This document shows positions 1-64,000 of a stretch of 64,000 bases of DNA, piece after piece. The DNA is from Meandrina meandrites (lineage: Eukaryota; Cnidaria; Anthozoa; Scleractinia; Meandrinidae). The stretch is taken from the NCBI GenBank assembly GCA_963693305.1, contig OY855903.1, positions 32,207,598-32,271,597 on the forward strand, given 5' to 3'. The notes below the pieces were generated by a model that did no database searches, was not told where the DNA came from, and worked only from the letters and a program-made list of their open reading frames with translations. The position numbers and the translations under genes were made by a program. Within the stretch, counting starts at the first letter, position 1; each line of letters starts with the position of its first letter.

Positions 1-700
1 GACCAAAGGAATGAGGTTGAAAATTAAAAGAAAAGTATTTTTATGATCACCTCCCAAAAGAATTATGATTAGTGTTTACTCTTGCTTCTGAAAACTAGTA
101 TTCCATTTTTAGAAAAATGTACTGGAAAACAACAACAAGAGACTTGAAAGCTTAAAACCATGTGGTTAATGTTTAACCAATTTTTTGGGTTCAGCGGTAT
201 GGTGTAGTGAAGTAAGACCTTTTGTTAACTACTCCAGTTTTGAAATAGTTTTATTCAATGACAAGTGCAAATCCAAATACTAAGATTTTATGCAAACCTG
301 TTTAGACGTGTTCTGCCCAAGAAAAATTCTAGAGGTGTCTTTGAATAAATTTAAGCTTTACATAAGCAATATAGATGTAACAAGCTTTGCAATTATTAGG
401 TGAAAGAAGTGAAAACTGATTATGTGACACCTTTAAAATAGCATCAACGTGAGTAACACAAAGGTCTGAGGCTTGTGTGGGGGACAGCTTTGTTAACATG
501 ACACCATTTTGTGTGTGGCTTAAACCTAATCCATACATGCTAAGAGTTGGTAAGGTTGCACTTGGTGGATTTTGAACTTGGATATAAAAAAATAACAAAA
601 CATAAACTATTTAGCACTGTTGTGCTATTTGAAGACACTGTAATTATATAAACAAATATTGTAAATGAAGCAGAAACTTGTTAAAAACCCCAACTGGCTG
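1..700. other. No gene seen
   Basis: AT-rich single-copy-looking sequence. Only short frames without recognisable protein character occur, and I see no repeat or RNA gene in it. Confidence 0.5.
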
Positions 701-764
701 GAGGCTGACCAGTTCGCTATTTACAAATCATGGAGGAATTGAATTTTGGCGACCAAAGACAAAT

Positions 765-845
765 CTATCCAGTGGTAGGGAGGAGGATTTGAACCGAGGG
801 CCCAGGTTTAAAAGTCCAATGCCCTAACCACCAGGTGATGCTTGC
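765..845 (-). mobile_element. tRNA-derived SINE head
   Basis: Read on the minus strand this stretch looks like a tRNA gene remnant. A B-box-like GGTTCAAATCC lies at 785-795 and an A-box-like run (TGGTTAGGGCATTGG) at about 817-832, at tRNA-like spacing. There is no clean acceptor stem, so it is read as the RNA polymerase III promoter head of a SINE and not as a working tRNA. The rest of the SINE body is not delimited. Confidence 0.55.
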
Positions 846-1349
846 TATTAAGACACAAAAAAAGAAAAACCTGGAACCTGAGAAACAAGAAAAAAAGAAT
901 TTCATGCTTTTTAGGGTATGCCAATAGAGTTGATAAAATAGATTCATTATGGTTTACAATGTTAGTGCCCCCTTAAATTCCTGTGATGTTTTCTGGGAAA
1001 TTGTCCTTTAGTATATATCTGCCAATTATGAATTCATTTGCACGTGAATAAGTCTTCAAAAATTCAACATGAAATGGAGAAACAAACTAACAAAGCTGAG
1101 TGGGTCTATTCACTGGATTGTGTTCCTCTTCATTTTAAGTTCTTAAGTTTCAAAGAAGTCTTCAATGTCCTGTGTCAGGTGGAGCCTGGCTACCAGCTAC
1201 TAGCTACCAGCATCAACCCAATTAATGAATTATGAGTTCAACTGAGGGTATGAAAATATCCAAATTCATGATCTCAAGAATGTCAAATTCAATTATCACT
1301 TTAGGATATCAATTCATATTCTCCATGACACAGCTCACAAGAATTTAGA
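846..1349. other. No gene seen
   Basis: AT-rich intergenic sequence. The short open frames show no domain, motif or splice signal that supports coding. Confidence 0.45.
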
Positions 1350-1506
1350 AAATGATCACCATTTAAGTATTGTCTGCATAGAAAAAGCAATTCCCTTAAC
1401 TATTTCTGTGAGAAATGTTAAGAGAGCAGTAAGGAGAATATGAAGTTGACAGGCAGGCTTATAGGGTCCAAGGTGGCAGCACATTTCCATCAGTGAACAC
1501 CTACTT

Positions 1507-2170
1507 TATAGTCAGTTTGCGAAGTGCTGTGACCTAATGGTTAGTGGATTGGACTCCTGATGGGTCAGTCTGGTGTTGAGCTCTTGCGAGAGTCATCATG
1601 CTGTGTTCCTTGGCAACACCCTCTACTCTAACAATCCTTTCTCCATCTAGGAGTGTCGATGGCACTGGTGGACTCTGTTAACACTCACTTTGTGCGGGAG
1701 ACACAGTGCTCTGATGGCAACATGTAACATGTTGGAATGCAGATTGTGAGATCCACACAGATTGCATCCAGTGTTCTTGTGTTGTGTTGTTGGACGAGAT
1801 GGGAGAAGAACTCTTCATGATTTAAAAGTGTCATCACTTTGCAGTCAAGGAAGACTCAGTTTGTAGCCAGTGTGGAAGGAACAGTGACCAAATGGTAAGT
1901 GGCTGATCAGTAGGTCTTAAATTGCGCTCTTGCTGGAGCCATCATGTCATGTTTATGGGTAACACACTACTCTCACAGTGCTTCCCTCCAGCTTGGAGTG
2001 CAGACTGGCACGGACCAACTGTTAGGGGATCCTGACAAATGCTGGGGGTCACTTGTAATGGACAAGCATCCCATCAAGGGAGCGGAGCAATATTCCTAGG
2101 CACTTCATACTACAGGAACCAGAGTTGAGCACCAGTGCTGTTGAGCCATCCGGCTTCTCGCATCCCTAGG
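1507..2170 (+). mobile_element. Two tandem tRNA-type SINE-like units
   Basis: The first unit starts with a tRNA-like run containing TGGTTAGTGGATTGGACTC at about 1538-1556. A second, related unit begins near 1853. The 3' part (about 2030-2120) contains the 'agcatcccatcaaggga' type tail that I associate from memory with anthozoan and other invertebrate SINEs. Reverse-complement copies lie at about 3985-4620. No protein is encoded. Confidence 0.5.
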
Positions 2171-2535
2171 AATGTAGCAGACTTCCTTCCTCTGTAGCCA
2201 ATGAAATGCTTACTGGAATGTTTTTATTTTTAGCCACAGAGACTGTAAGGGTGATTCATTGTCCTGTGTAAAACATTCCTTTCACCATTTAAGTCCAACA
2301 CCCTTCATTGGTTGCACCACAAAACATTTAAGTCGGGGAGGAAAAAGGGTATTGGTGAACCTACCCCTCTTACAAACAGTTACACCGCAAACAGGTGGAA
2401 GTGTAGAATGGCAGACTGGGATTAGGGCAACAGTGGATTGTAGAATGGGGTGGAGAGACTGGGGAATGGTGGTTCTTGAGTTTGGCTGTACAGTCAAGTT
2501 GATTTAAGAACCCACAGTGAAGGACAATTCCTCGG

Positions 2536-2600
2536 CAGTGATGTGGTTAGCACATGTTGCAGTGGTTGTCTAGGTCAGGATTTGAATCCCTGGATGCGCT
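2536..2600 (+). mobile_element. tRNA-like SINE fragment
   Basis: A tRNA-like segment has an A-box-like GTGGTTAGCAC near 2541 and a B-box-like GGATTTGAATCC near 2578. It lies inside the left arm of the long inverted repeat, and a diverged mirror copy is near 3550. Confidence 0.4.
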
Positions 2601-3038
2601 TTTCTGTTGTAGGAAAAAGATAGGCAATAAAACAACAGTTATTTCTACCTGATGTTCAGATGACACATATTAATTGGATAAAGCTCAGCTTCCGAGTGGC
2701 TGTTGAAAGTTAGGGAAAATGACGTATTGCATGCTTGGTTGAGATTATGCTGCCTGTTTTAGGTCATAAACAGGCAACAGATGGGGTAGAAAGCAAGTCA
2801 TGGTAGGTGATCCTTTAGTCATTTCAGAGACTTTTCCATTCTTTTGGCACTTAGTTCAAGATATCTGAGTGTATTTCTTGTAAGAACTACAGTGCAAGGA
2901 TGTTCTAGTTGTAATGACGCATCATCTTCCGTATATTTAGGAGAAATGTTGAGTGATGAACTGACATGTCTAGGAATAGGTAGCTAACAACAATTATATC
3001 AACTGGGGAAGATTAACCGTGTTTAAGCTCAAAGGTTT

Positions 3039-3095
3039 AATAATAACAATAATATTAATATAATAATAATAATACTAATAATAATCATAATAATA
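3039..3095. repeat. AAT-type microsatellite (hairpin loop)
   Basis: Imperfect (AAT)n run flanked on both sides by the complementary phrases that close the long inverted repeat. Confidence 0.9.
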
Positions 3096-4775
3096 AAACC
3101 TTTGAGCAGACATGGCTGGCCAGTCTTTCCTGGTTGATGTGACATTTGTTTGCTACTTCTTCATAATGATGTGTTAGTTCATCACTTGATACTTTTTCCT
3201 GAATGCATGGAAGATTATGTTTCATCACATCCGGAACATCCTTGCGCTGTAGCTCCTGCAAGAGATCCACTTAAACATCCTGAACAGAATGCCAGGGGGA
3301 TGGAAAAGCCTCTGAAGTGAACAAAAGATCACCTGCCACGACTCACTCTCTACCCTGTCTGCTGCTGTTTATGCCCTGGAACAGGTAACATTATTTCTAC
3401 TAAGCATGGAATGCAATCTTTCCTCAATTTTCAACAGGCAATCAAAAGCTGACTTTCATCCATGCAAGATGCGTCATCTAAATATCAAAAGAAATAACTG
3501 TTGTTACAAAGGTTGCTGATCTTTTTTCTACAACAGAAACTGCCCCTTCAGAGATTTGAATCCTGATCTTGGCTGCCACAACACCATGTGTTAACTACAT
3601 TACTACAAGAGGATTGTCCTTTGTTGCAGGTTCTTGAATCAACCAGACCGTACAATCAGACTTAAGAGGCACTATTCCCTAATCCCCCCTCTGCATTCTT
3701 CAATCCATCATTGCCCTAGTCACAGCTTGCCAGTCCACACTTCCACCCATCTGCTGTGTAACTGTCTGTAAGAAGTGCAGGTTAACCAGTGTTCTTTCCC
3801 CTCCCTCACTTGAAGGTTTTGTCGGTACATTCAGTGGTGGGAGTTAGACTTTTATGGTAAAAGGTTTGTTTTTCACAAGGCGATAAATCCCTCTTCCAGT
3901 CTTGGTGGCTCGGAATGAGAACACTCTGGTGACCATTTCACTGGCTGCAAAGCAGGGACGTCTGTTTCATTCCTGGGAAAGCGAGAAGCCGGATGACTGA
4001 ACAGCGCTGATGCTTTACTCTAGTTTCTGTAGTATGAAGTGCCTAGGAGCATCGCCACACTCTCTCGATGGGAAGCTAGCCTATTGCAGGTTACCCCTAG
4101 ATTTTTGTCAAGATGCCCAAACAATTGGTTAGTACCATCTCCACTCCAAGGTGGAGGGATGCACTGCGAGAGTGGTGTCTTGCCCATGAACTCGACACAA
4201 TGACTCTAGCCAGAGCCCAATTTCAGACCAGCCGAGCAGCCACTTACCATTTGGTCACTGTTTCCCCCACACTGGCTACAAACTGAGTCTTCCTTGACTG
4301 TTAAGCAGTGACACTTTTACATCATGAAGAGTTTTTCTCCCATCTCGTCCAACAACACAACGCAAGAACACTGGACACAATCTGTTTGGATCTTACAATC
4401 TGCACTCCAACATGTTACATGTAACCGTCAGAGCACTGTGTCTCCCGCACAAGTGAGTGTTTGCAGAGTTTACAGGCACCGTCAATACTTCTAGGTGGAG
4501 AAGGGATTGTTAGAGTAAAGGGTCTTGCCAAGGAACACAACACGACGACTCTGGTGAGGGCTCAACTCCAGACTGACCCATCAGGAGTCAAATCCACAAA
4601 CCATTAGGTCACAGCACCCCACAAACTGACTCTAAAGTGGGTGTTTACTGATGGAGAAGTGCTGCAACCTTGGAGCCTTTAAGTGTTAATGTCAACATAA
4701 AAATTCTCCGTACTGCTCTGTCTACATTTCTGTCAGAACTAGTTAGAAGAATTTCAATGGTGATCATTTGTGAAA

Positions 4776-7700
4776 CCAGTCACTAAACATTCGGTTACTC
4801 AACTGACCTGCACTGGCCTATAAATTGAGTATTCCTTGTTTGCAAAGTGTTCACACTTTTAAATTACAAAAAAGTCTTTTCTTAATATGTAAATGGTGTC
4901 TTGTCTAAGAAGTTAACACAACAACCCTGGATAGGGATTGACTTTGAGCCATGCGTTTGTAGTCCAACATGTTGGATTTAACCCTTAGTCAATTGTGCCT
5001 TCTTCACAAGATGAGATTTTACCGAGTGAAAAGTGACACATATCATATTGATATCATGATGGCATCAATGCATACATCTCTTTTGAGATATTTTAGCGTA
5101 CTGGTTTCATGTTGTTGGTAGATACTAATGAACGGAGCTAGCAATGAATAGACTTACATGTGGGATGTATTGTTCACAGTTAAGTTGTGTGGATCACCTG
5201 ATAATTGGATTTACACTGAAACATTTCAGGTTATATCTTCCACATGACATTTGAGAGTTTAAATCTAAACACCTGAAACAGGAAACAGTCTAGCAGGAAG
5301 ACTACATGAAACCGATCTTTGTTAGTTTGTTAACCCGTATCAGATCATGTGTTACACTGGACATTGCTACCGCTATTTGCTTTAAGTTTTCAATCATATT
5401 CACTTGTACATGAATGAATGATTTGCAGTTATATAAAGGCCGGCCGGGGCAATTTTCCAGGAAGTGTCGTATTAATGTCTTTAAATTTGGGGAACTACAG
5501 TGGACATGTAACATTGTGAAGGTAAATAAATCTATTTTTTTGATCTCTGTTATTGGTAACCAACCCAAATAGGTAATAAAGTTATATAGATTTAGCCAAG
5601 CCTAAAAGTGGAGCTCCACATATACATTTTTTGCTGGTTCTTAATAATTTGTAGAAATACTCTCATTAATAGTACTGTCATTGAAGTTATTAGGCAACTT
5701 CTCAAGAAAGATTCCATAGTCTAAATTGATCGTCAACTCCAATTGCAGAAATTCCCTTGCAAAATCCTGTTAGAACAAAAAAATAAAGGACTAGAGCTAG
5801 TGATCCAATAGAAAACCAATATCTGGTCAGGGGCCAACTTCAATAAAACATGTGATCTCGGTACAATGTTTTTAAGTTCAACAATGATTGTATGTATACT
5901 GGAAGTTCCTGTCATTTCATTATATTATGGTGAAGTCAATGACCAATTGTATTGACTTTTCACAGAATTCAGTTGTGACATCTGCACTTCTACGTTTGAT
6001 TTAAAACTAGATAAAAGCAGAACGTGCTCACATTTTGTTTTCAATTTAGCACTCTAAGAGCATTGTATGTGATTTAAACAACATGTGTGTGATGCGCAAT
6101 GAGTGGTCATTGGTCGTTAAGAAAAAGTTCTTAACATAGCAAATAAATCAGAAAAATAGGAACTAGAAGTAGCCAAGTAAAGTATGTGTATAACCTTCAA
6201 AGTGAACGTTTCTAAATTGAGATGACAGAAGAAAGTGGGGGACCAGAAAAGGTAAACCAAATCACATGCCTCTTTTCTACAAATGTGGCTGTCTTTCTTG
6301 AGCAAAATAGGAGTCAAACTGTAAGAATGGTTTAAAGCTTCTTAATTTTTTGAATGCTTTACTATTTTTAGTGTGAATTCAATTTCTTTCTATTTATTTC
6401 CGTATAAGTGTTTTAGTTTCTTTACTAAGCGAGAATTGTTCCAGGCAATAGACAACATAAGGGAAATTCCAGTGCATTACCATAGCGAGCCATGAGTCAC
6501 TCAAACCCTGGACATTTGTTACTCAAGTGGCTGCTTTTCTAAATTCTTTACTTTGATGTTCCATGCAGTTAAATTCAAGAGTTGGTAAGCATTAACTGTC
6601 CAGTTTAAAGCTTTCCAGGTTTTTGTTAGTTTTAAGTTGTTGTTTTCATGTCCTGTTACATCTTACCCTAAACAGAATTTTACTGTAAAAAACTCTAAGG
6701 GGAAGAATTCGTTCAGTGAAATACATATTTTGTAGTACAGGAAAAAGTCTTGGCTTTGAAACTGTTGAAATAATTTATCTTCAGGGCTGTTACTTGTGTT
6801 TGAAGTATTATGAAAAAATAGCAATCAGGATGAATAACTATGAAAGCCATCAGAGAAGACAGAGAAAATACCCTGCCCTACCCTACCCCCAACCCTTTTA
6901 ATAAAGAGTTTTATGAAACTATACCTTTCAAATAGCTTTCTAATCTTGTAATGGTGTTTAGTTGTGTGTTATTAATGCAGAAATGGACAACACCTGCAGA
7001 GTGTTCTTTGAAGTATTTTAACACAGGCACAATCCACAAGAAAGTTTGAGAAACAAGTGCACAAGATGGTGCAGCCAAGGACAATACTGGATTGTCAGGA
7101 CTTTAAAACACGTGCATTTTCTGCATGATTAGAGCTGTTTCAGGTAGAGTCCACTAAAAACTACATTTAAAAGGTTCTTAAACTTTGACACAAAGGCACA
7201 AAAAATATATTTGTCATCCATTTATCTTTGTCAAAATTATGACAATATAAAATGCTTTTCAGCATCTCCTTTGACTGGAAAGTTTCCATAATGGCTTCAA
7301 AATTTGTGAAGGAGGCGTGAAAGTGCCTCCACTCGTATGAAAAGCTTGTGAATCCTGTACCTTTAAATTTAATTGCAATGTAGCTGAGTTGTTACAAAAT
7401 ATTGGGTCAAATATTAATTTCACAAGTAGTTCATTTTTTTCACGTTTTCACCCAAATTCACATTGTTTTCAGCTCTGAGAGGTTATTGAAAGGAAAAAAA
7501 AAACCTATAAAACGTTAAGATTGTTTCATTTTAGATTTTTTATCTTGAAAACATGTTATTTGTCTGAAGAGAAGTGGGCACACGAAGGACTACTAGAAGG
7601 CGATTTTCACTGATAACACGGCAGTGGCTTGCAGAGAACACTGTGGAGAACAAATGTGGTAGGTGTACGCGTAAGCAAGAACAGCCAATTATTTGCATGT

Positions 7701-9048
7701 TTTCAATAAAATAATTATTCCACTCGCGCTTGTTGAATATGAGATGTTTATAGCCAACTTGGCGCTACCCGCCTTGTTGGCTATCTACCATCCCATATCC
7801 AACATGTGCTTGTGGAATAGTTGTAAATTATTCACAAAATAGTCATGTTGCCCATATATGGTCAGAAAGTCACTGCTGTTCATCATCTGTACATTGCAGA
7901 TATGCTGCCATATAGCTGGTTGCCACAATTTGCCTGAGTATTGCAAAGCACTGCTTAACCACGGTAGTTTTAGCTGTAAAATTGTTTTCACATGCAATTA
8001 GTTCAATAATAAAACAATTATCCTGATCAGTCTTGCAGAATATCTGCTGATTTTAAGTATCAAGCGATATACTGCATGATTTGTTAAATATTGACTAACA
8101 CATCCAACATGCATATGTTAGCAAATATTGTTTACATTGATGCAAAAGTCTTCTTTTTTGGCTTGTCATTAAGGTCATTTGTTGAAATATAGCTGTAGAA
8201 CTAGACATAGATTTTAAATCAAACTTTGCCTATTGGTTGAAATTTGTTTAGGAGCATGAAGATATTGTATTATATAACACATAATTCCTTACATTTGTAT
8301 TTAAACTGTTTACTTTATTCCTTATGAGAGCAAAAACAGGAGAATAAAAAACCTATGCAACAATCCAACAGAACAGCACAAAAGAGAACATGATACTCAT
8401 AGACTCGAAACTTTCAAAATTGGGTGAGAATATTGTCCAATGTTGGTTAGATATAAAACTCCACTTACAAATGTACAACACTAACAACAAAGATATAAAA
8501 TATCCAGTAAGTTTGACATATAAATTTATGAAAAGACAAAGCTGTAATAAAAATAATTTAGTAAAGGAAATGAAGAAGAGATATTATTTTGTAAAGCATA
8601 TACATGCGAAATAATCGTAATCAGTTGACGCTTCGGCATCATCTTGACGCAATTCTCAAGACTAAAATCAAATCAAATATGCAATGTTGTTAAAAAATTC
8701 CTAAATTTGCATAAAGCAAAAAATCCTAGGTGAATACTTTTGCACGGACAGAGTCTGTTTGCACATTAAGGAATGGTTGCAACTTGCAGATGAAATGCAT
8801 GTCTTTGATTAGGCCATCCATTTTGTTTTTAGAGATGCGGGCAGTTGAACATTGTGATCGTCCATGTAGTGCTTGTAAATAGACGACGATTTTTATTTAT
8901 GTCCATCAACACATTGGTGCAAGTGGCCCTGTATGTAAACAACATAGCCCGCATCGCCCAGGCCACATTGAAATTTGCAACCTAAACATTGACGGGCTTG
9001 ATTTCTTGCAATTTGAGGTCTTCATGTTATTTTATTTGATTACCGTTT
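4776..9048. other. No gene seen
   Basis: About 4.3 kb without a supportable gene. The stretch 4788-5000 is a further diverged relative of the SINE-like units of the upstream inverted repeat. Short frames at 5302-5568, 6117-6317, 7785-7997 and 8390-8614 show no recognisable domain. Confidence 0.45.
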
Positions 9049-9528
9049 AGGGCACCCATCCTTTCTTATAAAAGTCTTATCATGCCCTTATTCGAGTATG
9101 CTGATCTAGTTTGGGGTGACAAGCATAATGTAACTTTAATGTCTAGCCTACAAGTTTTGCAAAATAGGGCGGCTAAAATAATTTTAGATCGACCGCTGTA
9201 TTCATCTGCGTCGCATGGATTAGCGACTTTTAAATGGATACCATTAGAGAAAAGGCGTTTCCAGCAAAGATGTGTGCATGTCTACAAATGTCTAAATGGA
9301 CTTATAAATCATGAATTGACTTTAGTGACACAACAACATCAACATAATTATAACACCAGAAATTAAGTCAATATCAGACTCCCCTGCGTCAAGAGAAATT
9401 GGGGAAAACAGAGAACCGCCAATTATCACACAGTTAATGATTTTAATTCTCTTAGCCAGATTATACGAGACTCTGACAATATAAATACCAGTGTTTTGAA
9501 GCGACAGGTTTTTAATTTCTTAATTTAA
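9049..9528 (+). pseudogene. LINE reverse-transcriptase C-terminal tail (5'-truncated)
   Basis: The frame encodes the typical C-terminal end of a CR1/L2/Jockey-type LINE ORF2: PLFEYADLVWG, then LQVLQNRAAKIIL, and after an in-frame TAA at 9364-9366 it continues in the same frame with RLPCVKRNWGKQRT and ends at 9526-9528. The catalytic reverse-transcriptase motifs upstream are absent, so the copy is 5'-truncated, as is usual for LINEs. Family assignment rests on the motif pattern; the exact clade is not settled. No function is expected. Confidence 0.8.
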
Positions 9529-9685
9529 GTGTTTATAAAACTCTTATTTTTTGTCCTCTTAAGTTTTTAACATATTTTTAACTCAATGTAGATAATTTTA
9601 GTTTTTAGTTTTAATCTTCAAGGTCCTTTTTGAAATCACTTATGTGTGAAAAAGTCTCCTCATTAAAGATTATTATTTATTTCCA
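9529..9685 (+). mobile_element. LINE 3' untranslated tail
   Basis: T-rich sequence after the LINE stop ends in ATTAAAGATTATTATTTATT (9664-9683), which looks like the 3' terminal tail of a CR1/L2-type element. The end point is approximate. Confidence 0.45.
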
Positions 9686-9986
9686 GCTAACAAAAATCTG
9701 CTGGATTACAGTCTTGGTCTCTAAGCTTAGGTTGTTAAGAGGCTGTTTAAAAATGTTTGCTTAGTCTTAGTCTTTTAAAGGAAGAATGACTCGAGCCATG
9801 GTAGTTTTCTCCTCTAGCAAGGGAGTGTGGTGCTGGTCAGATAACCAATGAAGCACTTGACAGCTGAGTTGCATAAGTGCTGAGGGTATTTAAGTTTTGA
9901 GAACACATGCTTTAACCGATCACATTCCTGTGAAAAATAGGACCAATCAGACGACAGCCAGTAAGCTTGATACAACATGGTGGTAA

Positions 9987-10704
9987 TTAGGCAGCACTTG
10001 TATCTACTATCGACATGGTTTTGGTAATGAACGAGGAGTCTGTGTTTGTTGGCTTGGTGTAAACTCTGGTCTCAATTCTTGGCGTTACGTTTATTAGCTC
10101 AACACCAACAAAAGGTATAAAGGAATTATTCTCAATATCCATTGTAAATTTTACAGAGGAGTGGCAGTTATGGAGAGTTTCCAAAAAACTGTCAGCTGAA
10201 GCCTTGTTTGGCATAACCTACATATCAACGATAGAAATAGGACAACTTGCCATCCTGATTGTGTTTTTCTTTGATGGAGCACATGAATATGTTTGCTAGC
10301 AGGGGTGCAACAGGGGATCCCATTGCAGCCTTATCCGTCTGTTCATAAAGATTCCCATCAAACTGAAAGAGTTGCCTTTTGGTTGCTGCTCTCAGTAAGT
10401 CGACTAGCTGAGATCTGGAGAGGTTCAGTTCATGGATCTTATTGATCCAATGATCAGTGAATGCCTTGTCAGCCAATATTGAGATGGTCTCCTCCAAAGG
10501 CACATAAGTAAACAGCAAAGTTATGTCGTATGACACCAGGATATCACCATTGTTGATCACCAGGTCTTGTATTTCATTAAGGAACTGATAGGTTTCAGTT
10601 ACATTGTACTGATTGATCTGATCATCCAGCCATTTGCCCAAAGCATAATTATAGGTGTGTGTGGCCAAGAGGATTGGGCACGTAGCAAGGTTTTCTTTGT
10701 GCAT
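9987..10704 (-). pseudogene. Penelope-like element reverse-transcriptase fragment
   Basis: The minus strand encodes part of a Penelope-like reverse transcriptase. The first piece (10704-10225) carries VSYDITLLFTYVPLEETI, a motif-3-like block with the first catalytic Asp, and later AMGSPVAPLLANIFM, the conserved block after the palm. The second piece (10214-9987) carries FLETLHNCHSSVKFTM and VYTKPTNTDSSF, the usual continuation, but in another frame, so there is a frameshift between 10214 and 10225. The catalytic YxDD block is not seen, and both ends are missing. It is a dead relic. Confidence 0.8.
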
Positions 10705-11826
10705 CTTTGGTAATCATTATGGGACATCCTTGAGCAACATACTGTACGCTTCATATTGTTTATTGCCACATTGTATGGAATTGAATAGCTGTCTTGTTTT
10801 AAAGTACATGTCATCTGAAGCGGTCAATATGTTCATCTATGACATAACAATTAGAAGTGTTGATCTAATTACATGTCAGTGAATGCCATTAAAAGCTACT
10901 GGCTTACAGAAGCAAGCAACTAAAATAAAAACAATTTAATAAGGAAATATAGGTAAAGTGAATAATGTAACAAATATAAGTAAAAGAAATAAGTGTTCAA
11001 TCCTAATACCCAGGTAAAAAGAGAAGCTACTGTATAAACTGTATAATAGCTTAGTTTTCCATGAAAAACTCAACTTATCATCGGAAAGTTGTAATATCCT
11101 TTTGTCTTGTATTAATTTATTTAAATTTCCTTAGTTGTATAAACGAAATCCACCACTTCCTTTTTCCTTGGATTCTATTTTTTTATGTTTGTTAATTTTA
11201 GTTTTATTGTTTTCCTAGAATATGAACATTTCCATAACTTTCTTTGTGTCAAACAATCAAGCAGTTTGTTGATGGAGGGAAGCACCTTCATTGGTGTACT
11301 TAAGGACAGCTCAAAATGATCAGTCAAGTTGGTAATGTGTGTGTTGTGGTTCTTGAGAAGGAAAACTTGACTGCCCTAACTTGCTGATGTTTATTGTGGT
11401 CATTAACGGTAGGTTAAGCTTTATCTTTCCAGCAGTGTGGCTACCTGGCTGACAGATGGTGTGTTCTTAACTTGAAAGAATTGATAAGAAAACAAACTTT
11501 AACATTATTGACATGTCACGGAATGCCATAAAATTATTCTTTGAGATTATCAAGAGATTGTGCTCATGGGCACCTATTTGTAGAAAAAGACCATGGCAGC
11601 ACAAAATTTGCTGGTATAGTTAGAAAAGTATTGGTTGTTTTGCATATGAAATCAACATCGGGTTGTAGTCTGGGTGACAATTAATGATTTGTCTCGCCCT
11701 TAGAAAGTAATAAATACTTTTGATTAAGGACAGGCAATAAAAGGAACTACAGCATAACAAGCAGTCAAAAACAGATACTATAAACGATTTGCACTAAGGG
11801 AACTTAGGAAAGTCAACCGAGATAAA
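10705..11826. repeat. Diverged repeat, left copy
   Basis: Shares long stretches with 16620-17460, for example the phrase around 'taagtgttca' at 10990 and 16753 and the phrase 'caaacaatcaa' near 11249 and 16913. A weaker third copy is at about 25480-25720. No coding is seen apart from the beginning, which may be the upstream part of the Penelope relic. Confidence 0.6.
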
Positions 11827-13131
11827 CATAGGCATGCTGAGCGTGCAGGAGTTATTTTTTCAATTGATTGGGTTGCTTGGGGTAAGACTGGGTGTCAGTC
11901 CTGTTGGGATAGTTGAGCTATTTGTGCATGGTGCATCGCTAACTACATAGCTTCTTGCTACGACTAAGAGGCATTTTTTGAAAAATGTTGCAGACAAAAT
12001 AATTTTTACATGCAATTTGTTACATCAATACTGTTTCGTTCAATAGTAAATTTTTATCATTTAGAAAAAACAAGAACTAATTTAATTGTCAAAATGTCAC
12101 GAAATGGCTTATTCTGTTAGCGTTTATTTCGTTGCTAGCTTTTTGTGTTTTTGTCAAACACTGTAAAACGATACCTTTGTTTTTATTAAAACGCATGTAA
12201 CATGACACTTTTGTAACATGACACTTTTGTTTTTCTTGAAAACACCATGTCTCCATTGAGTAATCGAAAAGTAATAAACAAAGGATAAACGAATCAAATC
12301 AAAGATATTTTTAGGAAAGCTTTTAAAGTGTAGTACACCTGGAGTATTTGTTTCCTGTCGTAAATGTAAATTTTCATTCAACAAACAGGAACAAGAACTA
12401 ATTAATTTTAGTTATCAAACTGTCACGGAATGACATGCTCTTATTCTAGCCTATTGCCGCTATCGATCGTAGTTATTTTAAAAGCAAAACCATTTTAAAG
12501 TCAATACCCATACCGGTTAATTAAATGTCTAAATGTGGTGTGTTTAAGGTATAAACATAAACGCTACTTGCCCGAGAGTCAGCTAATCGTCGGAGCAAGA
12601 CGCTAAGGAGAGTAATTAAATTAATTGCGGTTTTCAGTTGGCGACACGGTGTCTCAAGCAGTATTAAATTTAAGAAGTTTCCTTGTCACAAACTCTTAAA
12701 ACAAGAGGCCACAACACACTCTGAAGAAGATTCCTTGCCATTTTTATGACACAGTATTAACATCACAATGAGAACATCTTTCTTCAAATCTGCTTTGTGC
12801 AAATGCTTTATGCAATTTCTACTACGGTCAGCGAAACTAGCCCGTCCTAAAGGAACGCTTCAATAACAATTTAGTGTTTGGTCTTCTGCTGGCGGCGTGT
12901 GCGTTGTAAGCAGGCGAGCGTTACAACTCAACAATTCCGCCTCCTACAAATCTAAAATCCTCAAATGAAAGCGCTCGCTTTCAACGGTGTCAGATTACTT
13001 CCCCTTTATAAACTGCAACTTCATTGGTTCTGATAGTACCTCAAACCTGATTGGTGTGAGATACAAACATACTCCACTGATTACACGGTCCATCACGCCG
13101 ACTAAGAGTTATTTTTTTGAAAAAATAACTC
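11827..13131 (+). mobile_element. Hairpin-ended non-autonomous transposon, copy A
   Basis: About 1.3 kb. The left end is CATAGGCATGCTGAGCGTGC, a short near-palindrome, and the right end is a long hairpin, GAGTTA..TAACTC, at about 13106-13131. The flanks match an unoccupied relative at about 17430-17480, which places both borders independently. The inside has no transposase. A reverse-oriented relative is at 31227-32627. Class is unknown. An internal degenerate copy of the right hairpin lies near 11962-11986. Confidence 0.75.
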
Positions 13132-15110
13132 AAAAATGAGCCAACATTCCAGACATGTTGTTTACTGCTGAGACTTTCCTTTGCTCAATAGAGTTACAGT
13201 GCATATGCTTCATGTAACAAGATGACAGCAACAGCTCCAACTGGGGTTTCAAAAATACTGATCCCAGAATGATATTTTTGTTATCCCGTTGCCTGCCAAA
13301 AATTAAGGTGTGAGTTGAAAGAATGTTATATCCCAGTCTTGTCTTAGGATATATTGAAAGTTGCCATTGTCCAAGCTGGTAGGAGCTATATTTCTGGCTT
13401 GTTTGTAGGCAACTACTCCGATTTTGGAAGAAAATTTTATGTCAGTAGACAAGTGATAAAGAACTCCTACAAAAAAGTTGTTGACGGTTGAGAAATTGAT
13501 CCTTAGGACAAGAAAGGGGCTCAAAATCCCCCACACATGATAGCATCTGATTGGAAAGTATTGAATTTCTGAAGAGGATGCCTTATTAAAGATATTAAAG
13601 ATTTACAATGTTTTAGCTTTCATTTTGTTGGTTTTTTCCTTCAACAACAAAAAACAAAATTCCTCAATTTGTTATGCTGGCGCTAATGACTGATACAGTC
13701 ACAATAGAAAGGGAAGTCACTAAAACATCCCATGGTCTGACCAGGACCTCATGCATGTTCACAGTCTGTCACCTTAGCAGTGGCAGCCATGGGCAGCTGT
13801 TTTGGCCTTGTTAGGCTCCATCAGCATGGCATAGCTGTCAGGCAATGAGGAAGACCCAAATGTCCTGTACACCTGCCCTTTACTGCCTTTACATTTCTCT
13901 CTCTGTCTATCCATGTAGCAAACTCCTTGTATCTTTGTAATAGCTCTAGGCATTTAAACAATGCTATCCTTTATAGGTCCAAATAGGAGGATCACTTATA
14001 GCTATCATGGAGACTTGAAATGAGTAAATATGATTGTGAAGAATCCAACTTCAAGTAGGACTTGCTTAACCTTGACTAAACGTTTCGGTGTCAATGGTAG
14101 AATTGTTTGAATGTAAGCTAAATACAAAATCCTAGTCCTCATTGGATGAGAGGGCTAAGTGTGGTGTCATTGAGATGCGTGCTCTTGCTCACATAAGAGT
14201 TAAAAACTATAGTGATACATAAAGCAAGAATTTGAAAAAATGTAAATAAATAAACATACATAAACGTTAAAATCTTATATTAATAGTAATTTGGTATCGT
14301 ATTCGTCAAAAACAACAATGACAAACAAAAGCAATCATTAAGTCTTTGAGATGGCTTGTGACTCAGTTGAGAAAATGGCAGGCAATCATTGCAACATAGT
14401 AATGCTTAAAGTGAAATGCTCTTCTTTGTGGAAGAGTCAGTGGTTAATACAGCAAGATCTCCTTGATTGTTCCTTGTCACTGTGCATTGAACTTAACATG
14501 AGTCATTTTGTTTTGAAGTATACACTGTATGTAGTTCCAAGTGGTTAACAAATACATATTAAGTATAAGAATTAAAAGTGTCAATTTATTGACACATCAG
14601 CAAATGCCAGATAATAATTCTTATCAAAAAGATTTAGTTCATGGCCAGTTATTGAGACAGCACAATTTGTTTGGTACAGTGAAAAAAAAGATTGCTTTTC
14701 TAGTGAATTGAAGTATATTGGTTTGTACTCCAGGTGACAAGAAACAAATTTTTAATATTTGTGACTCTATACTGTCAACAAAATATTGGAAACATAAGAA
14801 AGCAGACATGAAACCTACACCATAAACAATATTAAAGAAGGCAACTGGTAAACATCAGTGTCTTTAATGTACTTTGCTAGTCTCTTAGTCTATGTAGTTA
14901 AACCATCATTCAGCCATTCTAACAAAGCTGGTCAAAACTGTATGCTATTGACTGCCCCAAGCTTCTGACAGTTTCTGCTACTAGTTCATTTTCTAAATGC
15001 CGTCTAAAATATTTGAAATCACAAAAGGCTTTTCTCTCCTTAATACAATTGCAATGCATATGCTAGGTGCAAAACGATGACAACACCAGCTGGCTCCAAC
15101 TCATCATCAA
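13132..15110. repeat. Diverged local repeat block
   Basis: A string of phrases in this block recurs at 17460-19640 in the same order: the 'gttgtttactgctgagac' phrase near 13158 and 17486, a 'gtcactaaaac' to 'ccatggtctg' phrase near 13713 and 18255, a 'tccaacttcaagtagg' phrase near 14045 and 18604, and an 'ttcagcca' phrase near 14911 and 19360. This indicates an old segmental duplication. Frame 14351-14548 also has a diverged relative near 25970 and is not supported as coding. Confidence 0.6.
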
Positions 15111-15127
15111 GGGAGATCAAAGAGAAT

Positions 15128-15655
15128 CCTACCATCCATCTTATCCTATCTTATTCTATCCTATTGGATCCTATCATATACTATCATATCGTATCCTGTC
15201 GTATCCTATCCTATCCTACCCCATCCCATTCCATCCCATCCTTTCCTATCCTATCCTATCCCATCCTATCCTATCCTATCCTATTCTATCCTAATCTAGC
15301 CTAGTCTGGCCTGGCCTGGCCAAGCCTACTCTAGCCTAGCCTAGCCTAGCCTAGCCTAGCCTAGCCTAGCCTAGCCTAGCCTAGCCTAGCCTAGCCTAGC
15401 CTAGCCTAGCCTAGCCTAGCCTGTCCTGTCCTGTCCTGTCCTGTCCTGTCCTATCCTATCCTATCCTTTCCTATGATATCCTATACTATCCCATCCCATC
15501 CTTTCCCATCTTAGCCTATCCTTTCTTATCCTACTCCATTTTATCCTATCCCATCCCATCCATCGTATCCTATCGTATCCTATCATATCCTATCCCATCC
15601 CACTATTCTATACCTTTCCTATCTCATTCTATCCTATCCTATCCTATAATTTTAT
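15128..15655. repeat. Pentanucleotide satellite array (CCTAT / CCTAG / CCTGT)
   Basis: About 530 bp of 5-bp units. The outer parts are mostly CCTAT with C/T variants, the centre (about 15330-15421) is a homogeneous CCTAG run, and 15421-15451 is CCTGT. Open frames through it are products of the repeat and are not genes. Confidence 0.95.
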
Positions 15656-16165
15656 CCTGGAAATGAGACAAAAATATGCACAGCTCATTGTTAGAGGAAA
15701 TTTTCAAGTCAATTTAATCCAGTGTAAATGATATGGATTCCTTACACTTTTATGTTTTTCCTTTAAAGTGGACACTGATTTGTTTTCAATCATTGCACTT
15801 TTTCCAGTTTTGTTGTATTTGTATCTTTTGCTAAGCATTTCTTATCTTTTCACTTCATGGGTTTCCTTGGAGGTTCTCAGCATTGTATCATTCATAATAA
15901 GTTATTCTCTTAACAGACTTCCTCCTGAGGAATGATGTGTAAATTTTCCATTCCCAGAAGATCAATGCCTTGACAAAATACATTAGTATTCAGCAAACCT
16001 ATCCACCTGTCATCCTTTTTGTGCCATACACAAGCTCCAACTGACACCTAAAAAGGTTCAATAAAAATTGTATTGCCCAATATTTTGGTTAGGCAAAACT
16101 TACCTTCTTCAGGGGCTGAAAAAGCTAAGTAGAAATTGAAATAGGCAGTTACAATATTTGAAACA
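15656..16165. other. No gene seen
   Basis: AT-rich sequence between the satellite array and the Penelope relic. No supported coding or RNA gene. Confidence 0.45.
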
Positions 16166-16171
16166 ATGCAA

Positions 16172-16590
16172 TCAAAGGGCTGAAATCTGATTGGTAGACA
16201 AACTTAAAAGAGGATACGTGTACAATAGAAAAAGAGGTGCAAAAATAATTAAAATAATTGTAAAAAGTATACAGATAAAAACAGATCGAGTTTTGTGGCA
16301 TTTGTTCATTCCATGGCATTCAGGAGTATTGTTGATGATAATTAAAACAGCTTCTTTGGCTTTGCGAATGGTGTCTCTGTGAGAGTTAATTAGTTCTAGG
16401 CGAATGAGTTTTATGTTGTAATCGACTGGCCTGAAGAATGAAATGATCTGAAATGGCAGGGGGTTGACCAATCTGACAGTGGTTGAGTGCTTTTTCAGTT
16501 GCCCGTCTATGTTCACCAAATCTATTGCTTAGATGTTGTTTAGTCTCACTGATGTTTTGCATTCTGCATTTGGAGCACTGAATCACCTAT
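16172..16590 (-). pseudogene. Penelope-like element C-terminal GIY-YIG-type fragment
   Basis: On the minus strand 16586-16386 encodes MIQCSKCRMQNISETKQHL followed by RFGEHRRATEKA, the pattern of the GIY-YIG endonuclease end of Penelope-like elements, in which YIG is here NIS. A second frame (16519-16172) continues with IKLIRLELINSHRDTIRKAKE, the usual downstream block, so the gene is frameshifted. It is a relic: the reverse-transcriptase part is missing and the canonical YIG is not kept. Confidence 0.75.
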
Positions 16591-16619
16591 ATAATATTAG
16601 AAGATGTGCAGGTGATGGG

Positions 16620-19600
16620 ATGCCGTATTGGTCTTATATCGTTCATTGTTCATTACCACTTTGTATGGAATTGAATACCAATCTTGTTTTAAAGTACATG
16701 TAGACCAATAAGGTCTGCATGTTCATCTATAAGTAAAGTGAATAATGTAGCAAATATAAATAAAGGAAGTAAGTGTTCATTCTGTATACTTAGGTAAAAA
16801 GAGAAGGTACCAAATAAACTTTGTAGCTCACTTTTCCACCAAAAAGTTGGTATATTCTACTTTAATTGTTTTCTTAGAAATATGAACATTTCAATTACTT
16901 TCTTCATGTCAAACAATCAAACAGTTTTTGGATAGAGGGAAGCACCTTCATCAGTCTTAGGACAGCAGAAAATGTGTTGTGGCTCCTGACAATTAAAACT
17001 TGCCTGCCCTAACTTGGTGATGTTTATTGTGGTCATCAGATCAACTGTAGGTGAAGTTTTATCTTTCCAACAGTGTTGCTACTTGGCTGACAGCTGATGG
17101 TGTGTTCTTAACTTTAACGAAGTGATAAGAAAACAAACTTGGCAAACTTTAAAATTATTGACACATCAGGGAATGCCATCAAGTTATTCTTTGAGATAAT
17201 CGAGAGATTTTGCTTACCAGCTCCAATCTGTAGAAAAAGAGCCATGGCAGCTTGAGATTAGCTGACACAGTTAGCTTGTTTCACACGTGAAATGCAACAT
17301 CAAATTGCAGGTTGAGTGACAATTAATTTGTCTTGCCTTTAAAAAGGTATTTGAATACCTGTGGTCACTGGTAGTCAATAAGAAGATTTGCAACAAAACA
17401 AACAGATTAAAACAGATGCCATAAAGGATTTACACTAAGGGAACTGAGGAAAGTAAACCATGTTAAAAATTCAACATTCAGGACATGTTGTTTACTGCTG
17501 AGACTTTTCTCGGCTCAATACAATAAGAGTACATATGCTTGATGGAACCAGATGACAACAACCGCTCTCACTGTGGTTCTGCAAAATTTTGTTCATGTGT
17601 TATGCTGGCTTGTGTCTGATGCAGGGTTCCACAGGATGCAAAATGGTTCATCATGGCAAGAATGTAACATCCAAAGTGAAATGGTCTCCTGTGAGGAAGA
17701 GTGTGTAAAAAGGCAACAAGAAAGCAAGTCACTTGCTTTTAAATTACATGTTGCCACAAAGGGTCAACACATGCAACTATAAGAAACATTCCAAACATTC
17801 AAGCTACAATCATTTTAGTGGACACCACAAAATGATTCTGTCCGATTGTTGAAACGATTTTCTTTGTAGAAAATGGACCTGTGCAGCACAATATATGCTG
17901 GTATATTAGAAAGGTATGTCTTTTTTGTCATATGAAATGCAACATATCGATTTGTATCCTTGGTGACAATTAATGTCTCACACCTTAAGAGCTCTCAAGA
18001 TATTGGTGATCCTAGACAATCAATAAAAATCTATAAGATAATACAGACAAGAAAACATACACCATAAGCAATTTTTAAGGAGACAACTGCTAAAAGTCCA
18101 TTTTTGCAACAGTTTTTTGCCTTGACAATCGGGACACCTTCAATTTGAAGGATTTTATCTGCAATTGCAGTGCATATCCTTGAAGCAACAGGATGACACA
18201 CATGGCTCTTTATCTATCTATAGTTCTACCTTTCTGTCTGTCCATAAATAAAATGTGAAAAGAAGTCACAAAACACATCTCACGGTCTGGCCAGGACCTA
18301 ACGGATACGCACAACTTAACACATGTATATGCCACCGTTTATCGCTGTTATGGCCTTGTTAGGTCTCATCAGCATGACATAGCCATCAGGCCTAAAAGTA
18401 ATGTAAACATACCCTTGGTGGCTTTACATTTCTTTCGATCTATTTATCTCTATCTGTTTGTCTGTCTTTCAATGTACTTAAATCTTTGTACCTTTGTAAT
18501 AGGTCTGGGTATTTGAACAATGGTATCCTCGTATAACTCCAGATAAGAGGATAACTTGTAGTGTTTGTGAAGACTTCAAATTATAAACTAAAACTGTCAT
18601 GATTCCAACTCCAAATAGGACTTCCCTAACCTTTACTAAACGTAACAGGGTCTTGCCCTTCTTCAGGAGTGTTAAGTATAAATTTAACGAGGGTCAGTGG
18701 TTCAACTTTATTTTAATATAAACTAAATAAAAAATCCCAATGATCATTGGTTGAGAGGGTTGCCTGTGGCACCATCCAGACACATGTGGTTACTGACACA
18801 AGACTGAAAAACTACAGTGATGCATGAAGCACAACTTTGAAAAAAAAGTAATTAAATAAACATAAGAATGATTGAATAAAACTAATAAAAAATAACAATA
18901 AAACAAAATTTTATTGAATAAAGAAAGAAAATACAAACAGTATAGAAGATTAATACAAGAAGTACTAAAAACTTGGTTAGATTAAATTGTTTATGGCCGG
19001 CTTTAGTCTTAAAATCCAGTACTTTTCTGTTTCAATCTAGTAATCTTATCGTCTGTTCTCACCCTTTCTATGATTGTTAATGTCATGTTCAATGGCTTTG
19101 AAAGTGTTGGACAGCTAGAATACTTTTCTGACTAACAGAAATATTGGCGTCATGTTGATTGGCTCTTGTGTGGATCCTATTACATCAAACATATTGGTCC
19201 TTGCATTATACTTGTGATTCCAGACAGTCAACAAAATATCAAAAGCATAATAAACAGACATGAAACATACACCGTAATTGATATATAGCAACTGATCAAC
19301 ATAAGTGTGTTTAAATGTTCTAGTTTGCTAGTCTCCAAGACTATGTAGTTGAACCGACATTCAGCCACTATAACAAAGCTGGTCAAAACTGTATGCTTTT
19401 GTCTACCCCAAGCTTGTGAACAATTTTTGCAACTAGTCTCCTTTCTAAATGCCTTCTAAAATATTTGAAATCACAAAAACCATGGTCTTTTCCTCATGTA
19501 TAAAACACTGCTATTTGGAATGTGTTGTTTACTGCAAAGGATTTCTCTGCTCAATTCAATTTCAGTGAGTATGCTTCTTGTAACAACTTGACACCAACAG

Positions 19601-19640
19601 CCTGCTCCAACTCATCCTTAAGAGAGATAACAGAGAATCA
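16620..19640. repeat. Diverged local repeat block, second copy
   Basis: Matches 10700-11826 and then 13132-15110 in the same order, but without the 1.3-kb transposon that separates them there. It therefore shows the ancestral empty site near 17455-17480. No gene is supported; the frame at 17552-17782 is judged chance. Confidence 0.6.
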
Positions 19641-19850
19641 AGCCAGTGGACTTTCGATAATGATAGATAATGGAAATAGGACTGAGTGGAGTCAATTTGG
19701 TCTACAATCATACAAGTGATTAACAAAATCTGAAGACCCAGTGTAGCAGGGGTCCAATTTGTTTAATCACGAGTATGACTACAGAGGAAATTGGACAACA
19801 AAGCGAAGCGTGTTGCGTTGTTATCATCACTATGACAATGAGCCATTTTT

Positions 19851-22190
19851 GAGTTATTTTTTAAAAAAAATAACTCTTAGTCGGCATGAAGACGTGTTTG
19901 GCTATTAAGTGGATGGATGTTGGTTGAGTGGATCATTCATGTATGTATTTCACACCAATCAGATTTGGGATTCTATCAAGGACCAATCAAATTGCGGCTT
20001 GTATATATGGATCGTTGTTATGAATATTTGTTTTCGGTTCAAGGTACGGCCATTTTTCTTTTGCTATAGATTCGACCTTACTGGGCCGTGTTGGTCTGAA
20101 GTCTCTATTCCAAGTCTTGATTTTTATGTAGCTTTGGGTGAGAACATTGTGTGTGGGTTCTGAAACCGAAAAGTGTTTGGAAATTTCATCGTGGTGAAAG
20201 TGATTCTCTTGGTTTACGGAATCAACTGGTTCAGTTGACGACACAATATGGGTATAGTATTTGTTGACCACTTTATATTAAAATGTTTGATGTTTTTGAG
20301 TAGAATAAATATGTATATTGAGAATAAATGTTGTGACTTCCATTTTTAATGTGAGTGTTGTGTGTTTGCTGAACATTTTGTTTTGGTCCCCAAATGAGAA
20401 CAAACTGATGCTGTTGTTTGTAAGGGCGAGTGTTAAAGATTTGAGATTCAAACCACACGGTGTGTTTAAACTGGTTTCTCTTGGTTAAAAGTATAGCATT
20501 AGTAGGAGCTTTGGTAAGTAATAACACAAGTGACCACAAATCTATCAAGGTTTTTCTCCCAAAGAATAACGTGATTGTAATAGCTTGAGGCATGTGCGTT
20601 TATTTGGGTTCGAGAGTTGCCAAATAATAGGTATTTTAGTCAGGTTGGAATGTGGCCAGAGAAGGTTTGACGTTTCCTGCTTAGGAATAGTAGGACTTCA
20701 CATGGGCGGTCATGAGTTATTTATTGTACTATCGTTTGAAAAGCTCATGACGTGATGATGTTACAAGGGCACGTTTTGTCTGCTTGGCAAATATTAAATT
20801 AGGTGTTTTGACAACGTGGTTGGATGGAACAGCAAGAGAAAATCATCATTTGTGCCGCAAGTGAGGGCCGTAGGAAGGTATAGTAGTCGTTGTGTGAGTC
20901 TCGCATTTCAAGCTTCGCATTGATGGCTATCTTTAGTAGTACGGCGGTGCAATGCGGTTATTTCCGTACCAATGACGTTATGCTTGCAAGTGTTCACGTC
21001 AGCCAAATTTATTTTCTTCAGATCTCTGAACTCACCTCGATGAAACAGCCAAAAGATTCACTTCAACTGGCTAAACCGACAAATAGTCGCAAAATTGCAA
21101 ACAAATTAATGACCATCGCTTCTGGCGAAATAAACATGCAAAGTAAACATATTTCTTGTCTGTCACGTACCGAAAGTGAAAACTGCAACGTCAGCGCATT
21201 CCATGGCTGATGCAATACCTTTTTACTCATAGGCAAAAGAAAAAACAGACAGCCAGCTTTTTGGTAGTCTCCTTTACAGCCGTTGTTTGGGCTCGTCACG
21301 CAAAAAACAACGGCTGAAAAGAAAAGTAGCTTTTTGGGTGTGCAGTCAAGCGTGTAACACAACTTCATCGACAGCTATTTTTAGCACGGCCGTGGGAATA
21401 TCGGTACTGATGATGTTACGCTTACAAGTTAGGGCACGTTTCTGCTTCTGGTTGCGAAATTAATATTGTACCAGTCCAAGTAAAATCGTCACGTGGTTTG
21501 GCCGGAATGCACTGGTGACTAGAGTTGTTTGTTTCTCGCGTTCGTCGAAAGAAATTCGTCGTTGCTTGCGGAAAGGTTTCTGTTTTATATTGATGATGAA
21601 AATAATGGAGCCATTTCAGAAACCCGAGAATACTTTGTTCTTGTTCCATCTGGCTATTCGTTTGCAATTTCTGGATCAATTTAGCATTCTTAGTGAGCGT
21701 GTTTGCGATTTTGTGATCATGTTTACGGTAAATGTTGTCAACAGTTTTCAATCGATGTTTTGATGTACTTAGCGGTTTTCTTTCGGCTTGGAATGAAAGG
21801 GGATGGATAGTTAAACATCAAGGTAACCCTAAAAGTGACTACCAGATATTTTTTTCTGTTTACGTTTGAAGAAATTACTGACGTATTTTTTGTCTTCAAC
21901 AGTATGGTTCGATCCCTGGTTCGATCGATCGGTTGCACACCATAGTCATATTTACAAGCAGTTACAAGGGAAAGCAGCCTAATTTTATAACATTTGCACA
22001 ATTTCTTTTTAAGGTTTTGAGTTATTTTTCCAAAAGTAGCTCTTAGTCGGCGCGATGGACCGTGCACATGAACCATGCACAAATAGCTCAACCCATGAAA
22101 TAAACCATCCTAACAGGACTGACACCCAGTTCTACCCCAAGCCACCCAATCAATTGAGAAAATAACTCCTGCACGCTTAGCGTGCCTATG
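19851..22190 (-). mobile_element. Hairpin-ended non-autonomous transposon, copy C
   Basis: About 2.3 kb. The left border is the hairpin GAGTTATTTTTT..AAAAAATAACTC (19851-19876) followed by TTAGTCGGC. The right border is the complement of CATAGGCACGC (GCACGCTTAGCGTGCCTATG ending at 22190). A second, imperfect hairpin with the same TTAGTCGGCGCGATGG flank sits near 22020, so the last 170 bp look like a complete mini-element. The open frames in both directions are shared by all copies, lack recognisable domains and are not supported as genes. Reverse-oriented relatives lie at 32633-34031 and 34519-36496. Confidence 0.65.
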
Positions 22191-24767
22191 TTTACAACTG
22201 AAGGTTTTAAGAATATTAAGGAGATTTTAGTCACAATAATGAATCAAATATATTGCGTGCCCATTTATAGAAAATGAACTTTGTTATTGGACACTTTGTT
22301 GTTGGACACTTCAGCTGTGGGTGCTCTAATTTGGCAAGATACAGGGCGTGCTAAGAACCAATCAGAATTAAGAATGTTGTTATAGTTATAATTAATTCAG
22401 AAAGTGTATGTTCATCCTCTTGTTGCCTATCTATGAATCCTTTGATCTATCAATTCATCTATCTATGGAGCTATTTATTACATGTATTTCCTCTAACTAT
22501 CCAAAAAACAAATAGTGACGTAACAAAACACATCCCACAGCCTGGTCAGGGCCACACACATTTGAAGAAAACCCCTATCACCTATGCGGTGGCGACAATT
22601 GCAGCTGTTTTTGCCTTCCTAGGCCTCATCAGTGGCTTCCATTTACTTCGGGTTTTTCTATGTTCTGTCTGTCATTGTCTGTCGTTTCATGTTTCTAAAA
22701 ATTGAAAAATGTTGGGGTTTGACGTTTCCTGCTTAGGAATAGTAGGACTTCACATGGGCGGTCATGAGTTATTTATTGTACTATCGTTTGAAAAGCTCAT
22801 GACGTGATGATGTTACAAGGGCACGTTTTGTCTGCTTGGCAAATATTAAATTAGGTGTTTTGACAACGTGGTTGGATGGAACAGCAAGAGAAAATCATCA
22901 TTTGTGCCGCAAGTGAGGGCCGTAGGAAGGTATAGTAGTCGTTGTGTGAGTCTCGCATTTCAAGCTTCGCATTGATGGCTATCTTTAGTAGTACGGCGGT
23001 GCAATGCGGTTATTTCCGTACCAATGACGTTATGCTTGCAAGTGTTCACGTCAGCCAAATTTATTTTCTTCAGATCTCTGAACTCACCTCGATGAAACAG
23101 CCAAAAGATTCACTTCAACTGGCTAAACCGACAAATAGTCGCAAAATTGCAAACAAATTAATGACCATCGCTTCTGGCGAAATAAACATGCAAAGTAAAC
23201 ATATTTCTTGTCTGTCACGTACCGAAAGTGAAAACTGCAACGTCAGCGCATTCCATGGCTGATGCAATACCTTTTTACTCATAGGCAAAAGAAAAAACAG
23301 ACAGCCAGCTTTTTGGTAGTCTCCTTTACAGCCGTTGTTTGGGCTCGTCACGCAAAAAACAACGGCTGAAAAGAAAAGTAGCTTTTTGGGTGTGCAGTCA
23401 AGCGTGTAGCACAACTTCATCGACAGCTATTTTTAGCACGGCCGTGGGAATATCGGTACTGATGATGTTACGCTTACAAGTTAGGGCACGTTTCTGCTTC
23501 TGGTTGCGAAATTAATATTGTACCAGTCCAAGTAAAATCGTCACGTGGTTTGGCCGGAATGCACTGGTGACTAGAGTTGTTTGTTTCTTGCGTTCGTCGA
23601 AAGAAATTCGTCGTTGCTTGCGGAAAGGTTTCTGTTTTATATTGATGATGAAAATAATGGAGCCATTTCAGAAACCCGAGAATACTTTGTTCTTGTTCCA
23701 TCTGGCTATTCGTTTGCAATTTCTGGATCAATTTAGCATTCTTAGTGAGCGTGTTTGCGATTTTGTGATCATGTTTACGGTAAATGTTGTCAACAGTTTT
23801 CAATCGATGTTTTGATGTACTTAGCGGTTTTCTTTCGGCTTGGAATGAAAGGGGATGGATAGTTAAACATCAAGGTAACCTTAAAAGTGACTACCAGATA
23901 TTTTTTTCTGTTTACGTTTGAAGAAATTACTGACATATTTTTTGTCTTCAACAGTATGGTTCGATCCCTGGTTCGATCGATCGGTTGCACACCATAGTCA
24001 TATTTACAAGCAGTTACAAGGGAAAGCAGCCTAATTTTATAACATTTGCACAATTTCTTTTTAAGGTTTTGAGTTATTTTTCCAAAAGTAGCTCTTAGTC
24101 GGCGCGATGGACCGTGCACATGAACCATGCACAAATAGCTCAACCCATGAAATAAACCATCCTAACAGGACTGACACCCAGTTCTACCCCAAGCCACCCA
24201 ATCAATTGAAAAAATAACTCCTGCACGCTTAGCGTGCCAATGTTTACAACTGAAGGTTTTAAGAATATTAAGGAGATTTTAGTCACAATAATGAATCAAA
24301 TATATTGCGTGCCCATTTATAGAAAATGAACTTTGTTATTGGACACTTTGTTGTTGGACACTTCAGCTGTGGGTGCTCTAATTTGGCAAGATACAGGGCG
24401 TGCTAAGAACCAATCAGAATTAAGAATGTTGTTATAGTTATAATTAATTCAGAAAGTGTATGTTCATCCTCTTGTTGCCTATCTATGAATCCTTTGATCT
24501 ATCAATTCATCTATCTATGGAGCTATTTATTACATGTATTTCCTCTAACTATCCAAAAAACAAATAGTGACGTAACAAAACACATCCCACAGCCTGGTCA
24601 GGGCCACACACATTTGAAGAAAATCCCTATCACCTATGCGGTGGCGACAATTGCAGCTGTTTTTGCCTTCCTAGGCCTCATCAGTGGCTTCCATTTACTT
24701 CGGGTTTTTCTATGTTCTGTCTGTCATTGTCTGTCGTTTCATGTTTCTAAAAATTGAAAAATGTTGG
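20664..24767. repeat. 2052-bp tandem direct duplication
   Basis: Positions 20664-22715 and 22716-24767 are almost identical over 2052 bp, with only scattered single-base changes (for example near 21357 and 23409). The unit covers most of transposon copy C plus about 520 bp of flank. The near identity points to a recent event or an assembly artefact (haplotype or collapsed-repeat error). Confidence 0.9.
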
Positions 24768-26190
24768 GGGAAGTCACAAAACACATCTCATGGTCTTGTC
24801 AGGACCTCATGCATGCATACAACCCATCACCTGGGCAGTGGCAGCCATGGACAGTGAATCCATGAATCTTTGGGTGTTGAAATTCAAACAATGCTATCCT
24901 TTTATAAGTCCAAATACGAGTATCACTTGTAGCAACCATGGAGGCTTGAAATTATTGAAAAAGATTGTTGAAAATCCAACTTCAAATAGGATTTCCTTTA
25001 CTCAACGTTTTAGGGTCTTGGGTTTCTTCAGGAGTTTTAAGTATAAGTGTAATTAGTGTCAACAGTAGAATTCTTTTATATAAAATAAATACAAAATTTT
25101 AATCATCATTAGTTAAAATGGCTATGTGTGGCTTCATCCATGCGCATACACTTACTAAAATAGGTATTGAAAACTATAGTGAAACATGGAGTAAGAATTT
25201 AAAAAGATAAATATTTATAAATTAAAATATTTGAATAAAATTAAAAATATAATTCGATAGAATAAAAGAATATTTCAATATTGTGTTTTTAAAAAAAACA
25301 CAAGTAGGATTATAAATATATAAAACATTATGAAGTATATAGTAAATTACACAAGACTTACAGAAATATTAGTCAGACTAAATTGTTTATGTGCGGCTTC
25401 AGTCTTATAATCCAATACTTTTTCTGTGTCAATCTAGTAATCTTATTGTTTGTTCTCACTATTTCTATAATTTTCAGTGTCATGTTGTCCCTTAGCAACT
25501 TTTTCAGTGTTAATGACACATCATGATGATCAGTCAAGTTTATTAGCTTTGTAGTATGGTGTTAATGACAAGAAACTTGACTGTCAAAACTGTGATCAGC
25601 AACGTTAGGTTAAGGTTTATGATTTCAAGATATTTTCCACTGTGGTTGACAGTTGGTGTGATCTTAACTTGAAAGAACTGACAAGGAGAACATGCAACAT
25701 ATGTTCAAGATGTCACATAGTGATAATATTTGTTGTTAATATGAGCTGTTCAGTATTATCTTACTCATTTTTTCGGTTCTTGCATTAATTACGGTTCTTT
25801 TTATGATTCATAAGTCATGTCTGCATAGCATCTCTAACCTTTTCCTCCATGGCATTACCTTTGAGGTTCTCAATATTACATTATTAATGGTATTTTATTA
25901 TCTAGTTCAAAAACAACAACAACAATAAAAAAGAACGAATGATTAACTTCTTTAAGGAATAGATGACTTGTGACTGATGGTGGATTCCTCAGTAGAAAAC
26001 ATGTCTGGCACTCATGGTAATGTAGTAATGCTGAAAGTGAAATTCTCTTCTTTGTGGAAGAGTCACTGGTTTTAGGACAACAAATCCTTCATTGTTTCTT
26101 TCAACTGTGTATGGAATTTAATTGAGTCATGCCCTCATTTGACCATGGTACAATTTGCTTTCAGGACTGAAATTAAAACAACTATATTTT
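24768..26190. repeat. Diverged local repeat block, third copy
   Basis: Contains phrases shared with 13.7-14.1 kb and 18.2-19.1 kb (the 'gaagtcacaaaacacatctc' phrase at 24770, the 'ccaacttcaaatagga' phrase near 24980, and the 'ttgtttatg' to 'ctagtaatcttat' phrase near 25380). No gene seen. Confidence 0.5.
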
Positions 26191-29100
26191 GAGTCTAATG
26201 CGCATGCGCTTTAGACTCTATGTAGTGGAAAGAAAGCTGTTAGCAATCCCAAGGGAATGGTTCGGGATCGATAATCGTCCGGTGTAATTGTGCTTAAACA
26301 ATTGCCCACCTCATTGCGGGCTTGGTGCGGTGATCGTAATCCAATCAGGAAGCAAGGATGTTGTTAACGAGGCAACGGTCGAACGGAGCTCGAGCACGAC
26401 ACGCACTCGTGAAAGAAATTGTCATGTATGTAATTGGAATAAATGTTTTACAGTGCAAAATAATATGAATCCTCGTTTTCAAGTGTGAAGCCACTGAAAA
26501 TGTTCTCTTTCCAGCTGCATGTTTTTTGTATAATCCGTGGGAAACGCAACGTGAAATCAACATCTTTTGGTGAAAAGATTCCGGAAGTGACATTTGTGTT
26601 CATAAACAAAAAAACCTTTGAAAAATATGGAAAATTAAATAAAAAATTGTAGTCAGCAATTGATTGTTCAATCCAACTGAAGCAGGATATCATTCACAGA
26701 ATGCAACTTTCATTAAAAAGAGTTTTTTTCACCATTCAAGATTCAATCTGGAGCTTGAAAACAAGACAGTGTAATCAAATTGCATTTCGCGCGAAATTTG
26801 CATAAATATTGAAACTTGCCAAAAAGTAGTTAAGGCAGAATGAAACTCGCTTTAATAGTTACTAAATTCCGATCTGATTGTTATTTCCATGTATTGACTA
26901 TTTGGAAGCTGTTCTCAGTCATGAAAACAAAACTCTTTCATTCAACTGCTTGTAGTGTTTAATAGACGTGAAAATATTTCGCTTAATTAAATTACATTCT
27001 GCACGCAATGTTTTCTTTGCTCTCCTGTGTCGAGACGTTAAAAGGTAATTGAAATCTTTGTTGAGCAGTATCGCATAAATTGCAAAGGAATTGAAAAAAT
27101 ATATTTTGGCTTATTTTAATGTGATTTAGGACATTTAGAATACTAAATAAGCGGCTGTATTTTGTCTATTTATGGGGTGGACCATTATTTTTTTGGAAGC
27201 AGGGGGATGAAAATTTTTTCAAGACAAACAAATTTTTTTCTGTATTGTTGTCTGTGAAAACATTTTTTCCGGTGTCATCTTCCTGCAGACAATTTTTTTC
27301 ATGCCTGCAAAATATTTAGTTGGGCTTTTTTTGCTTTTGCAAACAAATTTTTCAGGATTTGCCCCCCCTCTAAATCTGTACGATCTTCCTATGGTCTACA
27401 ACGCACTAATCTTTTAACATGAATAAATATATATACTTAAGAGAACAAATATTATCGACTTCTTCTGAACCACTCTTACTACCAAACCTCTGCTACATCT
27501 CTTGCTCTGTGCCCTAAATACCGAAACTACTTCAACATATTTCAACCGCAATAACAATCAATGACGCATTAGACTCATGTACCCACTGGGTACTATTTTT
27601 CTCTCTTTTTTGTCTCAAACATTGTTTTAATTATGGATACTTGGCAAACTGAATGTTCGAACGTTGTGAACGCACGTTATACGTTTCAACTCCTTATGAG
27701 TTTCTGGTGCAATAAAAGATAAAAATCATTAAGAATAAATACGTTTTTCCAAAAGGAAAGTTTTGAGTTGAGATTTAAAAGATCTTAAATATTTTTAGGA
27801 ATGGATAAAAACAGGCAATGACTCTTGACCGTATATGGGCATCATGACAATTTGGTGAATGAAGTACAGTATATGCATGAATTGTATGCAATACTTAGCT
27901 CTTACTAACCAAGCAGGAGGTCTGTATGGGAAAATCTTGACCGAGGTCGCGAATACACACCAAATGCACGACCAAGGTCAAGAGTGCTTTTAAGTTCTGG
28001 CCTTGCAATTTCTTTGCAAATTCACCTCTAGCTGATATGTGATTTCGTGCCTGTTTACTGAACAAAAATTTGCGAGTTTTGCTGGTTCTTTTTATCTTTT
28101 TTTGCGTCAAGCTTTTTGGTGTTTTCACTTATTATTTTTTAGCAAAAACAGGTCAACGTTTTTTCATTTTCTAGATGGGAAAATCTAGCCTGTGATCAAT
28201 ATCGATTTTAGCCAATCAAATTTACAAATTTGGTAGTTCCCAGTCTTTGTGAGACATGGCTATATAATTAATGGATATAATACATCTATGGTGCAAATTG
28301 AAATGAAAATTGTGTAAACAAACTAATATGCTTTAACAGACTTTAATTGAGATCCTTACAAACCAAAGCAAACTTGCACAAACATTAATTGTTAAGAACA
28401 CGGTGCAACAATGAAAACAGTAAGCCGGGCGTCAAGTACAAAAAGCTAAAATGCTTGTGAACAATTATTCACAATCTCATTTGTTGAGTACTAGCACTGT
28501 GTCTTAAATACAACCATACATTATGTAATGTAGCTGGTGAACAAATTTGGGTAGAAATGATATTTTTGAAATTAACATTTGACCCAATGTTTTGTAGTAG
28601 CGCAGCTACATAACAATTGAAATAGAAGGTGAATGTAAACGGTGTTACTTCATGATTTGTGGAGGCACTTTGACTTCTGCTTCAAAACTTTTTGAGCCAT
28701 TTGAAAAATTTGGAGTCAAAGTAGATGCTGCAACCACTTGCACCATTTTGACAAAGGCAAGCTGATGAAAGTTTTATTTCTGTGTAATTGTGGCAAATTA
28801 GTACAAAAAGTGGCTTCTTGACAAATTTTGAGAACCTTTTAAAATTGTGTAGGTTTGAGTGCAATCCATCTGAAACAGCTCTAACCATATGCAAAATGTT
28901 TGTGATGTTCAGCTCCCTTTGGGCTGGTGATTCATTTCAACCTGTTTTACTGTCCTGACAATGCATAATCTCTACAGTGACCAGCATATCCTCATCATTA
29001 TCATCATCATCATCATCACGATCATCAATCTATGTTTAAATATAAAAGCCACGTTAACAACAGAAGTGGTCTTCCTAAAAATCATATTCTTGGTTTGCAT

Positions 29101-30600
29101 GTCATGTCATAAAGTTGTAAACTCAAAGCTGCGAGGTCCTCTAAATTTATATCTACACTAGGTTGAAGATGACCTGGAAAAAACCTTCTTGCAAGTTTTC
29201 GGTCTTGTTTATTAAGAGTGTAAGGTAGGGCTGGGTGTTTTCTCTGTTGATAGTTGTAGCCTTGAGAACATTGTGAATTTGGAACAAATTTGATCACTAG
29301 ATTAAAAGTGTGCCCATTTATCATGAAACATGTACTTGCTATACTATGTGCTCTTTGACATTGTTGCGATACATTTATGTTGTATTTCACACTTTGCTTT
29401 CTCTCGTTGTTTGCTCTCATGCAGCATAAAGTAAACGGTTTAAATAATTAGGCTTCTTGAAGCTTTAAAGTTTAAGGAATTATGTTACATACAAGGTCAA
29501 CCAGATAAGATAGTCAACCAATAGGGAAATTTGAAAACTCATGTTTAGTTCTATAATTTCAGGGGAAATGACTGATAACAACAGCCGAAATAAAAACCTT
29601 TTGCATTCAGTGTTGACAATTAATATTGACTTGCAGATAATGAATGACGATGAATTTTTGACCATATATGGCATCATGACAATTTGGTGAATTATGTATA
29701 TGCATGTATTGTATTAATACATGCATATAATACATCTTCACTGGTATCTGTACAGCCTGTATAAACTAGTATTTTATAATTTTACATTCTCATTGCCAGG
29801 TCATTTGAAGGGATTCTGCTCTTCAGTGACATCTTTGTTATGTGAAGTGAGCCAGTCATTCACCTTCCCAAAGGTTGCATTGAATTCGAAAAAGGAAATT
29901 CCAGATGCTGCCAACACAATAGCAGGCAGAAGTGAAGCACAGAACATACATATGAGATACGTATGTATCACTAGTCACTAACCACTGTTTCTGGAAATTC
30001 AAACAATCAGGGTTTCCTGTGGGGAGCCTGCTTGCAGGCGAGGAAATTAGCGAGTACAAAATCATGGATCACTCTCCCAGCGATTCACTTGTAGAGTAAG
30101 CGTCACATGTAGCACAATTCCTTAAATCTTCCTTATTTATAGTTTCTATTCCATACGCAATGGCATATAACTACGGTTCTGTTTGAGAACATCCTGGCTT
30201 TATGTCACAGCAAATTTTGCTGAGGTTCATGGCTATCCTGAGCAAGCATGTTAAACAAACTGTTGAGGTGAACGCGGTTAAGCAAATGATTGATGCTTTG
30301 CATCATGTTGTTCGTAGGAGTCGTTAACTGCGTTCAGATTCCTTTGATAGTGCTATGTGTTGATACAAAAGTACAGCAAGATGATTATTTGAAATATCTT
30401 CCACTATGCTGTGATTTCTGTTTTTTTCAATCTCAAGCTAAATTTGTTCACCTTCAACAATTCTCTGGTCTACTATATATTGTTAATTTCAAGCTCGCCC
30501 TCCTGTTCCACGTCATAGTCTTGAAAGAATGGGCTACTGTATCTTGATTGCCAAAATATTAGTTTCTAAATTCAGGGTGCCACTTATCTGCCGGGGCAGT
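26191..30600. other. No gene seen
   Basis: AT-rich. It holds a T-rich stretch at 27180-27370, an ATC microsatellite at about 28990-29020, and a short palindrome at 29694-29735 centred on ATTAAT. Phrases near 7840, 27820 and 29660 ('catatatggcatcatgacaa' type) are related to one another, suggesting another low-copy repeat. Short open frames are unconvincing. Confidence 0.4.
28990..29020. repeat. ATC microsatellite
   Basis: Run of ATC trinucleotides with one interruption. Confidence 0.85.
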
Positions 30601-30614
30601 TTATTTGCAGGTGT

Positions 30615-30872
30615 TTACTATAACTGCGACACTACGGACCACGGTGGCAGGAGAAATTAAATATTTATCTCACTAGTTATGAAAATTGAAACTAACTGTG
30701 ACAACACGGCCTGTGGTGGCAAAATGACTTAAATTTTTTATCTCATCATTTAAGAAATTCAAACTAACTGTGACACCACGGACCAGAGTCACAAGAGAAA
30801 TTAAATGTACATCTCATTATTTAAGAAATTCAAACTAACTGTGACACCACAGACCAGGGTGGCAGGAAGTGA
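30615..30872. repeat. Minisatellite, about 72-bp unit
   Basis: About 3.5 tandem units, each starting with CTAACTGTGACACCACGGACC or a close variant (30620, about 30692, 30765 and 30835) and ending in AGAAATTCAAA. The last unit is truncated. Confidence 0.85.
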
Positions 30873-31134
30873 ACCTTGCACTTTTAGAATGGACCGCTAT
30901 TGTAAAATTGCTCCAGATTTTCTAAGTTCAGTTAAATTTCGGCCATGCCGTTCTCAAATTTGTTGCTGCCTAATTTCCCCTTCATTATCCTGTTTGAATT
31001 CAAGAACATGCATCTCATTCTTGAAAACATGGTATTCCTTAAAGGTTCTTTTCAGTATCTCTGGAATTTGAATCTGTCTACAAGCTTTGGCTGCAGTGAC
31101 CATGTTTTTTTCATTGGCTCAACTCTTCATAAAA

Positions 31135-31226
31135 CATAGGCACGCTAAGCGTGCAGGAGTTATTTTTTCAATTGATTGGGTGGCTTGGGGTAGAACTGGG
31201 TATTAGTCCTGTTGGGATGGTTTATT
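31135..31226 (+). mobile_element. Solo left end of the hairpin-ended transposon
   Basis: Starts with CATAGGCACGCTAAGCGTGC and continues with the GGAGTTATTTTTTCAATTG and GATTGGGTGGCTTGG segment seen at 11827 and, inverted, at 22190 and 32627. It directly abuts the hairpin border of copy B, so the two may form one composite element with inverted CATAGGC ends. Confidence 0.65.
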
Positions 31227-32627
31227 GAGTTATTTTTTCAAAAAAATAACTCTTAGTCGGCGCGATGGACCGTGTAGTCAGTCAGTCAGTCAGTCAGTCA
31301 GTGGAGTATGTTTGTATCTCACACCAATCAGGTTTGAGGTACTATCAGAACCAATGAAATTGCAGTTTATAAAGGGGAAGTAATCTGACACTTGTAAGGA
31401 AGCGATTTCATTCGAAGATTTTCAATTTGTAGGAGGCAGAATTGGTGAGTTGTGAATTAATCCTGGATTTGAAACGCTCACCTGCTTACAACGCACACGC
31501 CGCCAGCAAAAGACCCAACACTAAATAGTTATTCAAGCGTTCCTTTAGGACGGGTTAGTTTCGCTGACCGTAGAAGAAATTGTATAAAGCATTTGCATAA
31601 AGCAGATTTGAGGAATAATGTTCTCATTGTGATGTTAATACTGTGTCATAAAAATGGCAAGGAATCTTCTTCAGAGTGTGTTGTGGCCTCTTGTTTTAAG
31701 AGTTCGTGACAAGGAAACTTCTTAAATTTAATACTGCTTGAGACTCCGTGTTGCCAACTGAAAACCGCAATTAATTTAATTAGTCTCTTTAGCTTCTTGC
31801 TCCGGCGATTAGCTGACTCTCGGGCAAGTAGCGTTTATGTTTATACCTTAAACACACCACGTTTAGACATTTAATTAACGGGATGGGTATTGACTTTAAA
31901 ATGGTTTTGCTTTTAAAATTAACTACGATCGATAGCGGCAACAGGCTAGAATAAGAGCATGTCATTCCGTGACAGTTTGATAACTAAAATTAATTAGTTC
32001 TTGTTCCTGTCTGTTGAATGAAAACACTAATGACAGAAAACAAATACTCCAGGTTTAGTACACCTTCAAAGCTTTCCTAAAAATATAGCTTTTGATTTGA
32101 TTCGTTTATTACTTCGTTTGTTACTTTTCGATTACTCAATGGAGACATGGTGTTTTCAAGAAAAACAAGAGTGTCATGTTACACAAGTGAGATAAACAAA
32201 AGTGTCATGTTACATGCGTTTTAAAAAAACAAAGGTATCATTTTACAGTGTTTGACAAAAACACAAAAGTATCCTGTAACAAACAAAAGTATCGCGTTAC
32301 GGTTGTAAAAAAGCTAGCAACAAAATAAGCGCTAACAGAATAAGCCATTTCGTGACATTTTGACAATTAAATTAGTTCTCGTTTTTCTAAATGATAAAAA
32401 TTTACTATTGAACGAAACAGTTTTGACGTAACAAATTGCACATAAAAATTATTTTGTCTGCAACATTTTTTTTTCAAAAAATGCCCCTTAGTCGTAGCAA
32501 GGAGTTATGTAGTTAGTGATGCACCATGCACAAATAGCTCAACCATTCCAACAGGACTAACACCCAGTACACACCAAGCAACCCAATCAATTGAAAAAAT
32601 AACTCATGCACGCTTAGCGTGCCTATG
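31227..32627 (-). mobile_element. Hairpin-ended non-autonomous transposon, copy B
   Basis: Reverse-oriented relative of copy A. The left border is the hairpin GAGTTATTTTTT..AAAAAATAACTC (31227-31252) followed by TTAGTCGGCGCGATGG. The right border is GCACGCTTAGCGTGCCTATG, ending at 32627. A GTCA tetranucleotide run at 31275-31302 is present only here. The interior follows copy A closely over about 1.1 kb. It encodes no transposase. Confidence 0.75.
31275..31302. repeat. GTCA microsatellite
   Basis: Seven tandem GTCA units just inside the hairpin border of transposon copy B. Confidence 0.9.
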
Positions 32628-32632
32628 TTTTC

Positions 32633-34031
32633 ATGGGTTGAGCTATTTGTGCATGGTTCATGTGCATGGTCCAAGAGCTACTTTTGGAAAAATAACTCAA
32701 AAACAATTTAAAAAGAAATTGTGCAAATGTTCTAAAATTAGGCTGCTTTCCCTTGTAAATATGACTGTGGTGTGCAACCGATCGATCGAACCATACTGTT
32801 GAAGACAAAAAATACGTCAGTAATTTCTTCAAACATAAACAGAAAAAAAATATGTGGTAGTCACTTTTAAGGTTACCTTGATGTTTAACTATCCATCCCC
32901 TTTCATTCCAAGCCGAAAAAAAACTGCTAAGTACATCAAAACATGGATTGAAAACTGTTGACAACATTTACCGTAAACATGATCACAAAATCGCAAACAC
33001 GCTCACTAAGAAAGCCAAATTGACCCTTCTGAAATGGCTCCATTATTTTCATCATCAATATAAAACAGAAACCTTTCTGCAAGCAAGGACGACTTTCTTT
33101 CGATGAACGCGAGAAACAAACAACTCTAGTCACCAGTGCATTTCGGCCAAATCACGTGACGATTTTACTTGGACTGGTACAATATGTAATTTCGCAACCA
33201 GAAGCAGAAACGTGCCCTAACTTGTAAGCGTAACATGATCAGTACCGATATTCCCACGGCCGTGCTAAAAATAGCTGTCGATGAAGTTGTGTGACACGCT
33301 TGACTGCACATCCAAAAAGCTAGTTTTCTTTTCAGCCGTTGTTTTTTGCGTGACGAGCCCAAACAATGGCTGTAAAGGAGACTACCAAAAAGCTGGCTGT
33401 CTTTTTTTTTCTTTTGCCTATGAGTAAACGTACATGTAACTGCAACCGCTTTGGGTTGGGAATATTAAATACACTAAAAAGGTATTGCGTCAGCCATGGA
33501 ATGTGCTGACGTTGCAGCTTTCACTTTCGGTACGTGACAAACAAGATTGTGTTTACTTTGCATGTTTATTTCGCCAGAAGCGACGGTCGTTAATTTGTTT
33601 TCAATTTTGCGACTATTTCTTGTCGGTTTAGCCAGTTGAAGTGAATATTTTGGCTGTTTCATCGAGGCGAGTTCAGAGATCTGAAGAAAACAAATTTGGC
33701 CGACGTAAACACTTGCAAGCATTACGTCATTGGTACGGAAATAACCGCATTGCACCGCCGTACTACTAAAGATAGCCATCAACAATCGGATGCGAAGCTT
33801 GAAATGCGAGACTCGCACAATGACTACTATACCTTCCTGCGGCCCTGAAAACGATTCATATATACAAGCCACAATTTGATTGGTCCTTGATAGAATCCCA
33901 AATCTGATTGGTGTGAAATACATACATGAATGATCCACCCAACCAACATCCAACATCCAACATCCACCCACTTAATAGCCAAATACGTCTTCACGCCGAC
34001 TAAGAGTTATTTTTTTTCAAAAAAATAACTC
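32633..34031 (+). mobile_element. Hairpin-ended transposon relative D1 (deletion form)
   Basis: Reverse-complement relative of 19851-22130, missing about 0.8 kb of the middle. It ends at the hairpin at 34006-34031 and begins without the CATAGGC end, directly next to copy B. Frames here (for example 33474-33971) are the same unconvincing frames as in the other copies. Confidence 0.65.
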
Positions 34032-34518
34032 AAATATTCCTTTGTACTTACGTTTTCAGCCTTCTGCCATAAAGACGCTGTAGAAAAAAACACTAACCCT
34101 TACGAACATTACACAGAGCAAAACAAACTATCAAACCATCAAACAACCGTGTGTTCTTGAAATAAGGTTGACAAGTCACAATTTTTGTGAAAGCGTGAAA
34201 GCGCACGATCGGGCCATTCTGAGAAAACCGCACAATGGCAACAATATAATAAAACAAAGACTACAAAGACAATGTAGTGCTCATTAGTCAGCTTAAAGTC
34301 GTCCTGGAAAGGGGCTTCATATAATAATCTCTCATGAATAATATCATGAAATAAGTCAGATAAATACCTGGAACGTCGGTATTTATCCATATGTATATGG
34401 CTTAATACAATAAAATCCTAGTCCATACTTTCGGCAGCTTGTTTTGAATGCATATATTGGCTTTTTGGTCGGTGCATCAAAAACGGAAAAAACAACCTGT
34501 TTATTATAAATTTTTACA
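34032..34518. other. No gene seen
   Basis: Spacer between two transposon relatives. Nothing recognisable. Confidence 0.4.
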
Positions 34519-36496
34519 ATATGGTTTCTGAAATGGCTCCATCATTTTCATCATCAATATAAAACAGAAACCTTTCTGCAAGCAAGGGCGAGTTTCTTTC
34601 GACGAACGCGAGAAACAAACAACTCTAGTCACCAGTGCATTTCGGCCAAACCACGTGACGATTTTACTTGCACTGGTACAGAAACGTGCCCTAACTTGTA
34701 AGCGTAACATCATCAGTACCGATATTCCCACGGCCGTGCTAAAAATAGCTGTCGATGAAGTTGTGTGACACGCTTGACTGCACATCCAAAAAGCTAGTTT
34801 TCTTTTCAGCCGTTGTTTTTTGCGTGACGAGCCCAAACAATGGCTGCAAAGGGGACTACTAAAAAGCTGGCTGTCTTTTTTTTTCTTTTGCCTATGAGTA
34901 AACGTAACTGCAACCGCTTTGCATTGGGAATATTAAATACACTAAAAAGGTATTGCTCCAGCCATGGAATGCGCTGAGGTTGCAGCTTCGCTTTCGGTAC
35001 GTGACAAACAAGATTATGTTTACTTTGCATGTTTATTTCGTCAGAAGCAACGGTCGTTAATTTGTTTGCAATTTTGCGACTATTTCTTGTCGGTTTAGCC
35101 AGTTGAAGTGAATCTTTTGGCTGTTTCATCGAGGCGAGTTCAGAGCTCTGAAGAAAATAAATATTGCAGACGTAAACACTTGCAAGCATTACGTCATTGG
35201 TATGGAAATAACCGCATTGCACCGCCGTTCTACATTCGGATGCAAAGCTTGAAATGCGAGACTCGCACAACGACTACTATACCTTCCTATGGCCCTCACT
35301 CGTGGCACAAATGATGATTTTGTCTTGCTGTGCTATGCAACCACGTTGTCAAAACACCTAATTTAATATTTGCCAAGCAGACAAAACGTGCCCTTGTAAC
35401 ATCATCACGTCATGAGCTTTTCAAACGTTCGTACAATAAATAACTCATGACCGCCCATGTGAAGTCCTACTATTCCTAAGCAGGAAACGTCGAACCGTCT
35501 CCGGCCACATTCCAACCTCACGAAAATACCTATTATTTGGCAACTCTTGAACCCAAATAAACCCACATGCCTCAACCTATTACAAATACGTTATTCTTTG
35601 GGGGAAAACCTTGAGAGGTTTATGGTCGCTCGTGTTATTACTTAGCCAAAGCTCCTACTAATGCTATACTTTTAACCGAGAGAAAACAGTTTAAACACCG
35701 CGCGGTTAGAATCTCGAAGATTTCTCGTTTAATTTCTTTAACACTCGCCCTTACAAACAACCCACAGTGCGTCAGTTTGTTCTCATTTGGGGACCAAAAC
35801 AAAACGTTGAGCAAAGACACAACACTGACATAAAAAATGGAAGGCACAACATTTAATTTATTCTCAACACACATATTTATTCTACTCAAAAACATCATAA
35901 ATTGTAAATGAAGTGGTCAACAAATACTATACTCATATTCTGTCATCAACTGAACTAGTTAATTCCGTAAACCAAGAGAATCACCTTCACCACCATCAAA
36001 TTTCCAAACACTTTTCGGTTTCAGAACCCACACACAATGTTCTCACCCAAAGCTACATAAAAATCAAGAACTGGAAAAGAAACTTCAGACCGACATGGCC
36101 CAATAAGGTCGAATGTATAGCAAAACAAAAATGGCCGTACCTTGAACCCAAAACAAATATTCATAAAAACAATCCATATTGCTGGCTTGCAACTGACGTC
36201 ATGGCAGCCATGCTGGGGGACAACAACAAAGCGTTTTCCTCCGCTGGGAACTAAACTTTTTTATCATGCAAATTCTGCGAAAAAGTTTTTTATTGTTTTG
36301 ACCACCAACATGGCCGCCTTGTCACGTGGTTGCAAGCGATCAATATGCAAGCTGCCATTTGATTGGACCTTGATAGAATCCCAAATCTGATTGGTGTGAA
36401 ATACATACATGAATGATCCACCGAACCATCCATCCACTTAATAGCCAAATACGTCTTCATGCCGACTAAGAGTTATTTTTTTGAAAAAAATAACTC
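34519..36496 (+). mobile_element. Hairpin-ended transposon relative D2
   Basis: Reverse-complement relative of 19851 to about 21700, ending in the hairpin at 36470-36496. The start is truncated. A segment near 36180-36330, not seen in copy C, holds a perfect TGACGTCA (36194-36201) and two ATGGC-containing stretches. Diverged from D1 in the shared part, so D1 and D2 are separate copies. Confidence 0.6.
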
Positions 36497-36499
36497 AAA

Positions 36500-36581
36500 A
36501 AGTAAGCCTGTTATTTTTAGGCACCTCAGGGATATGTGATTTATTCACGTTGGGTTGCACCCTCGGTAAATAAATCACATT

Positions 36582-36612
<31 letters not shown>
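36500..36612. mobile_element. Small hairpin element (MITE-like)
   Basis: Terminal inverted repeats AAGTAAGCCTGTTATTTTTA (36500-36519) and its imperfect complement ending at 36612, with inner complementary phrases around TGATTTATT and AATAAATCA. Total about 113 bp, non-coding. Confidence 0.6.
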
Positions 36613-36613
<1 letters not shown>

Positions 36614-37940
36614 AAATGCATGATTTCTAGATTGTGAATTAGATTATGTTCTTTTTTAAATTAAAATGTGTCATCCTCGGCTGTCCTCCCTGTTACCATC
36701 GCAACATTGATATCAGCCCATTTTGCTAAGATTAACTTCTTTTGTTCAGCTTGTATCTGTTCATATTTTTGGTATTGTACTCAATTCTACAAACCATCTA
36801 TAAATCTCATATATTCACTACAAAAATTTAAATCTTCACACACAGTTTGTCCAGATTTCCTGTGTTGCGAGCACATGAAAAAATACACGAGGGATGCTGT
36901 TATTCTAGGAAGAGAAAAAATAATCATCAAACTTATTTGGAATAAAGTTTAGGTCAAGAATAATTAAGTCAATCTCTCTCCAGTCTAGATATCAATTTGT
37001 GGATCGTGGCAATAATGTTAGTGTAATCAGTCTGTAGTGATGGACAAGGCAACTTCGTTGCTCTTTGCCCGGCAACAATGAGTGAAGGTGGTGCCTTCAT
37101 GAAACCCCTGCCTTTTAGAGCAGCTAATACGTGGCAAGGTCTGAGGCGAGATCTTTAAATTTGCCACGGGGGACCGGGAACCCTCCTTCTTTTCAATAAC
37201 TATTTGTGTGTTCCATATTGAACAACATTAAAGTAATGTAATATCATCCACACTTCCTTACCATCATCATTTTTATGGCAAAATATAATGTGTTGTTATT
37301 TGCCTTTTTCAGGATTAAAACCAGTCGTAGAGTTTGCACAAAGTTACAGACACAGACATAAATGGACAAGCAGATTGTTAATTAATTTCTTCATTTAATG
37401 TAAGGACACAGGACGTGTCTAATGATAACATCTTTGGATGACTGTGGAATATCCCACGAGTCACTTGTATTCTCTCCATATACACACAATCTTTAGGCAA
37501 AAGAAGAAAATACAGGTGAGAAGTGGGATGTTCCATGGCGTGCTACACAAGTGTCGCAAAACTGTTTTATGCCATGCAATTGAAAATATGCTCACTAAAT
37601 TTTGACGGGAAAAAATTGCAGCATACGATGGGAAGGTTAAGTTTAATACAGTCAAATATACGACAGCTTTTGTGTATTCTGATTAGCTGTATTTTCTGTG
37701 GCATGGTATATAAAACCGTGTAGCATACATGATGCAGGGAGATAAGGCAGATGTTGATAAGCTGACCAAAAACCTGTCATGGTGGGGGTTTAGGTATTTT
37801 CCACAACAACACGTTACTTTCCTTTGAGATTTCCCTTAACCTGAGGGCACACACACAAACAGACATTTCCTATGAAGAAAGGGTTGATAGGCTCACAGAT
37901 CGATTGATCTGGTCAAGGAAACAGTCAACAAAAAAGTAAA
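36613..37940. other. No gene seen
   Basis: No supported gene. Frames at 36668-36952 and 37461-37723 have no recognisable features. Confidence 0.4.
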
Positions 37941-37944
37941 AAAG

Positions 37945-38270
37945 TCCACTTTTCGTTCTCGATTTTTTTCTGACTTTTCCTTGTGTTATTTCTCTAATTT
38001 TACCGACTTTTTTGCAATCTCCTTTCTAACTTGTTTTCCGACTTTCCAACTTTTCGCGAAGGTTTTCTCCACTATTATCCAACCTTTTTCCCGCGTTTTT
38101 TGTTGGATTTTATCCGAATTTTTGCCATTTTCACAACCTTTTATCGACCATTGTCTGACCTTTTCGCACGCTTATTTCTCGATTTTTCCCATTTGTTCTG
38201 ACTTTTTCTCGACTATATTTCTGACTTTTATCTCGATTGTTTTTCTTGAATGCTTAAATTATTGTTTTTG
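37945..38270. repeat. Pyrimidine-rich, strand-asymmetric tract
   Basis: About 320 bp in which the plus strand is strongly T and C rich, with degenerate recurrences of CTGACTTTT and CGACTTTTT. The long frame through it (37981-38289) gives a low-complexity Phe/Ser/Leu string and is not supported as a gene. It lies directly outside the left end of the Polinton-like element. Confidence 0.6.
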
Positions 38271-38285
38271 TTTTAAAACTAAACT

Positions 38286-39358
38286 TTAAGAGGCAGTCGC
38301 CATAATTCCGGTCTGCTGAATTTTGGATCGAGAACACAATTTCCTTTAAAGTTTGCCAACGGGTCTATCTTGATTCAAAAGTAAATTAAATCACCTTAGT
38401 TTCTGCAAATATCGCAAAATAATTTTTTTATGAATTTTTTTCGATTTGACCACGACTGGCCTAGTTTTAGCAATGGCGACAAGTAAAAATTGGAAAATTG
38501 TCGAGGTCACCACTTCAAAATAGTCAAATTTCAGGAATTGTTTTAGCTTTCCTGGATTAAATTGGTCTTTTATTTGTACAAAGCACACGATTTCGGTTCG
38601 TTTAAAAGAAACTTACAAAACGAAATAATTTTTTGTTTGCAGCCTACTTCGCCATAAACGCCAACGGCTCAAAAATGCACATTTTCAACCTGCCATTGCG
38701 CATAAGTCCAACTACTTCCGCGTAATATTTGTATCCATACCAACTAAAAAGAAGTCAAAGAGCTTGGAAATGTAAAAATATGTTGTGGTTTAAGCGAACT
38801 TTTAGCGCAGCCAGGCAGCAACTTTGCTGTTGTTGCGAACATGTTTATTTACACTGACACAGGAAAGTCGCTCACGCGAAACGAATTCAGCATGAATAAC
38901 ACTATATTTTGAAAACGTCCTAGCTTAACAAAACTTTTAAATAACAGCTGACACAACAAAACATCATTTAAGACCCGAAAACCTCAACACCAAGTCAAAA
39001 ATATATATACTGTCGCCTACCTGCAAGACAACTGCACAAGATCAAGTCCGCCACGTAATTAGATTTCGCATTCCTTTCTGATTTTCGTCAACCATAGTAT
39101 CCGCAGAAAGTTTCAAATGGAAAACATAAAACACTTTGCACATACATCAGTATTGTACCACATGATTTTGATAATCAAAACAAATGAAGGAAAGTAGCGC
39201 GCAACACATTCGAAGAAATTAACCGAACACAATTGATCGGCCTGAACTTGAAAGTTGCGTCACGCAATCTAATCTAGCCACGTTATGAGCCAACTGAAGA
39301 ATTATTCGCCAAGAATTGACTGTATAAAAATATTGGTTGTAAATATTTTTTCACTGAT
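38286..39358. repeat. Left outer arm of the terminal inverted repeat
   Basis: Diverged reverse complement of 59058-60133. Examples: GAGGCAGTCGCCATAATTCC at 38290 against its complement at 60107-60126, and AACTGAAGAA near 39294 against TTCTTCAGTT near 59115. A diverged direct repeat of part of the arm (38875-39000) recurs at 39415-39560, beyond the end of the matching region. Confidence 0.85.
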
Positions 39359-42300
39359 ACTGTACTGTCCTCGTGTATAACAATTTAATAGAAACCAACC
39401 TTGCGAATTTTGTTCATGCAAAACGAATAACATGAATAACACGATATTATATTTCGCATCTCGAGTCTACAAAACTAGGAAAAAACTTCTAACTAGGAGC
39501 TAACACAATGAACATCATTTCCGAAACAAACTCTAACAAGGCAGTTGAAAAAGTCTGAATAAATATTGCCGCTTTTCAGTGAGTCATCCATCACTTAGCC
39601 CCCTTTTTTATATTTACTACTCGTGTTTTGTTTGTAAACTGATATAAACTGATTCTCTTTTAAAGACACCAGGATAAGTATTTTAAACCGGTAGCTGAAT
39701 TATTCTAAAGAATTATTTATAAAACTAAAATATGCTTACATTTTAACCTTCTTTTCTTTTAGGTGAAGTAGGCCTTAAGTAAAGATTTTGTTTTAAGTAA
39801 TAGGTGACTTTTACCCACTTCTATCAGATTGGAGTGGTCGCAAATCCCTTCAAAAATCTGTCGACACTGTTAGCACAGGGAGACCACAATATTTGAGGAA
39901 ATGAATAAATGAATAAACAATAATATTATTCACGTGGTTTTCTGTATTGTTTTTCTTATATGTACAGTAGGCGTCAATAAACGCGACAGCACCGCTATCG
40001 TGTGCAGAGCTACTCAAGTGCGCGAGCGGATCTGAAATATGCTAATTTTTTACCTATAATAATCCCTATAATATTAATAAGTAGCAAGGGTGGCAACTCT
40101 TTCACGAAATAATTTGAACACGTTGTGCGAAATCGCTTTAAACTCGCTTCTTTCGCACCTTTTTGCGACCAAAATCGACCCAAACAAAGGCTAGATAATT
40201 TGCGAATACTCTTACCTGACAGTAGTAAAAAAAATGTCTGTGCTTCCTCGTGCGCTGTTGGATTAAAATTGTTTTGCTGATAGTTTCAAGTGATGTTGGA
40301 CGCGTGTTGTTACTGTCTATGTTGCGCGCGCGGCCGTTTCAAGTCTGGTCACCGCAACCCATTTCGCAGCCTCAGACCTTGGCAATAGGAGAAGCAATAC
40401 TTCTACGGAAATTGGATTCTTAATTAATTACAATTCCTGTTTTGGATTGGCTGTTCAAAACAAAGAAATCCCCACGAACGCACTCCATAATCCATGATTA
40501 CTACTAGTACGATAAGAAACAGGACGTGAGAGCACGTACAAGCTCTACTGGATATGATAATTACGATAACATGCTGATAAACTCGGTCGCATAAAATCAA
40601 ACTCGGCAAAATTCAGCCTTGCAAATTTAGCAAATGTAAGATAATGTTATTTGTTCGCTTCAGTAAAGATGTTAGAAGCGAAGTCTTTTGCACAGATGTG
40701 TAGTGTTTGAGCTTAGCGTGTCGCTTTCAGCGAACGCAGACAACATACAGAACATACACAAACAAAATAAATCAAAATTTAATTTTATAGTTATACCGAG
40801 ATAGTTATACCGAGATACTTTACAAACAGGAAAAGAGATTCCAAACGCTAAAGATTTAAAACGTCATGTACCACTATTCTCATGTTCAAAATAGCAAATG
40901 CGACTCAAACGATCCGTGACCGCATAGATGCATGTTTTCCATAAATTGTTTGATCATCGCAAATCACTGCGACGCCAAGTAAAACAAAACAATATCCTTG
41001 GCATTGAACTCTTTGCTAAATAGGCTATGAAGAGCGAGCGAAATAAATTCTGCAATGAAGACGAGTGGATATGTTTGGACCAAACAAAGCCTACCGTTAA
41101 AAGGCGTTGATATTACGGCAAACACAACACTGCGAAGTGTTGCGTCTTTCGCTGTGTTCGTTGAAACATCACTTGTAAACGGCTGATCTTTTCTCCACAA
41201 TTTAGGTATCTTTTCAGCGACCCACATAGCCAGTGACCAGAATATGCTATCTAGCCAAATCACCAGATGGCTCCTTTCCAAAACCTCGAGTTTCGTGGCG
41301 TTGTTGTCGCAAAACATTTCATAGCCGCTGCTAGTTCAATGGCTGTCATGCAAAGGCATAATACATCCACGTAGCTGTGCACAAAACTTGCTCTAAAAGC
41401 GAAAAGCCTGAAAAATAACTAGGCAAAAAGGTTTTGTGAACGATAAGGAAAGTTCGACAATAAATTTCTACACAAACTTCACAAGGATGGCTGAGATATA
41501 ACTCGATGGAAACAGAAAACGATTCTCCCGACGAACTTGAAATAGTTTACCCAACGCTTTCAAGAGAGCTTGCTCCGTCGCGCGCATGCGCCACAGATGA
41601 TACAGTCCCTTTAAACATTCACTGCTATACCATCAAGGTAGAAAACATTATACCTACACCAGAGTATTTAGGTGAACCCCAGAAAGAAAACCAAAACAGT
41701 CCTATTCGGGGACGGGTCTGAGCGGAGCTGTTAGAGGGGGTAATAGCGCAGGGAAATTAAAATAATCATGAAACTCAACATCAATTCCTTTTTCCCGTGT
41801 TAGGAATATGGTGGAAATTGCCAGAAGTATCGATAAACCCTGTACATCAAACGATGCTCAGGATTTGTGTTTTGAATGCTTTAGATGGCCTGCAAACTAG
41901 TGTCACTAGCGGCGCTTACGTTTTGTTGTTGCTGGACAGCTTCGAAAAGTTTTTCTCCATCGCGAGGTGCTATAACATCGCACACTAACTGACATACCTC
42001 TTTCACTTTGTACTTTTCTCCATATCACTGCAATCGTCCCAACTTTTTAACTGATACTCTAGTGGATCACCGCCTCTTCTGCAAGGTTCTCCATAGCCAA
42101 ATTAAAAACAACGACGGGAAAATTTTCATTTGCCGCCTCTTCAGATTCGCTTTCAGACTCACTATCTTTGTAATCCTGTTTGACACATTATCTGGGGGTC
42201 CATATCTGACTGGGCACGCGCGGAAACACGCGGTGTTATGGTGACCAATCATAAGTGGTAAAAGCAGCTGTTGCAGCCTTTTTAGAAGCCCTTTGCAAAA

Positions 42301-43777
42301 AGAAAGGATTGATAAGCACTGAAGGGTTGCAAATATTCATGGGTGCGTGTATGTTTGTTAAATGGGGAGTCTATTTTCCAGCATGTTTAACCCTCTGACG
42401 TACAGGCGAGGGGTGGATGCCAGTCCCCATAACGTTTTTCCAAATCTTGAAAAAACGATTTACTCTACAATGCTGAAACTTTCAGTAGCTGTTCATTCAT
42501 CCTTTGCAAAAATTTTGATATGTCAACCATGTGTCCATGATATTTGACGTTGCCATTACAATGTAATAAATACAAGCAGGTCTTTTTAAAAATGGTTATT
42601 TTTAAAATTTTTCTTTATTTTTTTCAGTTTTTTGAAACAGAATTGCACGATTTGTTTAACATTCCATAAGCATTCTGGATTGATTTTGCATCAGTTTTCG
42701 TTCTTTTGTGACTTTCTAAGAAAATGTTGAAATCCATGATGGCGGATCCAAGATGGCAGCACTTATGACGTCACTTGACGCCGTATGACGTCACAGCAAA
42801 TTATAATTATGTCATCTTGTAGAGTACGCGCGTGCACCAAGGGAAACTTCTCACTGTAGATTGCAGTTGTTTTAGCTCCATTTGCATCAGAAATGTTCAA
42901 AAAATGTTTATTTGATATGTGTTGTGATTTTTTTCTCTTTCTTACGTGAAGGAGAGCGAGTATAGAGGTCAGTTAAATAAAATCTCTGTCACGTTTATAT
43001 GACTGTAATGTGAACTAGGTTCACCAACCTGATCCAATCGGGACAATCACTCCATGGAGTTTCATAATCTCCTTTGCCATCCGAACAGTTATAACTTCTC
43101 TGCTTTTGATGGCTTTCTAACCACCACGGTGGGTTGGATATTGGCATGGCCTGCGCTGTTTCCAGTATTTCCCAAGTGAATGACGATGCTTAGGACATAT
43201 AAAAATTTTACCTGTCTTTGATGGAGGCAATTCAAAAACACCGGCTCTGGCCAAAATAAGTTCGTGCTCCGTCATTTTTTCCCGCGACAAATGGCACGAA
43301 GTTAAGTGGTTAACTACGGGATCATTACAATCTCCAAGGCGAACGAGCTCGGTTATTCCCCTTGAATTTCCGCAACTACCTTTATACTGCCAGAAAGCAC
43401 AACTCCTCCATTATGTTGGAAAATGTGAACACTTCATGAGAACAACAAAAGTATGATTGACAAGTGCTGGATGGCGGCGAGGTTTTATAGGCCTCTTTTT
43501 GTTTCTGCTTTTTTCATTTCTAATACTTACCTTTATCATTTACATAATTTTTTTACAACTTAACAGAAATTATATATCATTTTAATAAAGTGAGTTTTTT
43601 GTATTTTAAAAGTGAGCGAAAATTTTACATTTGGAAACATCAAAAGGAAGATGTACTGGAAGTGGTCGAAAACAAAAAAATCAAAACAACCTACGTAAAT
43701 AATGCATGCTTGGCTTCAATTAAACTCACCAGAATGGTGCACACGAAGACAGCACATCATCAGGCTCCTGACATCAA
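39359..43777. other. 4.4-kb segment inside the split left terminal repeat
   Basis: This segment has no counterpart on the right side, where the outer and inner repeat parts are contiguous. It is AT-rich with CpG-containing patches near 40325 and 41575. At 42740-42793 two TGACGTCA sites sit beside ATGGCGG and AAGATGGC. Minus-strand stretches near 42160-42050 encode an acidic Ser/Glu string and 41317-40964 gives a 117-residue frame, but neither is recognisable. It is either an insertion into the repeat or host DNA brought in by rearrangement. Confidence 0.5.
42742..42793. promoter_or_regulatory. Possible host-type promoter motif cluster
   Basis: Two perfect TGACGTCA (CRE-type) octamers at 42766-42773 and 42786-42793, and ATGGCGG and AAGATGGC (YY1-like) just upstream. 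Such clusters are typical of animal CpG promoters. No transcript start can be proven from sequence. Confidence 0.35.
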
Positions 43778-43910
43778 GTAGCAACATTATGCCAGTACTA
43801 GCGCATTTCTTTGAATCACCCTAAATTATGTAAAAGAAAAATGAGTTAAACAAATTACTTCCATAAAATTAATATAATCAATGGAGAAACAGACCGTAAA
43901 ACAGCTGAAG
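43778..43910. repeat. Left inner part of the terminal inverted repeat
   Basis: AGTAGCAACATTATGCC (43778-43794) onward matches the complement of the sequence ending at 59057, with few differences, and runs through the polymerase ATG at 43881 into its first codons. The repeat therefore contains the promoter and N-terminus of the polymerase gene on one side and of the 60-residue minus-strand gene on the other. Confidence 0.85.
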
Positions 43911-45995
43911 GCCCTTGCCAAAGAGCGAAGCATCAAAGGTTATTACAAAATGCGTAAAGCCGAGTTAATCGAGGCGTTGAGTACCGATGAGAGTGAAATT
44001 TATGAAACAGCGAATGATCAATCTATACCGGAGGTTAATATACCGATTCCCGCACCATCAAGAGTAACGCAGATAAAGAATCTTGCCTCTAATGTGGCAG
44101 CACCCGTAAAGAGTGTAATAAACAGGTTTACAGGGTGGTTATTAAATTATATCCCTGAACCTATCAAAAATGCAGTGAATGAAAGAGTTGAAAACCTGAA
44201 GGAGAGAGTGAACAGTATATTCGGGAGACAGGAAGAAGTAGGTCAACCTATAGAGGATGTAAATTCACCCGAAGAGAGTAACCTCACACCCAAAGAGCAC
44301 AAGACGGCTATAAAGGGTTATTTTAAAACATTCAGAGTGGATGGTATAGACGGTATGGATGAGAAGACGTTTATGAACAGCGTAAAACCGAGGGTTTTGA
44401 ATCTCATCGAGAGTAAGGGATCTATCAAAGTCAAGTTTATTCTCACTGTAAAGTTTACCAAAGAGAATCCCGCCACCGGTAACATCGACATTAACATATG
44501 GTTCTTTCCATCGAATGTAGAGATTGTAACGGAGGCAACCGATCTCTCTAACTTTTATGATCAGATGACTGATAAAATCTTTGAATCGATACAGAATTTT
44601 CAAAACAGAGGTTCCGGTTGGCAATTCGACCGAGTCGAACACCTTGACATCAACATTAACCCTTACAATCCTCTCTCTGCTTCCTCTTACATTAAGTTAC
44701 CGAAAAAGTTAGCAGAGAAGAAAGCGATAATCAACGTCAAGAATAAAAACGATCATGAGTGTTTTAAGTGGGCAGTAACCTCAGCAGTGTTTCCTGCAGA
44801 GAGAGATGGTGAGAGACTAAGCAAACAGATGAGAAAAGATTCAGAAAAGTTTGACTGGACAGGTATCGAGTTTCCTGTCTCACTTAAACAGATTGATAAG
44901 TTTGAGAATAATAACCCTTACGCAATCAACGTCTTAGGTTATGAAGGTGTTGTTTACCCTCTGAGAATAAGCAAAAAGAAAGAGCATTGTGAACAGGTGA
45001 TAAACCTTCTCCTAATCGCTAACGATGAGACCAATCACTTCTGTTGGATAAAGAACATGTCGAGACTTATATCCTCAGGGGTTAATAATCACCAACATAA
45101 ACTGCATTTCTGCTATCGATGCCTAAACTCGTTTTACTCAGAGAAATCACTGGAGAAGCATACCGAGTACTGTCAGAATAACGAGGCAGTAAAGATAGAG
45201 ATGCCAATGTTTAAAGATGACGAAGGAAAATTCCTTGGACCAAAATACATTTATTTTAAGCATCATTATAAAAAGCAGAGAGTTCCCTTTGTTGTATACG
45301 CAGATTTCGAATGTTTTACAGAGAAGATTGACACATGTCAACCCAAAGATACCAAAAGCTTCACCAACCGATATCAAAAGCATAAACCCTCAGGTTTCAG
45401 TTATCTTATCAAATGTTTTGATGACGACCTTTTCGCACCCCACCTTGTTCACTACACAGCCGAATCTCCAAACGATAATGTCCCTAGGTTATTCATTGAG
45501 TCTTTGGAGTCAGATATCAAAGAGATATACAACAGGTTCAAAATCCCGAAGAAGATGGTGATGACAAAAGAAGATAAGATCAACTATAAAAAGGCAACCA
45601 TCTGCCACATCTGTGAGAATGGAATATCTAAAGAGGGAGATGATCCAAGATTTAAAAAGGTCCGTGACCACTGTCACCTCACCGGTAAGTTTAGAGGAGC
45701 AGCACATGACAAATGCAACCTTGAGTACAGACTACCAAAGTTCTATCCTGTCATCTTTCAAAATCTCTCAGGTTACGACAGTCATCTCTTTATCAAAAAC
45801 CTCGGTAAATCAGAGGGAAATATTGACTGCATACCTAATAATGAAGAGAAGTACATCTCATTCACCAAAGAGATAATTGTAGATAAATTTATTAATAAAA
45901 AAGGAGAAGAGAAAGAGGTCGTGCGTGACATAAGATTTATCGACTCTCAAATTCATGGCGGCCAGCCTCGACAGTTTGGTAAAGAATCTTCCTAA
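43881..45995 (+). pseudogene. PolB: Protein-primed family B DNA polymerase, N-terminal part
   Basis: This would replicate the element's linear DNA by protein priming. Residues 1-34 form a SAP-like helix-turn-helix module (VKQLKALAKER to MRKAELIEAL). A Polinton-specific N-terminal region follows. A C2H2-type zinc finger (CYRCLNSF to HTEYC) lies at about residues 411-432. The exonuclease I motif YADFE is at about 472-476. A Cys/His block (DHCHLTGKFRGAAHDKCNL) is at about 595-613, and the exonuclease II motif NLSGYDSHLF is at about 629. The frame then runs off at 45995 because of a frameshift near 45950. The homologous reading continues in the frame of the next entry. The ATG at 43881 is chosen because the same N-terminus follows an ATG in two other genes of the element. 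Confidence 0.93.
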
Positions 45996-47745
45996 AGAGT
46001 CTTTTAAAAATCTTACAGAATTTTATCAAGGTGATGAGTTAAACCTTCTTTTAAGAAAGGGTGTCTTTCCCTACGATTGGTTTGATAACTTTAAAAAACT
46101 CTCTACCGATCACCTTCCACCGAAAGAGTCATTCAACTCAATACTTAATGACAGCGACATCTCAGAAGAGGATTATCTGCACGCACAGAATGTCTGGAAA
46201 ATATTCGACATGAAGACTATGAGAGATTACCATGACCTCTATCTCAAGAGTGATGTTCTTCTTCTCTCTGACGTCTTTGAAAACTTCAGGGATGTCTGTC
46301 AAGATAATTACCGTCTCGACCCGATATTCTATTACACAGCGCCCGGACTTGCTTGGGATGCGTGTTTAAAGATCACCAAGGTCAGACTGGAGTTATTAAC
46401 AGACTATGAGATTTTAATGATGGTAGAGAAAGGAATCCGAGGGGGAGTCTCTATGATATCTACGAGATACGGAAAGGCAAACAATCCTTACATGAAAGAT
46501 TACGATCCTGACAAACCGACAAAGTACATCTCTTATCTCGACGCAAACAATCTCTACGGTTGGGCGATGAGTAAACCTCTGCCGACTGACTGTTTTAGAT
46601 TTATGAATAAAGAGGAGTTGAAGGATTGGAAGAATCAGCCCTGCATACTTGAGGTAGACTTGGAGTATCCTGAACATCTTCACGACCTGCATAACGACTA
46701 TCCGTTAGCACCGGAGAGAGTCACCGTGAATAAGGTGGAGAAACTGATCCCCAATCTTAACGACAAGAAAAAGTACGTTATTCATCACGAAACTCTTAAA
46801 CTCTATCTCTCTCTCGGTCTTAAACTCACCAAGATTCACAGAGGGATCACATTCACAGAGTGTGCATGGCTAAAGCCGTACATCGATCTTAACACCGATC
46901 TAAGGGCGAAGGCAAGCAACGATTTTGAGAAAGACTTTTTCAAGTTGATGAATAACTCCGTATTCGGAAAGACTATGGAGAACATCAGAAACAGAGTCGA
47001 CATAAGATTGGTCACTCGGGAGAGTCAGGCGAAGAGGTTAACATGTAAACCTAACTATCAACATCACACAATCTTCTCCAAGAATCTTGCGGCCGTTCAT
47101 ATGAAGAAGGTAAAGTTATACTTTAATAAACCCGTCTACCTCGGCATGTCAATCCTCGATTTGAGTAAGACCTTGATGTACGATTTTCATTATAATTACA
47201 TCAAACCCAAGTACGATGACAGGGCTAAATTACTCTTTACAGACACGGATAGCCTCGCCTATGAGATACAGACGGAAGATTTTTACAGAGATATCTCCTC
47301 CGATGTTAAATCAAAGTTTGACACGAGTAATTACCCGAAGAATCACCCAAGCGGTATTCTCACAGGAGTTAACAAAAAGGTTATAGGCATGTTCAAAGAC
47401 GAGGCAGCAGGAAAGCAGATCGCTGAGTTTGTCGGTCTGAGAGCCAAACTCTACTCATACAGAGTAGAGGAGTCTTACGAGGAGAAGAAGTGTAAGGGAG
47501 TGAAGAAGGCGGTGATAAAGAAGACAATAAGTTTCAACGATTATAAGAACTGTCTGTTCAATAATAAACCCGCTATGAGAAAGATGAATGTTATCAGAAG
47601 TCATCTACACACCATGTACACCGAGACTGTCAACAAGATTGCTCTCTCTCCGTTCGATGATAAGAGATTAATACGTGAGGATAACATACACACCTTCGCT
47701 TACGGTTATAAAGGAGGCAACTCTGTTTCTTCTGGCACGACCTGA
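45955..47745 (+). pseudogene. PolB: Family B DNA polymerase, C-terminal part
   Basis: Continuation of the polymerase after the frameshift, carrying the rest of the exonuclease and the palm. The exonuclease III motif YLKSDVLLLSDVFE is at about residues 96-109. Polymerase motif A (YLDANNLYGWAM) is at about 193, motif B (KLMNNSVFGKT) at about 329, and motif C (FTDTDSLAYE), with both metal-binding Asp residues, at about 428. All catalytic residues I can check are kept, so the only visible lesion is the frame break. The ATG at 45955 is internal to the original protein and is unlikely to be a real start. The 3' end overlaps the convergent integrase by 40 bp (47706-47745). Confidence 0.93.
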
Positions 47746-48683
47746 AGCTCCTCTCTCACAAACGATCTCTTTGGTCCGTCGAGAAGATAATATAACACAG
47801 GCTGTTCTGCAGAGATCACCACACGAGTTATATTATAAATCTCAAGACTCCAGATTGGATCGGTTGCTCTTATCTCTCCTCCCTCATCCTCACCGGGAGA
47901 GAGAAGATACCTTACCTGAACACCGGGAGGCAATCTCTTCTCTTTTAATCCGACAGGTCTTCTGTAATTCACCTGTTTTATATCTACCTCTTTTAAACCG
48001 GGTTCTTTGCCTGTGATTCTTATTACCTCAGAATTTAACGCTTTCATAACGGCGGGCAACCTCTTCACCCAGACTCGTGATCTCTCATCACTAATCAGCT
48101 CCTGCGCGTACTGATGACTAAATAATCTCTCTCCCAAAGTTCTGTTAGCTCTCTCAACAAATGCCTGAGCTCGGTGATTACCCGCTTCGCTTCTCTGTAT
48201 CTTCACGTTATGTCTCTCCATCAACTTTGTCACATAACCCATAAACTCTTTACCGGGATTGACCATTATTCTCTTTGGCCAATTAAGAGAAGGTCTCTTA
48301 ATCTTTCTTTTATAAATACTCTCAAAGGCCTTTGCAACCTCTTGACTCTCTTTTGATGTTAACGCCTCAGCATCTTTATATCTCGAGGCAACGTCGATCA
48401 CCACCAAAGCGTAACGATAGGTCTTTCTTCCCACCCTATCGTGAGGAAGAAACAGAAGATCAGCCTGGTGAATCTCATTAACCCTACTCACACTCCAATG
48501 AGGCCTCGGTACATACTTCGGTGGAGGAAGATAGATCTGCCAAATTGCCTGTCTCTCTAACCAATCTCTCACCTCAACCTCACTGACCTTTGCCGCACTC
48601 GCCAACTTTGATACCGCAGAGTACCCTTTCCAATAACCCTCAGGGCTATAGTAAATCTTTTTTAAAATTCTCTCGTTACTCAT
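47706..48683 (-). CDS. INT: Retroviral-type (rve) integrase, second catalytic Asp changed
   Basis: 325 residues, full length for a Polinton integrase, which inserts the element DNA into the host chromosome. An N-terminal helical region is followed by the RNase-H-like core: first Asp in HQADLLFLP (D75), then VNPGKEFMGY, where family members normally have Asp at the position of N142, and Glu in NHRAQAFVERANRT (E177). The C-terminus (IWSLEIYNITRVV to YYLLDGPKRSFVREELQVVP) is the chromodomain/SH3-like tail of this family. The frame is uninterrupted, but the Asp to Asn change in the DDE triad should abolish catalysis. The ATG lies 26 bp from the divergent capsid ATG. It ends inside the polymerase 3' end. 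Confidence 0.93.
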   Translation of the reverse strand: MSNERILKKIYYSPEGYWKGYSAVSKLASAAKVSEVEVRDWLERQAIWQIYLPPPKYVPRPHWSVSRVNEIHQADLLFLPHDRVGRKTYRYALVVIDVASRYKDAEALTSKESQEVAKAFESIYKRKIKRPSLNWPKRIMVNPGKEFMGYVTKLMERHNVKIQRSEAGNHRAQAFVERANRTLGERLFSHQYAQELISDERSRVWVKRLPAVMKALNSEVIRITGKEPGLKEVDIKQVNYRRPVGLKEKRLPPGVQVRYLLSPGEDEGGEIRATDPIWSLEIYNITRVVISAEQPVLYYLLDGPKRSFVREELQVVPEETELPPL

Positions 48684-48712
48684 TTAAAAATAACCTCTCT
48701 TCTTTTAAAATG
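48681..48712. promoter_or_regulatory. Bidirectional integrase/capsid promoter region
   Basis: Only 26 bp separate the integrase ATG (48683-48681, minus) and the capsid ATG (48710, plus). TTTAAAA at 48683-48689 lies 20 bases before the capsid ATG and touches the integrase start. The self-complementary TTTTAAAA at 48703-48710 lies 19 bases before the integrase ATG and touches the capsid start. Both fit the box and spacing seen before most other genes of the element. Confidence 0.55.
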
Positions 48713-49919
48713 TCGCAGGCTATATCAGAGATTATCAATCCTAACCGAGTATCGAGAGAACCGTTCGGCTTAAAGGCGGAGTCATCTCTGAACAGGATCA
48801 CATTTAATCCCTCATCAGCAAATCCCGGAGAGACCATCACTATAAACATTCCCAAACTTTCAGACAATGTGGTCATCGTAAGTCGGTGGTCATGCAAACA
48901 ACACCCTCGTGAATAACGTCGGTCGAAACCTCGTCTGTCAACTCAAGGTCTCTTTCGGTAGTGAGACACTTCAGACCACAGAGAGATATGATCTCTTTCA
49001 GACCTATCATGACCTCTTTATCGATGATCGAGAGGACAGATTAAAACAGGGAATCTCTTCAGAGAATATGAGAAAACTTCGAACGAACGCGGGTGATAAG
49101 AGCACAACTGACGCAAAAGAAGTCACCCTCGCCGCGATTCACAACGAAAAGTACGCAATCCCTCTCGACCATACCGTTCTCAGTGATCACGGAGCTTTTT
49201 ATCCGAAGGCTCTTCCTCATCCTCTGTTGTTTGAGATCACTCTTCCGAAGGTTGATCAGATCGTAAATCATGATAAAGAGGAGGAGAAAAAGACACCCCC
49301 TACCTATAAATTGACAAACATTGAGTTGGAGTATCGCTGCATTAATAGTGAAGACCTGTCTCGTGAGGCCGCCTCTTCCTATCAGATCGGTAAAGGATTT
49401 TTCTACGAAAACGTAATCCATCACAAAAGTTTTCCCATCTCAAAACCGAACGACAGCATAATTAACGAGCACGTCAATATTCCGAGAAGGTCGATGACAG
49501 GAATTCTCTGTCTGTTTGAAGAGGATTATGACACAGGTAAACGAGACTCGGAGAAGTTTGTCAACCCTGACATTAAATCAATCAACATCAACATAGACGG
49601 CATGCCCAACCAACTCTTCTCAAAGGGAATGGTACCGACCGACTTTTGGGAGGCTATCAAGAGACGAATGGGTTCAAAGGGCACATTGAAGGAGGAAGAT
49701 TTTTATATAGACAAGTTCGGTCTTTGGATAGATTTGAGAACCTTTCCTGATAACGGTATTCACGGAGGAGGCCTTCACGTAAACAACACGTGAGACGGTG
49801 TCAAGTTAGAGATCAAACGAAAGACAGGAGGAACGGGAAACATCACCTGCCACATGTTTGTGGTCGCTGACGCGTTGATGGAGATTATGAACACAGAGTT
49901 AAAATCGATCATGTACTGA
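48710..49919 (+). pseudogene. MCP: Major capsid protein (double jelly-roll type), broken
   Basis: Would form the trimeric capsomers of an icosahedral particle. The N-terminal piece (48710 to about 48880) includes RITFNPSSANPGETITINI. A deletion or frameshift near 48870-48885 moves the reading frame, after which HANNTLVNNVGRNLVCQLKV, a strongly capsid-like block, runs on from about 48880. A premature TGA at 49791-49793 interrupts the same frame, which then continues with DGVKLEIKRKTGGTGNITCH to the natural stop at 49917-49919. Assignment rests on this block pattern and on position between integrase and ATPase, as in Polintons. Two separate lesions make it a pseudogene. The original start at 48710 is preceded by the promoter box. 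Confidence 0.82.
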
Positions 49920-49932
49920 ACGAAGTTCAGTA
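49914..49932 (+). terminator. Hairpin over the capsid stop codon
   Basis: TACTGAAC (49914-49921), loop GAA, GTTCAGTA (49925-49932): a perfect 8-bp stem that includes the TGA. Candidate 3'-end processing signal by analogy with hairpin-dependent mRNA ends of some large DNA viruses (inference). Confidence 0.45.
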
Positions 49933-49952
49933 CCATAAACTTTGTTTATTGT

Positions 49953-49960
49953 ATTAAAAA
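49953..49960 (+). promoter_or_regulatory. TTTAAAG-like box of the ATPase gene
   Basis: ATTAAAAA ending about 20 bases before the ATPase ATG at 49981, matching the position of the box in the other genes, though a weaker sequence match. Confidence 0.35.
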
Positions 49961-49980
49961 TCCCCTCGCTTAATAAATAA

Positions 49981-50601
49981 ATGAATGAGTTACGAGATAA
50001 GATTCCCTTTCACATGATCATAACCGGACCGACAAACTGCGGAAAGACAGAGTACCTGATTGAGCAGCTCCGAGGACCCTTCCGAAAGGTATTTGAGTAC
50101 ATTGTTCTGATCTGTCCGACCTATGCGAAGAACAGGACCTACCGCGGATTCGCCCGAGGTGATAAACGCTTCTTTGTCCTCTCACCTGATTCAAGTAACA
50201 GTGAAGAGATTAACGACCTATTAAAAGACGTGTCAGATCTCTTCTCGGGAACAAACACCCTGATCATTCTCGATGACTGCGCAGTCTCAAAAGAACTGAA
50301 GACTCGCTCTAATAAATTTATCGACCTTGCTTTCTCCGGGAGACATGACGGATTGAGTGTATGGGTGTTGACGCAGCAGTTGACCTCGATAGCGAAACCC
50401 TTCCGAGAGAACGTCGCTTGCGTGGTCGCTTTTCACAATCCCTCTCAGGTCGGCATGAAGACCCTGTTCGATGATTACGGAGGAGATCTTGACACAGAGA
50501 CAAAGAGAATATTCAACAGAATGTTAAAGGAGGAGAGATACGCACGACTCTGCCTCTGCCTCAGATATCCTTTTGAGTGTTATCTTGAGATACCTTCATA
50601 G
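49981..50601 (+). CDS. ATPase: FtsK/HerA-type genome packaging ATPase
   Basis: 206 residues, about the usual size for Polinton and adintovirus packaging ATPases, which pump DNA into preformed capsids. Walker A is GPTNCGKT (residues 16-23), Walker B is LIILDD (94-99), followed by GRHDGLSVWVLTQQ (about 120-133) with the sensor-like Gln of the A32 group. The frame is intact with no lesion, unlike the polymerase and capsid genes on either side. It follows the capsid gene by about 60 bp, and a hairpin plus an A/T box lie in this gap. The ATG at 49981 is the first one and has box spacing of about 20 bases. Assignment is firm; the precise family name is by motif only. Confidence 0.92.
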   Translation: MNELRDKIPFHMIITGPTNCGKTEYLIEQLRGPFRKVFEYIVLICPTYAKNRTYRGFARGDKRFFVLSPDSSNSEEINDLLKDVSDLFSGTNTLIILDDCAVSKELKTRSNKFIDLAFSGRHDGLSVWVLTQQLTSIAKPFRENVACVVAFHNPSQVGMKTLFDDYGGDLDTETKRIFNRMLKEERYARLCLCLRYPFECYLEIPS

Positions 50602-50665
50602 AGTTTGTAAAAACCTTTTTAAAGAAGTGTGAAAACTAACGTTAACAGCCTTGTGAGATTAACAA

Positions 50666-50672
50666 TTTAAAG
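50666..50672 (+). promoter_or_regulatory. TTTAAAG box before the gene at 50697
   Basis: TTTAAAGGTTTCACCAAT starts at 50666, 24 bases before the ATG. The GGTTTCACCAAT extension recurs in the tandem repeats before the gene at 54193. Confidence 0.5.
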
Positions 50673-50696
50673 GTTTCACCAATCATATTAACAAAG

Positions 50697-51182
50697 ATGG
50701 CAAACATCGAAGATTATATTGAAGAAATACCGGAGGTTAAAGAGGAGATTAAGGTTACCGAGGAAGACGATCTCAAAGTGGAGAGAGAGTCACTCGCGAT
50801 ACTCGCATCCCTCGGATCGACAGAGGAGTTTCTCGATAAAGCGATGAGTCTGGGAGATATTAAGAGACTCTCTCCCAAGGGTGTGGAGAAGTACTTCAAT
50901 CGTTATAAGACCGTAATGGGTAAGAAAGTGACCGGTGGTCTGGTAGAGTCAGCAATCTCTGCCGCGAGTGTTCTTATCTCTTACGTTATTCCCGTAGATG
51001 ATGTGGAGGCTCTCAATGAAGACTTGAAGAATGATGATCTTGTTAAACGTGAACTGAGTAACTTCGCAGGCCTGTTGGTACTCAAGGGAGGAAGATTGGT
51101 AGCGTTAGCTAGCGGACTTTTCAAGGTCGCTAAGCACGTAAAGTTAAGACCCTCTGAGGAAAATTCTAAGGAGAATGAATAA
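50697..51182 (+). CDS. Polinton-associated hypothetical protein, 161 residues
   Basis: Not recognised. The N-terminal third is acidic (repeated Glu and Asp around EEIPEVKEEIKVTEEDDL). Two uncharged, mildly hydrophobic stretches follow: about residues 81-100 (VESAISAASVLISYVIPV) and about 122-146 (NFAGLLVLKGGRLVALASGLF). The tail is charged. This layout suits a membrane-associated or capsid-internal protein, but that is inference. The gene follows the ATPase by about 95 bp, has its own promoter-type box, and is uninterrupted. An intact frame next to broken genes argues that it is a real gene of the element. Confidence 0.75.
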   Translation: MANIEDYIEEIPEVKEEIKVTEEDDLKVERESLAILASLGSTEEFLDKAMSLGDIKRLSPKGVEKYFNRYKTVMGKKVTGGLVESAISAASVLISYVIPVDDVEALNEDLKNDDLVKRELSNFAGLLVLKGGRLVALASGLFKVAKHVKLRPSEENSKENE

Positions 51183-51328
51183 GACTATTAAGCGTGACTG
51201 ATTAAGAATGTTAATAGTGACTGAATAAGAATGTTAAGCTTGACTAAATCAACCGATTCACTTCGTTCATGGTGATTTAAACATTTCTTAAGAGTTAACT
51301 AAACACAACTCTGTGAGAGACAACGAAC
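51183..51328. other. Intergenic gap with short direct repeats
   Basis: Variants of GTGACTGATTAAGAATGTTA (about 51196) recur near 51220. TTTAAACATTTCTTAAG at 51276 resembles the promoter box but is 46 bases from the next ATG, farther than in any other gene. Confidence 0.4.
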
Positions 51329-51706
51329 ATGTTATATGAAGAGAAGTGCAGAAAGATATTTCAAGACCTATTTAAAACAGAATTTAAGAAGATAAGACCT
51401 GATTGGTTAAAGAATCCTTGGACTTACCAAAACCTCGAGTTGGACGGTTATAACCCTGACATAGTTACTCCTCACGGTAAAGGTTTAGCATTCGAGTATG
51501 ACGGTAAACAACATACAGAGTTCACTCCCCTCTTTCACTCTTGTGTGGGTGATTTCGAGTATCAAGTGATGAAAGACTCTTTGAAGGATGAAATCTGCAG
51601 AGATGAAGGGGTTCTCCTTATAAGAATCCCTCACTACATTCTTTATTGGGATCTCAAGCCTTTTATTGTTGGGAGATTGTTAATAGAGGGTGTTAAGCTT
51701 AATTAA
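51329..51706 (+). CDS. PD-(D/E)XK-like nuclease
   Basis: 125 residues. The pattern is that of small restriction-like endonucleases: a helix, then GYNPDIVTPHG with a candidate catalytic Asp (about residue 48), then LAFEYDGKQH with the E-x-D-G-K-Q-H arrangement (about 58-67), and later LLIRIPHYILY, a typical closing strand (about 98-108). It may be a repair, resolution or homing-type nuclease; the substrate is unknown. It is uninterrupted. The start ATG at 51329 has only a distant promoter-like box. The family call is by motif pattern and is an inference. Confidence 0.65.
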   Translation: MLYEEKCRKIFQDLFKTEFKKIRPDWLKNPWTYQNLELDGYNPDIVTPHGKGLAFEYDGKQHTEFTPLFHSCVGDFEYQVMKDSLKDEICRDEGVLLIRIPHYILYWDLKPFIVGRLLIEGVKLN

Positions 51707-51735
51707 AACCGGTTCACAAGGGTGTAGAAAAATGA

Positions 51736-51742
51736 TTTAAAG
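51736..51742 (+). promoter_or_regulatory. TTTAAAG box before the gene at 51763
   Basis: TTTAAAGACTTCTT starting at 51736, 20 bases before the ATG. This is one of the best examples of the motif. Confidence 0.55.
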
Positions 51743-51762
51743 ACTTCTTATGATTTATTAAA

Positions 51763-52035
51763 ATGGTGCGTTACGTTGATCACAGAGTGAACATCTCTGA
51801 AGAACAGAAAGAAAAGTTCTGTTCAGCAATCGATAACAATGAAGCCGTCACCATAAGATTTAAACACGAGGATCTTTCTGGGAGTGATGATCTCATCTCT
51901 TTCACTCTCCAACAGTTTAAAAAAATAGCCAACGCTTTCGGTAAAGGAAGGGGAGTTACCATAAATATGAGTAAGGATCAGGTAAATCAACACGAAATCG
52001 TTGATGAGGATGATTTTTTCTTTTCACCGTTGTAA
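51763..52035 (+). CDS. Small conserved Polinton-type protein, 90 residues
   Basis: Soluble, mixed-charge protein. The order ISEEQKEKFCSAIDNNEAV, TIRFKHEDLSGSDDLISFT, then KKIANAFGKGRGVTINMSKD resembles, by recollection only, the N-terminal module of proteins encoded by many Polinton-type elements in aquatic animals, where a Gly-rich hydrophobic tail usually follows. Here the protein ends shortly after DDFFFSPL, so the tail is absent or this is a short variant. Function unknown; a DNA-binding or core-associated minor structural role is only a guess. It has a strong promoter box upstream and an intact frame. Confidence 0.75.
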   Translation: MVRYVDHRVNISEEQKEKFCSAIDNNEAVTIRFKHEDLSGSDDLISFTLQQFKKIANAFGKGRGVTINMSKDQVNQHEIVDEDDFFFSPL

Positions 52036-52086
52036 ACTCTCGTTAACAGCCATGTGTAAACTATTAAGATTAACTATCTAAACCTG

Positions 52087-52093
52087 TTTAAAG
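52087..52093 (+). promoter_or_regulatory. TTTAAAG box before the gene at 52117
   Basis: TTTAAAGACATCTT starting at 52087, 23 bases before the ATG, nearly identical to the box at 51736. Confidence 0.55.
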
Positions 52094-52116
52094 ACATCTT
52101 CTGACATTACTAAAAC

Positions 52117-52536
52117 ATGTCAGAAGAAGTTGAACAGATCACAAAGACCCCCATAACAGAGAGTGTCAAAAAAGAGAAAGATCCCAAGAAGGTTGCCGCA
52201 GGAAAGAAACTTGCCGAGTATAACAGAAGGGCAAAGGAGGCGTTGAAGGAGAAGATGAAACGTGAGGCAGAGAAGGCTCAGGAGGAAGAGGAGAGAGAGA
52301 CGGGTGAATCTGCTATCGCAGAGCAAGGCTCTCCAATGGGGGGGTGGATTCCTGAGATCTCATTTACGACCGCGATCTCCCTTGTCGGTATCGGTTTGAC
52401 CGCACTGAATATGTTTATGAGTAATAAAAAAGATACTCCGAGTGATCCTCCCCCGAGATTACCTGAACCTACCCTGAGTGAACCGTTAAAACCTCAACCA
52501 TCGAAGATTCCTTTACCCAAGATGGGGATGCACTGA
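52117..52536 (+). CDS. Single-span membrane protein with charged helix, 139 residues
   Basis: Not recognised. Residues 1-65 are strongly charged and probably a long helix (Lys, Glu and Arg rich, around EALKEKMKREAEKAQEEEER). A hydrophobic segment at about 81-102 (ISFTTAISLVGIGLTALNMF) would span a membrane once. The tail is proline-rich (PPPRLPEPTLSEPLKPQP). The order of helix, membrane anchor and Pro-rich tail suits a virion membrane or capsid-bridging protein, which is inference. It is intact, with its own promoter-type box, and its stop codon lies in a small hairpin. Confidence 0.75.
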   Translation: MSEEVEQITKTPITESVKKEKDPKKVAAGKKLAEYNRRAKEALKEKMKREAEKAQEEEERETGESAIAEQGSPMGGWIPEISFTTAISLVGIGLTALNMFMSNKKDTPSDPPPRLPEPTLSEPLKPQPSKIPLPKMGMH

Positions 52537-52542
52537 AAGTGC
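52530..52542 (+). terminator. Small hairpin over the stop codon
   Basis: GCACT, loop GAA, AGTGC (52530-52542). The stem includes the start of the TGA. It has the same GAA loop as the hairpin over the capsid stop. A 5-bp stem is short, so chance is possible. Confidence 0.3.
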
Positions 52543-52566
52543 CCGGCACAGAGAGTACCGCATTTA

Positions 52567-52573
52567 TTTAAAG
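52567..52573 (+). promoter_or_regulatory. TTTAAAG box before the gene at 52593
   Basis: TTTAAAGATATGCT starting at 52567, 19 bases before the ATG. Confidence 0.5.
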
Positions 52574-52592
52574 ATATGCTATCACAGGATAA

Positions 52593-52781
52593 ATGTCGAA
52601 AGAGAAGATCTTCAAGATGATTTATGACGCCTCTGTTCTGATCGGAATCTCCTCAGGGTTCGGTTACTTTGTCAATCTGTACGATCCCTCAGATAGCGTG
52701 ATCGACTACCTTAAATGGGTAGGAATACTCTCCGGTAGCCTCTATTTAAAAGAGTATATGCAGAGAGAGGAGATACTTTAG
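52593..52781 (+). CDS. Small membrane protein, paralogue 1 (62 residues)
   Basis: Two weakly hydrophobic stretches (about 13-26 and about 37-51) separated by a DPSDSVIDY segment. It shares the order DAS-LIG-SGG-GY, DPS-S, YLKWVGILSGSLYLK with the gene at 53888, so the two arose by duplication inside the element. Function unknown, probably membrane-associated. It ends with TAG at 52779-52781, directly followed in the same frame by the open fibre-like frame. The start is supported by the promoter box at 52567. Confidence 0.75.
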   Translation: MSKEKIFKMIYDASVLIGISSGFGYFVNLYDPSDSVIDYLKWVGILSGSLYLKEYMQREEIL

Positions 52782-53582
52782 AGGATCGATTCCCTTAACT
52801 CGAAGAGTGATAACTCAAAGAAGACACCTAAGAATCTCGATCTCAAGTCAAAGAGGATCATAAACCTCGCCAATCCCGTCGGTGACAGAGACGCTGTTAA
52901 CAAAAGTTACGTCGATGAGAAGGTGAAAACTCTCATTAACAGCCATGTGAGTAATAAGAGAGATCTCGACATGGGAGGGAATGAGATACATAATGTAAAG
53001 ACCCCGGAACCCACAGATGTTCATCACGCAGCGAATGTCAATTATGTTAATAAGACCGTTGACAAAAGCGAGTCGATCACCTTGAGAAAGATGAGTGAGA
53101 TAAGAACATACGTCGATGAGTCCGTTCCCAGAAAAGTCTTTTATAAAGGTTATCTTCAACATAACAATGAAAACACCGTAAAATTCTTTGCAAACGAGAC
53201 GGAGTCACATACTCGTTACACCAGACAGAGTGATACCTCTGATTTTATCGTGAATGACAACGATGATGAGAAAATAATAATCAAGAATCCGGGAGTCTAC
53301 TCGATATCTCTGATCGATGGTTTGAAGACAAGCAGAGAGGAAGATAACGGAACTGTTCAGTTCATATTGAATCCCGCACCCTTTCTGAGTCTGAGTGATA
53401 ATATTAACATAACAGTACCCAACTCAAGCAGGGGTTTTAAAACATATAATTTCATCTCCGTTTTAGATATTTACAAAGACACGACATTAAAGATACAGAC
53501 CTCAGATGCCTCCACCATCTTTGACGGTTTGGGTAACGGGTATAAAAAGTTTGGGTTCATTATTTTGAATAAGATAGATTAA
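52782..53582 (+). CDS. Fibre-like protein (phage tail-fibre-type repeats), start unclear
   Basis: Open frame of about 266 codons without an early ATG. It begins with LDLKSKRIINLANPVGDRDA and NKSYVDEKV, then MGGNEIHNVKTPEPTDVHHA and NYVNKTV: two copies of the INLxxPxxxxDAxNxxYV pattern known from phage tail and adenovirus-like fibres. A beta-rich C-terminus follows (VYSISLIDGL, NITVPNSSRGFKTYNFISVL), suited to a trimeric knob. It would bind host cells or decorate vertices. The first ATG in frame (52971) would remove the first repeat, so the original start was lost or the frame was once joined to the upstream gene across the TAG at 52779. Role by pattern only. Confidence 0.65.
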   Translation, partial: RIDSLNSKSDNSKKTPKNLDLKSKRIINLANPVGDRDAVNKSYVDEKVKTLINSHVSNKRDLDMGGNEIHNVKTPEPTDVHHAANVNYVNKTVDKSESITLRKMSEIRTYVDESVPRKVFYKGYLQHNNENTVKFFANETESHTRYTRQSDTSDFIVNDNDDEKIIIKNPGVYSISLIDGLKTSREEDNGTVQFILNPAPFLSLSDNINITVPNSSRGFKTYNFISVLDIYKDTTLKIQTSDASTIFDGLGNGYKKFGFIILNKID

Positions 53583-53584
53583 AG
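53578..53584 (+). promoter_or_regulatory. TTAAAG box overlapping the fibre-like stop
   Basis: ATTAAAG at 53578-53584 overlaps the TAA of the fibre-like gene and lies 19 bases before the ATG at 53604. Confidence 0.45.
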
Positions 53585-53603
53585 ATTTACTCACCTTAGT
53601 AAA

Positions 53604-53834
53604 ATGTGGAGTAAGGTCATTCTCGCAGGAAGTCTGTTTGCAGCCGTTATATATCTGTTGTTACCGAAAGAACATTGCGTCTGCGGATTTAAGATACCTG
53701 AGGAAGGGGGAATGTGTGAATGCGGAGAGTATAACGGTCGGATTGTCATAAAGATTGATAAACTTAGAGAGAAGGAGTTAAAAAGAATCGAAGAGGAGAC
53801 GAGTAAAGGAAATTCTTACGACACGTTCCTGTAA
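53604..53834 (+). CDS. Small membrane-anchored Cys-rich protein, 76 residues
   Basis: An N-terminal hydrophobic segment (residues 3-20, KVILAGSLFAAVIYLLL) acts as signal anchor. A pair of CxC knuckles follows (C25/C27 and C38/C40), as in a small zinc ribbon, then a charged helical tail (KIDKLREKELKRIEEE). Not recognised. With one membrane span and a metal-binding-like knuckle it may be a virion or assembly protein (inference). It starts 21 bases after the fibre-like stop and is uninterrupted. Confidence 0.7.
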   Translation: MWSKVILAGSLFAAVIYLLLPKEHCVCGFKIPEEGGMCECGEYNGRIVIKIDKLREKELKRIEEETSKGNSYDTFL

Positions 53835-53861
53835 CTGCGACAGCATCTTTCTCTAAATCGA

Positions 53862-53868
53862 TTTAAAC
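53862..53868 (+). promoter_or_regulatory. TTTAAAC box before the gene at 53888
   Basis: TTTAAACATTATGCC at 53862, 19 bases before the ATG. Confidence 0.45.
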
Positions 53869-53887
53869 ATTATGCCTTGAAATTAAA

Positions 53888-54103
53888 ATGTCAGAGAATA
53901 AACTCGTAAAGACTGTCACCGATGCATCCATTCTGATTGGTCTCTCCGGGGGAGTTGGGTACATTGCGAAGAAGGCTATAAAAGAATCATTTATCAATGA
54001 CCCCTCATCCAGCATTATTAACTATGGTAAATGGGTCGCTGTCCTGTCAGGAAGTATGTACTTGAAAGATTATTTGGAGAAACAGAAGATTCTTCCCTCT
54101 TAA
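53888..54103 (+). CDS. Small membrane protein, paralogue 2 (71 residues)
   Basis: Same layout as the protein at 52593: TDASILIGLSGGVGYI, then SFINDPSSSIINYGKWVAVL and SGSMYLKDYLEKQKIL. Two hydrophobic stretches, with a short extra KKAIKES segment between them. Both copies are intact and both have their own promoter box, which suggests both are, or recently were, in use. Likely a paired membrane component; the exact function is unknown. Confidence 0.75.
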   Translation: MSENKLVKTVTDASILIGLSGGVGYIAKKAIKESFINDPSSSIINYGKWVAVLSGSMYLKDYLEKQKILPS

Positions 54104-54110
54104 TAAATAG

Positions 54111-54192
54111 ATAAAGGTTCCAACAATCATTCTTAATAAGATAAAGGTTTCACCAATAATATTCATATAAAGGTTTCACCAATAATATTCAT
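54111..54192 (+). promoter_or_regulatory. Triple promoter-like repeat before the gene at 54193
   Basis: Three tandem units begin ATAAAGGTT at 54111, 54141 and 54167. The last two are exact 26-bp copies (54141-54166 and 54167-54192). The last unit puts ATAAAGG 19 bases before the ATG, the same spacing as the single boxes elsewhere. The GGTTTCACCAAT core is shared with 50672-50683. Confidence 0.6.
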
Positions 54193-54603
54193 ATGGCGAC
54201 CATTGCGTTAATGATCGGAGGAGCAGTTTTGAACGCGACAGCGTTTGTCGGGGGATCTTATTTGGCAAAGTATCTGAGCGGATCGCAGACTGATACAAAA
54301 AGAATTCGACACGATAAGGCTTTAGAAAATTATGAAAGAGACTACGCAGCTTACCAAGAGAAGAGGCAGAGACTGTTGGATTGGTATAATCAGCAGAGAG
54401 ATGCTGAGCATCAGGCTTCACAGAATCTCTCGAACACTGACGAGGCTTTTAAACTTTATTCACAGACACATCCTGATTACTCTCTTCAGGAACCCAAACT
54501 CTCTGATTACTACAGACCGAGTGATGACCAGAGAATGGGTGAGATGGCCTACGTTGGGGGAGGGATGTTGGCGTTGGGTTATTTGACAAGTAAATTATTC
54601 TGA
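54193..54603 (+). CDS. Polinton-associated protein, 136 residues
   Basis: A hydrophobic N-terminus (residues 1-26, MATIALMIGGAVLNATAFVG) and a hydrophobic C-terminus (about 118-136) bracket a charged, Tyr/Gln-rich helical middle (ENYERDYAAYQEKRQRLLDW). PKLSDYYRPSDDQ stands before the tail. By recollection it matches a family annotated only as uncharacterised in many cnidarian genomes, always with Polinton-type genes nearby; this is unverified here. Probably a particle or assembly protein. It is intact and is preceded by the most elaborate promoter-like region in the element. Confidence 0.8.
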   Translation: MATIALMIGGAVLNATAFVGGSYLAKYLSGSQTDTKRIRHDKALENYERDYAAYQEKRQRLLDWYNQQRDAEHQASQNLSNTDEAFKLYSQTHPDYSLQEPKLSDYYRPSDDQRMGEMAYVGGGMLALGYLTSKLF

Positions 54604-54699
54604 AGTAAATAATTAAAAAGATTATCAAGTGTAAGAATTCTGAAGTATTGATATCAGGTAAATAATTTAAAAGATTCTTTACTTATCAAGTAAAGAATC
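54604..54699 (+). promoter_or_regulatory. Promoter box and perfect hairpin before the gene at 54700
   Basis: TTTAAAAGATTCTTT at 54666 lies 26 bases before the ATG. GATTCTTTACTT (54673-54684), loop ATC, AAGTAAAGAATC (54688-54699) form a perfect 12-bp stem that ends directly at the ATG. An earlier, diverged copy of the same segment (CTGAAGTA to GATTATCAAGT) lies at 54602-54630. Confidence 0.6.
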
Positions 54700-55632
54700 A
54701 TGGATGTTGACCCGACAGAGATACCTGACAGAGAGAATCCTTTTGACCCGGTTGATCCCGGTGATGACGATGAGGGAGAATCGATACCGATGACATCCAC
54801 ATCGAGAAGAGGTTACGACAATCCCAATTATCAAGAGGAGACCTCTTTTATTGATGAGAACACACCACTTATAGGAAGAGAAGAGAGAAGAGATGACGCT
54901 TGGGAAAGAATCCGAGAGAAGTATCCGAAAGTTAATCCTGCCAACTCATCTTTCACATCTGACATTGACGAGTATGATCGAGTGGTCGTGAGAATGAACA
55001 GAAAGGGAGGTAAGAGTTACCCTCTTTTTAAACCGGATGGTGAACTGAATGAAAAATTACCGAAGACCATAAAAGAGAGTCTCGGACCCTCTGCGGAGAA
55101 AGTTATCGAGACCAACGAGAATGAGATAACGAGGCGAAGAGAGAAAGTCAAAGAGCTTGAGTCCTCACGTAAAGATGCAAGAGAAGACCAGAGAGAGAAC
55201 ATCGATCGTGACATTGAACAGCAGAGAGAAGAGATAGAGAATCTCGAGAGGGAGAACGAAGTGATAGAGGAACGCATGTCACTCAGAGATAGAGTGAAGG
55301 CCATCTTTAAAAAGTACGGTTTCACAGCGTTCGCTGTTCTCTCTGCCGTCGGCGCTGTCATCGGTGTGATCGTATCTAATCTGAAGAGCGGTCTATCGAG
55401 ATTGGGTAAGGGTGTCGGTAACGGTCTGAAAGCTATCGGAAAGAAATTGGGAGAGATACTTCCCGGAATGGTGGGTGCGATCGCAAGTTTTATCTTTAAA
55501 ACGGCAGGTGAGGTCATCGGTTTTCTCACAAAGAATGCGTGGTTGTTGATCGTCGCCGTCGTTGTCTACTTTGTTGAACACATCGCTGTGAGAGACAGCG
55601 AACAGGTTAAAAATAAGCAGAAGAGAAAGTAA
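54700..55632 (+). CDS. Coiled-coil membrane protein, 310 residues, Polinton-associated
   Basis: Order: an acidic, proline-rich start (residues 1-30); ETSFIDENTPLIGREE (about 47-62); a globular segment (REKYPKVNPANSSF, then VVRMNRKGGKSYPLF) related in style to the start of the gene at 56335; a long charged coiled coil (about 145-200); a hydrophobic span (about 213-230, AFAVLSAVGAVIGVIVSNL); a Gly/Lys amphipathic region (LGKGVGNGLKAIGKKLGE); and further hydrophobic spans (about 255-300). It resembles, from memory, a repeated uncharacterised cnidarian family. The amphipathic Gly-rich helices suggest membrane insertion or lysis, as in adenovirus-type entry proteins; this is inference. Its TAA is directly followed by the next ATG. 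Confidence 0.8.
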   Translation: MDVDPTEIPDRENPFDPVDPGDDDEGESIPMTSTSRRGYDNPNYQEETSFIDENTPLIGREERRDDAWERIREKYPKVNPANSSFTSDIDEYDRVVVRMNRKGGKSYPLFKPDGELNEKLPKTIKESLGPSAEKVIETNENEITRRREKVKELESSRKDAREDQRENIDRDIEQQREEIENLERENEVIEERMSLRDRVKAIFKKYGFTAFAVLSAVGAVIGVIVSNLKSGLSRLGKGVGNGLKAIGKKLGEILPGMVGAIASFIFKTAGEVIGFLTKNAWLLIVAVVVYFVEHIAVRDSEQVKNKQKRK

Positions 55633-56238
55633 ATGGAGAGTTACAAAGAGATATACCCTCAGTTGCCAACCGAAGGCACCGGAGACGGCTTCAGATTGAA
55701 ACAGTGTGCAGATTGGTTATCCTGTCTCGAGAAGGATCTTCAGGATTGTGAAAAAATATACAAAAAGTATAAGCGTGCAAGGAGTGCTCTTCTCAATCTG
55801 TCTACAGGCAGCGGAACTCTTTCAGTCGCTCTCTGCGGAGGAGGATTGGGTACAGGACTTACCGGAGTCGGGCTTCCTGTATCGGTTGCATTGGGAGCTG
55901 TCGGTGGTTTTTGTGCCTTAACGAGCGTAGTTACCGCGAGTCTGGCAAAAGCTGTATCCGGGAAGGTGAGTAAGCATGAAAAGACTGTCTCTGTCTGTCA
56001 AGCGAAGATAAACACGGTAAAAGACGTCGTCTCAAAGGCGTTGACGGATAATAAAATAAGCCATGAAGAGTTTGTTCTGTTAAAATCTGAGTATGAGAAG
56101 TATTATGAGATGAAGAGATCGATAAGAGAAAAAAACATAAAGCAGCCAACACCTCCACCACCTCCGCAGGTGGATGTAAAAAAGATGGAGGAAGATATTG
56201 TTGCGAATATAATAAAAAAAATCACCCAGTCAGAGTGA
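55633..56238 (+). CDS. Membrane-inserting helical protein, 201 residues, Polinton-associated
   Basis: A charged N-terminal helix (about 20-50) precedes a long Gly/Ala/Leu-rich hydrophobic hairpin (about 58-105: LSVALCGGGLGTGLTGVGLP and VALGAVGGFCALTSVV). A charged coiled coil and a proline run (PTPPPPPQ) follow, then a final amphipathic helix. The ATG directly follows the stop of the preceding gene with no gap, so the two are co-arranged. GTTAAAA about 20 bases upstream, inside the previous coding end, fits the promoter box. By recollection the family occurs in other cnidarian Polintons without known function. The fold resembles a two-helix membrane hairpin. Confidence 0.8.
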   Translation: MESYKEIYPQLPTEGTGDGFRLKQCADWLSCLEKDLQDCEKIYKKYKRARSALLNLSTGSGTLSVALCGGGLGTGLTGVGLPVSVALGAVGGFCALTSVVTASLAKAVSGKVSKHEKTVSVCQAKINTVKDVVSKALTDNKISHEEFVLLKSEYEKYYEMKRSIREKNIKQPTPPPPPQVDVKKMEEDIVANIIKKITQSE

Positions 56239-56307
56239 GCTGTAACTGCCTGATAGTCTTGTCGAGAGATGAGTCATTTAGAGATCCTCCCTATAATCCC
56301 TACTTTG

Positions 56308-56314
56308 TTTAAAA
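56308..56314 (+). promoter_or_regulatory. TTTAAAA box deciding the start at 56335
   Basis: TTTAAAAACATATG at 56308 lies 20 bases before the ATG at 56335, which supports this start over any earlier non-ATG reading of the frame. Confidence 0.5.
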
Positions 56315-56334
56315 ACATATGATTGATAAATACA

Positions 56335-57939
56335 ATGAGTAAGCAAGATGATGATAAACCTAAATCTCTGTGGAACAGATTTCTCGATCGATATCCCCAT
56401 GCCGACCTGAACAAATTTAAACACGGCATCGACAGTTATGATAAAGAACCTTACGTCAGATTTGTCGGTAGAGACGGTTCAAAGTATGAAGTCTTTGATA
56501 AGAGTAAATTCATGTACAGTCTGTACTTTCCCGACGAGATGAAGAAAGCGTTGGGTCTTCCCTTAGATTTTCCGCGGGAGTTGACACTTAATTCGAAACC
56601 CTCATTACCGATTCCTGCTGTCGATTTCGGTGAGAGCAGACCCCTCAAATTGAGAGAGAAGTTAAAGAGACTTGATATATATCCAACGCCCACAGACTCT
56701 TTCTCTGTACCTGTCAGAGACATCTTCTCAAATACAACAATTAAACACACCTCTTCAAAAGAGTCTCATGAGTGGTTGAACGGACCGAATATGCGGTATT
56801 GGCCGCAGCAGCTTAACTTTGCCGTATGGTGTGCAACGACAGGTTGCGGGGTAAGCCTGCATCTCTTATTAGAGGAGAAGATGGGGGGAATCGATGTGAC
56901 AGACCATGAACTCAAACTTCCTCCACAGATACGAGCTATTCTCTGGTTTCACGTATACTTTACAATCAGACGAATCCTGTTTCAGATGGGGGGAATACAG
57001 AGTTCGATCGCTTTACCCGGTGACTCACCCTTTAATGAAAAGGATAACAGATACGACATTCCTTCTTATAAGAGAATCTGTAAAGAGTTCAATGTCCCGA
57101 CCGATTCTGACTTTCGCTGTCATAAAGGAGCAAATCACGGTTTGGGATCTGTGTACATTTGGGTCTCTTACGTAGCACCGTCAAAGACTGACTCTTCCTA
57201 CCCGGGATTTAATAAATTCAGTGATGAGGGAGGAGAGGGATCGAAAGGCAATCTTCTGCAGTACATTTTAAACTCTGAGACATCTGATGGTTATGAATAC
57301 TTTCTCACTCGTGTATCTAACGGATTGACAAATGCTGGTCAGGCGAGACTTAATCAATCTATTGAAGCGCTTGTCTACTGTGTATTGGGTGCGCAGGTAA
57401 AGGTTCGAAGCAGCATTCTCGGAAACACAGGAAGTGCGCAGGAGGTTCGACAAGAGTTTCTCGTGTTATTAGAGGATGCGATCAAACAGCCGGACATAAG
57501 TAAGAGTGTACAGAGATTTCAACTCGCTGTACAGGAGGCTAAAGTGAAGCTTGATTTGGCCGTCTCTCCTGGTACGTGGTTAATGCCGTCGAGAATGGTG
57601 ATCAATACGGAGAGTACAATCGGTTATAACAATAGACTTAAACGTGTCGAACCGACCATGAAATTAGGTGTTAATACGGATGTTAATTCAAAGAGCGTGC
57701 CGGTCGGAATAAAACATAACCTCGGTAAGAGTAAGGTTTCGTTACCTCATACTTCGGTTGTGAAGAAGAAGGTTGCAGAGAATAAGAGTAAGGTCTTTCT
57801 ACCTCATGTTGTTGAGAAAGAAGATCCACCTAAACCTAATAAACCGCCGTCGGCTAAGCCTGACACAACGAAACATGAGATTAATCTTGCGGTTTTGACG
57901 ATTGTCGTAGGCGGATTGGCATGGTATATGTTTCGATGA
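56335..57939 (+). CDS. Large conserved Polinton-associated protein, 534 residues
   Basis: Not assigned to a function. An N-terminal globular segment (LWNRFLDRYPHADLNKFKHG, then VGRDGSKYEVFD) echoes the middle of the protein at 54700. The core holds PQQLNFAVWCATTGCGVSLH, IPSYKRICKEFNVPTDSDF, and LNQSIEALVYCVLGAQVKVR, blocks that I recall as strongly conserved in uncharacterised cnidarian proteins. A Lys/Pro-rich linker (about 440-515) leads to a single C-terminal span (INLAVLTIVVGGLAWYMF). Size, position and tail anchor would suit a vertex or minor capsid protein, but this is inference. It is uninterrupted over 1.6 kb, the longest intact gene of the element. Confidence 0.85.
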   Translation: MSKQDDDKPKSLWNRFLDRYPHADLNKFKHGIDSYDKEPYVRFVGRDGSKYEVFDKSKFMYSLYFPDEMKKALGLPLDFPRELTLNSKPSLPIPAVDFGESRPLKLREKLKRLDIYPTPTDSFSVPVRDIFSNTTIKHTSSKESHEWLNGPNMRYWPQQLNFAVWCATTGCGVSLHLLLEEKMGGIDVTDHELKLPPQIRAILWFHVYFTIRRILFQMGGIQSSIALPGDSPFNEKDNRYDIPSYKRICKEFNVPTDSDFRCHKGANHGLGSVYIWVSYVAPSKTDSSYPGFNKFSDEGGEGSKGNLLQYILNSETSDGYEYFLTRVSNGLTNAGQARLNQSIEALVYCVLGAQVKVRSSILGNTGSAQEVRQEFLVLLEDAIKQPDISKSVQRFQLAVQEAKVKLDLAVSPGTWLMPSRMVINTESTIGYNNRLKRVEPTMKLGVNTDVNSKSVPVGIKHNLGKSKVSLPHTSVVKKKVAENKSKVFLPHVVEKEDPPKPNKPPSAKPDTTKHEINLAVLTIVVGGLAWYMFR

Positions 57940-58040
57940 TATGCACACCAACTGCGACAGCAAATACTGTTCTTTCATTATGCTAATTCTTGCCTTTTCC
58001 GGTGACGTCAATCACCCCAACAAAAGAATCTATTGTTTTT

Positions 58041-58084
58041 AAATTCCTTTCATGCTACGATAAATTTAAGTACGAAAGGAATTT
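58041..58084. terminator. Hairpin 1 between convergent genes
   Basis: AAATTCCTTTC (58041-58051) pairs perfectly with GAAAGGAATTT (58074-58084) over 11 bp with a 22-base loop. It could serve as a 3'-end signal for either strand. Confidence 0.5.
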
Positions 58085-58103
58085 TTTTAGACAATATAAA
58101 AGC

Positions 58104-58130
58104 TTTCATAACGTGAACCGCGTTATGAAA
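58104..58130. terminator. Hairpin 2 between convergent genes
   Basis: TTTCATAACG (58104-58113) and CGTTATGAAA (58121-58130) form a perfect 10-bp stem with a 7-base loop, followed by AAATAAAC. Candidate 3'-end signal. Confidence 0.5.
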
Positions 58131-58144
58131 AAATAAACAGAGAG

Positions 58145-58717
58145 TTAATGCGTTGCGTTACACTCTTTACATTGTGACTTCTGTCTTCCGTGTGGACAGA
58201 TCTGCGACCCTCCACAATCTTTACAGAAAGCTCTCTGTCTCTCGTGAGGGCAGATACCTTTTCCTCCACAGTCTTTACAATCATATCTCTTTCAATTATG
58301 TTGACAGATTTCACTACCTTTACAGTCTTTGCAACTTGATTTACGTCGACCATGAGGGCAGATTCCTTTTCCTTTACACTCTTTACACTGCCGCTTCCGT
58401 TTACCGTGTTGACAGATGCCTTTTCCTCCGCAATCTTTACATGTGTACTTTACTCGATTATGCTCGCATATACCGCCGCCTTTACACTCTTTACACATGT
58501 ACTGTACTCGATCGTGAATGCATATACCGCAGTGTTTGCAACTTTTTTCACGTATTTTGTGAGAGCATTTTATATCATATGTTTCAGTACACTCAAACTC
58601 TTTGTCAATCGACTCCTCTATCAGCTTAATCAGCTCCGCTTTACGCATTCTGTAATACCCTTTGATGCCTCGCTCTTTTGCGAGAGTCTTCAACTCTTTG
58701 ACCGATTGTTTCTCCAT
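58145..58717 (-). pseudogene. SAP-module protein with Cys/His knuckle repeats, in-frame stop
   Basis: The first 35 residues (VKELKTLAKERGIKGYYRMR and following) repeat the polymerase N-terminus, a SAP-like nucleic-acid-binding module. The rest is a tandem series of about eight units of roughly 18 residues, each like CKECKGKGICPHGRRKSSC, with regularly spaced Cys and His suited to zinc binding. A TGA at 58292-58294 interrupts the frame after 141 residues, but the same frame continues with two or three more perfect units to the TAA at 58145-58147. The late position of the stop may leave a usable short protein. TTTAAAGAAAT at 58746-58740 (minus) is the matching promoter box, 22 bases before the ATG. 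Confidence 0.8.
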
Positions 58718-58739
58718 ACTTATTAGTCATAAATCATTT

Positions 58740-58746
58740 CTTTAAA
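58740..58746 (-). promoter_or_regulatory. TTTAAAG box of the Cys-repeat gene
   Basis: On the minus strand TTTAAAG lies 22 bases before the ATG at 58717, the same arrangement as on the plus strand. Confidence 0.5.
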
Positions 58747-58776
58747 CCTAAAATTCACTTTTAAAATATACATAAT

Positions 58777-58959
58777 TTATCGAGGATCTGTGTGAGGTTG
58801 ACTATAGTCGTGAATCTCTTTCATAATTACATTATAGTTATGTATTAAGATCTGCATATATTCATCAACTGTGATAATTCTGTTTGATGGGGATTGTTTA
58901 AACCCTCGTTTCTTTAATTCTTCATTAGCCTTCAACTCTTTGACCGATTGTTTCTCCAT
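58777..58959 (-). CDS. Short SAP-start protein, 60 residues
   Basis: Begins with MEKQSVKELK like the Cys-repeat gene and, with one difference, like the polymerase, then leaves that similarity and continues with a short unrelated helix (SNRIITVDEYMQILIHNYNV). The SAP module is cut short. Its start lies inside the right terminal repeat, mirroring the polymerase start in the left repeat. It may be a decayed gene whose first codons are kept because they belong to the repeat, or a genuine small protein. Function unknown. Confidence 0.5.
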   Translation of the reverse strand: MEKQSVKELKANEELKKRGFKQSPSNRIITVDEYMQILIHNYNVIMKEIHDYSQPHTDPR

Positions 58960-59057
58960 TGATTATATTTATGGAAGTATTTTGTTTAACTCATTTTTCT
59001 TTTACATAATTTAGGGTGATTCAAAGAAATGCGCTAGTACCGGCATAATGTTGCTAC
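58930..59057. repeat. Right inner part of the terminal inverted repeat
   Basis: Complement of 43778-43910. Matches include TTTGAATCACCCTAAATTAT near 43812 against its complement near 59015, with a few differences. It runs without a break into the outer arm. Confidence 0.85.
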
Positions 59058-60133
59058 TCATCATGAAACAATATTTAAAATTTTGTACAGTCAATTATTG
59101 ACTCTTGGAATTATTTCTTCAGTTGGCACATAACGTGGTTGGATTAGATTGCGTGACACAACTTTCAAATCAACGTTCAAGCCGATGTACCGGTATTGTG
59201 TTCGATTAATTTCTTCGGTTGCGTTGCCCGCTACTTTCTTTCATTTGTTCAGATTATCAGAATCATATGGTTTGTGCAAAGTGTTTTATGGGCAATGGTT
59301 TCCATTCAAAACCTTTTGCGAATACTATGGTTGATGAAACCAGAAAGGAATGCGAAATCTAATTACCGGTACGTGGCGGACTTGACCTTGTGCAGTTGTC
59401 TTGCAGGTAGGCGACAGTATATATATTTTTGACTAGCTGGTGAGGTTTCCGGGTCTTAAATGATGTTTTGTTGTGTAAGCTGATATAAAGAAGTTTTGTT
59501 AAGCTAGGATGTTTGCGAAATATTGTGTTATTTATGCTGAATTTCATTCGCGTGAGCGACTTTCCTGTTCCAATGTAAATAAACATGTTCGCAACAACGG
59601 TAAAGTTGACGCCTGGCTGTGCAAAAAGTCCGCTTAAACCACAACATGTTTTTACATTTCCATGCTCTTTGACTTCTTTTTAGTTGGTATGGATACAAAT
59701 ATTACGGGGAAGTAGAAGTAGTTGGACTTTTGCGCAATGGCTCGTTAAAAATGTGCATTTTTGAGCAGATGGCATTTATGGCGAAGTAGGCTGCAAACAA
59801 AAAATTATTTCGTATTGTAAGTTTCTTTTAAATGAACTTAAATTGTGTGCTTTGTATAAATAAAGGTCCAATTTAATCCAGGAAAGCTAAAACAATTCCA
59901 AATATTTTGCAATTTTGAAGCGGTGAACTCGACAATTTTCCTATTTTTCACTTGTCGCCATTGCTAAAAATAGGCCAGTGGCGGTCCAATCGAAAAAAAA
60001 TCATAAAAAATTTATTTTGCGATATTTGCAGAAACTAAGGTGATTTCATTTGCTTTTGAATTAAGATAGACTCGTGGGCAAAGTTTAAAGGAAATTGTGT
60101 TCTCAGACCGGAATTATGGCGACTGCCTCTTAA
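59058..60133. repeat. Right outer arm of the terminal inverted repeat
   Basis: Diverged complement of 38286-39358, including CATAATTCCGGTCTG at 38303 against its complement near 60105, and GCGTCACGCAATCTAATC near 39256 against its diverged complement near 59141. It ends in CTGCCTC then TTAA. Confidence 0.85.
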
Positions 60134-60155
60134 TTTCTTGTGTCAAACTAGACCG

Positions 60156-60585
60156 ATAGTAGTATAAGAATAGGGCTTTTGCAACAGGGCGCATGCGTAA
60201 GGGCGTAAGGGGCGCTCATGACGTCATTATCCCCCTTGGGGGATAAGGTCACTTCCCCTTTTGGAGGATGACATCATCGGTTGGAGGGGCGTCTGCGCAG
60301 GGGCGTAAGGGTGTTCATGACGTAATTCTCCATTTTATTCTGAGGATGACATCATAGGTTAAAAATAGACGGATGATGTAATAGAATACTTTTAGAGGAT
60401 GAATCTTACCTTTTCCTACGTCTGTGTTTGTCGTCCGAAAATAGATCTAGAGTAGATAAAAATATTTTGATATTTGACATTGATATTTCTGTGATTAAGT
60501 AGGGTAACCTCGTAATACGATAAAAATTATCTTTTTCAAGACTGAATTACTTTTTTTTTCACGTTGGAGTGTGCCCTGCAGACCA
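60156..60585. repeat. 431-bp direct repeat, copy 1
   Basis: Nearly identical to 61929-62359 (starts near 'tagtagtataagaata', ends 'gcagacca'). Contains TGACGTCA at 60219-60226 and several TGACATCA-like motifs. No coding. It directly follows the Polinton end. Confidence 0.85.
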
Positions 60586-60833
60586 TAAGCCAGACGATCA
60601 CACTAAACGAACTACTATTGTTATTGCTTCATACTGCAAGTCTATCTGCTATTAATGGTAGCTGGATATATGAAGAAGTTAGAATTTTACTTCCCTTCTT
60701 TATTTGCTGAGGGGTGGGGTCATGTAAAGAAACTAAATTAATGTGATTGAAAAGGAAACACTGAATAGGAAGTCATTGTTTGTTATACATGTACAGTGGA
60801 TTTTAATTCCTCATTTGCTATTGTGTTCTTCAG

Positions 60834-60952
60834 GCGATGCGTTTGAGCCAAAATACTCAACTTGGCCAATGGAGGAATTAAAAGAGAGAAGAAAGGAACA
60901 AAACTGTTTCAATGCCTCGGTTGCAAAGAATATTATATATGTACATCATTAA
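60834..60952 (+). other. Candidate 3'-terminal host exon
   Basis: A pyrimidine-rich acceptor ending in TTGTGTTCTTCAG (60821-60833) is followed by an open frame encoding DAFEPKYSTWPMEELKERRK and ending at the TAA at 60950-60952, with AATAAA overlapping at 60952-60957. This fits a last coding exon with a very near poly(A) signal. The protein is not recognised, and the segment lies between two 431-bp repeats, so it could belong to a mobile element. Confidence 0.35.
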
Positions 60953-61064
60953 ATAAACTGGTGTGATGAAAACTGTTTGTTTGCTTCTTTTTCACATGCT
61001 GATCGTAAAAGGCTGGCCACCACGCTGGTCATTAAGGTTAATTTTCTCGTGTCCGGCATGAAAG

Positions 61065-61475
61065 CTAACCCTCACTCTTACTCATCCTTTAAAATACTCT
61101 TAACCCTAAAACCCTCCATAACCCGTCCATTACAATACCCCTACCATTCATTAAGCACGTGTTGCACCGACCCTAACGAAACCTAAAGCCATCCGTAACA
61201 TGTCAGTTACAATAACCCTAACTCTAGGGCCATCCGTTGAGCGTCCGTTATAATAACCCTACAACAAAAAACCATCCGTTACGTGTCTGGTACAAAAACC
61301 CTTACCCTTAACCCGTTCATTACTTGTCTGGTATGAAACCCTTACTCTAAACCCGTCCGTTACGCGTATGTTACAATAACACTTACCCTTAGCCGGTCCA
61401 TTACGTGTCTGTTACAATAACCCTAACTCTACACCCGTCTGTTACATGTCCATAATAATAACCCTAGCCGTAACA
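61065..61475. repeat. Minisatellite, about 41-bp unit with CCCTAA-like core
   Basis: About ten degenerate units combine AACCCTAACTCT or ACCCTTACCCTTA with a CGTCCGTTACGTGTCTG-like half and CAATA. The CCCTAA core recalls telomere repeats, but the unit is long and mixed. Confidence 0.75.
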
Positions 61476-61928
61476 CAACCTGGTTCGTTGTCAGGAGATG
61501 GGCACTGACCGGTATATGAAATCAGTTCAAAATTATAACGTAAACCACCCTACATAATTCGAAGCATAAAAATGGCTCTATCTTACTCGTGCTCACTATC
61601 TTAGTGACACTTTTAACAGCATAGACCCTTGTAATAGTCCCCTCCCCAATTCTACCATAAATTTGTTAAAAAATTGTAGCGGGGAGCATGTCCCAGGGGC
61701 AAGTTGCAGCGACACGTCCTATTCTTTGGCTGATTACTTTAAGCTCATGCAACACAAATTTTGCAGCAATTTTGTTCCTTGAACTCATTAAACTTTGTGG
61801 GACGTGTTGCAGGGAAAAATGTTGCAGAGATGCAATGTCCCATCGTGTAGATGGTTGTGCAACATGTCCCTACAAAATAATTAAATAATGATGGCGACGG
61901 TGACGGTGACACCGAGTGCAAACAATCG

Positions 61929-62359
61929 GTAGTAGTATAAGAATAAAGCTTTTGCAACAGGGCGCATGCGTAAGGGCGTAAGGGGCGCTCATGACGTCAT
62001 TATCCCCCTTGGGGGATAAGGTCATTTTCCCCTTTTGAAGGATGACATCATCGGTTGGAGGGGCGTCTGCGCAGGGGCGTAAGGGTGTTCATGACGTAAT
62101 TCTCCATTTTTTTCAGAGGATGACATCATAGGTTAAAAATAGACGGATGATGTAATAGAATACTTTTAGAGGATGACATCATACCTTTTCCTACGTCTGT
62201 GTTTGTCGTCCGAAAATAGATCTAGAGTAGATAAAAATATTTTGATATTTGACATTGATATTTCTGTGATTTAGTAGGGTAACCTCGTAATACGATAAAA
62301 ATTATCTTTTTCAAGACTGAATTACTTTTTTTTCGCGTTGCAGTGTGCCTTGCAGACCA
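61929..62359. repeat. 431-bp direct repeat, copy 2
   Basis: Second copy of the repeat at 60156, with a TGACGTCA at 61992-61999 and a few base changes and small indels. Same orientation, 1.77 kb apart. Confidence 0.85.
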
Positions 62360-63148
62360 GAAATTCGTATTTACACTTCAAATAGTCGCTCAGCAGGGCA
62401 AGTGTGATGTATAATGAAAATTAGAGAAGTCTTTTCACGTATCGATAATATAAAGAACGGCAGATGGAAAGAAATAAAGCAATGGCTCTTGTATTTTGAT
62501 CTCGTATGAATATAGAATATTCTTTACAAAATGTAATAATTGAGTTATAAACACTATTTGTTCTGTCTTAACTTGCCTGGTTAGTAGACGATTATTTTAC
62601 TGACTACGAAGTTTTACTAATGGGAATTGTTTTGCGTTTCATGCATTTTTCGATTTTCCTCTTAACTTGTATGTTAGTCTTCTAGGAAAAGTAAATGTGT
62701 TCACGCTCAACTAAATCGAATGAAAAATATGTTTACCTTTTTTATCCTCAGTGATTTCGGTCTCACTAAGATTAGAATACGTTTTGACTCAACAGATTCA
62801 GTCAAATTTATTACCCGATCTGCCGTTGTGCAAGCGCGCACGTGTTTATTTCTTTTGATCCAAGTTCTAATTAAGTCACCGAGAACACTAAAACCTATAA
62901 AAATGTTTGCGTTTTAGAAATAAGCCTTCAAGCGAAATCATTGAAGCACATCATTTGCGCAAGCCTGAGTATAGTTACCGTCTAATTGTTTGCTGTCTTG
63001 AAAAGAATCCTTTGAAACACCGTGTTTGCCTATGAACAAAAGCGGTAGCTGCTATTTTCGTATCGACATACTACTGAAAACCGTTTTTTCGCAATTGCGA
63101 GGGAAATTAGTTGAAATTAATGTCTTACTTTGAATGATTGTCCTTCAG
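62360..63148. other. No gene seen
   Basis: AT-rich sequence without supported genes. The frame at 62720-62917 has no recognisable feature. Confidence 0.4.
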
Positions 63149-63319
63149 TGAACCTTAAAAACCCATTTTTCACCTTTACCACATATGGATTACCGACATT
63201 GACCAGGACAGTGCTCCAAAGCGGCGAAAGGGTATTTGTACGAGCGAGTCTTTTAGGTATTGTGGAATTTGCTGATGCGGGGTTTGACGGGAAAACGGCA
63301 ACCCGGAACACTTTTAAAG
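63149..63319 (+). other. Candidate internal host exon
   Basis: A 171-bp segment is bounded by TTGTCCTTCAG before it and GTATGA after it. Read in one frame it is fully open (PFFTFTTYGLPTLTRTVLQS, then GIVEFADAGFDGKTATRN). The phases at both borders match (phase 1-1), as is common for exons of extracellular proteins. The protein family is not recognised. Confidence 0.35.
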
Positions 63320-64000
63320 GTATGAAAAGATAGGTTCTTTTAATCAGTGCAGAAAAACGAAGTGGAAATGAACTGATCCGCTTATTATGACTATGAATTC
63401 CTTGCTCTTTTTAAAAGCGGTTTATTGTATTTGTTTACCGTTGTCTAGATACTCGTTGGCATTCAACTGAATGAATTTCTTAGAAGATGACGATCTTGTA
63501 TTAACATAGACGTCGAAAATTGGAAACGTTTAACGACTTATAAACTCTTTCTACAGTAAGAAAGTTTTATTTTATCAGTAAAAAGCGAAAATAAAGTGCT
63601 GTGAGGTTTGTTGTTTATCTGGAGTGTGTGAATTTTTGGCTTCGATAATAACCCTTGGGAAACGCGTGTTATAAGCGCCTTTGTTTTAGCCGAAACCTCT
63701 AATTCTAGAAAATAATTGAGTGTCAATTAAGTAAACGAGGTAAAATGAGTCCATAAGAGTATTTTAGGGGAAGCCTCCTAATGTAATACCCAAATAACGA
63801 GACCATCTTTATGACCTTTAGGAATTTGGCTGTACGATAAATTTCATTTTTGTAAATATAGATTCTTTTTACATAATTATCTTAAACTTTGCGCCATGAT
63901 AAAGTCAACCCATAAATAACAAACAAAGCCCAACGCAACTACTTTTTATTATTCATTTCATTCACGGTCAGCCGGTTAAGTAGTAACATCTCAATCGTTC
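63320..64000. other. No gene seen
   Basis: No supported feature after the candidate exon. It may be intron of the same host gene. Confidence 0.35.

Follow-up and report, generated by a model that had tools for sequence, protein, structure and literature searches.

The element and its genes

The window analyzed here, a 64,000-nucleotide stretch of Meandrina meandrites DNA, contains a Maverick/Polinton-type element of 15,282 bp that spans positions 43777..59058. The element is bounded by inverted terminal repeats, the arms of which are 97 bp long and 96% complementary, and its ends read AGTAGC...GCTACT; CATCA repeats lie just outside on both flanks (43772-43776 and 59059-59063), in the manner of the target-site duplication of Maverick/Polinton (Polintoviricetes) elements. 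The encoded proteins include a packaging ATPase of the FtsK/A32 type (Pox_A32, E 1.6e-12), Rho_N/SAP domain matches, and a retrovirus-type integrase, for which the match to Pfam rve (E 1e-5, 26.2 bits) falls below the curated cut-off of 32.6 and which also matches PHROG transposase families (E 1.4e-7). The C-terminal part of the polymerase had no Pfam, PHROG or PDB match; polymerase-B-like motifs are visible by eye in its translation, and we take it to be a candidate protein-primed DNA polymerase B. Neither a double jelly-roll capsid protein nor an Ulp1 protease had a Pfam match among the element proteins, and the predicted model of a 534-aa protein was poor (pLDDT 36), too low for a structure search. 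No RNA polymerase domain was recognized among the 19 element proteins scanned; the enzyme may be supplied in trans. The host genome, which is 551 Mb in size and has histone gene clusters, holds 1292 candidate ATPase places, and 150 were scored and confirmed.

A box upstream of the gene starts

Short A/T-rich boxes were found at all of the places named in the original prediction; distances below run from the first base of the box to the ATG. On the forward strand, TTTAAAG precedes the starts at 50697 (50666..50672, -31), 51763 (51736..51742, -27), 52117 (52087..52093, -30) and 52593 (52567..52573, -26), while TTTAAAC precedes 53888 (53862..53868, -26) and TTTAAAA precedes 54700 (54666..54672, -34) and 56335 (56308..56314, -27). 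Some boxes are embedded in other features: the ATTAAAG of 53604 (53578..53584, -26) holds the stop codon of the preceding gene, the GTTAAAA of 55633 (55606..55612, -27) lies within the coding end of the preceding gene, and the TATAAAG of 54193 (54166..54172, -27) falls in a TAAAGGTT unit, the last of three arranged in tandem upstream of this gene. On the minus strand, TTTAAAG precedes the SAP-domain gene at 58717 (58740..58746, -29) and GTTAAAC precedes a short ORF at 58959 near the right end (58984..58990, -31). The integrase (minus strand, start 48683) and the gene starting at 48710 are separated by a putative divergent promoter of only 26 bp (48684..48709) with two TTTAAA palindromes, each of which is the box for one gene and adjoins the ATG of the other: the TTTAAAA of the integrase (48703..48709, minus strand, -26) abuts the neighboring ATG, and that of the 48710 gene (48683..48689, forward strand, -27) shares one base with the integrase start codon. 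This spacer measures 27 bp in 18 of 20 other genomic copies and 26 bp in two.

Some details of the original prediction required revision. The gap between box and ATG at the genes counted there as in register, given as 19-26 bases, is 19-27, owing to gene 54700 (27). The ATPase (start 49981) had been called a weaker fit, but its ATTAAAA (49953..49959, forward strand, -28) is in register. The extension to TTTAAAGACWTCTT, described as frequent, is exact at just 2 of 17 starts (51763 and 52117). The nuclease-like gene at 51329 is indeed an outlier in the window (TTTAAAC at 51276..51282, forward strand, -53), but this displacement is common only to the near-identical copy L009, and the box lies at -28 or -29 in 14 of the 15 copies examined. 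A second outlier in this copy, the polymerase gene at 43881 (GTTAAAC at 43845..43851, forward strand, -36), was absent from the original list; its box lies at -31 in copy L049 and at -28 to -30 in four further copies.

The motif search with shuffled controls suggested alongside the original prediction supported it. TTTAAA begins at -36..-24 in 10 of the 17 gene starts in the window, compared with a mean of 0.58 and a maximum of 4 starts in 2000 dinucleotide shuffles. When all 6-mers in any 13-base slot were considered, TTTAAA ranked best with these 10 starts, and the best 6-mer in 200 shuffled sets reached 6 starts once and usually 3. A wider word, [TAG]TTAAA or TATAAA at -31..-26, stands before 14/17 starts. 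Among the element's remaining 467 ATGs just 15 have it, as do 40 of 1953 in the flanking host sequence (Fisher 1.3e-16).

Conservation of the box across genomic copies

We then compared 14 genes across 20 other genomic copies, giving 265 gene-copies whose starts were picked blind to the box; because these copies are mutually related, counts across them are not independent events. NWTAAA (N any base, W = A or T) occurred at -36..-24 in 254/265 gene-copies with a sharp peak at -27, whereas 60 shuffled sets had a mean of 36.5 and a maximum of 50. In the narrower interval of -29..-26 the word was found in 201 gene-copies, against a shuffled mean of 12 and maximum of 23. Under the box-blind rule 11 gene-copies lacked a box, and in at least three of these (in copies L011, L024 and L015) the rule had shifted the start and the aligned start has a box. 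Among the 254 boxes TTTAAA accounted for 155 and TATAAA for 6; the second base, where the search word permitted T or A, was T in 235, and the seventh base was G in 129, with TTTAAAA (71) and GTTAAAA (26) also common.

Distance is retained where sequence is not. The box persists although the sequence around it changes, and at some genes the box sequence itself has been replaced with its distance to the ATG kept; in 19 of 20 copies, for example, the ATPase box is ATTAAAA, TATAAAA or GTTAAAA at -26..-31. At the 51763, 53604 and nuclease genes some copies have a start further upstream, and their box has moved with it, to 26-29 bases ahead of the new ATG. The start codons themselves are common to homologs in most of the best hits listed (ATPase 111/120, 54700 111/120, 56335 97/120). 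The recurrence of box and spacing in related elements lends support to the earlier suggestion that each gene has its own core promoter.

A TAAA motif at the start codon and the predicted mRNA 5′ end

The original prediction missed a second motif, TAAA, at the start codon. In the window TAAA lies within -12..+1 at 12/17 starts, as at 51763, where it directly precedes the ATG (51757..51762, forward strand). The combination of a box at -34..-26 with TAAA in -12..+1 was likewise found at 12/17 starts, compared with 2/467 other element ATGs and 7/1953 host ATGs. Across the copies, 235/265 gene-copies have TAAA in this interval, and a 13-base slot held the word in 86% of cases at -30, 89% at -12, and 6-31% at other sampled slots. 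The window's SAP gene lacks the motif in -12..+1, as do 4/5 copies of the polymerase gene (the near-identical L049 has it), 13/20 copies of 50697 and 10/20 of 54193.

The positions of the two motifs are correlated (r = 0.65), and in 193 of the 226 gene-copies that have both, TAAA follows the box start by 22-25 bases. Gene 54700 is an outlier in box-ATG distance but normal in this spacing, with TAAA at -9, 25 bases past the box start; at gene 56335 the spacing is 19 in 14/15 copies. Across gene medians, box-TAAA spacing was not significantly tighter than box-ATG spacing (Levene p = 0.90), and the TAAA before the ATG could partly be start-codon context.

The distribution of upstream ATGs bears on where transcripts begin. 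Out-of-frame ATGs numbered 37 at -20..-13 and 2 at -11..-3, whereas five control words made up of the same bases averaged 22.6 and 31.2, respectively (Fisher 7e-11, or 6e-6 once identical sequences were removed); their density at -20..-13 (0.023 per position) was similar to that further upstream (0.018). As upstream ATGs are permitted at -20..-13 but avoided at -11..-3, the mRNA 5′ end probably lies within ~12 bases of the start codon, which agrees with the very short leader originally proposed.

Proposed promoter model and alternative explanations

We consider it probable, from sequence patterns, that each element gene has its own short core promoter, in two parts at most genes: a TTTAAA(G/A) box, and a TAAA initiator touching or nearly touching the start codon, in most cases 22-25 bases downstream of where the box begins. 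Transcription would begin in or beside the TAAA, giving leaders of about 0-12 templated bases that are perhaps lengthened by slippage on the A-run, of the kind seen in poxviruses and in the linear plasmids of yeast. The box would be read by a virus-type initiation machinery rather than by host Pol II in canonical TATA geometry and, as no RNA polymerase gene was recognized in the element, this machinery should come from outside. By analogy with virophages it may be the RNA polymerase that a large DNA virus brings into the same cell, an identification that we make tentatively.

An equally tentative alternative is that host Pol II is steered to an unusually short box-start distance by an element-encoded or TBP-related factor. 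Certain viruses use a substitute for TBP that recognizes boxes other than TATA, as the late factors of beta- and gamma-herpesviruses do, and such steering would suit an element that has a box common to its genes yet no recognized RNA polymerase gene among 19 proteins scanned. However, no candidate factor was identified, and a start within the TAAA would put the spacing ~6 bp below the canonical value. It is unlikely that these are ordinary host Pol II promoters, with TTTAAA serving host TBP as a variant TATA box and leaders that merely happen to be short. The element resides in nuclear DNA and has a retroviral-type integrase, nuclear elements are by default transcribed by Pol II, and TTTAAARA resembles the TATA consensus TATAWAWR in its last positions; yet TATAAA accounts for only 6 of 254 boxes and the second base is overwhelmingly T. 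A canonical TATA box starts ~30 bases before the start site, which for boxes at -26..-28 would place initiation at or just after the ATG, yet the N-termini are conserved; the position of the conserved ATG, 26-29 bases after the box start in 201 of 265 gene-copies, likewise speaks against canonical TATA spacing. Histone H3 genes of the same genome provide a further contrast: in 12 of 14 a TATAAAT lies at -58..-84, the remaining two have TATATAT at -93 and TATAAAG at -115, NWTAAA occurs at -36..-24 in one (at -24), and none of the 14 has TAAA in -12..+1. That the TATA words of these H3 genes lie at -58 or further, unlike the element boxes, supports the original view of a virus-style code.

A third possibility is that transcription begins at the box itself, as it does at the TAAG of baculovirus late genes, which would give leaders of about 20-25 bases. 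One short word at a fixed distance 5′ of the ATG would suit this, but out-of-frame ATGs vanish only at -11..-3, so that the mRNA seems to begin after -13, and the second TAAA would go unexplained; we regard this reading as very improbable. Still more so is the reading of the box as a 3′ acceptor site at which a spliced leader is joined: AG is the ending of many boxes (TTTAAAG), constant distance to the ATG would be explained, and with a short leader added by trans-splicing, short encoded leaders would do no harm, but the seventh base is G in only about half of the boxes, the invariant part is TAAA rather than AG, and neither the TAAA at the ATG nor its positional tie to the box is accounted for. 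Finally, although the spacers are AT-rich and the copies related, an artefact of composition or mere shared descent is scarcely credible given that counts exceed those in dinucleotide shuffles (window and copies) and at non-gene ATGs, that one element has 17 starts of mostly unrelated genes, and that box sequences are swapped at similar distance.

Under the two-part promoter model, the pattern would amount to a sequence-level promoter rule for a whole family of Mavericks that also fits alternative start codons at three genes in other copies, and the question of who transcribes Mavericks outside protists would become directly testable. Should another virus supply the polymerase, the virophage lifestyle would no longer be confined to protists; should host Pol II do the work, its departure from textbook start-site geometry would call for an explanation. 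A more specific and somewhat unlikely scenario is that these Mavericks behave like virophages, silent under host Pol II and activated when a nucleocytoplasmic large DNA virus infects the same cell and its RNA polymerase reads TTTAAA(G/A)...TAAA-ATG. The genome would then carry a standing stock of satellites, possibly defensive, against a giant virus, and short 5′ poly(A) leaders made by slippage would be expected from the TAAA initiators.

Comparison with known promoter systems

The layout does not appear to fit the usual cellular TATA promoter, although both have an A/T-rich word of 7-8 bases upstream of genes: the element box is at the wrong distance, has T rather than A at the second base, and is tied to the ATG. 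One account regards a box placed 4-6 bp from the start as incompatible with the Pol II complex, for which it gives a TATA position ~24 bp upstream (PMC7163114). The arrangement instead resembles poxvirus and virophage switches. Poxvirus intermediate promoters are described as a core and an initiator, both with TAAA, and late ones as TAAAT(G/A) (PMC5294985); the element is likewise bipartite, with an A/T-rich core and a TAAA initiator comparable to the late TAAAT(G/A) at the start codon, albeit not at all genes, as the counts above for TAAA and for its spacing indicate. It differs from poxviruses in its core word, in a box that serves integrase, ATPase and other genes alike, and in having no recognized viral RNA polymerase or transcription factor gene among the 19 proteins scanned. 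African swine fever virus is similar in that two of its intermediate genes have conserved blocks, at -25..-15 and at -9..+9 relative to the ATG (PMC5294985), and in its short 5′ leaders, with reported medians of 14 and 9 nt (PMC7163114), but it has its own RNA polymerase and different words.

Yeast cytoplasmic linear plasmids, which are said to derive from (proto)polintons (PMC11071308), share with the element a box for each ORF and a TAAA-type initiator. Their box is described as usually 20-40 nt before every ORF with the start site close behind, and a TAAAN initiator is reported at 12 genes, slippage being described for such initiators (PMC6211774). These plasmids differ in encoding their own RNA polymerase and capping enzyme, and their UCS promoter word, ATNTGA, is not found in the aligned element boxes. 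Virophages and endogenous mavirus-like elements likewise have a common box before the genes of an integrating Maverick-related element; a motif search in 100 nt 5′ of ORFs is reported to have recovered a mavirus-like TCTA box that is common with the giant virus CroV (PMC8547959). The element has TTTAAA(G/A) where virophages have TCTA, and its host has a histone-clustered 551-Mb genome and is not Cafeteria. Judged by these analogies, the layout would work like the promoters of poxvirus intermediate and late genes and of yeast linear plasmids, and would parallel the boxes of virophages.

Boxes upstream of element start codons

A TTTAAAG-type box about 20 bases before the ATGs of the element, read as a virus-style core promoter for each gene, was the central claim of the original prediction. 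We counted 17 starts in the window, comprising the ATG open reading frames (ORFs) of this Maverick/Polinton-type element that we accepted as genes; the polymerase and a short right-end ORF are among them, and we excluded the internal ORFs of broken genes at 45955, 49068 and 52971. Genes are named here by the coordinate of their ATG, and box positions give the start of the box relative to that ATG. TTTAAA started at -36 to -24 in 10 of the 17, compared with a mean of 0.58 and a maximum of 4 in 2000 dinucleotide shuffles, and it was the top 6-mer overall, present at 10 starts, whereas the best 6-mer in any of 200 shuffled sets reached 6. The wider word [TAG]TTAAA or TATAAA occurred at -31 to -26 before 14 of the 17 starts, versus 15 of 467 other element ATGs and 40 of 1953 flanking ATGs (Fisher 1.3e-16), and lay exactly at -26 or -27 before nine of them. 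The predicted box before most starts between 48683 and 58746 was thus borne out both by shuffles, no set of which reached the observed counts in the motif search, and by the non-gene ATG controls. A purine followed the box seven-mer in 17/17 box-aligned window starts, and the extended form TTTAAAGACWTCTT was exact at two starts only.

The element and its genomic copies

The element is 15,282 bp long (43777-59058) and has inverted ends of 97 bp that are 96% complementary, with termini AGTAGC...GCTACT and a CATCA 5-base repeat flanking it on both sides. Its genes include a packaging ATPase of A32 type (E 1.6e-12), a retrovirus-type integrase whose rve match (E 1e-5) is below Pfam's cut-off, a Rho_N/SAP-domain protein found by domain scan, and an extended open region, lacking a polymerase family match, in which polymerase-B-like motifs were recognised by eye. 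No RNA polymerase domain was recognised in the 19 scanned proteins, several of which had no match at all. Sequence queries of the PDB with three proteins gave no useful match, the AlphaFold model of a 534-aa protein was unusable, IMG/VR, phage records and GTDB genomes returned no relatives with the queries used, and the window had no Rfam match at the gathering threshold.

The ATPase search of the genome (551,114,374 bp, 56 contigs) yielded 1292 candidate places, 150 of which were scored, the window's own included. All 150 showed at least 90% identity along practically the full protein and, by our count of the list, 148 lacked an internal stop; C1:31961578-31962195 is one of the listed places. 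Such a numerous family suggests recent or continuing spread. The window copy itself is decaying: its polymerase (43881-47745) is split over two overlapping frames, the 48710 gene (48710-49919) contains an interruption, the 52593 ORF (52593-53582) is cut off by an in-frame stop from a fibre-like ORF that follows it, and the SAP/zinc-ribbon-like gene (58153-58717) stops early within its own 54-base repeats. Just right of the element are short-unit repeats and a stretch of about 400 bases duplicated 1.77 kb apart (61074-61466 and 60154-62333).

From the scored places we picked 20 copies, spread over identities (90-99%) and contigs, and used tblastn to find where 14 genes begin. Blind to the box, we took as start the in-frame ATG lying furthest upstream within 60 bases with no intervening stop; data on the SAP gene and on the short right-end ORF come from the window only. 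This located 267 of 280 possible gene-copies, 265 with a usable start. NWTAAA was found at -36 to -24 in 254 of these 265 (60 shuffled sets: mean 36.5, maximum 50) and at -29 to -26 in 201 (mean 12, maximum 23), with a peak at -27 (90 places). In at least three of the 11 gene-copies without a box (copies L011, L024 and L015), our rule had shifted the start away from the aligned one, which does have a box. As the copies are related, these counts are not so many independent observations; independent support comes from the number of genes, the cases of turnover and the host control.

Outlying genes and turnover of the box

The nuclease-like gene (51329) had been set apart as an outlier, which holds in the window (-53) and in L009, which is nearly identical to the window copy and lies 296 kb from it, but not in 14 of 15 copies, where the box is at -28 or -29. 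The polymerase start was present in five of six stretches examined. Its box is at -36 in the window and at -31 in L049 (a second handle for the copy called L009), and four other copies carry GTTAAAG, TTTAAAG, CTTAAAG and GTTAAAG at -29, -29, -30 and -28. In two of those four, L053 and L054, the polymerase N-termini share only 56% and 48% identity with that of the window, yet the ATPases are 95% identical, so parts of the element seem to have been exchanged. Gene 54700 has its box at -33 or -34 in 19/19 copies; because its TAAA, a second motif near the ATG, is at -9, the distance between the two is an ordinary 24-25, matching many other genes.

The box itself changes while its distance is kept. 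Of 20 copies, 19 have it at -26 to -31 upstream of the ATPase, where it reads ATTAAAA, TATAAAA or a GTTAAAA that resembles the end of the preceding gene. Three genes (51763, 53604 and the nuclease gene) have an earlier start in some copies, with a box about 26-29 bases before the earlier ATG. Upstream of gene 52117 the copies carry several sequences that look unrelated, yet box-to-TAAA is 23 or 24 in all 19 copies with both motifs; box-to-ATG ranges from 26 to 30. Alignment without regard to the box placed it, or a stretch overlapping it, among the four best-conserved 6-column stretches for 13 of 14 genes, the exception being 54700.

A TAAAGGTT-type unit occurs four times in the window, upstream of two different genes (50659-50689 and 54103-54189), and related units precede both genes in other copies; promoter units seem to have been copied between genes. 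In the stretch 55597-55632, the box of gene 55633 falls inside the last part of the 54700 coding sequence. Val-Lys-Asn-Lys, the residues coded by this box and neighbouring codons, are each 97% identical across 120 homologues, compared with 79-86% for the last three residues; those preceding Val-Lys-Asn-Lys in the window copy are not common to most homologues.

A second motif, probable short leaders and gene ends

TAAA occurred within -12 to +1 at 12 of the 17 window starts, versus 54/467 other element ATGs and 208/1953 host ATGs. The joint occurrence of a box at -34 to -26 and TAAA was sharper, at 12/17 versus 2/467 and 7/1953 (Fisher 1.8e-18), and the window sequences show two A/T-rich blocks with a less A/T-rich spacer between them. 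Box-to-TAAA was 22-25 in 193 of the 226 gene-copies having both motifs, with gene 56335 at 19 in 14 of 15 copies. Over gene medians it did not differ significantly in tightness from box-to-ATG (Levene p = 0.90), and TAAA is absent from the polymerase, 50697, 54193 and SAP genes in many or all copies seen. We read the box and TAAA as a putative two-part promoter, with TAAA as candidate initiator; their promoter function is deduced from sequence throughout.

An upstream ATG misleads a scanning ribosome only when it is inside the mRNA. Out-of-frame ATGs numbered 140/7950 positions at -80 to -36 and 37/1590 at -20 to -13, and only 2/1590 at -11 to -3 (Fisher 7e-11; 6e-6 after dropping identical sequences); five control words of the same bases averaged 22.6 at -20 to -13 and 31.2 at -11 to -3. 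This scarcity, confined to -11 to -3, places the probable mRNA 5' end at about -12 or nearer the ATG. The integrase and the 48710 gene are divergent, their ATGs separated by 26 bases in the window and by 27 (18 copies) or 26 (2 copies) elsewhere, so that longer leaders lack room unless they start inside the neighbouring gene. The start codon was common to 111 of 120 listed homologues for the ATPase, 111 of 120 for 54700 and 97 of 120 for 56335.

The gap that separates the box of gene 54700 from its ATG is filled by a 12-bp hairpin (54673-54699); by a simple fixed-length count all 12 pairs are kept in 16 of 19 copies, and the remaining three differ in length or pairing. Hairpins were rejected as a general 3' end signal, with 11 of 14 gene-end stretches having z-scores above -1 versus shuffles; the only strong ones were in this leader, at 49913-49933 and at 58031-58130. 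The last of these, a meeting point of gene ends on both strands, has two strong hairpins (fold z-score -7.1) that perhaps form a two-way transcription end. Poly(A) and T5NT words did not consistently mark element gene ends.

Comparison with host promoters

One alternative is that the box is a plain TATA box. A TATA box stands roughly 24-31 bases ahead of the start site, a geometry that would put initiation from most element boxes at the gene's beginning or within it. The second box base was T in 235 of 254 cases, under a search word that permits T or A, and TATAAA accounted for 6 of 254. As a host control we took 14 histone H3 genes from 124 histone-family matches in the same genome, which represent one host gene class only. 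Twelve had TATAAAT at -58 to -84 and the other two had TATATAT at -93 and TATAAAG at -115; NWTAAA occurred at -36 to -24 in one (ATTAAA at -24) and TAAA at -12 to +1 in none. The TATA reading was therefore set back on its box-to-start distance, given as about 24 bases in PMC7163114, on the rarity of TATAAA and on the more upstream TATA words of H3 genes. Readings of the box as a spliced-leader acceptor or a baculovirus-like initiator were also considered and set back.

Comparison with viral promoter systems

By titles and abstracts in the open-licence literature, we recognised no promoter boxes of Mavericks outside protists. Poxvirus intermediate promoters consist of a core and an initiator, with TAAA in both, and poxvirus late promoters have TAAAT(G/A) at the initiation site; two intermediate genes of African swine fever virus have conserved blocks at -25 to -15 and -9 to +9 of the ATG (PMC5294985). 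Yeast linear plasmids, which PMC11071308 describes as descended from (proto)polintons, usually carry ATNTGA 20-40 bases before each ORF and have TAAAN initiators at which the polymerase slips and a 5' poly(A) leader is added (PMC6211774). Mavirus and its type 4 endogenous relatives have TCTA boxes common to the giant virus CroV (PMC8547959). The candidate element promoter would be of the same kind as these poxvirus, African swine fever virus, yeast-plasmid and mavirus promoters, with a different word. Its transcriber would be either the RNA polymerase of a co-infecting large DNA virus, in the style of virophages, or host Pol II acting with an atypical geometry; the element falls outside the poxvirus and yeast-plasmid systems, because those encode their own polymerase.
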